From positions 1 to 36,921 of the forward strand of contig JADLAB010000285.1 of the NCBI GenBank assembly GCA_020848455.1: a DNA stretch of 36,921 nucleotides, in the 5' to 3' direction. Shown here piece by piece: positions 1 to 36,921 of the stretch (the stretch's first letter is position 1; each line of letters starts with the position of its first letter). The notes below the pieces were generated by a model that saw nothing but the letters and a program-made list of their open reading frames with translations, made no database searches and was not told the origin of the DNA. A program made the translations under genes and the position numbers. This DNA comes from Polyangiaceae bacterium. Lineage in GTDB: Bacteria > Myxococcota_A > Polyangia > Polyangiales > Polyangiaceae.

Positions 1-210
1 CGGATCGAGGTCGAAGGCGTCGACCGAGCGCGCGCCGAAGCGCTCGAGCACGAGCTCGGTGCCGACGCCGCGCCCGCACCCGATCTCGAGCGCGTGCCCG
101 CCCGGGATCGGCCCGCCGAGCGCGTGCAGGCGCCGCGCCTCGAAGTGCCGCTGCACGGCGGCGCGCACCGGGTTGTTCATGAGCGCCTTCTCGAAGCGGT
201 TGAGGAGCAT
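1..210 (-). CDS. Class I SAM-dependent methyltransferase (N-terminal fragment)
   Basis: Only the first 70 codons are in the window; the gene runs off the left edge. The fragment begins MLLNRFEKALMNNPVR and contains the SAM-binding glycine-rich motif I (EIGCGRGVG, about residues 48-56) followed by an acidic strand end (DAFDLDP), as in class I Rossmann methyltransferases. The substrate cannot be inferred. It follows the acyltransferase gene on the same strand. A TTG at 244-246, in frame 12 codons upstream, overlaps the acyltransferase TGA stop as TTGA and has GAGG just before it, so a coupled upstream start is possible. I chose the ATG at 208-210 because the similar-looking family core starts there. 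Confidence 0.82.
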   Translation of the reverse strand, partial: MLLNRFEKALMNNPVRAAVQRHFEARRLHALGGPIPGGHALEIGCGRGVGTELVLERFGARSVDAFDLDP

Positions 211-242
211 GCCGGCGACGCTCGGCCCGAGCCCGGCGGGGG

Positions 243-1100
243 TCAACTGCCTCGCGACCGCGCTCGGCTCGCCCCATCCCGCTCGATCGCGAGCCGCGTG
301 AGCGCGGCCTGCATCGCGCGCTCGACCTCGTCGGCGCAGCGCGCCACCCACGCCTCGTCGTCGGCGGCCGCGGGCCCGGTGCGCTCGAAACGAACGGGCG
401 GGAGCACCTCCATGAGGATGCGCGCGGGGTACGGGAGCCACGGCGGCGGCGGGCCGAGCGTGAGGCCCCACGGGAAGCTGAGCGACAACGGCCACACCTT
501 GGTGCGCAGGTAGCGCTCGGCGCCGATGGCGCGCGCGAGCGGGCGCAGATCGTCGAGGACGAGGAGCGTCGCGTGGGCCCCCGCCGCGACCACCGGGACG
601 ATGGGCACGCCCGCACGGAGCGCGAGGCGCACGTAGCCGCGCCGGCCCCCGAAGACGATGCGGTTCCGGTACCGGTAGGGGCGCAGGGCGTCGAGGTCGC
701 CGCCGGGGTAGACGAGCACCTTGCGCCCCGAGCCGAGCAGACGCTCGCCGTTCTGGTGGCTCGCGCGCACGGCACCGAGGGGCGCAAGAAACTGGTTCAC
801 GACCGGAAACGAGAAGATGACCTCGTGCGCGAGGCCGTACGGCACCGCCTCCATGCCGTGCTTGCGGTACGCCGCCGCCGCGAAGAGGTACGTGTCGGGC
901 GTGTACGTGTAGCTGTTGTGGTTGCCGACGTAGAGCGCCGCGCCGGGCGGAATGCGCTCCACGCCGCGCACCTCGGCGCGGTGGTAGCGCCCGAGCGTCT
1001 TCTCCACGAAGCCGACCGCCGCCGCGATGAGCCCCTCGTCGCGGTTCTCGAGGCTGTCGATGTCGTAGCGGCGCAGGCGCCGCTTCAAGAGGTCGAGCAT
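243..1100 (-). CDS. Lysophospholipid/monoacylglycerol-type acyltransferase (MGAT-like LPLAT family)
   Basis: This 285-residue protein probably transfers an acyl group to a glycerolipid or other lipid alcohol at the membrane. The PlsC-type catalytic block is present as VGNHNS (N60-H61), with the Asp displaced (D69, so HX7D rather than HX4D). A YPGGD block at 131-135 corresponds to the FPGG/FPEG substrate-binding block, which is typical of the MGAT-like branch. A hydrophobic stretch at about 92-112 could dip into the membrane. It lies 74 nt downstream of cysK on the same strand and directly before the methyltransferase, so the three may be co-transcribed. The ATG has no clear Shine-Dalgarno sequence. 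The exact substrate is unknown. Confidence 0.85.
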   Translation of the reverse strand: MLDLLKRRLRRYDIDSLENRDEGLIAAAVGFVEKTLGRYHRAEVRGVERIPPGAALYVGNHNSYTYTPDTYLFAAAAYRKHGMEAVPYGLAHEVIFSFPVVNQFLAPLGAVRASHQNGERLLGSGRKVLVYPGGDLDALRPYRYRNRIVFGGRRGYVRLALRAGVPIVPVVAAGAHATLLVLDDLRPLARAIGAERYLRTKVWPLSLSFPWGLTLGPPPPWLPYPARILMEVLPPVRFERTGPAAADDEAWVARCADEVERAMQAALTRLAIERDGASRARSRGS

Positions 1101-1123
1101 GTCGCCGGCACCATGGTAGCGGT

Positions 1124-1137
1124 GCCGCCCGGGCGGC
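1124..1137. other. GC-rich perfect palindrome in the cysK-acyltransferase gap
   Basis: GCCGCCCGGGCGGC is a perfect 14-bp inverted repeat between the cysK stop and the acyltransferase start. A second short inverted repeat (GGCACC at 1107-1112 with GGTGCC at 1121-1126) partly overlaps it. No T-run follows on either strand, so it is not a convincing intrinsic terminator. It could attenuate read-through or simply reflect base composition. Confidence 0.3.
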
Positions 1138-1174
1138 GCGACCCCGCCCCTGCGTGCCAACGTCTTCGTTCCTG

Positions 1175-2149
<975 letters not shown>

Positions 2150-2202
2150 GGTGGACCTCGCGGTGGGCGGCGCGCGGACGGGCGTTGTGTCCGCGACGTC
2201 TT

Positions 2203-2256
2203 GTTCAGTATATTGGACGCGTTCACCATGTCAATCACCAGTTCGACATGTTGAAC
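2203..2256. promoter_or_regulatory. Three GTTC-type operator-like repeats between cysK and the XRE regulator
   Basis: GTTC-led 16-mers begin at 2203 (GTTCAGTATATTGGAC), 2221 (GTTCACCATGTCAATC) and 2241 (GTTCGACATGTTGAAC). The third is an almost perfect palindrome with one mismatched pair. The first is a palindrome with two mismatched pairs, and the second is only a half-site. Spacing is 18 and 20 bp, about two helical turns. Site 1 covers the cysK -10, site 2 covers its -35, and site 3 is upstream, which fits repression by cooperative binding. The obvious candidate binder is the divergently encoded XRE-cupin protein. Confidence 0.6.
2207..2234 (-). promoter_or_regulatory. cysK promoter (TTGACA-16-TATACT)
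   Basis: Read on the minus strand, TTGACA (2234-2229) and TATACT (2212-2207) are separated by 16 nt. This is the best sigma-70-like promoter in the window. Transcription would begin near 2200, giving a leader of about 50 nt before the cysK ATG at 2149. Confidence 0.75.
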
Positions 2257-2273
2257 ACCCCGGGAGCACAGCC

Positions 2274-2834
2274 GTGGACGACATCAACACGCAGGTCGCC
2301 GAGCGCCTGCGCCGCCTGCGCCGCAGCGCCAACCTGAGCCTCGAGGAGCTCGCCCAGCGCTCGGGCGTGAGCCGCGGCATGCTGAGCCAGATCGAGACGC
2401 TGAAGACCAACCCGACCATCGCAGTCGTGTGGAAGATCGCGCGCGGGCTCGGGGTCTCGTTCGCGGAGCTCGTCGGCGAGGAGACGGAGCCCGAGCCCGT
2501 GCGCCTGTCGCGCGCCGCCGACGCCGACTACCTCTACTCGGCCGACCGCGCGTTCCGCAGCCGGCCGCTGCTCGCCAACGTGCCCGGCCACAAGGTCGAG
2601 CTCTACGCGCTGCGGCTCGAGGCCGGGGGCGCGGAGGACGCCGACGCGCACCCGCCGGGGAGCTTCGAGGAAGTGTTCGTCACGAGCGGCAGGCTCGCGC
2701 TCAGCCTCGGTGCGGAGCGCCACGAGCTAGCCCCGGGCGACGGGCTCTTCTTCCGCGCCGACCGGCCGCACCGCTACGAGGCGCTCGGGCGCCGCGCCTT
2801 CGAGGGGCTGTCGCTCATCCTGTACGCCGGCTGA
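2274..2834 (+). CDS. XRE-family transcriptional regulator with C-terminal cupin sensor
   Basis: This 186-residue protein has an HTH_3 DNA-binding domain at about 9-63 (LEELAQRSGVSRGMLSQIE) and a cupin_2 domain at about 105-185 (HPPGSFEEVFVTSG, LAPGDGLFFRADRPHRYE). Such proteins usually sense a small metabolite through the cupin barrel and control a neighbouring gene. I chose GTG 2274 because GGGAG lies 7 nt upstream and the family HTH begins directly after it. A longer in-frame reading back to 2148 would overlap the operators and gives non-family sequence. Divergence from cysK suggests control of cysteine or sulfur metabolism; that part is inference. Confidence 0.9.
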   Translation: MDDINTQVAERLRRLRRSANLSLEELAQRSGVSRGMLSQIETLKTNPTIAVVWKIARGLGVSFAELVGEETEPEPVRLSRAADADYLYSADRAFRSRPLLANVPGHKVELYALRLEAGGAEDADAHPPGSFEEVFVTSGRLALSLGAERHELAPGDGLFFRADRPHRYEALGRRAFEGLSLILYAG

Positions 2835-2927
2835 CGATACCGGGTAGCGCCGAGCTTGGCGCCACAGCCGCGCCGCAATTTCGGGGACGGAGGTGCTGCC
2901 CCGCCGGAACCCTGCTAGCGGGGGCGC

Positions 2928-5036
2928 ATGGAAGAACTGCTCACCCTGCTCGGTCCGGAGCTCGCCGCGGCCTTTGCCGAGAAGGGCTACACGAGCCTGA
3001 CCGCCGTGCAGGCGGCGGTGCTCGCGCCCGAGGCCCGGGGGCGCGATCTCCGGATGAGCTCGCAGACGGGCTCGGGCAAGACCGTGGCCCTCGGGCTCGC
3101 GATCCGCGAGGTGCTCGCCGCCGGCGAGGGCCTGCGCGCGCTCGTGATCGAGCCGACGCGCGAGCTCGCCAAGCAGGTGGAGGAGGAGCTCGGCTGGCTG
3201 TTCCGCCGCGCCGGAGTGCGGGTCGCCTCGGTCACCGGCGGCGCGTCGTACCGCACCGAGCACCGCGCGCTCGCCGCCCGGCCGGCCATCGTCGTCGGCA
3301 CGCCGGGGCGGTTGCTCGACCACCTCGGGCGCGGCACGCTCGACGCGGGCACGGCGGGCGCCGTCGTGCTCGACGAGGCCGATCGCCTGCTCGACATGGG
3401 CTTCCGGGAAGATCTCGAGAGCATCCTCGCGTTCACCCCGGCCGAGCGGCGGACCCACCTCGTCTCGGCCACCTTCCCGCGCGAGGTGCAGGCCCTCGCC
3501 GACTCCGTGCAGAAGGAGCCGCTGCACGTCGAGGGCACGCGCCTCGGCGTCGCGCACACCGACATCGAGCACCTGTTGCACCTGGTCGAGCCCCGCGACC
3601 GGCTCCCGGCGCTCGTGAACCTCCTCTTGAGCGAGCCCGACGGCCAGACGCTCGTCTTCGCGCGCACGCGCGCCGACGTGGCCGAGCTCACCGAGGCGCT
3701 GCTCGAGGCGGGCTTCACCGTGCGCTCGCTCTCCGGTGAGATGGCGCAGGGCGAGCGCGAGCGGGCGCTCGCGGCCTTCAAGCGCGGCGAGCTCCACGCG
3801 CTCGTCGCCACGGACGTGGCGGCGCGCGGCATCGACGTGCAGGACGTGGCGCGCGTCATCCAGATGGAGCCGCCGAGCGACGCCGACACGTACACGCACC
3901 GCAGCGGTCGCACGGGCCGCGCCGGGCGCAAGGGTGAGAGCATCGTGCTCGTCACGCCGGTCGCCCTGCGGCGCGTGCGCCTCGTGCTCGAGCGCGCCCA
4001 CGTGACGCCCCGCTTCGCACCCGTGCCGACGGCCGAGGCCATCCGGGCCGCCGCCCTCGAGCGGGCCGTCGCGGCGCTCACCGCCGAGCCGGCCGAGGGG
4101 CCGGCGCGCGTCGCCCCGGAGACCGCCGCGCTGGCAGCGCGCCTGGCGGCGAGCGGCGACATCGTGCGCGTGCTCGAGCGGCTGCTCGAGCGCACGCGCT
4201 GGTCGGGGCCCGCGACGCCGCGCCACGTGCGCTTCATCGCGCCCCCGGAGGCCCCGCGACCGCGCACCGAGCGCCCGCGCCGCGACGCCGGCGAGCGGGT
4301 GTGGGTGCCCTTCCGGGTGTCGTGGGGCCGCGAGCACGGCGCCGATCCGCGCCGCCTGCTCGCGATGCTGTGCCGGCGCGGCGGCATCGTGAGCGCCGAC
4401 GTAGGCAGCATCCGCATCGGCTCGCACGCCTCGCAGATCGAGATCGCGGCCGACGTGGCGGACGGCTTCGCCGAGCTCGCGTGGCGCCCCGATCCGCGCA
4501 ACTCGCGCGTGTCGATCCGCCGCGAGGGCGCAGCGGCGCAGCCGCCGCGCGGGGAGCGACCCCGGGTGAGCGCGCACGAGGCGCCGACGCCGACCGCCGA
4601 CGTCGCCCCGCCCGCGCGACCGAGCCGACCGCGGCGGCCTCCCGCAGAAGCCGAGGCGCCGAGCGCGCCCGCGCCCGCGCGACCGAGCCGGCCGCGCCGT
4701 ACGGAGGCCGAGCCGAGCGCGCCGGCGCACGCGCGACCGAGCCGCCCGCGACCGGCGCCTGCCGAGCGGCCGCGCCCGAGCCGACCGCGCTACGCTCGCG
4801 AGGTGCCCGAGCGACCTCGCGCGAGCCCGCGCCCGCCCGCCCCCGCCGTCGAGCGCCCGCGCGCGAGTCGCCCCCGCCACGCGAGCACCGACGCCGGCGA
4901 GACGCGCCCGACCCGGCCGCGGAGCCTCCACGGGCCGGGCGCCTCGCGCAACGAGGGAGCGCCGGAGCGGCCGGCGCGCCGGCCGGGACCGCCGCCGGCG
5001 CGGGGCCGCGACTGGCCGCCGCGCCGGCCGCGCTGA
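2928..5036 (+). CDS. DEAD-box ATP-dependent RNA helicase with DbpA domain and Arg/Pro-rich tail
   Basis: This 702-residue cytoplasmic helicase unwinds structured RNA, probably in ribosome assembly or RNA decay (DeaD/CsdA/DbpA group). Motifs in order: Q-motif-like GYTSLTAVQ (20-28), I SQTGSGKT (45-52), Ia PTREL (76-80), Ib TPGR (125-128), II DEAD (149-152), III SAT (180-182), VI HRSGRTGRAGR (324-334). A DbpA-type RNA-binding domain follows at about 458-531. Residues 532-702 are a low-complexity tail with repeated RPSRPR or RASRPR units, strongly basic and Pro-rich. The Q motif has Leu in place of the usual Pro. The tail makes it longer than typical DbpA. It stands alone and converges with the zinc-ribbon gene 19 bp away. 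Confidence 0.95.
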   Translation: MEELLTLLGPELAAAFAEKGYTSLTAVQAAVLAPEARGRDLRMSSQTGSGKTVALGLAIREVLAAGEGLRALVIEPTRELAKQVEEELGWLFRRAGVRVASVTGGASYRTEHRALAARPAIVVGTPGRLLDHLGRGTLDAGTAGAVVLDEADRLLDMGFREDLESILAFTPAERRTHLVSATFPREVQALADSVQKEPLHVEGTRLGVAHTDIEHLLHLVEPRDRLPALVNLLLSEPDGQTLVFARTRADVAELTEALLEAGFTVRSLSGEMAQGERERALAAFKRGELHALVATDVAARGIDVQDVARVIQMEPPSDADTYTHRSGRTGRAGRKGESIVLVTPVALRRVRLVLERAHVTPRFAPVPTAEAIRAAALERAVAALTAEPAEGPARVAPETAALAARLAASGDIVRVLERLLERTRWSGPATPRHVRFIAPPEAPRPRTERPRRDAGERVWVPFRVSWGREHGADPRRLLAMLCRRGGIVSADVGSIRIGSHASQIEIAADVADGFAELAWRPDPRNSRVSIRREGAAAQPPRGERPRVSAHEAPTPTADVAPPARPSRPRRPPAEAEAPSAPAPARPSRPRRTEAEPSAPAHARPSRPRPAPAERPRPSRPRYAREVPERPRASPRPPAPAVERPRASRPRHASTDAGETRPTRPRSLHGPGASRNEGAPERPARRPGPPPARGRDWPPRRPR

Positions 5037-5055
5037 CCTCACGAGGGGCACCGGC

Positions 5056-5790
5056 TCAGCCCGGGAAGAGCAGCTCGAGGAGGTCCCCGACCGAAAGCCC
5101 CCGGCGCAACCCGAGGCGGCGACTGACGGCGTCGACCGAGCCCCAGGCCGCCTGCTCGCGGGCGTCCTCGGCGAGCAGCGAGGCCGCGAGGCGCGCCGCC
5201 AGCGCCTCGGGCGTCGTGGTCTCGAAGCTCGGCTCCGATGCGGCAAGCGGACTGCTCCGCGGCGCCGGGCTCGTCGCTCGCTCCCGCGCCGCCGCGAGCC
5301 CGACCGAGCGCACGTACTCGATGGCGTCGTCGAGCTCACCGGCGTCGAACCAGCTGCCGTGAGCGGCGCACGCGTCGACGAAGATCCCCGAACGGGTGCC
5401 GAGGGCCTCGCGCTCCATCGCCTGCCGGCACGCGGGGCACGGGAAGCTGCGCACGTCGGGGTCGCACCGCTTGCGCAGCTGGAATGGTGCCGAGGACCGA
5501 GCCGCGTCGGCCGCGACGAGCGCGGCTCGCAGCTCGGCGTGGTCGACGAACGTCCCGCGGCACCGGCCGCACGTCGCGCCGCGGGCTCCGCGGGCGAGCT
5601 CGAGCCGGCAGCGCGGGCAGAGGAGCGGCGTCGAGGGAGCCGGGGCCGGCGCCGCCGCACGGTACGGCGACTCGGCCGGCGCGGCCGTGGCTCTCTCGAC
5701 CTCGTAAGCGTTCATGGCGCCGCACGCGGGACACCGGATCTGCTTCGCGGGGAACGCCATGATGGTCTTGCCGCACGCGCTGCACAGCAT
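5056..5790 (-). CDS. Multi zinc-ribbon protein (zf-TFIIB-like)
   Basis: This 244-residue protein has three predicted zinc-binding modules. The first is C3/C6-C20/C23, a rubredoxin-like knuckle pair. The second is C58/C61-C74/C77. The third is C118/C121 with C141 and H144, in a segment (IFVDACAAHGSWFDAGEL) that matches the bacterial zf-TFIIB pattern ending WFDAGEL. Ala/Pro-rich linkers separate the modules. The C-terminal 60 residues are helical and end in SVGDLLELLFPG. No catalytic domain is visible, so a role in protein or nucleic-acid binding is the most that can be said. It is convergent with the helicase and divergent from the M23-type lipoprotein. Confidence 0.85.
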   Translation of the reverse strand: MLCSACGKTIMAFPAKQIRCPACGAMNAYEVERATAAPAESPYRAAAPAPAPSTPLLCPRCRLELARGARGATCGRCRGTFVDHAELRAALVAADAARSSAPFQLRKRCDPDVRSFPCPACRQAMEREALGTRSGIFVDACAAHGSWFDAGELDDAIEYVRSVGLAAARERATSPAPRSSPLAASEPSFETTTPEALAARLAASLLAEDAREQAAWGSVDAVSRRLGLRRGLSVGDLLELLFPG

Positions 5791-5877
5791 GCGGGCACCG
5801 TCTCACGAACCGCCGACGGGCGCACTCCGCGCCAGTGCGGGTGGCCGCCCGCCTTCCCATCCCCGCACCCGGGGGGA

Positions 5878-5883
5878 TATCGT
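5878..5883 (+). promoter_or_regulatory. -10-like hexamer TATCGT, 6 nt before the M23 lipoprotein start
   Basis: TATCGT is followed by exactly six bases and then ATG 5890, and no Shine-Dalgarno sequence is present. Transcription would start at or next to the A of the ATG, giving a leaderless mRNA. A weak -35-like TTCCCA lies at 5854-5859. The same spacing recurs before four other genes in the window. Confidence 0.5.
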
Positions 5884-5889
5884 CACCGG

Positions 5890-7119
5890 ATGCACACGAC
5901 CACGCCGTGGGCGGTGGGGGCCGCGGCCGCGCTCGCCGCGACCGCAGCTGGCGCAGCGAGCTGCGCCAAGGACGCGAGCGAGGGGGACGGCGGCTCCGGG
6001 GGAGCCGGCGCCAGCACGACGAGCACCTCGACCACGGTCGGCGGCGGCGGCGCGGGCGCGAGCGGCGGCGGAGGCAGCGCGAGCGGCGGCGGGGGACAGG
6101 GCGCCGGCGCAGGCGGCAGCGCGCCAGCGGACCCCTGCGCCGCGGCGTCCGATGGCCCGCACTGCGGCAGCGCGCTCGGAGGCAACGCCGACCACGGCAG
6201 CCTCTACACGTGCGGCGGCGGCGTCACGCTCACGGTGACGCCGTGCCAGAGCGGCTGCCAGAGCGACGCCTGCAACGCCGTCGAGGCCGATCCGTGCGCC
6301 TCGGCGCAGAGCGGCAACGGCGCGTACTGCGGGGGCTCGCTGTCGAGCGGCGACCCGGCGTACCTCTACGACTGCCAGAACGGCTCGACCGCGGGGACGA
6401 CGTTCTGCGCGAGCGGCTGCCAGGTGAACCCGCCCGGCGTGGCCGACAACTGCAGCGCGGGCGGTGACCCCTGCCAGAACGCCCAGAGCGGCAACGGGCT
6501 CTACTGCGGCGGCTCGCTCGGCGCCGGAGACGCGAACACGCTCTACGACTGCCAGGGGCAGAGCACCGCGTCGGCGACCGTGTGCCCGAACGGCTGCCAG
6601 ATGATGCCGCCCGGCCAGGCCGACCAGTGCCAGCCGACCGCTGGCGGCAGCTGCTGCGTCGCCGAGCCGCCCGGGTGGCTCACGCAGGCGTACTCGGCCT
6701 GCGGCGGCGGCGGCAGCCACTACGGCGTGGACTACGGCACCGCCGTCGGGACGCCGATCTACGCCGGCATCAGCGGCACGGTCGTCGGCTCCGCGCTCGG
6801 CTACCCCAACTGCTACGACAACGGCTGCACACCGAGCTGCTGGAACTCCTTCAACTACGTGAAGCTGAAGAGCGACTGCGGCGACCCCGCCGATCCGTCG
6901 CGCGATCTGTTCGTCTACTACCTGCACATCGACGCTCTCGCGCCGGGCGTCGGCAACGGCGACCACGTCGCCCAAGGGACGCTCGTCGCCTACTCCGGCA
7001 ACAGCGGATGCTCGTCGGGCCCGCACATCCACCTCGAGACGGTGAGCGTGCCGGCCGGCGGCTCGGCGAGCCTGTCCACCTGCAGCTCGGTCGACCCCGC
7101 GACGCGGTACTGCCCGTAG
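5890..7119 (+). CDS. Secreted M23 (LytM-type) metallopeptidase lipoprotein with three Cys-rich repeats
   Basis: This 409-residue exported protein probably binds or cleaves peptidoglycan or another extracellular peptide. A signal peptide ends at a lipobox-like AASC (C25). A Gly/Ser/Ala linker follows (26-80). Then come three related Cys-rich modules at about 81-133, 134-192 and 193-253, each starting DPC and containing CGGSL or CGSAL, LYxC and GCQ. The M23 domain keeps the zinc ligands HxxxD (H277, D281), the YLH strand (H346) and HxH (H379, H381 in GPHIHLE), so it may be active. It is divergent from the zinc-ribbon gene and converges with the next lipoprotein, with 8 bp between stops. The role of the Cys modules is unknown. 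Confidence 0.9.
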   Translation: MHTTTPWAVGAAAALAATAAGAASCAKDASEGDGGSGGAGASTTSTSTTVGGGGAGASGGGGSASGGGGQGAGAGGSAPADPCAAASDGPHCGSALGGNADHGSLYTCGGGVTLTVTPCQSGCQSDACNAVEADPCASAQSGNGAYCGGSLSSGDPAYLYDCQNGSTAGTTFCASGCQVNPPGVADNCSAGGDPCQNAQSGNGLYCGGSLGAGDANTLYDCQGQSTASATVCPNGCQMMPPGQADQCQPTAGGSCCVAEPPGWLTQAYSACGGGGSHYGVDYGTAVGTPIYAGISGTVVGSALGYPNCYDNGCTPSCWNSFNYVKLKSDCGDPADPSRDLFVYYLHIDALAPGVGNGDHVAQGTLVAYSGNSGCSSGPHIHLETVSVPAGGSASLSTCSSVDPATRYCP

Positions 7120-7127
7120 GAGCGGGC

Positions 7128-8606
7128 TCACTCCGGCAGGCGCAGGGCGCTCGCCACGGCGCGGGCGGCCGGCGCGTAGAACACGAGGCCGTCGGGCGTC
7201 ACCCCGCGGCGCGCCTCGGGGTCGTCGAGCACGAGCCAGTCCCTCTTCGGCAGGTAGTTCACGTGGTCCGTGCGGGCGAGCGGGAGCGCTTCGTAGCGCC
7301 GCGCGGCGACGTCGAGCAGGCCGAGGGCGCCGTGGCTCACGAGCCAGAGCTCGCCCGGTGGCCGCAGGACGTACTCGTGCAGGTGTGCGTGCGTGCCGGG
7401 CAGGACCTGGCCGGTCGGGGCCGCTCCGGTGTCCACGAGCACGAGAGGTGCGGCCCCGCCGCCGGAGCTATCCCCGGTCGGCGCCACGACGATCGTCGTG
7501 CCGACGACGTCGAAGTTGAACGGGTCGGCGTCCGGCACCACGACGAGCCGCGTCGCGAGCGTGGCCACGTCGACGAGCAGCAGATCGTCGCGCGCCGTCG
7601 CCGCAGGCTCTCCCGGCGCGCCGGGCGTCGGCGCCGCGGACGGGGCGCCCGGGGGGTCCCAGCGGCAACCGCGCGTCGCCCGGTCCCGCGCGCGGTAGGA
7701 GACGAGGGTCTTGCCGTCGGGCGTGAAGCCCACCGGCCCCTTCGCATCCGGGACCGTGCGGTAGCTCCGGGTCGGGACGTCCACGAGCACGAGCTCGTAG
7801 GCGCCCGTGACGGCGTCGCGCACCGGCACGACGACCGTGCCGTCGTCCGGACCGACGGCGATCCAGGTGAACGACATGCACAGGTCCTCGACCTTGCCCG
7901 GCAGCGCCACGTCGAGCTCGGGCCGTGCCCACGTGCCGCTGGCGTCCGTCGCGAACCCGGCCGCGGCGAGGGCGTCGACCGACCAGGCGCGCACCCGCGC
8001 CACGGGCGGCACGCCGGCCGTGCCCCCCTCGAAGAGCGCCGCCACGAGCCTGTCGCTGCCACGCATCCAGGCCGCCTCGAGCCAGCGCCCGGCATGCGGG
8101 ATGACCCGCGCCGCGAGGCTGGTCGCGTCGAGCAGGTGGATGGGCGCCGGCTCGCGGGTGTTGTCGGCGACGGCGACCCACCTGCGGCTCGGGCTCAGGC
8201 GCGTGCCGTGGTAGCGCGCCGCGGTCCGCACGCTCGCGCGGAGCGCGAACGACCGGTGGTCGTAGAGATCGAGCACGTCCCCGCCGTCGGCCTCGCTCAT
8301 CACGAGGACGCCAGCCTCCGGGAAGAGCACGCGGTCGTCGCCACGGCCGGTGAGATCGGCCACCGGCCGCACCGAGCCGCTGTCCGGGTCGGCGGCGTAG
8401 AGCATCGCCCGGGCGGTCGCCGTCGCGCCGCCGCGGTGGCGGCCGAGCACGAGCACGGTCTCGGTGCGGTCGTCGACGGCGAGGGCGCCGCTGCCGACGT
8501 AGGTGTCGGCCCCGGCGAAGTTGCGCCCGAGCGAGAACCCCGTGCAGGCGCCGAGCGCCGGCAGAGCGAGCGCGAGCGCGACCGAGCCGGCGTGCCGTCG
8601 GTGCAT
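7128..8606 (-). CDS. Hypothetical lipoprotein, WD40/propeller-like
   Basis: This 492-residue protein has a short signal peptide and lipobox LGAC (C21), so it should be a lipoprotein facing the periplasm or surface. The rest consists of repeated beta-rich segments such as LLDATSLAARVI, LVLVDVPTRSYRTVPDAKGPVGFTPDGKTLVSY and LLVDVATLATRLVVV. This xDG/xD spacing is typical of beta-propellers. A Pro/Ala-rich insert (about 329-347) interrupts it. No enzyme motif is visible. The mature part starts CTGFSLGRNFAGADTYVGSG. It is the last gene of a leftward pair after the relA-like gene, with a 62-nt gap. The propeller assignment is inference from repeat texture. Confidence 0.85.
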   Translation of the reverse strand: MHRRHAGSVALALALPALGACTGFSLGRNFAGADTYVGSGALAVDDRTETVLVLGRHRGGATATARAMLYAADPDSGSVRPVADLTGRGDDRVLFPEAGVLVMSEADGGDVLDLYDHRSFALRASVRTAARYHGTRLSPSRRWVAVADNTREPAPIHLLDATSLAARVIPHAGRWLEAAWMRGSDRLVAALFEGGTAGVPPVARVRAWSVDALAAAGFATDASGTWARPELDVALPGKVEDLCMSFTWIAVGPDDGTVVVPVRDAVTGAYELVLVDVPTRSYRTVPDAKGPVGFTPDGKTLVSYRARDRATRGCRWDPPGAPSAAPTPGAPGEPAATARDDLLLVDVATLATRLVVVPDADPFNFDVVGTTIVVAPTGDSSGGGAAPLVLVDTGAAPTGQVLPGTHAHLHEYVLRPPGELWLVSHGALGLLDVAARRYEALPLARTDHVNYLPKRDWLVLDDPEARRGVTPDGLVFYAPAARAVASALRLPE

Positions 8607-8668
8607 GCGTATCCGTCGCGCGAGGGCGCCCCGGCGGCTCACGCGCCGCTCGGCCGCGCACGCCAGCG

Positions 8669-10930
8669 TCAGCGCCCGAGGCGCCGGACCTCGAGCACGT
8701 CGCGGTGCTGATCGAAGCGCTGGAGCAGGCGCGAGAGCTGGTCCGCGTCCTGGAACTCGAGCGACAGCCGGAGCCAGGCCGTGCCGTCCTTCTCGTGCGC
8801 CTCGGCGCGCGCCTTGAGCATGCTGACGCCGCTCTGGACCACGAGGTCGGACAGATCGCGCAGCAGGCCCTTGCGCGACTGCGCGTGGATCTCGACCTCC
8901 ACCGGGTAGCGCTCGCCTCGGCCAGGGCCCCAGTCGATGTCGACCAGGCGCTCGGGCTCGGTGTGGTCGACCACGTGGGGGCAGTCGCGCCGGTGGATGG
9001 TGATGCCGCGGCCGCGACTGATGTAGCCGACGACGGCGTCGCCGGGCATCGGGTTGCAGCAGCGCGCGCGGTTGCCGAGGATGTCGCCGACGCCGCCGAA
9101 GGACACGCCCGAGGTCGACGCGCGCGCGACCTTGGACGGCGTGGGGGTGGGCGGAGGCAGCGAGACCTCGGGCTCCCGCTCGGCCGCGTCGTGGCGTTCG
9201 AGCTCGAGCGCCGCGGCGCCGACGCCGTGGTGGCTGCGGTCGCCGTAGCCCACGGCCGCGTAGAGATCCTCGACCGACGGAAACCCGAGCCGCGTGGCGA
9301 CGCGCTCGGCGAGGGCGTGCTCGAGCCCGAGCCGCTTCAGCTCGCGCTCGACGAGCTCCCGCCCTTGCGCCACCGAGACGTCGCGCTCCTGCTCCCGGAA
9401 CCAGGCCCGCACCTTGGTGCGCGCGCTCGCCGTCCGCAGGTAGCCGAAGCTCGGGTTCATCCAGTCGCGGCTCGGCTGCGCCTTCTTCTGGGTCAGGATC
9501 TCGACCCGGTCGCCGGTCTTCAGCTGGTAGTCGAGCGGCACGATCTGGTCGCTGACGCGCGCCCCGCGACAGCGGTGCCCGACCATGGTGTGGATGCGGT
9601 AGGCGAAGTCGAGCGGCGTCGCCCCCTGCGGCAGGTCGACGACGTCGCCGGCGGGCGTGAACACGTAGACCTGGTCCTTGAAGATGTCGGTCTTCAGCGA
9701 CTCGACGAACTGGTGGGGGCTGGTCGCCTCGCGCTCCCAATCCATCAGCTGGCGCAGCAACATGAAGCGCTTGTCCATGTCGCGCGTGCCCTTGCGCTCC
9801 TTGTAGGCCCAGTGCGCCGCGACGCCGAACTCGGCGTACTGGTGCATCTCGTGGGTGCGGATCTGCACCTCGAGCGGCTTGCCGCTGGGACCGACGACCG
9901 CCGTGTGCAGCGACTGGTAGAGGTTGTCCTTGGGGCGCGCGATGTAGTCGTCGAACTCGCCGGGCAGCGGCAGCCACAAGGAGTGGACCATGCCGAGCGC
10001 CGCATAGCAGTCGCTCACCTTGCCCGTGATGATGCGGACGGCGCTCATGTCGTAGATCTGGTCGAAGCTCACCTCCTTGCGCTGCATCTTCTTGTAGATG
10101 CTGTAGACGTGCTTCGGCCGGCCGCTCACCACGCCGTCGATACCGGCCTCCGCGAGCTTCTGGCGCAAGAGCGCCACGACCTCGCGGATGAACGCGGCGC
10201 GCTCCTCCTGATGCTCGGCGAGCAGGCGCGTGAGCTCGTCGTAGGTCTCGGGCTCGAGCTCGGCGAGCGCCGCGTCCTCGAGCTCCCACTTCAGCTGCCA
10301 GATGCCGAGCCGGTTCGCGAGGGGCGCGAACACCTCGAGGGTCTCGCGCGCGAGCCGCTGGCGCTCCTCCGGCGTGGGGATGGCCGCGGCGCGACTGCCG
10401 GGCTTGCCGTCGCCCGCGCTCGCGCGGAGCGCGCGCATGAGCTCGACCCGCAGCGCGAGCACGACGACGACGACGCGGATGTCCGCGGCCATCGCCAGGA
10501 ACATCTTGCGCAGCGTCTCGGCCGCCTCTTCCTCGATGCGGTCCCAGCGGATCGACTGCAGCCGCCCGACGCCGTCGACGAGCTTGGCGATCTCGCTGCC
10601 GAACTCGAGCTCGAGCTCGCTCTTCGGGCTCGCCGCGGGCTGGGCGGCGGGGCTCGACTCACGCGCCCCGCCGCGCGACACCGGCGCGAGGCCCGCGGCG
10701 GCGAGCAGGATGGCGGCGACCGCGGGCGGGTCGAGCCGCATGGCGGCGAGCGACGCGGCGGCGGCGAGGCCGGCGCGCAGGCCGAGCGCGCTCAGCCCAG
10801 CCGCCGCGCGGCGCTCGAGCACCGCGTGCGCCTTCTCGACCGCTGCGAGATCGTCCCCGGGGTGACGCTCGCGCAGCGCCGCCAGCACGGCCGGGAGCTC
10901 GGGTAGCGGGGGCGGCGACAGATCGGGCAT
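8669..10930 (-). CDS. relA: RelA-type (p)ppGpp synthetase, hydrolase domain degenerate
   Basis: This 753-residue long RSH protein makes (p)ppGpp from ATP and GTP/GDP in the stringent response. The N-terminal HD hydrolase region (about 20-200) is decayed: no HD dyad is recognisable and the usual ADRLHN-like block reads VLALRVELMRAL. The synthetase domain (about 265-380) is intact: GRPKHVYSIYKKM, DMSAVRII, YQSLHT and EVQIRT. The charge motif is EFDD (325-328), which marks monofunctional RelA, not the RXKD of bifunctional Rel/SpoT. TGS follows at about 418-480 (RIHTMVGHRCRGA), then a helical domain, a Cys-containing domain (CCNPMPGD, 624-631; DCPH, 649-652) and an ACT domain (about 675-750). It is divergent from the PAS histidine kinase. 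Confidence 0.95.
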   Translation of the reverse strand: MPDLSPPPLPELPAVLAALRERHPGDDLAAVEKAHAVLERRAAAGLSALGLRAGLAAAASLAAMRLDPPAVAAILLAAAGLAPVSRGGARESSPAAQPAASPKSELELEFGSEIAKLVDGVGRLQSIRWDRIEEEAAETLRKMFLAMAADIRVVVVVLALRVELMRALRASAGDGKPGSRAAAIPTPEERQRLARETLEVFAPLANRLGIWQLKWELEDAALAELEPETYDELTRLLAEHQEERAAFIREVVALLRQKLAEAGIDGVVSGRPKHVYSIYKKMQRKEVSFDQIYDMSAVRIITGKVSDCYAALGMVHSLWLPLPGEFDDYIARPKDNLYQSLHTAVVGPSGKPLEVQIRTHEMHQYAEFGVAAHWAYKERKGTRDMDKRFMLLRQLMDWEREATSPHQFVESLKTDIFKDQVYVFTPAGDVVDLPQGATPLDFAYRIHTMVGHRCRGARVSDQIVPLDYQLKTGDRVEILTQKKAQPSRDWMNPSFGYLRTASARTKVRAWFREQERDVSVAQGRELVERELKRLGLEHALAERVATRLGFPSVEDLYAAVGYGDRSHHGVGAAALELERHDAAEREPEVSLPPPTPTPSKVARASTSGVSFGGVGDILGNRARCCNPMPGDAVVGYISRGRGITIHRRDCPHVVDHTEPERLVDIDWGPGRGERYPVEVEIHAQSRKGLLRDLSDLVVQSGVSMLKARAEAHEKDGTAWLRLSLEFQDADQLSRLLQRFDQHRDVLEVRRLGR

Positions 10931-11025
10931 CGAACGGCAGAGTTGTAGGTGCGCGGACAGGTCCGCGCAACCCGCCGTGGGAGCCGGGTGCGCGGGATTC
11001 GGTTCCCAGGCTCCGGCGACGGCCT

Positions 11026-11031
11026 TAGAGT
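11026..11031 (+). promoter_or_regulatory. -10-like hexamer TAGAGT before the histidine kinase
   Basis: TAGAGT lies 11 nt before GTG 11043, with TTCCCA at 11003-11008 at a 17-nt spacing as a weak -35. If used, the transcript would have a leader of only a few bases. It supports GTG 11043 over the in-frame GTG at 10977, which lies upstream of this element. Confidence 0.4.
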
Positions 11032-11042
11032 CAGGGCAAACC

Positions 11043-13256
11043 GTGACGCCGTCCTGCCCGCTCCCCCGCTCGACGACGTGGCTCCGCGATCTCGCGGCGG
11101 CCTCGCCCGACGCCCTGCTGGTCGTGGGCGCCGACGGCACGATCCTCGAGGCCAACGAGCACGCGGGCGCGCTGTTCGGCTGGGCCTGCGACGAGCTCCG
11201 CGGCCGCGACGTGAACGAGCTCGTCCCGCTCGCGGCGCGCGCGGCGCACGCGGACGCCATGCGGGTCTACCACGGCGCGCCGCACCGGCGCCGCATGGGC
11301 TCGGGTCTCGAGCTCGCCGCTCGGCGGCGGGACGGCAGCGAGCTCTCCGTCGACATCGCGCTCGCTCCGCTCGACACCGAGTCGGGACGCGTCGTCGTGG
11401 CGTCGGTGCGAGACATGACGGCCGTGCGCGCGAGCGAGCGCGCGCTGCGCCAGGCCGAGCAGCGCATTCGCACGGTGATGGAGCTCGCGCACGTGGGCAC
11501 CTGGGAGCACGACGTCGCGAAGGGCACGCGCAGCTACTCGCCCGAGCTGCTCGCGATGCTGGGCCTGCCGGAGTCCCACGCGACGAGCGAGGCGTTCTTC
11601 GCGGCCGTGCACCCCGAGGACCGCCCCGCCGTGGCGGCGGCGAGCCGGCGTGCGCTCGAGGAGGCGGCCCCCTACGACCTGCGCATGCGCGTGCGCCACG
11701 CGGACGGCACCTGGCGCTGGTTCGAGACCCGTGCCTTCCCGGACCTCTCGGGCCCGACGCCCCACCTGCGCGGCCTCGTGATGGACGTGACCGAGCGCGT
11801 GGCGAGCGAGCTCGAGGCCGAGCGGCGCGAGCGCGAGCTGCGCGTGCTGCTCGACACGCTGCCGAGCGCCGTCGCGCTCGTCGACGCGCGCGGGCACATC
11901 GCGTACGCCAATCGCCGCTTCGACGGCGGCCCGGTCGAGGAGATCCTCGGCACGCCCTTCGTCGAGCGCGTGGCCCCCGAGCTCCGCCCCACGCTCGCGC
12001 GGCAGCTCGAGCAAGCCCGCGCCACGGACGCCAAGCTGGACTCCGAGCACTGGACCTCGCTCGGGGGGCCGGAGCTGCGCTGCATCGCCCTGCGGCTGCG
12101 GCGCCTGACGGACGACTCGGGGCGGGTGCTCGCGGTGGCCAAGGACGTGACGGCCGAGCGCCGCGCCGCCGCGCAGCTCGACGAGCTGCGCCAGGCGATG
12201 GAGAACGCGGTCGAGGGCATCGCGCGCGTGGACGCCTCGGGCCGCCACCTGTCGGTGAACGCGGCGTACGCCCGCATGCACGGGCGCACCCCCGAGGAGC
12301 TCCTCGGCCGCGAGGCGCTGTCGCTGTTCGTCCCGGAGGACGCGGAGGTGGCCGGCGAGGCGCGCCTGCGAATGCTGGCGACGGGGCGCAGCGAGGTCGA
12401 GCTCACGGCCGAGCGCCCCGACGGATCGCGGCTGCCGGTCGTCGCGGTGCTGGTCCGGGCGTGCGCGCCCACGGCGGGCTGGTTCTGCTTCTTGCGCGAC
12501 GCGAGCGAACAGCACCGCACGCGCGAGCAGCTGGTCGTGTCCGACCGGCTCGCGTCGCTCGGCCTGCTGGCGGCGGGAGTGGCCCACGAGATCAACAACC
12601 CCCTGGCCGCGATCCTCGGCAACCTCGAGCTGCTCGAGCTGCGCCTGGCCGGCGCCGCGCCCGGCGTGCCCGGGCTCGCCGAGCCGCTCAAGGACGCGCG
12701 CACCGCCGCGGCTCGGGTGCGGCAGGTGGTGCGCGATCTGCACGTCTTCGCGCGCGCCGAGGAGCGCCTGCTCGGGCCGGTCGACATCCGCCAGGTGCTC
12801 GACACGACGGTGCGGCTCGCCGAGTGCGAGACCCGCCATCGGGCCCGCGTGCGCTGCGACTACGCGGGCGGCTCGCTCGTGCAGGGCGACGAGGCGCGCC
12901 TCGGGCAGGTGTTCCTGAACCTCATCGTCAACGCCGCGCAGGCCATCGAGGCGGGTGACCCCGACGGCAACGAGATCCGCGTCGCGACGCGGGCGGTCCC
13001 ACCGGACCGGCTCGCGGTCGAGGTGAGCGACACCGGCCGGGGGATCGCGCGCGCGGATCGGGCGCGCCTCTTCAGCCCGTTCTTCACCACGAAGCCCCCG
13101 GGGGTCGGGCTCGGCCTCGGGCTCGCGATCAGTCACCGCATCGTGTCGTCGCTCGGAGGGCAAATCGAGGTCGAGAGCGAGCCGGGCCGGGGCACGACGT
13201 TCCGCGTGCTCTTGCAGGCCGCGGCGCCGCCGCGCGACGGCGCGGTACCGCCGTGA
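11043..13256 (+). CDS. Soluble multi-PAS sensor histidine kinase
   Basis: This 737-residue protein has no signal peptide or membrane segment, so it is a cytoplasmic sensor. Four PAS domains lie at about 15-128, 140-253, 265-373 and 380-490, the second with a PAC-like tail (YDLRMRVRHADGTWRWFE). The dimerisation/phosphoacceptor domain has H515 in AGVAHEINNPLAAILGN. The HATPase domain has an N box NLIVNAAQAI (626-635), G1 DTGRGI (663-668), F box FSPFFTTK (677-684) and G2 GVGLGLGLA (687-695). All catalytic boxes are intact. No response regulator is adjacent, so it is an orphan kinase. An alternative GTG at 10977 would add 22 residues. The signal sensed cannot be told from sequence. Confidence 0.93.
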   Translation: MTPSCPLPRSTTWLRDLAAASPDALLVVGADGTILEANEHAGALFGWACDELRGRDVNELVPLAARAAHADAMRVYHGAPHRRRMGSGLELAARRRDGSELSVDIALAPLDTESGRVVVASVRDMTAVRASERALRQAEQRIRTVMELAHVGTWEHDVAKGTRSYSPELLAMLGLPESHATSEAFFAAVHPEDRPAVAAASRRALEEAAPYDLRMRVRHADGTWRWFETRAFPDLSGPTPHLRGLVMDVTERVASELEAERRERELRVLLDTLPSAVALVDARGHIAYANRRFDGGPVEEILGTPFVERVAPELRPTLARQLEQARATDAKLDSEHWTSLGGPELRCIALRLRRLTDDSGRVLAVAKDVTAERRAAAQLDELRQAMENAVEGIARVDASGRHLSVNAAYARMHGRTPEELLGREALSLFVPEDAEVAGEARLRMLATGRSEVELTAERPDGSRLPVVAVLVRACAPTAGWFCFLRDASEQHRTREQLVVSDRLASLGLLAAGVAHEINNPLAAILGNLELLELRLAGAAPGVPGLAEPLKDARTAAARVRQVVRDLHVFARAEERLLGPVDIRQVLDTTVRLAECETRHRARVRCDYAGGSLVQGDEARLGQVFLNLIVNAAQAIEAGDPDGNEIRVATRAVPPDRLAVEVSDTGRGIARADRARLFSPFFTTKPPGVGLGLGLAISHRIVSSLGGQIEVESEPGRGTTFRVLLQAAAPPRDGAVPP

Positions 13257-13301
13257 AGCCCTGACGCGGCGACCGCGCTGGCGACCCGGCCACGCGGCCG
13301 G

Positions 13302-13307
13302 TAAGCT
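13302..13307 (+). promoter_or_regulatory. Possible rnpB -10 element
   Basis: TAAGCT ends 6 nt before the predicted 5' end of the RNase P RNA. A weak -35-like TGGCGA lies at 13279-13284 with a 17-nt spacer. This is supported mainly by position. Confidence 0.4.
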
Positions 13308-13313
13308 CCCGGC

Positions 13314-13783
13314 GTCGCAGTGGAGCGGGCGATCGCCGGCGCCCGTGCGGCGGTCCCGAGAGGACTGCCGCACGACGCGGGAGGAAAGTCCGGGCTTCAC
13401 AGGGCAGGGTGCCGGGTAACGCCCGGTGAGGGTGACCTCGAGGAAAGTGCAACAGAAAGCAAACCGCCCCGCGCGCGCGCGCTTCGGCGCGCGCGCCCCG
13501 GGGTAAGGGTGAAATGGTGGAGTAAGAGCCCACCGCGCTCGCGGTGACGCGAGTGGCACGGCAAACCCCACCCGAAGCAAGGCCATGTAGGGAGGCGGTC
13601 CCGCGGCGCGAGTCGCGGGGCTGCCCGGACGGCGCGAGCCGACCGGGCCAAGGACGGCCCGTCCAAGCCTCCGGGTAGGCTGCTCGAGACCGGCGGCAAC
13701 GCCGGCCCTAGAGGAATGATCGCCAGCGCGCGACCCGGGCGACCGGCGCGCACGACAGAACCCGGCTTATGCGCCGCTGCGAC
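13314..13783 (+). ncRNA. rnpB: RNase P RNA, bacterial class A
   Basis: This is the catalytic RNA that removes 5' leaders from pre-tRNA. Conserved blocks appear in order: GAGGAAAGTCCGGGCT (13381-13396), the ACAGGGCAGGGTGCCGGGTAA segment from 13400, GAGGAAAGTGCAACAGAAAG (13440-13459), GGTAAGGGTGAAATGGTGGA from 13501, the GGCACGGCAAACCCCACCCG segment from 13555, and ACAGAACCCGGCTTA (13754-13768). P1 forms between GTCGCAG (13314-13320) and CTGCGAC (13777-13783) and extends inward with one wobble and one mismatch, which fixes both ends. At about 470 nt it is longer than the usual 350-400 nt. The extra length is in a long GC hairpin capped by TTCG (loop 13483-13486) and an expanded P13/P14 region around 13600-13670. 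Confidence 0.96.
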
Positions 13784-13787
13784 CGCG

Positions 13788-13818
13788 AGGCCCCGTACCC
13801 ACGGGGCCTTGCGCTTTT
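13788..13818 (+). terminator. Intrinsic terminator of rnpB
   Basis: A perfect 9-bp stem (AGGCCCCGT at 13788-13796 with ACGGGGCCT at 13801-13809) with loop ACCC is followed by TGCGCTTTT. It lies 4 nt after the RNase P RNA 3' end. The run of T is short but is the only hairpin-plus-T signal in the window. On the opposite strand no T-run follows, so it would not serve the convergent lipoprotein gene. Confidence 0.8.
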
Positions 13819-13840
13819 GTGGGCCGGGCGCGGGCCTCGC

Positions 13841-15154
13841 CTACGGCTTGCCCACCGGCGCGGCCTGGCCCACGCCCGGTCGCTTGTAGGCCTTGTCGAG
13901 CATGTACATGTTCATGACCGCCATCGAGTCCTGATCGACGTCGGTCGTGTTGTCGTAGATGCTGACGAGCTCGTACTCGTGGTCCTTGTAGAGGGGCAGC
14001 CCCTCGGTGCTCGAGTAGAAGTCGACGTGCTCGAGCCCGATGGCGCCCGTGGTCTGGCGCGTCGTCGCCTTGTACACGCTCTGCCCGGTCGTCAGGTCGC
14101 GCAGCTCGAGCGACTCCGCGAAGGGGTGCAGGTGGATGGCGATGTAGTGGACCGTGGTGTCGAAGGGCAGGTTGAGGAGCTTCGTCACGAGCGTGTGGTT
14201 CTCCTCGCGCCCCGGCTTGACGATCCAGTGGCCGGTGAACTTGCGCCCGTGCGCGTCCTCATAGTCACCGGGCGCGGCTGCCACGCCGGGCAGGCAGCCC
14301 GGGCCCTGCGAGGCCGGGTCCCCGTGGTCGACGCCGAAGTAGCCCTCGGCCCCCTCGACGAGCTTCAGCCCGAAGGCTCCACCGGCGAAGAGCGGCTTGT
14401 ACGGCACGCGCGTCTCCGCATCGCGCACGAAGCGCACGGAGATCTTGTGGCGCACGTCCTTCTTGCCGACGGTCATGTTGAGGTTCAGGACCTGCGTGTT
14501 GAGCGACAAGCTCTCGCTCGAGAGGATCGGCAGGCCGTAGCCCTCCGGGAAGTCGATGCGCTGCTGGCCCTGCGACAGCGTGAACAGCCGGTCGGTGAGC
14601 GGCTTCTTGTCCTCGAAGAGCGCGAGGTGCTTCGCGGCGCTGAAGTCGAGGTTCGAGTGACACATCCACTCCTGCGAGATCGGCGTCGCGCCGTCGGGCG
14701 CGACCATGAGCGCCTCGAAGCCCACGATCCACAAGAGCTCCGGTGCCTTCGACTCGTAGAGGGGCAGCTCCTGCACGCTGTCGGGGCCGCGCATCGACTT
14801 GTAGATGCGGTCGACCTCGTAGATCTTGGAGAGCACTTCCTTCGTGTGGATCGGGGCGCCGTCCGGCGTGACGCTCGGGGCGCTCGTGCCGACCGCCGCG
14901 CGCGCCGTGCTCGGCGCCGCGGCCACGACCCCGGACGAGCTCGCGGCCGACGCCGCGCCGCGCCCGGCGCCCGTGCTCGCCGCCGCCGTCGGCGCGGGTC
15001 GGGGCGCGGGCTCGTCCTTGCCACACCCGAGCGCGAGCGCGCCGAGGAGCGCGCTCGCCACGAGCGCGCGCCGGGCGAGCTCGGGGCGCGCGCGCCCGCC
15101 AGCGTCCGCGCAAACGGGTACCTCGAGCCCCGACGGGGCCGTCATCCAGTCCAT
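13841..15154 (-). CDS. Lipoprotein with copper type II monooxygenase-like C-terminal region
   Basis: This 437-residue exported protein has a lipobox LALGC (C44) and an Ala/Ser/Pro linker to about residue 100. The folded part has no family I can name with certainty. Residues about 305-425 resemble the second domain of peptidylglycine alpha-hydroxylating/dopamine beta-monooxygenases: a W-I-V-x-P-G strand, then HLHPFAESLELRDLTTGQ with HxH (H341, H343, like the CuM histidines), then YDNTTDVDQDSMAVMNMY with a candidate Met ligand (M411). The upstream half has MCHSN (H166), but the position matching the other CuH histidine reads VLNLN (223-227). The fold is inference. A CATAAT lies 8 nt before the ATG, suggesting a leaderless transcript. 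Confidence 0.85.
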   Translation of the reverse strand: MDWMTAPSGLEVPVCADAGGRARPELARRALVASALLGALALGCGKDEPAPRPAPTAAASTGAGRGAASAASSSGVVAAAPSTARAAVGTSAPSVTPDGAPIHTKEVLSKIYEVDRIYKSMRGPDSVQELPLYESKAPELLWIVGFEALMVAPDGATPISQEWMCHSNLDFSAAKHLALFEDKKPLTDRLFTLSQGQQRIDFPEGYGLPILSSESLSLNTQVLNLNMTVGKKDVRHKISVRFVRDAETRVPYKPLFAGGAFGLKLVEGAEGYFGVDHGDPASQGPGCLPGVAAAPGDYEDAHGRKFTGHWIVKPGREENHTLVTKLLNLPFDTTVHYIAIHLHPFAESLELRDLTTGQSVYKATTRQTTGAIGLEHVDFYSSTEGLPLYKDHEYELVSIYDNTTDVDQDSMAVMNMYMLDKAYKRPGVGQAAPVGKP

Positions 15155-15162
15155 CGCGCGGC

Positions 15163-15168
15163 ATTATG
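15163..15168 (-). promoter_or_regulatory. -10-like CATAAT before the monooxygenase-like lipoprotein
   Basis: CATAAT (read on the minus strand) matches TATAAT at five of six positions and lies 8 nt before ATG 15154. Initiation at the normal distance would fall at or beside the start codon, so the transcript would be leaderless or nearly so. No Shine-Dalgarno sequence is visible. Confidence 0.5.
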
Positions 15169-15246
15169 CCACGAGCGCCGGCGCCGGCGTGCCGGTCGCG
15201 ACGCGCTCTTGCCGGGCCCGCCCGCAGGGTCGCGTCGCATCGACCC

Positions 15247-15274
15247 TTGACGGCATTTTTCGGGTGCTTATCGG
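15247..15274 (+). promoter_or_regulatory. Candidate promoter of the Hsp20 pair
   Basis: TTGACG-16 nt-TATCGG on the plus strand in a locally AT-rich segment (CATTTTT). It resembles the housekeeping consensus more than the classic sigma-32 consensus, because no CCCCAT-type -10 is visible at the right distance. Confidence 0.4.
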
Positions 15275-15593
15275 TATGGCTGTGCACCGGGGCCGCGCGC
15301 CCCGGAGGCACGGTAGCCGCAGGCGCTGCCCCGCATCCACGGGGCACGATGAATGTGCCGTGTACCCACGGCGCGACACGCGGCGTGCTCGCCGCACTCA
15401 CGACCCGACCGGATGCCGCGGCGTCTCCGTGGCGCGGCACTCCGGGCGTGCCCGTCCCTGCTCGGCAGGCCGGTCCGCGCCCGGGTGGCGCGCGTGCGGC
15501 TACCCATTCGCTCGAGCGCGCTCGCACGACTCCGACCGCCTGGCGCGCGCGGAGCGGCAGAGCGCACCCACGGATTTTCGAGGAGGAGAGATC

Positions 15594-16049
15594 ATGCTGA
15601 CCCTGTGGAACGACTTCGGATTCGGAGGCATGGAGCGAAGCCTGTCGGCCTTCGAGGAGCTCCGGCGCGAGATGGATCGCGTCTTCGAGGGCTACGAGCG
15701 CGACGCCGGCAGGCGCCAATCGGCCGTGTGGCCGCGCCTGTGGCTGAACGATCGGGGCGAGGCGCTGCAGCTCACCGCGGAGCTGCCGGGCTTCACCGAG
15801 AAGGACGTGGAGCTGTCGGTCGAACGGCAGTCGCTCACGCTGCGCGGCACGCGCAAGGTGGACATCCCGAAGGGCTACGCCGTGCACCGGCAGGAGCGCG
15901 AGGGCCTCACCTTCGCGCGCACCTTTGCCCTGCCCTGCCGCGTCGACGCGACCAAGTGCATCGCCACCCTGAAGGACGGCGTGCTCGACGTCATGCTGCC
16001 CAAGGTGCCCGAGGAGCAGCCCCGCCAGATCACGGTCAAGGCGACCTGA
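15594..16049 (+). CDS. Small heat-shock protein (Hsp20/alpha-crystallin), first of pair
   Basis: This 151-residue ATP-independent holdase binds unfolding proteins in large oligomers in the cytoplasm. The N-terminal arm (FGGMERSLSAFEELRREMDRVF) is followed by the alpha-crystallin domain at about 45-145. LTAELPGFTEKDVELSVERQ and the family signature KDGVLDVMLPK (the GVL motif) are present. A short C-terminal tail ends QITVKAT and contains the I-x-V anchor that docks in neighbouring subunits. The start is set by GAGGAGGAG 5 nt upstream. A second Hsp20 gene follows after 40 nt, so the two are probably one operon. Confidence 0.95.
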   Translation: MLTLWNDFGFGGMERSLSAFEELRREMDRVFEGYERDAGRRQSAVWPRLWLNDRGEALQLTAELPGFTEKDVELSVERQSLTLRGTRKVDIPKGYAVHRQEREGLTFARTFALPCRVDATKCIATLKDGVLDVMLPKVPEEQPRQITVKAT

Positions 16050-16089
16050 CCGCCACCACCGGAAACGAAGGATGGAAGGAGAGATGGCC

Positions 16090-16452
16090 ATGTCCGATAC
16101 GAAGCAGATGGTGAAGCCGGCGGTGGCAACCCCGGAGCTCGATCTCGTGCACCTGAGCCCACCGGTCGACATCTACGAGAACGACAACGAGGTGCTGATC
16201 GTCGCCGACATGCCCGGCGTGACGCCCGACATGACGACGGTGCGGCTCGAGCCGCCGCGACTCCTGCTCGAGGGCCGTCCGCCCAGGCACGCCCAGGAGC
16301 GCGCCGTGCTCTACGAGCGCGTCTTCCGCGTCAGCGACGACATCGACCCGAACGGCATCGCGGCCCACATCGAGGCCGGCGTGCTGTCGGTCCACCTGAA
16401 GAAGAGCGACGCGAGCAAGCCGCGCCGCATCGAGGTGCGCGCGGGCAAGTGA
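16090..16452 (+). CDS. Small heat-shock protein (Hsp20/alpha-crystallin), second of pair
   Basis: This 120-residue Hsp20 protein has an alpha-crystallin domain at about 25-115: PPVDIYENDNEVLIVADMPGV, then EAGVLSVHLKK with the GVL motif. The tail ends RRIEVRAGK with an I-x-V anchor. It is more acidic and shorter at the N-terminus than its partner and only distantly similar, so the pair looks functionally split (as in IbpA/IbpB), not a recent duplication. I chose ATG 16090 because AGGAG at 16077-16081 is 8 nt upstream. ATGs at 16072 and 16084 are in frame but poorly spaced. Confidence 0.92.
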   Translation: MSDTKQMVKPAVATPELDLVHLSPPVDIYENDNEVLIVADMPGVTPDMTTVRLEPPRLLLEGRPPRHAQERAVLYERVFRVSDDIDPNGIAAHIEAGVLSVHLKKSDASKPRRIEVRAGK

Positions 16453-16476
16453 CGCGCGCCCGGGCTCGCCGGCGGG

Positions 16477-16506
16477 CGCACGACTGCGGCGGCGCCGCAT
16501 CGTGCG
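16477..16506 (+). other. Strong hairpin after the Hsp20 pair
   Basis: CGCACGA (16477-16483) pairs with TCGTGCG (16500-16506), and TGCGGC (16485-16490) pairs with GCCGCA (16494-16499). The result is a 13-bp stem with one bulged C and a GGC loop. It sits 25 nt after the second Hsp20 stop and before the next gene's -10 element. No T-run follows, so it may be a Rho-independent-like terminator without a U-tract or an mRNA 3' stabiliser. Confidence 0.5.
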
Positions 16507-16524
16507 CTCGCACGGCAGAGACCC

Positions 16525-16530
16525 TATGCT
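16525..16530 (+). promoter_or_regulatory. -10-like hexamer TATGCT, 6 nt before the M1-like gene
   Basis: TATGCT is followed by six bases and ATG 16537. There is no Shine-Dalgarno sequence in between or just upstream, which is the same leaderless layout seen before four other genes in the window. Confidence 0.55.
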
Positions 16531-16536
16531 TGGCCC

Positions 16537-18564
16537 ATGCGACGGTGGGCTTGGCTCGGTGTGGCGCTCGCGTGCGGTGCCGGCTGCGGCGGGACGAGCG
16601 AGGTGAGCGGCGGCTCGGGACGGCCGCCGGCCGAGCCGGACGGCGCTGGCGACGCGGTCGCGAGCGCGCTGCCACCGCCCTCGGCCGCGCCCACCGGCGC
16701 CCCGTCCGCGGTGAGCGGCAGCGCCGGACCGCTCGTGCCCGACGGCGTGCCACCCGGCCCGTTGGCGCGCGCCGATCTGCCGCGCTACGACATCGACCAG
16801 GCGATCGACGACGTCGCCGGCACCTTCGCCGGCAAGGTCCGGGTGTCCTTCCGGAACCCGGGCACGACGCCCCTCGCCAGGCTTCCGTTCCTGCTCCACC
16901 CGAACGCCTTCGCGGAGCTCGGCGGGGCGCCCGGCGGGGCTGGCTCGATCGCGGTCACGGCCGCCCACACGCCCGCGGGCGCGGCGCTCGCGTGGCAGAG
17001 CGAGCGGCCGACGCTCGTGTCGGTCGCGCTCGAGCCGCCCGTGGCGCCCGGCGAGCGCGCCGAGCTCGTTCTCACGTACACGGGGAGGCTGCGGGTGCTG
17101 CCGCCGAGCTCGAACGACATGTTCGAGCAGGCCTTCGCCTCGCTCGGCTCGTTCACGGGCGCGGGCGCGAGCGACTACGGGCTGCTCGCGATGGGCGACG
17201 GGCTCGTCACGCTGTCGAGCGCCTTCCCGACCGTGGCGCCCCATCGCGACGGCGCCTTCGACACGCACCCGCCGGCGCGCCTGGGCGACCTCGCCTACAA
17301 CGGCGTGGCGAGCTTCCACGTGCGCACGGCCGTCCCTTCGGGGGTCGACCTCGTGACGAACCTCGTGGACGGGGCGCCAGTCACGCTCGGCGACGGCAAC
17401 GTGGCCTTCGTGAGCGACGGCGATCTGGTGCGCGACCTCGTGCTCGTCGCCGGCCGCGACCTCGCGCGCTCGAGCGCCATGGTCGGCCAGACGCGCGTGA
17501 CCTCGATCTACCGGACGCGGGACGCACGCGGCGGCAAGGAGGCGCTCGACGCGGCCGCCGCCGCGCTCGCGAGCTTCGAGAAGCGCTTCGGCCCCTACCC
17601 CTACAGCGAGCTCGACGTGGCCGAGGCGACCCTGGTCGGAGGCGCGGGCGGCGTGGAGTTCTCGAGCATGGTGCTCATCGCCGGCATGCTCTACCGCTCG
17701 CCCGACGAGAGCCAGAGCCAGCTCGCCGGCCTCATGAAGCTCTGGTCAGGCCTGTCCGGCGGGCTCGGCGGCCTCGGCGGCCCGAGCCCCGCTCCCGCAC
17801 CGAGCGCGGCACCACCGGCCGTGACGGGCTCGCCCGCCGATTTGCTCGACGGGATGCTCGAGTTCACCGTGGCGCACGAGGTCGCGCACCAGTACTTCGC
17901 GGGCATCGTCGGCAACGACAGCTACCGGTTCCCGTCGCTCGACGAGCCGGCCGCCCAGTACGCCGCCGCGCTCGCCATCGAGGACCGCCACGGCGCCGCC
18001 GCCGCGGCGCGCGCCGCCGACGCCAACGTGAAGATGAACTACGCGCTCTACCGCCTGCTCGGCGGCCCGGACCGCCCGGTGCTGCGCGACACCGCGAGCT
18101 TCCGGACCGGGGTCGAGTACGCGGCACTCGTCTACGGCAAGGCCCCGTACCTCTACTTCACGCTCCGCCAGAAGCTCGGCGAGCCGCGCCTCGCGGAGGC
18201 CATGCGCCGCGCGGTCGAGCGCTACCGCTTCCAGGTCGTGTCGACCGAGCAGTGGACCGCCGCGCTCGAGGAGGCGGCCGGTGGCCCGAGCTCGGGCGTG
18301 CGCGCGACCTTCCAGCGCTACCTCGAGCAGACGCACGGCGACCAGGACCTCGGCGTCGACGAGTCGGGGGACTTCGTGCTCGCGACCCTGTTCCCGCCCG
18401 AGATGGTGAGCACCCTCAAGCAGGCCATGGCGAGCCTCGGCATGAAGCCCGGCGCGCTCTTGCGCATGCTGTTCGGCGGGAGCCTCCGCGACGACGCCAA
18501 GGTGGGCCCGGGGCTCGACCCCTCGCAGGCCCTGAAGCAGCTCGGCGGCCTCGGGGGCCCCTAG
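16537..18564 (+). CDS. M1-like zinc metallopeptidase lipoprotein
   Basis: This 675-residue exported protein probably hydrolyses N-terminal peptide bonds outside the cytoplasm. A signal peptide ends at a lipobox-like GAGC (C17), followed by an Ala/Pro/Ser linker to about 75. A beta-rich domain follows (about 80-300). The gluzincin core is HEVAH (447-451) with E470 exactly 18 residues after the second His, the M1 spacing. The GxMEN exopeptidase motif is represented by GGVEFSSMVLI (372-382), with Val for Met and Phe-Ser after Glu, so substrate choice may differ. A Gly/Pro/Ala-rich insert lies at about 407-431. It stands alone after the Hsp20 pair and converges with a small unknown gene. Confidence 0.9.
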   Translation: MRRWAWLGVALACGAGCGGTSEVSGGSGRPPAEPDGAGDAVASALPPPSAAPTGAPSAVSGSAGPLVPDGVPPGPLARADLPRYDIDQAIDDVAGTFAGKVRVSFRNPGTTPLARLPFLLHPNAFAELGGAPGGAGSIAVTAAHTPAGAALAWQSERPTLVSVALEPPVAPGERAELVLTYTGRLRVLPPSSNDMFEQAFASLGSFTGAGASDYGLLAMGDGLVTLSSAFPTVAPHRDGAFDTHPPARLGDLAYNGVASFHVRTAVPSGVDLVTNLVDGAPVTLGDGNVAFVSDGDLVRDLVLVAGRDLARSSAMVGQTRVTSIYRTRDARGGKEALDAAAAALASFEKRFGPYPYSELDVAEATLVGGAGGVEFSSMVLIAGMLYRSPDESQSQLAGLMKLWSGLSGGLGGLGGPSPAPAPSAAPPAVTGSPADLLDGMLEFTVAHEVAHQYFAGIVGNDSYRFPSLDEPAAQYAAALAIEDRHGAAAAARAADANVKMNYALYRLLGGPDRPVLRDTASFRTGVEYAALVYGKAPYLYFTLRQKLGEPRLAEAMRRAVERYRFQVVSTEQWTAALEEAAGGPSSGVRATFQRYLEQTHGDQDLGVDESGDFVLATLFPPEMVSTLKQAMASLGMKPGALLRMLFGGSLRDDAKVGPGLDPSQALKQLGGLGGP

Positions 18565-18588
18565 CGGCGGGGCGCGGCGCCCGGCCGC

Positions 18589-18918
18589 TCACCAGCTGAT
18601 GGTGAAGCGCAGGCCGATGCTCGCGCCGAGGCGGCCCTTGCCTCCCTGGGGCAGCTCGACGCGCGGCACGATGGTGAAGCGGGCGTCGGCGCCGCGGATC
18701 TTGAGGTCGAGCACCTTGAGGCCACCGGCCTCGAAGTCGATGAAGGAGAACCGCTCGCGCATCTCGCGCGCGAGGTCGGCGCGGCCGGGGTCGCCGTGCG
18801 GATCGAGCACGAACAGCTGATCGTGCGACAGGTTGAAGCGACCGTGCGCGATGTCCTGCTGGATGTAGTCCGTCAGGCGGCGTTCGGTGTCGAAGTCGAG
18901 CTTGAGCGTGTCCGGCAT
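18589..18918 (-). CDS. Small conserved-looking protein of unknown function
   Basis: This 109-residue protein starts MPDTLKLDFDTERRLTDYIQQDI and ends GRLGASIGLRFTISW. I do not recognise a family. The first half is charged and probably helical. The second half alternates hydrophobic residues like beta strands (KVLDLKIRGADARFTIVPRV). There is no signal peptide, membrane segment or Cys. The final alternating strand ending in an aromatic resembles a barrel end, but the protein is too short and lacks a signal. A -10-like TACCGT lies 6 nt before the ATG. It converges with the M1-like gene (24 bp between) and follows the DUF1295 gene on the same strand. Confidence 0.75.
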   Translation of the reverse strand: MPDTLKLDFDTERRLTDYIQQDIAHGRFNLSHDQLFVLDPHGDPGRADLAREMRERFSFIDFEAGGLKVLDLKIRGADARFTIVPRVELPQGGKGRLGASIGLRFTISW

Positions 18919-18924
18919 GAGGCA

Positions 18925-18930
18925 ACGGTA
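18925..18930 (-). promoter_or_regulatory. -10-like hexamer TACCGT, 6 nt before the 109-residue gene
   Basis: Read on the minus strand, TACCGT (18930-18925) is followed by six bases and ATG 18918, with no Shine-Dalgarno sequence. The layout is the same leaderless arrangement as at 5878, 16525, 24811 and 35468. Confidence 0.45.
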
Positions 18931-18980
18931 CCGCCCGGGCCGGCCTCGCGCAACGCCGCGCGGCGCGCGGGCGCGAGGCC

Positions 18981-19760
18981 CTACCCACGCCGTGGTGGCC
19001 GGGGGAAAAAGGGGCTCGTGCGACGCGCATACGCGGCGTACGCGGCGCTCGCGCGGGCACGGGCGCGGTCCTGCTCGGGGCGCGGGCGCGCCAGCAGCAT
19101 CGTCAGGGCCGTCACGCCGCCGACCGCGAGGTAGGCGAAGGGCACGCGCGACACGACGCCGAAGATCCCCCACCACACGAGGCAGGCTCCGAAGTGGCTC
19201 GGCCGCCGGCTGTAGCGAAAGAGGCCGCGCTCGAGGACCGCGGGTCCGGGTCCGCGCGCCTGCCGCTCGAAGCGCCCGAGCTCGTAGTCGGCGCGCGCCT
19301 CGACGGCGCAACCGAGCACGAACACCCCCACGCCGACGAGCTCGACGGGACCGAGCGCCGCGGGCCCCGGCGCGGCCATGCCCACGACGAAGGGCAACGC
19401 GCCGAGCAGCGCGCCGCTCGCCTGCGGCAGGCACACGAGCAGCAGGCTCTGCTGCCAGCGGGTCGCGTCGAGGCCCCGGCCGTCCCCGAGCCCGAGCTGC
19501 GCCGCGGGCGGCCGCGGGCGCCAGCAGGCGTGCAGGGTGTGCCGGGTCCCCCACGCCATCGCCATGAGCCACAGGACGAGCACGCGGGCCGGCGCGCCAT
19601 CCGCCAGGCACACGAGCACGGTCGCGAGCCACGCGAACCCCGCTCCCCAGTAGCGGCGCGCGAAGGTGCCGTCGCCGAGCACGAGCCCCACGAGCCACGC
19701 GACGATGTAAAAGCCGTAGGCCGAAGCCGCCGCGACGCCGAACAGCCCGACCACGTCCAT
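18981..19760 (-). CDS. DUF1295 / steroid 5-alpha-reductase-like membrane protein
   Basis: This 259-residue integral membrane protein has about six hydrophobic segments (about 4-28, 40-53, 59-70, 104-130, 138-152, 192-218). The C-terminal signature RGLFRYSRRPSHFGACLVWWGIF (178-200) matches the RGLWRYSRHPNYFGE pattern of the DUF1295/steroid reductase and isoprenylcysteine methyltransferase superfamily, where this region binds the nucleotide or SAM cofactor. The usual Tyr-Phe of the RHPNYFGE block is His-Phe here and Glu is Ala. The tail is basic. The substrate is unknown. A good -10 (TATCAT) lies 11 nt upstream of the ATG. Confidence 0.87.
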   Translation of the reverse strand: MDVVGLFGVAAASAYGFYIVAWLVGLVLGDGTFARRYWGAGFAWLATVLVCLADGAPARVLVLWLMAMAWGTRHTLHACWRPRPPAAQLGLGDGRGLDATRWQQSLLLVCLPQASGALLGALPFVVGMAAPGPAALGPVELVGVGVFVLGCAVEARADYELGRFERQARGPGPAVLERGLFRYSRRPSHFGACLVWWGIFGVVSRVPFAYLAVGGVTALTMLLARPRPEQDRARARASAAYAAYARRTSPFFPRPPRRG

Positions 19761-19771
19761 GTGCAGCGGCG

Positions 19772-19777
19772 ATGATA
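19772..19777 (-). promoter_or_regulatory. -10-like hexamer TATCAT before the DUF1295 gene
   Basis: TATCAT (minus strand, 19777-19772) lies 11 nt before ATG 19760. A transcript started at the usual distance would have only about 4 nt of leader. No Shine-Dalgarno sequence is seen. Confidence 0.4.
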
Positions 19778-19825
19778 GTCGAGGCGGCGGGCGTGCAAAG
19801 CGCGCTCGGACTCGTCGAGTCCGGC

Positions 19826-20827
19826 TCAGCGCGCCCGTTGCCCCGCGCGCGCCGCGGCGCCGGCCCGGTACACGTCGAAGGCCTCGCGCGAGGTCTTCTG
19901 GAGCTTGTAGCCGAGCTCGCGCTTCAAGCGCTCGTTCCACATCACGGGCCGGTAGCGCAGGAACGCCACCTGCTCGGGCCCGTACTGCGTGGCGCCCACC
20001 CTGTGGAGCAGGCCGAGCGCGACCCGCATCACCGCGCTCGGGACGGGCAGATAGGGCTTGTGGCACAGGGCGGCGATCTCGCGCAGCGTGAGCACGCCGT
20101 CGCCGATCAGGTTGTAGATGCCGCTCGCCGCGCCGTGCACGCCCTCGCACAGGCAGCCAACCACGTCGCCGTCCCACACGAAGTTGAAAGGCGTCGCGGC
20201 CCCGGCGAGCCCCACGACCACGCGCTTCTCGAAGAGCGCCGTGATCTGGTTCGACGTCCCGGCGCCGAGGATCGTGCCCACGCGGAACACGAGCTGCACG
20301 AGCTCCGGGTGGTCCTTGCGGTAACGGGCGAGGAGCTCCTCGACGAGGCGCTTGTGGCGCGCGTAGGCGAACTCGTCGTTGCCCCGGAGCGGCGTCTCCT
20401 CGCCGAGCAGCGGCGGGTTGTCGGCGTGGTAGCCATAGGCGGCGCCGCTCGAGGTGACGATGAGCTTGCGCACGCCGTGCGCGACGGCCGCCCGGAGCAC
20501 GTTCTCGGTACCGCCGACGTCGATGGCGTGCTGGGTCTCGACGCTCATGCCCCGCGGCGGCGTCACCACCGAGGCGAGGTGCACGATGCAGTCGATGCCG
20601 TGCTCCGCCACGGCCGCCGCGACCTCGGGCGCGCGCACGTCGAGCACCAGGTACTCGACCCCCGGCAGGCGCTCGGCCTCCGGCACCGGGCGCACGTCGG
20701 CCGCCACGATGCGCTCGAGCCGGCGCCGGTCGGTGGCGAGGGCGCGCGTGAGCAGACGGCCGACGTAGCCCCCCGCGCCCGTGATGAGCACCGCCCGCGG
20801 GGCGGCGTCCTTCTGCAGCGCACCCAT
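19826..20827 (-). CDS. NAD(P)-dependent epimerase/dehydratase (extended SDR)
   Basis: This 333-residue cytoplasmic oxidoreductase belongs to the extended short-chain dehydrogenase family. The cofactor-binding motif is TGAGGYVG (16-23), the catalytic Ser lies in TSSGAAYG (125-132), and the catalytic pair is Y155/K159 in EFAYARHK. The adenine-binding DVR lies near 63-65. The substrate may be a nucleotide sugar or a hydroxy or keto intermediate; the sequence does not decide. Its start is 2 nt from the stop of the ThDP gene upstream, so the two are co-transcribed and probably act on related intermediates. Confidence 0.93.
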   Translation of the reverse strand: MGALQKDAAPRAVLITGAGGYVGRLLTRALATDRRRLERIVAADVRPVPEAERLPGVEYLVLDVRAPEVAAAVAEHGIDCIVHLASVVTPPRGMSVETQHAIDVGGTENVLRAAVAHGVRKLIVTSSGAAYGYHADNPPLLGEETPLRGNDEFAYARHKRLVEELLARYRKDHPELVQLVFRVGTILGAGTSNQITALFEKRVVVGLAGAATPFNFVWDGDVVGCLCEGVHGAASGIYNLIGDGVLTLREIAALCHKPYLPVPSAVMRVALGLLHRVGATQYGPEQVAFLRYRPVMWNERLKRELGYKLQKTSREAFDVYRAGAAARAGQRAR

Positions 20828-20829
20828 GC

Positions 20830-22692
20830 TCAGCCCTGCGGCTCCTGGTGCATGTCCTTGAAGGTCTTCAGCTCGGGCGCCCACCTGTGCTTGACGGGGT
20901 CGACGTCGACGTGGATGACGGCCGGCTTGCCGGACGCGAGCGAGCGCTCGATCGCCCCCTTCAGCCCCGCCGGGTCGGCCACCCGCTCGCCGTGCGCACC
21001 CATCGCGCGCGCGAGGGCGTCCCACTCGATCTCGCCGAGGTCGGAGTTGATGTTCTCCTCTGGCTCGAGCGACTTCATGACCAGGGTCTTCAACGGCTTC
21101 AGGGCGAAGCTCTGGTTCATCTTCACCATGCCCCACTGTCGATCGGCGAGGACGAGGTAGATGACCGGGAGCTGGTTCCGCACGGCGGTCTCGATCTCCT
21201 GGGGGTGAAAGCCCATCGCCCCGTCGCCGATGACGCAGTAGACCTGCTTGCCCGGCCGCGCCACCTTGGCCCCGAGCGCCTGCGCGACGCCCGCGCCGAG
21301 CATCCCCATCTTCGCCGTCCCGAGCAGGCTGTTCGGGGTGCGCACCTGGTGGAAGAAGTTCGCCCACACGGCCGTGTTGCCGCCATCGACGACGATGACG
21401 GCGTCGTTCGCGAACACCTCCTGGCAGGCCGACGCGACGTGGGCCGGGTTCATCGGCACGGCGCGATCGGAGAGCTTCTGATCGAGCTCCTCGCGGCGGT
21501 CGCGGCACGCCGCGCGCAGCGACGTCACGTGCTCGCGGCGGGGCTCGAGGTCGACGCTCATCTGCGTCGTGCGCAGCTCCTCGACGAGGGCGCGCATGAA
21601 GAGGCGCACGTCGGCCTGCACGGCCACGTCGACCGGGCGGTTGCAGCCGATGATCTGCGCGTCGAGATCGACCTGGATGGTCTTCTGCACGTCGGGTGAG
21701 CCCCAGTAGGGCGGCTTGCCCCACCAGTCGGTCTCGCCGACGCGCGAGCCGAGCACGACGACCACGTCCGCCTCGCGGCGCGCGCGATTCACGGCCTCGA
21801 TGAAGATCATCGGCACGGCGTTCGGCATGCGCTCGTCGAGCGCGGCCCGCGCGGCCCAGCTCGTCGTGACGGCCGCGCCGAGCACCTCGGACAGGGCCCG
21901 CACCTCCTCGAAGGCGCGCGCGTGCACGACGCCCGAGCCCACGTGCAGGAGCGGGCGCTTCGCCTCGGCGAGCAGGCGGGCGGCGGCGCGCACCTGCGCC
22001 GGGTGCGGCGGGATGGGCTCGAGCGCGCGCGTGCGCTCGGGCGCGCGCACCGAGCTCGGGTCGAAGTCGTAGCGGCCGTTCATGATGTTCTCGGGGATGT
22101 CGACGTGGACGACGCCGGGACGCCCCTCCCAGCTCACGCGCAGCGCGCGGCGCACGACCTCGGCGATGCGGTCGGCGCTCGGGACGGCGCAGCTCCACTT
22201 CGTGATCGGGCGCGTCACCTCGACCTGGGGGAAGTACTGGTAGCTGCCGCCGCGGTCGGGATAGATGATGCCGTCGCGCCGCGAGCTCGTCACGAGCAGC
22301 ACGCGGTTGCCCTCGGCGTTCTCGACCGCGACGCCCGGCAGGATGTTGGCGACGCCCGGGCCGTTCGACGCCATGCAGACGCCGAGCCCGCCCGTGAGGC
22401 GCGCGTAGGCACCGGCCATGTGCGCGGCGCTCGTCTCGTGGCGCGGCGTCCAGAGGCGGATGCCGTGGGCCTTCAGGGTCGAGTAGAGGCCGAAGTAGGT
22501 GCCGTCGATGATCCCGAAGACGTGCCCCACGCCCTCGGCCGCGAGGAGCTTCGTCACGATCTCGCCGCCGAACACCTGCCCGTTGCCGCCGTTCTGCTTC
22601 AGGTGTGCTCCGCCCTCCTGACTGCCGCCGCACGCCGCCGCGCCCGCACGCCGCGTGCGTCGCCGTCGTCCGAACGAGCGACAACATGACAC
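20830..22692 (-). CDS. Thiamine-diphosphate-dependent enzyme, acetolactate synthase-like
   Basis: This protein of up to 620 residues has the three-domain layout of acetolactate synthase and related ThDP enzymes. The N-terminal PYR domain carries the catalytic Glu in RHETSAAHMAGAYAR (E86). A central NAD/FAD-type domain follows (about 230-375). The C-terminal PP domain has GDG (489-491). At the position of the usual Asn-Asn after GDG it reads AD (516-517, LADRQWGMVKMNQ), which resembles the NRQWG segment of sulfoacetaldehyde acetyltransferase. The product is therefore uncertain. GTG 22692 is the longest start; the first 30 residues look non-family, and CTG 22602 (behind AGGAGG) or GTG 22575 may be real. 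It sits in an operon with the epimerase, divergent from tetR. Confidence 0.9.
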   Translation of the reverse strand: MSCCRSFGRRRRTRRAGAAACGGSQEGGAHLKQNGGNGQVFGGEIVTKLLAAEGVGHVFGIIDGTYFGLYSTLKAHGIRLWTPRHETSAAHMAGAYARLTGGLGVCMASNGPGVANILPGVAVENAEGNRVLLVTSSRRDGIIYPDRGGSYQYFPQVEVTRPITKWSCAVPSADRIAEVVRRALRVSWEGRPGVVHVDIPENIMNGRYDFDPSSVRAPERTRALEPIPPHPAQVRAAARLLAEAKRPLLHVGSGVVHARAFEEVRALSEVLGAAVTTSWAARAALDERMPNAVPMIFIEAVNRARREADVVVVLGSRVGETDWWGKPPYWGSPDVQKTIQVDLDAQIIGCNRPVDVAVQADVRLFMRALVEELRTTQMSVDLEPRREHVTSLRAACRDRREELDQKLSDRAVPMNPAHVASACQEVFANDAVIVVDGGNTAVWANFFHQVRTPNSLLGTAKMGMLGAGVAQALGAKVARPGKQVYCVIGDGAMGFHPQEIETAVRNQLPVIYLVLADRQWGMVKMNQSFALKPLKTLVMKSLEPEENINSDLGEIEWDALARAMGAHGERVADPAGLKGAIERSLASGKPAVIHVDVDPVKHRWAPELKTFKDMHQEPQG

Positions 22693-22695
22693 CGG

Positions 22696-22737
22696 TTTAC
22701 CGATCGGTCAATATCAATTTGACCCATCGGTCAAATT
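22696..22737. promoter_or_regulatory. Two palindromic TetR-type operators
   Basis: Site 1 (22696-22711) is TTTACCGATCGGTCAA, a palindrome with one mismatched pair around a perfect ACCGATCGGT core. Site 2 (22716-22737) has perfect 9-bp arms AATTTGACC and GGTCAAATT around CATC. They share the CCNATCGG core, and their centres are 23 bp apart. They fill the space between the divergent ThDP and TetR starts and overlap TTGACC/TATTGA-like promoter hexamers. Autoregulation and repression of the ThDP-epimerase operon by the adjacent TetR protein is the natural inference. Confidence 0.85.
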
Positions 22738-22754
22738 GAGGCACAACCCCGTGC

Positions 22755-23492
22755 ATGGCGACCGGCGGCGGGAAGAGGCGGGGGACGCGTGCGAGCGGGC
22801 GAGCGGCGGCGGCGGGCGGCGAGGAGCGCATGCGGCGCCTGTCGAGCGCGCCCGCGAGCGGCACGGCCGAGCGGCCCACGGCGGAGCGCGGCGCGACGGC
22901 GGAGCGGATCCTCGCGGCCGGCGAGGAGCTCTTCTGTCAGCGGGGCTTCGGCGCCGTGAGCGTGCGCGACATCGCGGAGCGCGCCGGCGTCCAGAAGGCG
23001 CTCGTCTTCTACCACTACGGCAACAAGGACGCGCTCTTCGCCCGCGTGCTCGAGGGCTACTACCGCGCGCACACCGAGGCCCTGAGCCGCGCCTTCGCCG
23101 CCGAGGGCACCCGGCGCGAGCGCTTCCATCGCCTGATCGACGCGTACCTCGACTTCATCGCCGGGCACGTGCGCTACGCCGTGCTCGTGCAGCGCGCCGT
23201 CGCCGAGCCCGAGGCCCACCCCTTCATCGGCGAGAACCTGGCGCCGCTCTTCGAGTGGATCGCCGGCGCGCTGCGCGAGGTCGTCCCGAGCACCGGGCCG
23301 CTCGCCGCCCACCACTTCTTCGTGACCTTCTCGGGCCTCGTCATCAACTACTTCACGTATGCGCCGCTCCTGCGCGCCGCCGGCATCGAGCACGTCGACC
23401 GTGACCCGGCGAGCCCGGAGGCGCTCGCCGAGCGCAAGGCCCACGTGCACTGGGTCGTCGACGTGCTGCTCGACCGGCTCGAGGCCGGCTGA
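22755..23492 (+). CDS. TetR/AcrR-family transcriptional regulator
   Basis: This protein of up to 245 residues has a TetR_N DNA-binding domain at about 47-93 (AERILAAGEELFCQRGFGAVSVRDIAERAGVQKALVFYHYGNKDALF) and an all-helical ligand domain to the end. The N-terminal 45 residues are a low-complexity Ala/Gly/Arg extension, unusual for the family. An in-frame ATG at 22830 with GAGGAG close upstream would remove 25 of them. It lies beside two palindromic operators and is divergent from the ThDP-epimerase operon, its most likely target. FYHYGNKDALF is the standard helix-turn-helix end. The inducer is unknown, possibly a CoA thioester or a substrate of the operon. Confidence 0.93.
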   Translation: MATGGGKRRGTRASGRAAAAGGEERMRRLSSAPASGTAERPTAERGATAERILAAGEELFCQRGFGAVSVRDIAERAGVQKALVFYHYGNKDALFARVLEGYYRAHTEALSRAFAAEGTRRERFHRLIDAYLDFIAGHVRYAVLVQRAVAEPEAHPFIGENLAPLFEWIAGALREVVPSTGPLAAHHFFVTFSGLVINYFTYAPLLRAAGIEHVDRDPASPEALAERKAHVHWVVDVLLDRLEAG

Positions 23493-23515
23493 GCGAGCCG
23501 GGCGACCGCCGTGCT

Positions 23516-23950
23516 TCACTTCGACGACGCGGCGTCGTCGGCCTGGGCCACGTTGTCCGGGAAGGCGAGCGCGCAGCGGCGCAGATCGCGGCCGGCGAGC
23601 GGCAGCGACCAGAGCAGGGTGCCGTCGCCACGCGCGAAGCAGTCGACCGACGCGCCCTTCGCGACCACGAGACAGCCCGGCTCGATGAGCAGGGTGGCGC
23701 GACCGGGGCTCTTCGTCTGGGAGCGCCACACGGTGGCGCCGGTCGCGTAGTCGACGCAGTAGACGAGGTCCCCGTCGGCCGAGGCGAACACCTGGCCGCC
23801 GTTGGCGGCGAGCTGCACCGCGCCGTAGCCCCCGTCCACGAGCTCGTGCGTCCAGCGCACGGCGCCCGTGTCGCGCTCCACGCCGAGCAGCTCGCCATCG
23901 ATGCCCACGACCAGGATCGAACGATCCTCTGCCACGCCGCGCTCTGTCAT
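23516..23950 (-). CDS. Short PQQ-like beta-propeller repeat protein
   Basis: This 144-residue protein has about three PQQ-type repeats: LLGVERDTGAVRWTHELVDGG, LVYCVDYATGATVWRSQTKSP and SVDCFARGDGTLLWSLPLAG. Each has the TGxxxW strand signature. A full propeller needs seven or eight blades, so this is either a fragment, a subunit of an oligomeric propeller, or a degenerate remnant. There is no signal peptide. A Shine-Dalgarno-like GGAGCCGGAG precedes the ATG. It converges with tetR, with 23 bp between stops. Confidence 0.8.
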   Translation of the reverse strand: MTERGVAEDRSILVVGIDGELLGVERDTGAVRWTHELVDGGYGAVQLAANGGQVFASADGDLVYCVDYATGATVWRSQTKSPGRATLLIEPGCLVVAKGASVDCFARGDGTLLWSLPLAGRDLRRCALAFPDNVAQADDAASSK

Positions 23951-24027
23951 GCTCCGGCTCCGCCCGGCTCCTTAGCGCGAGGAGCGGCGGCCGTCGACGC
24001 CCCTGGCCCGGCCGCCCGGGGGCCGCT

Positions 24028-24648
24028 TCAGCCCGTCGCGCGCCGCGGTGGCGGCCACGAAAGGGGCGTGGCGGCGGGCGGGGCGACCGACTCGGGCGGC
24101 TCCTCGACGCCGGACGGCTCGAGCGCGAGCGGCCGCACGCGCTCGAGCGCGCGCGACAGGCACAGGTGGAAGCGGCGGGCGCTCGGGCCCGGCAGGGCGC
24201 CGTCGAAGAGGTCGAAGAGCGCGGCGTACACGAGCCCGCGCGCCTCGCCATCGAGCACGAGGGCGACCTCGCCGTCCTCGAAGCCGAGGCGCGCGACGTC
24301 GACGAGCGAGAACTCGACCGAGCGCCCCGCGGCGTCGACGAGCAGGCACACCCCGTCGCCGATCGCCCAGCAGAGCCGCCCGCTCCGCCGGTAGCGGAGG
24401 CCGAGCTCGAGCGCGGCGCGAGCGCCGCGCAGCAGCAGGCCCGCGGCAAAGACGAGGCCCGAGGCCGCGAGCAGCTCGGGCCAGCACACGCCCGACTCGG
24501 CCGCGAGCGCGTCGACCGCGAACGGGGCCGCGACGAGCGCGACGAGCGCCGCCCCGAGGATGCGGCCGGCCGGCCTCCAGACGTCGGCGCCCGCGTGGTG
24601 AGAGCCCGGGTGGGCGGACCGGAAGCGCGCAAAGGCGGAGCCATGCAT
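24028..24648 (-). CDS. Hypothetical two-TM membrane protein
   Basis: This 206-residue protein has two hydrophobic helices near the N-terminus (about 31-50 and 60-75), followed by a soluble part (about 85-180) with alternating strands such as GRLCWAIGDGVCLLVDAAGRSVEFSLVDVARLGFEDGEVALVLDG. The end is Pro/Ala-rich. The layout resembles bacterial PH-like (bPH) or DUF membrane proteins, but no family is recognised with confidence. Codon use and protein composition look like a real gene. ATG 24648 is chosen; the in-frame codons upstream include a GTG. The next gene is divergent, 174 nt away. Confidence 0.75.
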   Translation of the reverse strand: MHGSAFARFRSAHPGSHHAGADVWRPAGRILGAALVALVAAPFAVDALAAESGVCWPELLAASGLVFAAGLLLRGARAALELGLRYRRSGRLCWAIGDGVCLLVDAAGRSVEFSLVDVARLGFEDGEVALVLDGEARGLVYAALFDLFDGALPGPSARRFHLCLSRALERVRPLALEPSGVEEPPESVAPPAATPLSWPPPRRATG

Positions 24649-24822
24649 ACGTCGATCACGGACCACGGCCGCGCGAAGAAGTTCCGGATAATCATGAAAA
24701 GAAAGGAGAAATTCGCCGGAGCGCCAGTCTTCCGCCCGGGCTGGACGGCCGGGGTCGCGTCCGCGGCGCGTCCCCTGCCCGTTCACGGTGCACGACGCGG
24801 CTCGCTGACCTAGAGTGGCAGC
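24649..24822. other. Divergent intergenic region with an AT-rich patch
   Basis: This 174-nt gap has one AT-rich stretch (about 24681-24718, GATAATCATGAAAAGAAAGG-like), unusual for this genome and likely to hold promoter elements for the minus-strand membrane gene. The -10 of the plus-strand metallopeptidase lies at its far end. No RNA gene is recognised. Confidence 0.4.
24811..24816 (+). promoter_or_regulatory. -10-like hexamer TAGAGT, 6 nt before the gluzincin-like gene
   Basis: TAGAGT is followed by six bases and ATG 24823, without a Shine-Dalgarno sequence. The layout matches the leaderless arrangement seen elsewhere in this window. Confidence 0.5.
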
Positions 24823-26397
24823 ATGGTCGACGCCGTGGGGCCTCGGGGCGGCACCGCGGGGGCGCACCCGAGGCCCTGGCCCGACCTCGGCTGGCTGGCC
24901 TTCGCCGGTCTGGCGTGCCTCGCCTGCGGCGCCGGGCCCCCGGTCGCGCGGCACGGACGCGGTCCCCGCCCGCCGCCCGCGGTCGCGGGGCCGAGCTGCA
25001 GCTTCGAGGTGCGGCAACGCGCCGCCGGCAGGGGCCTGTTCGACGTCGAGGGACGCTGCCCCGGGGCCGGACTGGCGGGCTTCGCGCCGACGGAGCCGGC
25101 TGTCGCGGCCCACCTCACGGCGGTGACGACCGCGCGCGGCGCGCCGCTCGTGGCGACCAACGACGTCTTCACGCTGCCACCCGACGCGGCGCCCGAGGAC
25201 GCCGACGCCATCCGCTACACGGTCGACCTCGACGCGCTGGCCGAGGACCGCGAGGACTTCGACCTCGCCCTGCGCAGCGGCGGCTCGCTCCTGGCGCCGG
25301 CCTCGAGCTTCGTGCTCTGCCCGTCGCCCGCCTCGAAGGCGGGCGACATCGCCGTGACGGTGCGCATGCAGTCGGGGGAGCGCTTCACGAGCGGCATGCG
25401 CTTCGACGGCGAGCGCTACCACCTCGGGGCCCACGAGGTCGGCGTCTCGACCTACGGGGTCTTCGGGCGCTTCACGAGCGAGCCCTTCGAGCTGCCGGGA
25501 CGCTTCGCCCTCGGACCACCGCCGGCGCCGCCTGGCGCGGAGCCCCCGAAGGCCGCCGCGACCCGCGCGGCGATCGAGCTCGTGACGCTCGAGGGACCGC
25601 TCGAGAGCAGCGCGGCCGAGCGGCGCGCCTGGGTCGAGCGCGTGGCACGCGCCGTCGCGGCCTTCTACCGAGGCTTCCCGGTCGCCCGCACGGTCGTCGT
25701 GGTGGTGCCGCTCGCGGGCCACGGCGAGGTCGCCTTCGGCAAGGTCGTGCCGGCGAGCGGACCGACCGTGCTCCTGACCGTGGGCGCGAGCGCCGACGCG
25801 GCGGCGCTCGGGCGCGACTGGATCCTGGCGCACGAGCTCTTCCACCTCGGCGTGCCGTCCTTCGCCGGCCGCGGGAAATGGCTCGACGAGGGGCTCGCGA
25901 CCTATTTCGAGCCGCTCGTGCGCGTGCGCGCCGGCCTGCTCGACCCGGCGATCGCCTGGCGCGACTTCTACTACGGCATGCGGGCGGCGGCCGCGGCGCT
26001 CGGTGCCGGACGGCTCGACGCCGCCAAGGACTACCGCGACGTGTACTGGGGCGGCGCGCTCATCGCGCTGCTCACCGACCTGGCGGCGCGGGAACGCGCG
26101 GCCGGAGGGGTCGGGCTCGAGGTGGGGCTCCGGGCCGTGCTCGGCGCGGGCGGCGACGCGAGCACGGTGTGGTCGCTCGAGGACGTGGTGCGCGCGGTGG
26201 ATGGCGCGCTCGGGGCGCCGCTGCTCGCCGAGCACACGCGGACCTACGCCGAGCGCGGCGCGCCCGTCGATGTCGACGCCCTGTTCGCGGCGCTCGGCGT
26301 GCACGTCGACGGCGAGCAGGTGAGCTTCGACGACGACGCCCCGCGCGCCGCGCTGCGCCGCGCGCTCGTCGCCGGCGACCCGGCGCCGAGCGACTAG
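24823..26397 (+). CDS. Gluzincin-like (peptidase MA/M61-type) metallopeptidase lipoprotein
   Basis: This 524-residue exported protein has a signal-like segment ending LACLAC (lipid Cys at about 32 or 35), then a beta-rich domain (about 55-245) and a peptidase-like domain. The zinc site is HELFH (337-341) followed 14 residues later by E356 in KWLDEGLATYFE, the spacing typical of the peptidase MA-like group and shorter than the 18 residues of M1. The zinc ligands and the catalytic Glu (E338) are intact, so activity is plausible. The substrate is unknown. Its TAG stop and the TAG of the opposite-strand kinase gene share the bases CTAG. Confidence 0.88.
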   Translation: MVDAVGPRGGTAGAHPRPWPDLGWLAFAGLACLACGAGPPVARHGRGPRPPPAVAGPSCSFEVRQRAAGRGLFDVEGRCPGAGLAGFAPTEPAVAAHLTAVTTARGAPLVATNDVFTLPPDAAPEDADAIRYTVDLDALAEDREDFDLALRSGGSLLAPASSFVLCPSPASKAGDIAVTVRMQSGERFTSGMRFDGERYHLGAHEVGVSTYGVFGRFTSEPFELPGRFALGPPPAPPGAEPPKAAATRAAIELVTLEGPLESSAAERRAWVERVARAVAAFYRGFPVARTVVVVVPLAGHGEVAFGKVVPASGPTVLLTVGASADAAALGRDWILAHELFHLGVPSFAGRGKWLDEGLATYFEPLVRVRAGLLDPAIAWRDFYYGMRAAAAALGAGRLDAAKDYRDVYWGGALIALLTDLAARERAAGGVGLEVGLRAVLGAGGDASTVWSLEDVVRAVDGALGAPLLAEHTRTYAERGAPVDVDALFAALGVHVDGEQVSFDDDAPRAALRRALVAGDPAPSD

Positions 26398-29300
26398 CCC
26401 GGGTTCGAGGCGCGCGGGCCGCCGCTCTGCGTGCCGTGGGCCCGCGCGCGCTCGAGCACGGCGCGCACCGGCGGGCGCTTGAAGTAGAGCGCGCGGTGGG
26501 CGCGGTCGCGGATGTAGCTAGCGAGCCGGTCGACGTGCCCGAGGGCGCGCTGGCACACGTCCTTGATCATCGCCGGGGGCTCGTCCTCGCCCTCGGCCGC
26601 CCCGAGCGACGAGGCGCACATGGCCTCGCAGCACAGCGAGCGCACCTCGAGGCCGTACTCGGAGCCCTCCATCGCCTCGACGGCGCCGAAGGCCGTCGTC
26701 GCCAGCAAGAGGCCCGCCGACTGGTTGCCGAGCGCCACGCGCGCCACCGCCTCGATGGCGGTGGCGTACACGTGGTAGCTGCCGAGCGCCTGCCCCTCGG
26801 CGAGGGGTCGTGCCTCGGCGGCGTAGGCCGCGGCGGCCTCGTCGTCGCCGTCCGCGCGGGCGATCAGCGCCCGCAGGATGAGCGCGTGGCAGGTGTCGTA
26901 CACGCTGCCGCCGACGGCGGTGAGCGCGCTCGCGTCGCCGAAGAGCGTACGGGCCGCCTCGAGGTCGCCGCGCTCGAGCAGCACGCCGGCCGTCACGAGC
27001 AGGGTGTCCACCCGACCGTCGAGGTCGTCGTAGCGGTCGTGCGCCTCGCGCGCGCGCGCTAGGTAGGCGAGCCCGTGATCGACGTCGCCGAGCCGCGCGT
27101 AGCTCTGCCCCACGTTGCTCAGCGTCTTGGCCACCTGGAAGCGCCCGCCGATCATGACGTCGAGCGCGATCGAGGCGAGACACATCGAGATCGTGTCCTC
27201 GAAGCGCCCGAGCGTGAAGAGCGCGAAGCCGAGCGCGTTGCGGGCGCGCGCCTCGCTGCGCCGGGCGCCGAGCTCGTGGAGCATGGCGATGGCCTCGGCG
27301 TGGGCCTCGCAGGCGGCGTGCAGCCGTCCGGCGCGCCGCAAGAGCACGCCTTTGGTGCGCAGCACCTCCGCCCGCGACAGGAGCGAGACCGCGCCCGCCG
27401 TCGAGGCCACGCGCAGCGCGCGCTCGCACGCCTCGAGCGCGCCGTTGGCGTCGCCGAGGTCGCGCAACAGCTCGCACAGGTTGATGAGCGCATCGACCTC
27501 GACGTCCGGGCGCTTCGCGAGCCGCGCCAGCTCCGCGGCGCGCTGCGCCACCGGCAGCCCGCGCGCCATGGCTCCCTCGTCGAGGTCGAAGCGCGCGGTG
27601 CGCACCAGGGCCTCGGCGATCCAGGCGGCCTGCCGGGTCTCGCGCGCGAGCTTGCGCAGGGCCGCGAGGTGCTGGATGCGCTCCGGGCGCTGCCCCGCCT
27701 GGCGGTAGATGCCCTCGAGCGCCTCGTGCGCCACGAGCCGGCGCGTGTCGCCGCTCGGCAAGAGCGCGAGCGCGCGCTGGAAGTAGCGCAGGGCGAGCTG
27801 CGTCTGGTTGGCGGAGCGCGCCGCCGTCGCGGCCTCGATGTAGAGCTCGGCGGCCGGGCCCGGCATCTCGCCGCGCTCGAGGTGCTGCGCCACGATCGCG
27901 GCCGAGAGCCCGCGTGCCAGCGGCGTGGTGGCGAGGTGCTCGCCGAGCCGCCGGTGCATGCGCGTCCGGTGCACGGCGTCGAGCGCGTGGTAGGCCACGT
28001 CGCGCGCCAGCGGATGGCGGAAGTCGACGGCGCGGACCTTCTTGTCGCACATGCCGCGCGCACACAGCCGGGCGATGGCCTCGTCGTCGACGAGCCGCGC
28101 CAGCGTGATGAGGTCGGGCTCGGCGAGCGGACCGCCGGCGACCGCCAGCCAGTCGACGACGTCGTGCTCGGCGGGCGGCAGCTCGCGCAGGCGGTCGCCG
28201 ACGAGCTGCTCGATCGTGGACGGCAGCGCGTCGGCCCCGTCGCCCGCGCGCTCCTCGTGGCGCACGAGCACGGCCTCGGCCGGCGCGGCCGAGGCGTGGG
28301 CGCCGGCCGCGTCCGGTGCGCGCCCGCCCGGGGCGGGTGCCGCCGGACGCTCGACGATCTCGAGCGCCCCGCGCTCGAGCATCGCGTCGACCATCTCGAG
28401 CAGGAAGTACGGGTTGCCGCCGACGCGCGGGACGAGCTCGCGGCACACCGCCGCCACGCCCTCGCGCACGCCGAGCCGCGCCTGCACGAGCCGGATCTGG
28501 TCGTCGGCGCCTAGACCGCCGAGCTCGATGCGCACGAGGTCCTCGAGGAAGGGGTTGGCCTGCTCGTCGGGGCGCGTGAGGAGCAGGATCAGCACCGGCA
28601 GGGCCTCGCGGCGCGACAGCACCTGCTGCAAGAGCTCGAGGCTCGGGCGGTCCGCCCACTGCAGGCCGTCGATGACGATGACGACCGGCCGCTCGCGCGC
28701 CACGGCGCCGATGAGCAGGCGCACGCCCCGCACCACGAGCTCGTGGCGATAGCTCGCGGCGTCCTCCTCCTGCTCGACGCGCTGCCGCCCGGTCACGAGC
28801 TCGGCGACCCGTGCGACCAGGCGGTCGACCTTGCCCGAGTCGGCCTCGACCTGGAGGATCTCGCGCACGCGCGCCACCACCGTCTCGTGACTGTCGTCGA
28901 TGCCGGAGCCGGTCACCTCGCGCAGCAGATCGCTCACCGCGGCGTACGGCAGGTCGATCTTCACCGGCGAGCACTCCACGCGCAGCGTGCGGCACTCCTC
29001 GGGCAGCTCCGCGACGAAGGCCTCGACGAGCGCCGTCTTGCCGATGCCCATCTCGCCCACGACCACGCGCGCCGCGAGCTCGCCGCCGCGCCCGCCCGGC
29101 AAGGGCGCCACCGAGCGGAGGCCGAGCGGCGCCTCCGGGCGGCGACTCGGCAGGGGCGGCAGCGCGGGGGCGTCCACCGCGACCGGCCCGGGCGCGGCGC
29201 TCTCGCGCCGGTCGGGGCGCAGCGAGGCCTTCGGGTCGCGCCGCGCCGGTGGCGGCACGCTGTGGCGCGAGGGCTGCACGGCGTGATGGTAGGCCGCGTG

Positions 29301-31190
29301 CAGATCGGCCTTCTCGGCGTCGCGGCCGACGAGATCGCTCGGCGCCAGCGCGAGCTCGGCCATGCGCTCGTCGGCGGTGATGGGACGGTGCAGCACGTAG
29401 GCGCGCATGCGCTCCGGCACGTTGTGGCGCTCCGCCTCGGCGAGCTCGATCGAGGGGCCGTCGCTCCAGCGGAACTCGCGGCGCACGAGGCGGTAGACGC
29501 CGCCGGCCACCCAGGTCTTGCCGAACGGGGTGCGCGACCCGAGCTCGGCCGCGAGGTAGCCCGCCGGCTCGTGGAGATCGTGGTGCTCCAGGTTGCCGAG
29601 CTCGTCGCGCTCGCCGGACGCCATGCCGCGCACCACGGCCACCGACCCGCGGATCTGCACGGGCAGATCCTGCGAGGCGCCCGCGAGCGCCTCGTGGATG
29701 TCGATGGCGATGAAGGCGGCCTCGCGCGCCGCGCGCGCGGGGTTCTGAAGCAGGCCGACGACCGCGATGCCGAAGGGGTCGCCGTCGCGCGGCAACGCCT
29801 CGGCGCCCTGCACCTGCGAGGCCGCGGCGAGCGGCACGGCGGGCGACAGGGCCACGCGCGACGCCGCCGCCTCGCTCACCTCGAGCCGCACCGGCACGCC
29901 CGCGGCGAGGGCGACGGCGGCGCGCTCACCCGGCCCGGAGCCGGGCGGCGGCAGCGGCAACGCCTCGCGCCCCGTGCGCCAGGACCACACCGCGCCGCGC
30001 TTGTAGGCGATGGCCTCGAAGGTGGCCCGCGTCGAGGCGAGCACGCGGGTCGCCGCCGCATCGCCGAGCGCCTCGGAGAGCTCCTCGAAGCCCTCGAGGC
30101 GCAGCGTGACGACGGCGACGTGGCGCACCTCGCGCACCACGCGCCGCGAGGGCTGCTGCTCCGCCGTGCCGAGCTGGCTGAGATCGGCGGCTTGCGTCCG
30201 CGGCTTGCGGACCGCGGCCAGCGTGCGGGGCTCCTCCTCGTCGCCGATCGTGCCGCCGTCGCGGCCGAGCAGCTCGTGGATCATCGCCTCGATGCTGGTC
30301 TGGTCGACGAGCTTCTGGTTCTCGAGCAGGGCGCGACCGACCGCGAAGCTGAGCTCGCGGGCGGTGCGGAAGCGGTCGTCGGGCGCGCGCGCCAGGGCCT
30401 GCATCACGATGCGCTCGAGCTCCGGGGGCACGCCGTCGACCGCGGAGGAGGGCGGCCGCACCGCGCCGTGGCGCACCGCCTCGGCCAGGGCGGCGTCCTT
30501 CAGGGCGCCGTACGGCGAGCGCAGCGTCAGCATCTCGTAGAGCACCACGCCGAGCGCGTAGACGTCGCTGCGTCGGTCGACGCGCTCGCCCCGCGCCTGC
30601 TCGGGCGACATGTAGGCCACCTTGCCCCGGAGGATCCCGGTCTCTTCCCGGAACAGGTTGGCGCTCGCGATGCCGAAGTCGGCGATCTTCACCACACCGC
30701 CGTAGGAGATGAGGATGTTCTGGGGCGAGACGTCGCGGTGCACGATGGCGAGCGGCAGCCCGCCCTCGTCCTTGCGCTCGTGCGCGTAGTGCAGGCCCTT
30801 GGCCACCTCGCTGACCACGAAGGCAGAGACCCACGGCGGCAGCGTGCGCTCGCGCTTGCGCGCGGCGCGGATGAGCTTGCCGAGGTCGACGCCCTCCACG
30901 TACTCCATCGACAGGAGCAGCTCGTCGCCGTGGTGGCTGAACTCGTACACCTGCACGATGTTCGGGTGGTTCAGGCGCGTGGCGAGCTGCGCCTCCTCGA
31001 CGAACATGTGCCGGAAGCGCCGCGAGCCGGTGTGCTCCGGCAGGATGCGCTTGACGACGAGGAGCTTGAAGGTGCCCTCGGCGCCGCGCTTCTTGGCGAG
31101 GAACACCTCGGCCATGCCACCCGAGCCGAGGCGCCGGATGAGCTCGAAGCCCGACAGCTCGAGCGGGCTCTGGCGCGGCGGTTCGGTCAT
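26394..31190 (-). CDS. Serine/threonine kinase - cyclase-like - AAA ATPase - TPR signalling protein
   Basis: This 1598-residue cytoplasmic protein has four parts. An apparently active Hanks-type kinase (about 15-290) has GSGGMAEV, K47, HRDVSPQN (151-158), DFG (171-173) and SPEQ. A class III nucleotide-cyclase-like domain (about 355-600) is decayed: the metal-binding first segment reads VTLRLEGFEELSEAL without the Asp, and the second-metal block is TGREALPL. A STAND/AAA_16-type ATPase starts at LVGRDAE (620-626), is split by an 80-residue Pro-rich insert, and has Walker A GEMGIGKT (712-719) and Walker B VVIVID (836-841). A long TPR array runs from about 1050 to the end. The layout resembles PknK or TOMM-system kinase/cyclase fusions. 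No cognate cluster is nearby. Confidence 0.95.
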   Translation of the reverse strand: MTEPPRQSPLELSGFELIRRLGSGGMAEVFLAKKRGAEGTFKLLVVKRILPEHTGSRRFRHMFVEEAQLATRLNHPNIVQVYEFSHHGDELLLSMEYVEGVDLGKLIRAARKRERTLPPWVSAFVVSEVAKGLHYAHERKDEGGLPLAIVHRDVSPQNILISYGGVVKIADFGIASANLFREETGILRGKVAYMSPEQARGERVDRRSDVYALGVVLYEMLTLRSPYGALKDAALAEAVRHGAVRPPSSAVDGVPPELERIVMQALARAPDDRFRTARELSFAVGRALLENQKLVDQTSIEAMIHELLGRDGGTIGDEEEPRTLAAVRKPRTQAADLSQLGTAEQQPSRRVVREVRHVAVVTLRLEGFEELSEALGDAAATRVLASTRATFEAIAYKRGAVWSWRTGREALPLPPPGSGPGERAAVALAAGVPVRLEVSEAAASRVALSPAVPLAAASQVQGAEALPRDGDPFGIAVVGLLQNPARAAREAAFIAIDIHEALAGASQDLPVQIRGSVAVVRGMASGERDELGNLEHHDLHEPAGYLAAELGSRTPFGKTWVAGGVYRLVRREFRWSDGPSIELAEAERHNVPERMRAYVLHRPITADERMAELALAPSDLVGRDAEKADLHAAYHHAVQPSRHSVPPPARRDPKASLRPDRRESAAPGPVAVDAPALPPLPSRRPEAPLGLRSVAPLPGGRGGELAARVVVGEMGIGKTALVEAFVAELPEECRTLRVECSPVKIDLPYAAVSDLLREVTGSGIDDSHETVVARVREILQVEADSGKVDRLVARVAELVTGRQRVEQEEDAASYRHELVVRGVRLLIGAVARERPVVIVIDGLQWADRPSLELLQQVLSRREALPVLILLLTRPDEQANPFLEDLVRIELGGLGADDQIRLVQARLGVREGVAAVCRELVPRVGGNPYFLLEMVDAMLERGALEIVERPAAPAPGGRAPDAAGAHASAAPAEAVLVRHEERAGDGADALPSTIEQLVGDRLRELPPAEHDVVDWLAVAGGPLAEPDLITLARLVDDEAIARLCARGMCDKKVRAVDFRHPLARDVAYHALDAVHRTRMHRRLGEHLATTPLARGLSAAIVAQHLERGEMPGPAAELYIEAATAARSANQTQLALRYFQRALALLPSGDTRRLVAHEALEGIYRQAGQRPERIQHLAALRKLARETRQAAWIAEALVRTARFDLDEGAMARGLPVAQRAAELARLAKRPDVEVDALINLCELLRDLGDANGALEACERALRVASTAGAVSLLSRAEVLRTKGVLLRRAGRLHAACEAHAEAIAMLHELGARRSEARARNALGFALFTLGRFEDTISMCLASIALDVMIGGRFQVAKTLSNVGQSYARLGDVDHGLAYLARAREAHDRYDDLDGRVDTLLVTAGVLLERGDLEAARTLFGDASALTAVGGSVYDTCHALILRALIARADGDDEAAAAYAAEARPLAEGQALGSYHVYATAIEAVARVALGNQSAGLLLATTAFGAVEAMEGSEYGLEVRSLCCEAMCASSLGAAEGEDEPPAMIKDVCQRALGHVDRLASYIRDRAHRALYFKRPPVRAVLERARAHGTQSGGPRASNPG

Positions 31191-31420
31191 CTGGGCTCGG
31201 CGATCGCGGCGAGCGCGCGCCCCCCTCGTGGCACGCGCTCGCGGCCGGCTCCACGCACGGCGTCCGAGCGCGCGATCGACACCGGGAACATAGCACTTCT
31301 CGGATCCGCCTGGCCTTGCTACTGTCCGGCCGAACGCGCGCCTGGCTCGGGTCTGGCAGTGCCACGCCGATCCGCCGTCTCCGACGGCGCCACGCCGCGC
31401 GCCGCCAACGCGAGCGACAG
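31191..31420. promoter_or_regulatory. Divergent promoter region between the kinase and the barrel protein
   Basis: This 230-nt region holds no gene. Candidate -10 elements are TATGTT on the minus strand (31292-31287), which would give the kinase a leader of about 90 nt, and TACTGT on the plus strand (31320-31325), which would give the barrel gene a leader of similar length. The -35 regions are weak on both sides. Confidence 0.35.
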
Positions 31421-32662
31421 ATGAAGATCGCCGGACGCACCTCGAGTCGCAGCGGGCTGCTCCCGCTGGCCGCCCTCCTCGTTTGCGGCGCGCCAGCCCT
31501 GGCCTCCGCCCAGCCCAAGCCCACCGAGCCCGACAAGCAAGGCGGTGAAGAGCCAGGCGAGACCCCGCCCGAGCCCGGCGCCCCCGAGCCACCTGCGCTG
31601 CCGCCCGCGGAGCCGGGCGGCTGGGGCGTCGGCGGCAAGGAGCCCGAGGGCAAGTACACGCCCAAGGGCAAGACCGGCGCCCTGCGCGAGAAGGAGCAAG
31701 AGGAGGAGGAGGCCCGCGCCCCCGAGGGCCCCGAGCAGCTCACGCCTCCGGGCTACATCTACGTCGACTCGGTCCTCGGCGTCGGGAGCATGCGCGTCGT
31801 CGTGCAGCCGAACGGGCCGACCGAGCTCTTCCCGACGGGCTCCTTCGTCATCGCCACCGGGTACCGGTTCGCGAAGATGTGGGGCGTCGGCGTGCGCTTC
31901 GGCATCGGCAGCGCCGCCGTGGACGGCCCCGACGAGGCACCGGGCGTCACACGCGACCACGATGCGTACAAGCGCATCGCGACGGGCGGGCTCGAGCTGT
32001 CGTTCAACCCGTACATCACGCTCCAGCCCAACCTGCACCTGCCGATCGGGGTCGCCTTCACGATGCCCACGCAGGCCGGTGACATGTTCGCGGACATCGA
32101 CAACCTCGCCGATCGCGGCACCGCGATCGTGAACCAGGCGCAGACCGAGGTGCGCGGCTGGGAAGATCGCGCCCTGTTCCTGCCGAAACGCTTCGGCTTC
32201 ACGCCCTCGGTCGGCGTGCGCTACGACAAGGCGCCGCTCGAGATCGAGGGCTCCACCAAGCTCGAGCTCGCCGCCAAGGTCGCCGGCAACGAGCCCGAGG
32301 ACGGAGCCGTCGCCGGGCAGCGCCCGCCGGTCGAAGCGAACTTCGTGGTGAACTGGGTCCTGTCGGGCAGCTTCTACTACCACCTGTTCGACGGCTACCT
32401 CGCGCCGGGCGCGCGCGTGTGGGTGGCCGCCGGCGGCATGCCCGAGAGCTCGGAGAGCCAGCGCTACGGCGGCGCGCAGTTCGTGCTCGAGCCCGGCGTC
32501 AAGACCTCGGTGCCGTTCACCGAGGACAAGAGCGTCGGGCTCAACGCGGGCCTCGCGTGGGTGCTGCCGTTCTCGGGCTCGCGTGGCGGTGCGCAGGCCG
32601 TCTCGGGCGAGAACCACTCCTTCGCGTGGGGCTTCCGCATCCGCACGGGGCTCTTCTTCTAG
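31421..32662 (+). CDS. Outer-membrane beta-barrel protein
   Basis: This 413-residue protein has a signal peptide (LLPLAALLVCGAPALASA, cleavage after about 30), a Pro/Glu/Gly-rich linker (31-105) and a beta-rich domain of alternating amphipathic strands (IYVDSVLGVGSM, GSFVIATGYRF, MWGVGVRFGIGS, ANFVVNWVLSGSFYYHL, VWVAAGG). It ends FRIRTGLFF, the C-terminal aromatic that guides barrel insertion. It is probably a porin-like or structural outer-membrane protein; transport specificity is unknown. I chose ATG 31421 because the signal peptide starts directly there, although no clear Shine-Dalgarno sequence is present. Confidence 0.88.
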   Translation: MKIAGRTSSRSGLLPLAALLVCGAPALASAQPKPTEPDKQGGEEPGETPPEPGAPEPPALPPAEPGGWGVGGKEPEGKYTPKGKTGALREKEQEEEEARAPEGPEQLTPPGYIYVDSVLGVGSMRVVVQPNGPTELFPTGSFVIATGYRFAKMWGVGVRFGIGSAAVDGPDEAPGVTRDHDAYKRIATGGLELSFNPYITLQPNLHLPIGVAFTMPTQAGDMFADIDNLADRGTAIVNQAQTEVRGWEDRALFLPKRFGFTPSVGVRYDKAPLEIEGSTKLELAAKVAGNEPEDGAVAGQRPPVEANFVVNWVLSGSFYYHLFDGYLAPGARVWVAAGGMPESSESQRYGGAQFVLEPGVKTSVPFTEDKSVGLNAGLAWVLPFSGSRGGAQAVSGENHSFAWGFRIRTGLFF

Positions 32663-32722
32663 CCGTCCGCCCCCGCTCCCTCGCCCGCCCCCGCGCGACA
32701 GTTCGTGCGGCGGGGCCGGCTT

Positions 32723-32734
32723 TGCGCTAGCGCA
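32723..32734. promoter_or_regulatory. 12-bp perfect palindrome upstream of the lipoprotein gene
   Basis: TGCGCTAGCGCA lies 39 nt before the ATG at 32774. It could be an operator or part of a -10 region (GCTAGC). The evidence is only its symmetry and position. Confidence 0.3.
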
Positions 32735-32773
32735 CGCCCACGCAGCACGCGCGATCCATGAGGAGTGGTGGCC

Positions 32774-33865
32774 ATGCACCGGGAGATCGGCAGGCACTGG
32801 GGTGAGCGGCTCGGCGGCCTCGTGGTCGCCGGCGGGCTCGGAATCGGGCTCGGGCTCGGAATCGGGCTCGGGGCCTGCGCAGAGCGGCCGAGCGAGCCGG
32901 AGCGAACGGGCGCCGCCGCCGCCGCGGAGCGTGCGGCCGCGCGGCCGAGCGACGGGCGCGTGCTCCTCGCCTGGGGGTCGGGCTCGGGCGCGCTCGGCTA
33001 CCGGGCGCCCGGCTTCGAGCGCGTCGCGGAGGGTCCGAGCGCGCTCGCGCTCGCACCCGACGGCTCGGTGCTCCTGCTCGACCGGCTCGCCGGTCGCATC
33101 GCGCGGGTCGGCGCGGGCGGCGCGCTCGAGACCTTCGCGTCCGTGCCCGAGGACGCCGAGGACGTGGCCGTCGGACCGGACGGCGCCGTGCTCGCGTGGA
33201 GCCCGCTTCGCGCGCAGGCCTGGCTCTTCGAGCCCGGCGGCGCGGCGGCGGGCGAGCTCGCGCTCTCGCGCAGCCTGCGCGAGGTGGTCGGCCTCGAGCT
33301 CGGCACGTCGCGTCGCGTGGCGGCGCGCACGGCCTACCAGGAGCTCGTCGACCTCGGCAGCCCCGCGGCGCCGACCCCGCTCGAGGTCGGCCTCGCGGGC
33401 AAGCGCGAGGGAGCCTTCGTCGACGACGCGGGCCGCGGCCTCGCGGCGCGCGTATCCGGCGGCACGGCCGAGCTCTGGGTCGTGCGCCAGGCCGGCCCGG
33501 CCGCCACGGGCGCAGCCTCGAGCCAAGGTCGCCGGGCCGAGCCCGTGGCCCGCCACGCGATCCCGGGCGCGGTGGACGCGGCGCGCGTCGTGGGGCGCTC
33601 GGGCGACGTCGCCTGCCTGCGCCTCGAGCGGGTCGTCGCCGAGCCGGCGGTCGCGGTGACGCGCCGGGCCGTGTGCCTCGACGTCGGCGACGGCACGCTC
33701 GTGCTCGACGTCGCGCTGCCGCCGCCGGGCACCTACCTGCCGCGGCGCGAGCTCGCGGTCGGCCCGAGTGGGCTCGTCCACGCGCGACCCACGGCGGACG
33801 GGCTCGAGCTCGTGCGCCACGCCCTGCCCGCCGCCGCCCTCGCCCACGCGGAGGTGTCGCCGTGA
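32774..33865 (+). CDS. Hypothetical lipoprotein, propeller-like
   Basis: This 363-residue exported protein has a signal peptide whose hydrophobic core is built from a repeated GLGIGL unit and ends in lipobox LGAC (C34). The mature part has repeated beta-rich segments (ALALAPDGSVLLLDRLAG, DVAVGPDGAVLAWSPLRA, ELAVGPSGLVHARPTADG) typical of beta-propellers. No catalytic motif is seen. ATG 32774 is chosen because AGGAG is 8 nt upstream. Two GTG codons just before it are poorly placed. Its TGA overlaps the GTG of the next gene (GTGA), so the two are translationally coupled and may act together. Confidence 0.85.
   Translation: MHREIGRHWGERLGGLVVAGGLGIGLGLGIGLGACAERPSEPERTGAAAAAERAAARPSDGRVLLAWGSGSGALGYRAPGFERVAEGPSALALAPDGSVLLLDRLAGRIARVGAGGALETFASVPEDAEDVAVGPDGAVLAWSPLRAQAWLFEPGGAAAGELALSRSLREVVGLELGTSRRVAARTAYQELVDLGSPAAPTPLEVGLAGKREGAFVDDAGRGLAARVSGGTAELWVVRQAGPAATGAASSQGRRAEPVARHAIPGAVDAARVVGRSGDVACLRLERVVAEPAVAVTRRAVCLDVGDGTLVLDVALPPPGTYLPRRELAVGPSGLVHARPTADGLELVRHALPAAALAHAEVSP
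32834..32869 (+). repeat. Perfect 2 x 18-bp tandem repeat inside a signal peptide
   Basis: The unit GGGCTCGGAATCGGGCTC occurs twice without a mismatch (32834-32851 and 32852-32869). It encodes the hydrophobic GLGIGL core of the lipoprotein signal peptide. Gain or loss of one unit keeps the reading frame and changes the core by six residues. Confidence 0.85.
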
Positions 33866-35421
33866 GCCGCCCGTCGCCCCGCATGCGCTCGACCGGGCTC
33901 GTGGGCGCGCTCGCCGCGCTCGCCGCGCTCGCCGTGGCCTCTCCTGCCGGCGCCATCACGCGCGAGGAGATCATCAGCCGCGCCAAGGCCTACGCCTACC
34001 ACCCGTGGCGCTGCAGCGCCGCGAACCTCACGGCGTCGTGCAACGCCGCGTACCACAGCGTCTACCAGCCCGGCGACTACCTCGGCCTGCCCTACGACTG
34101 GGGCGGCTACATGACGCTCTTCGAGTTCGACCAGGAGATCGCCGGGGGCTACGGAGCGGGCTCCTACCCGGACGACGGCGTGCTCTCGTGCACCGCCGGC
34201 GTCGACTGCTCGGGCTTCGTGAGCAAGGCCTGGGCGAGCGGGCACTTCTCGACCTCGACCGTCGATCAGGGCTCGAGCGTCGTCGCGCTCGCCGACATGC
34301 TGCCGGGCGACATCTTCAACGACGCCGGCTACCACATGGCGCTCTACAGCCACACGCTCGGCAACGGCGAGCCGGCGCTCTACGAGTCGGTCTTCTACAA
34401 CGTCCACTTCAGCCTCCCGGGCTGGTCGTGGGTCGACGGCTACACGCCCCGGCGCTACTCGGGCACGACGGGCACCAGCGTCGGGGACCCGCTCGGCACG
34501 CCGACGCATCCGATCCCGGTCGGGAGCCTGCCCTTCGTCGACGCGCGCGACACGACGAGCTCGCCGAGCGATCTGCTCGACGGCTGCGGCGCGGCGCCGG
34601 GCAAGAGCGAGACCGGCCGCGAGTACGTCTACGCCGTCGACGTCACACAGCCCGGCACGCTCCACGTGTCGGTGCAGGACGACGTGGGCGTCGACATCGA
34701 CGTCCACGTCTACACGTCGATGAACACGAACGACTGCATCGCGCGCGCCGACATCGCGCTCGATCAGGCGGTCGACTGCGGCACCTATTACGTCGTCGCG
34801 GACACCTTCAAGGGCGCGGCGGAGTACCCCGGTCCGTTCACGCTCACGGTCACCTTCACGCCGTCGGGCCAGGCCTGCGGCTCGGGGCCGCCCGGCTACG
34901 ACTTCGAGGGCGGGCTCGGCTCGCCGTGCGCCTATCCCGGACACGACGCCTTGCCGTTCTGCAACCCGAACCTCGACGCCACGACGTGCGTCTACACGTC
35001 GAGCTCGAGCTTCTGCAGCAAGGCCTGCACCGGTGCGGGCGACTGCACGTCCTTCGCGGGTGGCTGCTGCGAGGACCTCGGCAACCAGGAGTTCTACTGC
35101 CTCGAGGCCTCGCTCTGCTCCGGCGGCGGCGGGGGCAACGGCGCGGGCGGAGCTTCACCGAGCACCGGGGGCGGGCCGCCGGGACCCATCGGCGACGCCG
35201 GCAGCGGCACCGGGGGCGGCACCGCCGGCTCCGGCACCGGTGCGACGGGCGGCGCGGGCGTCGGCGCCGGGGCGCCCGGCACCCCCGCCGACCCCGGCGA
35301 GACCGAGTCCTCGTCGAGCTGTGCGCTCGGGGCGCGACCGCCCGCCTCGCGAGGTTGGCTCTGGGCGCTCGCCCTCGGGGCCGCCGCGGCGCTGCGTCGG
35401 CGGGCCGCGCGGCCCGGCTGA
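33862..35421 (+). CDS. Secreted NlpC/P60-type cysteine peptidase with PPC domain and MYXO-CTERM-like tail
   Basis: This 519-residue exported protein has a signal peptide ending PAGA (about residue 31) and an NlpC/P60-like papain fold at about 32-200, with catalytic Cys in VDCSGFVSKAW (C116) and His in GYHMALYSH (H158). A bacterial pre-peptidase C-terminal (PPC) beta domain follows at about 240-333, then a Cys-rich segment (about 338-420) and a Gly/Ser/Pro linker. The C-terminus has Cys (SSSSCALG), Trp, a hydrophobic helix and RRRAARPG, which resembles the MYXO-CTERM sorting tail of Myxococcota. It probably acts on cell wall or extracellular peptide and is surface-anchored. GTG 33862 overlaps the preceding stop; ATG 33883 is an alternative. 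Confidence 0.92.
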   Translation: MSRPSPRMRSTGLVGALAALAALAVASPAGAITREEIISRAKAYAYHPWRCSAANLTASCNAAYHSVYQPGDYLGLPYDWGGYMTLFEFDQEIAGGYGAGSYPDDGVLSCTAGVDCSGFVSKAWASGHFSTSTVDQGSSVVALADMLPGDIFNDAGYHMALYSHTLGNGEPALYESVFYNVHFSLPGWSWVDGYTPRRYSGTTGTSVGDPLGTPTHPIPVGSLPFVDARDTTSSPSDLLDGCGAAPGKSETGREYVYAVDVTQPGTLHVSVQDDVGVDIDVHVYTSMNTNDCIARADIALDQAVDCGTYYVVADTFKGAAEYPGPFTLTVTFTPSGQACGSGPPGYDFEGGLGSPCAYPGHDALPFCNPNLDATTCVYTSSSSFCSKACTGAGDCTSFAGGCCEDLGNQEFYCLEASLCSGGGGGNGAGGASPSTGGGPPGPIGDAGSGTGGGTAGSGTGATGGAGVGAGAPGTPADPGETESSSSCALGARPPASRGWLWALALGAAAALRRRAARPG

Positions 35422-35467
35422 CGCGCCCGGCGCGCTCGCGCGCCCACCGCGCGACGACGGGACGTAC

Positions 35468-35473
35468 TACGCT
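35468..35473 (+). promoter_or_regulatory. -10-like hexamer TACGCT, 6 nt before the quinone oxidoreductase
   Basis: TACGCT is followed by six bases and ATG 35480, with no Shine-Dalgarno sequence, giving the same leaderless layout as four other genes here. Confidence 0.5.
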
Positions 35474-35479
35474 CGCGCC

Positions 35480-36466
35480 ATGCGAGCCGTCGTCATCCGC
35501 GAGCCTGGTGGTCCCGAGGTCCTCACGGTCGCGGAGCGACCGTCGCCCGAGCTCTTTCCCGGCGCCATCCGCGTGGCCGTGCGCTACGCGGGCGTGAACC
35601 GCGCCGATCTGCTGCAGCGCGCGGGCCTGTACCCGGCGCCGGAGGGCGTCGTCCCCGACATCCCCGGCCTCGAGTACGCGGGCGCGGTCGCGGCGTGCGG
35701 CCCGGGCGCGACGCGCTTCGCGGTCGGCGACCGGGTCTACGGCATCGTCGCGGGCGGCGCCTACGCCGAGGAGGTCGTGGTGCACGAGCGCGAGGCGGCG
35801 CCCATCCCGCGCTCCCTCGGCGATCTCGACGCGGCCGCCGTGCCGGAGGCCTTCGTGACGGCCTACGACGCGCTCGTCGTGCGTGGGCGCCTCGCCCCGG
35901 GCGAGAAGCTCCTCGTCCACGCGGTCGGCAGCGGCGTCGGCACGGCGGCGGCGCAGATCGGCCGCGCGCTCGGCTGCTTCGTCGTCGGCACCTCGCGTAC
36001 GGCCGACAAGCTCGAGCGCGCGCGCACCCTCGGGCTCGACGCGCCCGTGCTCGCCGAGGACGGCCACTTCGCCGAGCGGGTGCAGGCCGCGACGGGCGGC
36101 GCCGGGGTCGACGTCGTGCTCGAGCTCGTCGGCGGCGCCTACCTCGCCGAGAGCGTCGTCGCGGCGGCGTCGCGCGCGCGCATCGTCGTCGTGGGCCTCA
36201 CCGGCGGGGCGCGCAGCGACCTCGAGCTGCGCACGGTGCTCCAGAAGCGCCTCGAGATCATCGGCACGGTGCTGCGTGGCCGCCCGATCGAGGAGAAGAT
36301 CGAGCTCGCGCGCCTGCTCTGGCGCAACCTCGGCCCGTGGCTCGAACGCGGCACGGTGCGGCCCGTCGTCGACCGCGTGTTCGGGCTCGCCGAGGCGGCC
36401 GCCGCGCACGCCTTCGTCGCGGCGAACGAGAGCTTCGGCAAGGTGGTGCTGCGGCTCGGCGACTGA
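35480..36466 (+). CDS. NAD(P)H:quinone oxidoreductase, PIG3 family (zinc-free MDR)
   Basis: This 328-residue cytoplasmic oxidoreductase reduces quinones or enones with NADPH. It begins MRAVVIREPGGPEVL and has GVNRADLLQRAGLYP (38-52), PGLEYAGAV (62-70) and GDRVYGIVAGGAYAE (83-97), all typical of the PIG3/TIGR02824 group. The Rossmann NADPH site is HAVGSGVGTAAAQIG (147-161). The catalytic zinc ligands of alcohol dehydrogenases are absent, as expected for this branch. Length matches the family. It converges with the right-edge gene, with 29 bp between stops. Confidence 0.95.
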   Translation: MRAVVIREPGGPEVLTVAERPSPELFPGAIRVAVRYAGVNRADLLQRAGLYPAPEGVVPDIPGLEYAGAVAACGPGATRFAVGDRVYGIVAGGAYAEEVVVHEREAAPIPRSLGDLDAAAVPEAFVTAYDALVVRGRLAPGEKLLVHAVGSGVGTAAAQIGRALGCFVVGTSRTADKLERARTLGLDAPVLAEDGHFAERVQAATGGAGVDVVLELVGGAYLAESVVAAASRARIVVVGLTGGARSDLELRTVLQKRLEIIGTVLRGRPIEEKIELARLLWRNLGPWLERGTVRPVVDRVFGLAEAAAAHAFVAANESFGKVVLRLGD

Positions 36467-36495
36467 GAGCGAGAGCACGACGGGGCGCGCCGCCG

Positions 36496-36921
36496 TCACT
36501 CCCAGACGAGCGGCGCGCTGCCGGCCGCCTCGCCGGCACCGAGCGCGAGCACGACGCGGCGCTCGCCCGAGGCGAGCACGGCGCGCGCCGAGACCCACAC
36601 GGTGTCGCCGCTCGCGCCGAGGGCGTAGAGCTCCCAGCCGCTCGCCGCCGCGCCCGCGACCTCCGTCGGTAGAGCCACCCTCTGCCAGCCCGCCTCCGCG
36701 GGCGTCTTCTTCCAGAGCTCGGCGCGGGTCGCGAGCCACAGCGTGCCGTCCGCGGTGCGCGCGAGCCCCTCGAGCGCGCCGGTGAGCGCGGGCAGCTCGA
36801 CGGCGCTCCAGCGATCGACGTCGAAGCGCCACACGCGCGCGCTCGAGCCCTCGTCGCTCGCGGCGCCCGCGACGTAGGCCTCGCTCGAGCTCACGACGAC
36901 AAGCGAACGATGGCGCGCGAG
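36496..36921 (-). CDS. Propeller-like hypothetical protein (N-terminus outside window)
   Basis: The frame is open to the right edge, so only the C-terminal 141 codons are seen. The sequence has propeller-like segments (RVWRFDVDRWSAVELPAL, GLARTADGTLWLATRAELWKK, GDTVWVSARAVLASGERRVVLALG) with DGTLW-type turns. No catalytic motif is visible. The start shown by the first GTG at 36894 is unlikely to be real because the frame continues upstream with coding-like sequence. Confidence 0.72.
   Translation of the reverse strand, partial: LARHRSLVVVSSSEAYVAGAASDEGSSARVWRFDVDRWSAVELPALTGALEGLARTADGTLWLATRAELWKKTPAEAGWQRVALPTEVAGAAASGWELYALGASGDTVWVSARAVLASGERRVVLALGAGEAAGSAPLVWE

Follow-up and report, generated by a model that had tools for sequence, protein, structure and literature searches.

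A conserved palindromic operator module at the cysK promoter of a Polyangiaceae bacterium and a SutR-like XRE-cupin protein as its predicted repressor

The promoter of cysK in the window (the whole stretch of 36,921 nucleotides of Polyangiaceae DNA analysed here) is overlapped by imperfect palindromes that are conserved in related genomes, recur at other sulfur genes and are associated with a family of XRE-cupin regulators, one member of which is encoded divergently from cysK. This SutR-like protein is quite probably an autoregulated repressor of a small cysteine regulon, acting through the palindromes at cysK. The palindromes and the promoter module to which they belong are real and broader in distribution than a preliminary description of this DNA had indicated, and weaker in two details, namely the middle unit of the array and the helix face on which the sites lie.

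The cysK promoter and its overlapping palindromes

The cysK gene, encoding cysteine synthase A, is an open reading frame on the minus strand at positions 1175..2149 (PALP domain, 1.2e-70; TIGR01139, 441 bits against a cut-off of 351). A 124-bp intergenic region separates it from the divergent, plus-strand gene of the SutR-like XRE-cupin regulator (2274..2834), which starts at a GTG codon, encodes HTH_3 (1.1e-16) and Cupin_2 (1.3e-10) domains, as the preliminary description had recognized, and is flanked in the window by cysK and a DEAD-box gene. The cysK promoter reads TTGACA-16-TATACT on the minus strand (2234..2207), matches the consensus at 11 of 12 positions and is the sole sigma-70-like site in the first 5 kb of the window (0.1 expected from shuffles). 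On the plus strand, the regulator gene is preceded by a candidate ribosome-binding site, GGGAG (2262..2266), and by a candidate -10 hexamer, CATGTT (2247..2252), where more distant relatives carry a TAT-like sequence; no -35 hexamer was found for this candidate -10.

Three GTTC-led 16-mers, starting at positions 2203, 2221 and 2241 and hence separated by steps of 18 and 20 bp, overlap this region, and both their positions and the promoter agree with the preliminary description. Unit 1 (GTTCAGTATATTGGAC, 2203..2218) covers the cysK -10 hexamer TATACT (minus strand, 2207..2212), carries 13 of the 14 consensus letters (equalled in 0 of 1000 shuffles) and recurs as a unit at two other promoters of the window genome. 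Unit 2 (GTTCACCATGTCAATC, 2221..2236) covers the -35 hexamer TTGACA (minus strand, 2229..2234) and is weak, perhaps a single arm. Unit 3 (GTTCGACATGTTGAAC, 2241..2256) is separated from unit 1 by a 38-bp step, is located upstream of the -35 and contains the candidate -10 of the regulator gene. The motif GTTCNNCATGTTGAAC, at up to three mismatches, matched the window seven times, five of them inside the array, against 0.38 expected, and the generic operator score of the 124-bp intergenic region was reached by none of 1000 dinucleotide shuffles.

These three units had been presented as an array of operators, a view that stands for two of them. Units 1 and 3 are real imperfect palindromes, with 6 and 7 of 8 self-complementary pairs, respectively. 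Unit 2 has 4 of 8 such pairs and carries the -35, and is therefore hardly a palindrome; what is conserved in it is mostly the -35 hexamer, and we rejected it as an equal third operator. Since an arm resembling TGGAC or TGAAC is left beside the -35 in several modules, a half-site at this position is possible. The proposal that the sites share one face of the helix had to be abandoned: steps of 18 bp (1.71 turns, 257 degrees) and 38 bp (3.62 turns, 223 degrees) rule out same-face binding of all sites, the 20-bp step (326 degrees) being the sole spacing near in phase.

The cysK leader also contains an inverted repeat, CGCGGAC...GTCCGCG (2173-2195), which resembles a terminator on the plus strand; it is retained in the sister genome and, by eye, absent from the other relatives.

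The palindrome in relatives and across the XRE-cupin family

Orthologs of the regulator, defined by at least 60% identity, were collected from two sources, whole genomes of relatives and named contigs; the scan of the latter covered close relatives only. Seven genomes, the window genome and six others, contained one. The regulator of the sister genome (L035, G001) is 96% identical to that of the window and the other five are 60-73% identical; in all seven genomes cysK is divergent from the regulator gene across a gap of 124-157 bp. The seven cysK-linked regulators form a single clade (support 99/99), and cysK was found near none of 25 homologs of 45-51% identity when up to 1.5 kb on each side was inspected. 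The clade is rare, given that the window's own protein was the only ortholog detected at 1e-55 among 377 sampled genomes of the phylum.

The preliminary description had made its case depend on the palindromes persisting in relatives that keep the gene pair, and they do persist: all seven intergenic regions contain the promoter, with TTGAC[AGT] at the -35 and a similar hexamer at the place of the -10, together with at least one good palindrome. By eye, the steps between units are 18 and 20 bp in the window, L035, L039 and L040, 19 and 20 bp in L037, and 19 and 21 bp in L036 and L038. In no region did more than 1 of 1000 shuffles equal the two best sites, and individual units have decayed in some relatives (unit 1 of L038 keeps 8 of 14 letters, unit 3 of L039 is degenerate and the units of L040 keep 11 of 14). 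To separate operator from promoter, all 256 four-letter arms were scored around the same core; across the six non-redundant intergenic regions GTTC ranked first, with or without the TATA core.

Around cysK genes without an adjacent regulator (26 loci in relatives), GTCC arms ranked third of 256 and GTTC 21st, and at the seven closest of these loci GTCC ranked first and GTTC seventh. Four such promoters (L045, L047, L048 and L050) have GTCC-type palindromes with a TATA-like core, which are suggestive of weaker SutR-type sites and not enough for us to claim them.

The palindrome also accompanies the regulator family away from cysK. Fifteen of the 25 distant homologs, none linked to cysK, have an upstream site scoring at least 10/12, and 12 of these sites were judged convincing; at six of the 25, a site of at least 9/12 was absent upstream. 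The palindrome is often doubled at these loci, and all six pairs scoring at least 10/12 are spaced by 20 bp, five of the six coming from close relatives. When arms were scored alone at the distant homologs, GTTC ranked 68th of 256, lost in GC-rich noise; with the core included it ranked second, behind CTTC. The recognition helix SGVSRxxLSQ is nearly constant among cysK-linked regulators and distant homologs alike. Thus, the palindrome tracks the regulator even without cysK, which points to the XRE-cupin protein as the predicted binder, as had been proposed from the gene pair. In a group of close relatives of one family (L010, L011, L012, L015 and L016), the second operator of the XRE-cupin gene overlaps the likely ATG start (ATTCACTATGTCGAAG).

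The window genome yielded no second full-length XRE-cupin protein of the same type. The sister genome encodes a second one, a paralog of 44% identity that could share sites. It belongs to a sulfur cluster on contig C277 (L152, 160-9814), where the gene order is an NMT1-like binding protein and an ABC ATPase, sulfite/nitrite reductase, cysH, cysD, cysN and the XRE-cupin gene, cysD and cysN being named from their translations and Pfam domains; the gap between cysH and cysD contains two operator-like sites 20 bp apart (GTCTGTTGTAGCGAAC, GTCTGTTATGCTAGAC). An XRE-cupin homolog likewise lies beside cysH, cysD and cysN in G009. Checked with a small panel of sulfur genes, 2 of 35 distant-homolog loci had sulfur-gene neighbours.

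A composite promoter-operator module and its candidate targets

A scan of the genome with the single operator, at up to two or three mismatches, returned mostly chance sites in coding DNA, so that a composite including the -35 was needed. The composite TTGAC-N11-GTTCANTATACTGAAC, at up to three mismatches, has three occurrences in the window genome; the reversed control gave 0 and 0, and 0.008 were expected. Since the pattern was drawn from these same three places, their number is no independent test; it is their identity that is informative. One is cysK itself (C288), another precedes the gene of a second cysteine synthase A (C384; 516 bits, cut-off 387), and the third is upstream of a DUF4395 gene followed by a carbonic anhydrase (C498), where a second palindrome is found 38 bp upstream, at the same distance as unit 3 from unit 1 at cysK. 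The same three modules are present in the sister genome. Between the two genomes, the flanks of the second cysteine synthase module have diverged, with the -35 and operator letters unchanged.

In 10 genomes, a looser composite (N11 or N12) gave 13 matches with at most one mismatch, 10 of them at sulfur genes or DUF4395. The six perfect matches all belong to this class: four are the DUF4395 and second cysteine synthase modules of both the window genome (G000) and the sister genome, and two, in G194, precede cysH (phosphoadenylyl-sulfate reductase, 280 bits, cut-off 154) and a cysteine-synthase-like gene whose best model is cysKM (281 bits, under the cut-off of 344). The seven matches with one mismatch comprise cysK of G000, G001 and G017, a cysteine-synthase-like gene of G193, and three loci not taken as sulfur genes (L094, L123 and L126, the gene at L126 not being identified). 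Seven of the 13 matches, all at sulfur or DUF4395 genes, are accompanied by another operator that scores at least 9/12 at a distance of 38 or 40 bp; the corresponding score at L094, L123 and L126 is only 6 or 7. The -10 is covered by an operator in every module. This is the only site of the second cysteine synthase module, and at cysK of G017 the second site is poor. The third cysteine synthase gene of the window genome (C137) has no good operator site.

The DUF4395 gene (L073 5361-5894) stands under a cysteine-type operator in two genomes, which suggests a role for its product in sulfur metabolism.

Two other near-matches to the composite, at C598 in the window genome (L076 3822-3837, two mismatches) and at C164 in the sister genome (L123, one mismatch), were not counted as targets; both lie near an impB/mucB-family gene and resemble a LexA box, which we presume them to be, the two motifs sharing GTTCAG. 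A further site, at C281, differs from the operator by one mismatch, and by eye a matching promoter is absent there.

Predicted mode of action and relation to known regulators

The regulator has the XRE-cupin layout, with HTH_3 at residues 12-66 and Cupin_2 at residues 114-177, both above cut-off, and its predicted structure (mean pLDDT 90.9, pTM 0.60) contains both domains. H126, E132 and H166 of the cupin domain are invariant in 31 homologs as well as in E. coli SutR, and judging from this conservation they could hold a metal or a ligand. Assignment to PuuR was not supported (NCBIfam PRK09943, 33.8 bits against a cut-off of 211). The best PDB match, by both sequence (1.6e-19) and fold (5.6e-18), is 1y9q, an HTH_3-family regulator of Vibrio cholerae whose domain arrangement is unlike that of the model (rmsd 9.6 over the whole chain) and whose depositors' title names no function.

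In the model that we consider most likely, a dimer of the XRE-cupin protein (2274-2834) recognizes the 16-bp palindrome GTTC-R-N-N-A-T-N-N-Y-G-A-A-C. The dimers at cysK would sit on unit 1, which spans the -10, and on unit 3, close to the -35 on its upstream side, possibly with a weaker third dimer or a half-site over the -35 itself, and occupancy of units 1 and 3 would shut out RNA polymerase. The operator over the -10 in all modules suggests repression; most modules add another close upstream of the -35, an arrangement that fits exclusion of the polymerase. Because unit 3 covers what is probably the start region of the regulator's own transcript, autoregulation is to be expected, and the protein would limit its own synthesis. 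Besides cysK, the same module would place the second cysteine synthase and the DUF4395 gene under this control in the window genome; in relatives it would do so for cysH and a further cysteine synthase. We envisage the cupin domain as the sensor of sulfur status, its signal being cysteine, O-acetylserine, a metal or a thiol adduct; a shortage of cysteine would then cause the protein to leave the DNA.

It is improbable, in our assessment, that the XRE-cupin protein binds as proposed but activates cysK, or acts in both directions, units 3 and 2, which lie upstream of the -35 and on it, serving as activator sites. The XRE-cupin regulators of Pseudomonas (ErfA, PsdR, PauR and others), as described in PMC7901475, inhibit neighbouring genes and bind palindromes. 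Activation would suit the seven modules that have an operator upstream of the -35 (at 38 or 40 bp) and the annotation of E. coli SutR as a dual regulator, yet one operator covers the -10 itself in every module, the cysK promoter is already near consensus and the second cysteine synthase has a -10 site only.

We give still less credence to a different binder, for example a LexA-like protein or an XRE protein encoded elsewhere, that would make the XRE-cupin protein a bystander. Three other helix-turn-helix stretches of the window genome do match the first domain of the regulator, and the weaker look-alike site at C598 lies near an impB/mucB-family gene, where we would expect a LexA box; however, the palindrome follows the XRE-cupin family even where cysK is absent, and sulfur targets do not fit LexA. 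Finally, although the -35 and -10 account for much of the conservation and unit 2 is weak, it is very unlikely that the repeats are no more than chance added to a strong promoter that related genomes retain, since GTTC remains first of 256 when the arms are scored alone, unit 3 lies outside the cysK hexamers and the genome-wide search yields sulfur genes.

CysB, of the LysR type, and CymR, of the Rrf2 type, govern the same kind of genes and belong to protein families unrelated to the XRE-cupin regulator. The genome of E. coli has CysB, whereas no CysB-family protein (NF009327, 1e-30) was found in any of the seven ortholog genomes, the control search being positive in E. coli. The idea that the locus represents a different mode of sulfur control is new only in part, since SutR (YdcN) of E. 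coli has been reported to regulate sulfur utilization (cited in PMC8464067 and PMC11332829). The window regulator aligns with SutR over its full length (31% identity over 184 residues, E 9e-28); SutR matches no NCBIfam model at 1e-20, so that this likeness lacks a curated test. In E. coli, sutR is divergent from ydcO and has ydcO and rlhA as neighbours, whereas the window regulator is divergent from cysK, and in view of this difference we call the protein SutR-like rather than SutR.

With the Pseudomonas proteins the regulator shares its domain order and, as predicted here, palindromic sites and a metabolic gene as adjacent target (PMC7901475), and the words 'cysteine' and 'sulfur' do not occur in the main text of that article. 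Conserved palindromes lie near both the regulator's own gene and the neighbouring cysK, where the protein is predicted to bind them. The kind of regulator is known from the SutR precedent, and the clade, the regulon and the module appear to be new; an XRE-cupin regulator of cysK, or its regulon, was not found in the literature searched, whose coverage excludes most subscription journals.

More tentatively, in this Myxococcota clade without CysB the XRE-cupin protein might be the master regulator of cysteine biosynthesis, governing cysteine synthases and sulfate reduction through the two-operator module and sensing sulfur status directly in its cupin pocket. If so, masters of the cysteine regulon would be of three kinds, CysB, CymR and this protein. 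Where CysB is absent, bacteria have to control their cysteine supply by other means, and the present data name a concrete candidate regulator, an operator and a target list in Myxococcota. They would also link the little-understood SutR of E. coli to a family-wide operator type, providing a defined DNA assay for a ligand search.

Upstream of E. coli sutR, two 16-bp palindromes (GTGCGTTATAGCGTAC, GTCCGTTATAACGCAC) follow the same plan as the window operator. They lie in the gap between ydcO and sutR (L042 2091-2106 and 2123-2138; GTNCGTTATARCGNAC), 32 bp apart, unlike the units of the window array, and are likely SutR sites.

Follow-up and report, generated by a model that had tools for sequence, protein, structure and literature searches.

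An arrangement of kinase, cyclase homology, AAA_16-type ATPase, and long C-terminal region is already known from the NCBIfam family TIGR03903 (TOMM kinase/cyclase fusion), and the protein described here has these parts in the same order. A broadly comparable layout occurs in mammalian soluble adenylyl cyclase, which carries two cyclase domains. To our knowledge, no cyclase-homology domain (CHD) has been reported for PknK of Mycobacterium tuberculosis. The latter protein, classed as a STAND kinase, joins a Ser/Thr kinase to a STAND-type region, as does the protein studied here (PMC9045387). The two cyclase domains of the mammalian enzyme are C1 and C2 (PMC3838963), and class III cyclases act as dimers (PMC4886424). 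The mechanism of proteins combining STAND and TPR parts has been established for MalT and PH0952, in which a P-loop switch is followed by a TPR-type sensor, and it involves a closed ADP form, an open ATP form, and multimerization (PMC6468293).

The window analyzed in this study is the whole stretch of 36,921 nucleotides from a Polyangiaceae bacterium (contig JADLAB010000285.1), which encodes a large kinase fusion (Table 1). Against TIGR03903, this protein scored 150.9 bits, for a cut-off of 705.75. Two proteins from large-genome relatives, L136 and L139, reached 1175 and 1140 bits, respectively, and, like the window protein, they also lack the first metal-binding Asp. In a FastTree phylogeny that contains some long branches and whose rooting on L136 and L139 was imposed, the other 80 rows formed one fully supported group. 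Because TIGR03903 shares the layout and the tree sets the present proteins apart, the architecture is already known but the subfamily is distinct; it forms a clade apart from the TIGR03903 members and is near-universal and usually single-copy in the order. A role as a TOMM biosynthesis kinase was rejected on the score, and a Pfam scan of ten window genes recognized no TOMM biosynthesis gene, including cyclodehydratase. A further pair of kinase-AAA proteins from one genome (L183 and L184) carry between these domains a sequence that no cyclase profile recognized and that, read by eye, may represent further degraded cyclase remnants.

Domain layout and distribution of the kinase fusion

The gene limits proposed in a preliminary description were borne out, with a product of 1598 residues. 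Alignments of orthologues begin near this start, and an alternative in-frame GTG start at 31592, which gives a longer coding sequence, has no support in the orthologue alignment.

Table 1. Features of the kinase fusion gene and its convergent neighbor in the window.
Feature	Residues	Position	Strand	Evidence or remark
Coding sequence, 1598 aa		26394..31190	-	kinase, degenerate CHD, AAA_16/STAND ATPase, and TPR, in order
Ser/Thr protein kinase domain	15-275	30366..31148	-	Pfam Pkinase, E 4e-42
Degenerate class III CHD	346-612	29355..30155	-	hhalign, PDB profile search, Foldseek
R364 codon, at the first metal-binding Asp position	364	30099..30101	-	alignment of relatives
63-residue insertion private to the genus, in the beta2-beta3 hairpin of the CHD	411-473	29772..29960	-	alignment
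AAA_16/STAND-type ATPase region, from LVGRDAE	620 to ~950	28341..29333	-	Pfam AAA_16, 70.4 bits
Pro-rich linker expansion, LVGRDAE box to Walker A	640-705	29076..29273	-	alignment
Walker A, GEMGIGKT	712-719	29034..29057	-	translation and alignment
TPR array	~1131-1560	26511..27800	-	Pfam TPR_12 and other TPR models; PDB TPR matches Pins/LGN
Convergent gene, 524 aa, HELFH motif		24823..26397	+	at the site where most relatives carry the patatin gene

The kinase core is complete, as had been proposed. In the alignment of relatives, K47, E66, the HRD residue D153, N158, and the DFG residue D171 do not vary in any of the 85 sequences that span them, and the catalytic Lys, alphaC Glu, HRD, and DFG of Hanks-type Ser/Thr kinases are all present.

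Pfam places AAA_16 at residues 706-868 of the ATPase region. The Walker A residues G712, G715, G717, and K718 are found in all 86 relatives aligned; at the acidic residue of Walker B, 66 have D and 18 have E. The protein contains a P-loop NTPase with Walker A and B motifs followed by helical repeats, as expected of a STAND ATPase with a TPR sensor, and the combination of kinase, ATPase, and TPRs fits the one-piece switch that had been suggested. Its candidate output is a kinase, in which it differs from MalT and PH0952; assignment to STAND rests on general architecture because the P-loop domain matches AAA_16 and the NACHT and TPR_MalT matches of the window protein both fall below the Pfam cut-offs. 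The ATPase had also been called split by a Pro-rich insert. This stretch does exist, with 85 residues between E626 and G712, and 71 residues lie between alignment positions 636 and 708 compared with a family median of 9. The term "split," however, is an overstatement because this is an expanded linker and near relatives carry long versions of their own (84 residues in L057 and 63 in L134 over the same spacing).

A CHD profile was built from 31 domain sequences of orthologues drawn from the family and order of the window species. Within the order, it matched 140 of 183 genomes (70 of 83 genera), usually once per genome and mostly within open frames of at least 1400 codons. A phylum-wide sample gave matches in 64 of 282 genomes at E 1e-8. 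When the single window protein was used as the query in a scan of genome contigs, a congener was the one match. The congener is a MAG labeled Myxococcales bacterium, a name that NCBI assigns to Myxococcota. Among 20 loci from outside the order, the full-length family profile aligned almost end to end with 17 and over the first two thirds of L166; the other two (L168 and L170) are kinase-free cyclase-AAA proteins with both metal Asp residues. The fusion is an old, conserved design and not a broken gene, and the subfamily is usually single-copy and mainly vertically inherited. In the open-access papers searched, we found no description of this subfamily, nor of a kinase-patatin operon in myxobacteria.

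The degenerate cyclase-homology domain

Pfam recognized no cyclase domain in the window copy, and its Guanylate_cyc model recognized six of the 31 orthologue CHD sequences (best E 2.4e-8). The top 19 matches of the 31-sequence profile in a PDB profile search were all class III cyclases (best E 8.5e-4), and hhalign aligned this profile with 10 cyclase domains of the window's genome over 178 columns (probability 97.3, E 2.5e-11). AlphaFold prediction from the window sequence without an alignment yielded a weak model (pLDDT 43), in which the elements follow the order E-H-H-E-[insert]-E-H-E, as in cyclases. The best 33 Foldseek matches of this model were all class III cyclases, none with an E-value better than 0.003, and we take the fold search as supporting evidence only. 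The three approaches agree with the cyclase-like domain that had been proposed at about residues 350-605, and the contrary outcome named with that proposal, a structure with no cyclase fold, did not arise. Based on these profile comparisons, the middle domain is assigned as a relative of class III cyclases.

Catalytic positions were compared in an alignment of 86 relatives, some of them from other classes of the phylum. Of these, 57 have Arg at the first metal position and one (L167) has Asp; the window protein has R364 there, in the motif LRLEGF, so that the reported loss of the first-strand metal Asp holds in the alignments. The second-metal block had likewise been described as lost, in the motif TGREALPL. 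The second-metal column is indeed not Asp in the window protein and is variable in the family, but TGREALPL marks the start of the hairpin insertion and is not the second-metal block. Eleven order-level sequences have Asp in this column, which is hard to align because the hairpin length varies, and these may be loop residues. Of 68 order-level sequences, 63 have Trp in place of the base-contact Lys; none has the transition-state Asn, and 16 keep its Arg partner. With Trp, Tyr, and Glu at the base-contact Lys and transition-state Asn and Arg columns, the window copy has neither metal Asp, nor the base-contact Lys, nor the transition-state Asn/Arg of an active class III cyclase.

As judged from these alignments, the loss of cyclase residues is ancestral to the subfamily. 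Close homologues do not keep both metal Asp residues, and decay of a single gene is ruled out because the loss is common to nearly all relatives. Nearly all relatives tested have a CHD that is apparently inactive as an enzyme. Kinase-free cyclase-AAA-TPR proteins, such as ORF C277 of the window's genome and L187, have a cyclase followed by an AAA_16-type ATPase (with TPRs in L187) and keep the metal Asp residues, whereas in the window protein the cyclase is dead and a kinase precedes it at the N terminus. An association between kinase fusion and cyclase death, drawn from a handful of proteins, may be regarded as a lead.

The ancestral loss, together with retention of the domain across relatives, supports the earlier suggestion that a decayed class III cyclase was preserved for a non-catalytic function. 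Sensing of nucleotides by way of the usual pocket, which goes with one of the functions put forward, found no support, since the metal Asp, base-contact Lys, and transition-state residues are all lost; the loss of the latter two sets of positions is evidence against an ordinary nucleotide sensor. Because class III cyclases act as dimers, we read the CHD as a coupling or dimerization element and, by this analogy, dimerization appears the more likely role. The remodeled pocket might instead be a ligand-sensing pseudo-active site for an anion, a modified nucleotide, or a small metabolite, given that the replacements are partly non-random (the first metal residue is mostly Arg and the base Lys mostly Trp, in the proportions above) and that several Arg residues are invariant within the CHD of the 31-sequence profile. 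However, the canonical base and phosphate contacts are lost, the second metal, Asn, and Arg positions vary freely, and outside the order most sequences have Arg in place of the base Lys, which leaves such a site unlikely.

A patatin-like phospholipase gene beside the kinase gene in relatives

The search of flanking genes identified a gene of approximately 400-450 codons directly downstream of the kinase gene in many loci. Its product is a patatin-like phospholipase (best Pfam E 1.6e-32) with conserved GTSVG and DGG motifs, matched weakly by NCBIfam CBASS and other patatin models. By hand count, 34 of about 46 order genera with enough sequence have it on the kinase strand at a distance close to zero, and the start and stop of the two genes overlap by 4 bases in eight of 15 loci examined. 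No patatin gene is next to the kinase in the non-order members with enough sequence, and the linked gene is missing from the window, the congener, and their sister genus. The linkage state changes seven times over 77 scored tree rows, which is consistent with an early gain followed by a few losses.

The 524-aa gene found at this site in the window overlaps the end of the kinase gene by 4 bases, is 90% identical in the congener, where it occupies the same place, and has no Pfam match. Elsewhere, the window's genome contains a patatin paralogue of 40% identity and otherwise one short, weak partial match; a profile search detected no kinase closer to the paralogue than about 5 kb.

A two-gene module can be envisaged in which the kinase/STAND protein regulates the phospholipase encoded next to it, with the CHD as the patatin adaptor. 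Frequent same-strand adjacency with 4-base overlaps, conserved patatin motifs, and the small number of linkage changes speak for such a module. Yet the CHD is equally well kept in the window, the congener, and the sister genus, where the patatin gene is missing; the gene's absence from the non-order members with enough sequence also argues against it, as do the sequence divergence of the paralogue in the window's genome and the lack of a profile-detected kinase within about 5 kb of it, and we judge this reading of the subfamily to be improbable.

Among the PADLOC matches listed, those of the kinase fall in its kinase domain and those of a relative's patatin are weak matches to phospholipase effectors; none is a specific full-length match. 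An anti-phage defense system was rejected as a candidate because the listed matches concern the kinase domain or general phospholipase effectors. The broad, mostly single-copy inheritance of the subfamily is a further argument against a role in defense.

Domain retention and a proposed mode of action

Among the relatives aligned, the hairpin insertion is confined to the window species and its congener; 71 residues lie between positions 404 and 476 compared with a family median of 7. Values of dN/dS between the two congeners, which are approximate and derive from few changes, were about 0.63 for the insertion, 0.31 for the N-terminal CHD (346-410), about 0.04 for the conserved C-terminal CHD that follows the insertion, and 0.02 for the kinase. 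The hairpin insertion is thus relaxed, the N-terminal CHD is less constrained, and the conserved part of the CHD is under purifying selection between the congeners; overall, conservation of the CHD is lower than that of the kinase. Passive debris, tolerated without function, might be suspected from the low similarity of the domain, its varying catalytic columns, and the large insertion that it accommodates, but the full-length domain is kept across the phylum and its conserved part is under purifying selection, which makes debris a very improbable explanation. An unusual cyclase activity, hinted at by the Asp that L167 keeps at the first metal position, is highly improbable given that metal, base-contact, and transition-state residues are missing from the window copy and nearly all relatives.

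The reading that we favor, with moderate confidence, is that a STAND-type/TPR switch controls the kinase with the CHD as a structural coupler or dimerization element, and that the patatin is the likeliest output in most of the order. The TPR array and the STAND-type ATPase would constitute the sensor and switch, in which binding of a partner or ligand would lead to ADP/ATP exchange and then to assembly. Located between the switch and the kinase, the dead CHD would act as both structural coupler and dimerization element, and assembly would gather kinase domains for trans-autophosphorylation and substrate phosphorylation. Across most of the order, the linked patatin-like phospholipase would be the likeliest output or substrate. 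In the window lineage, the kinase target would be elsewhere because the linked patatin gene is missing there, and the kinase may act on another target or on the unlinked patatin paralogue. Of this scheme, the sequence comparisons show what the domains are, that cyclase residues were lost ancestrally while those of the kinase and P-loop are intact, that the domain is retained, and that the patatin gene is linked in relatives but absent here; we infer oligomerization, CHD dimerization, kinase activation, and any kinase-patatin link.

In its widest form, the proposal is tentative and perhaps doubtful: an undescribed, phylum-wide myxobacterial subfamily may exist in which a STAND/TPR switch controls a kinase via an ancestrally dead cyclase and in which a translationally coupled patatin is the output across most of one order. 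The linkage to patatin in relatives was unexpected and adds to the interest of this kinase subfamily. The fusion also illustrates clearly how a cyclase domain was taken over for a non-catalytic role; among the few proteins compared, the kinase-fused cyclase copies are dead, and the kinase-free cyclase-AAA proteins keep their catalytic residues. Myxobacteria have very many kinases, most of them without a known signal or target, and the present one is a good experimental handle because it is usually single-copy, nearly universal in the order, and accompanied by a well-defined candidate partner in most genera. If the proposal is true, a kinase switch would regulate membrane lipid hydrolysis in these bacteria.

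Genes flanking the kinase gene and their counterparts in relatives

The window kinase gene ends in a 4-base overlap with a gene on the opposite strand, for which Pfam returned no match and whose counterpart at the same location in the congener (a MAG labelled Myxococcales bacterium) shows 90% identity. Among relatives in the order, 34 of about 46 genera have a patatin-like phospholipase gene immediately 3' of the kinase gene, frequently with a 4-base overlap between the two; the window's lineage carries no such gene downstream of its kinase gene.

Coordinates of genes in the window and at related loci
Feature	Location	Strand	Remark
RelA/SpoT-type (p)ppGpp enzyme	window 8672-11260	-	
Protein with peptidase M1 domain	window 16537-18561	+	
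524-aa gene	window 24823-26397	+	HELFH motif; convergent with kinase gene
Patatin-like phospholipase gene	L055:12752-14011		downstream of kinase gene; equivalents in other relatives
Kinase frame and patatin paralogue	L196 (G020:C1), 2869-5121 and 5093-6634		overlapping

Cyclase-type region in related kinases

The window's own genome encodes additional proteins that combine a kinase with AAA_16 (L183, L184 and L190), in which cyclase profiles match the kinase-to-ATPase stretch barely or not at all; these intervals are possibly more degraded cyclase domains. Asp is kept at the first metal position (VCGDLRGF) in L167 of genome G395, the sole such family member seen.

Second kinase–patatin pairing

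One relative (L196) has another kinase frame, of 751 codons and missing the AAA/TPR part, which overlaps with the second, distant copy of the patatin paralogue found there, so the kinase–patatin pairing may have more than one origin.
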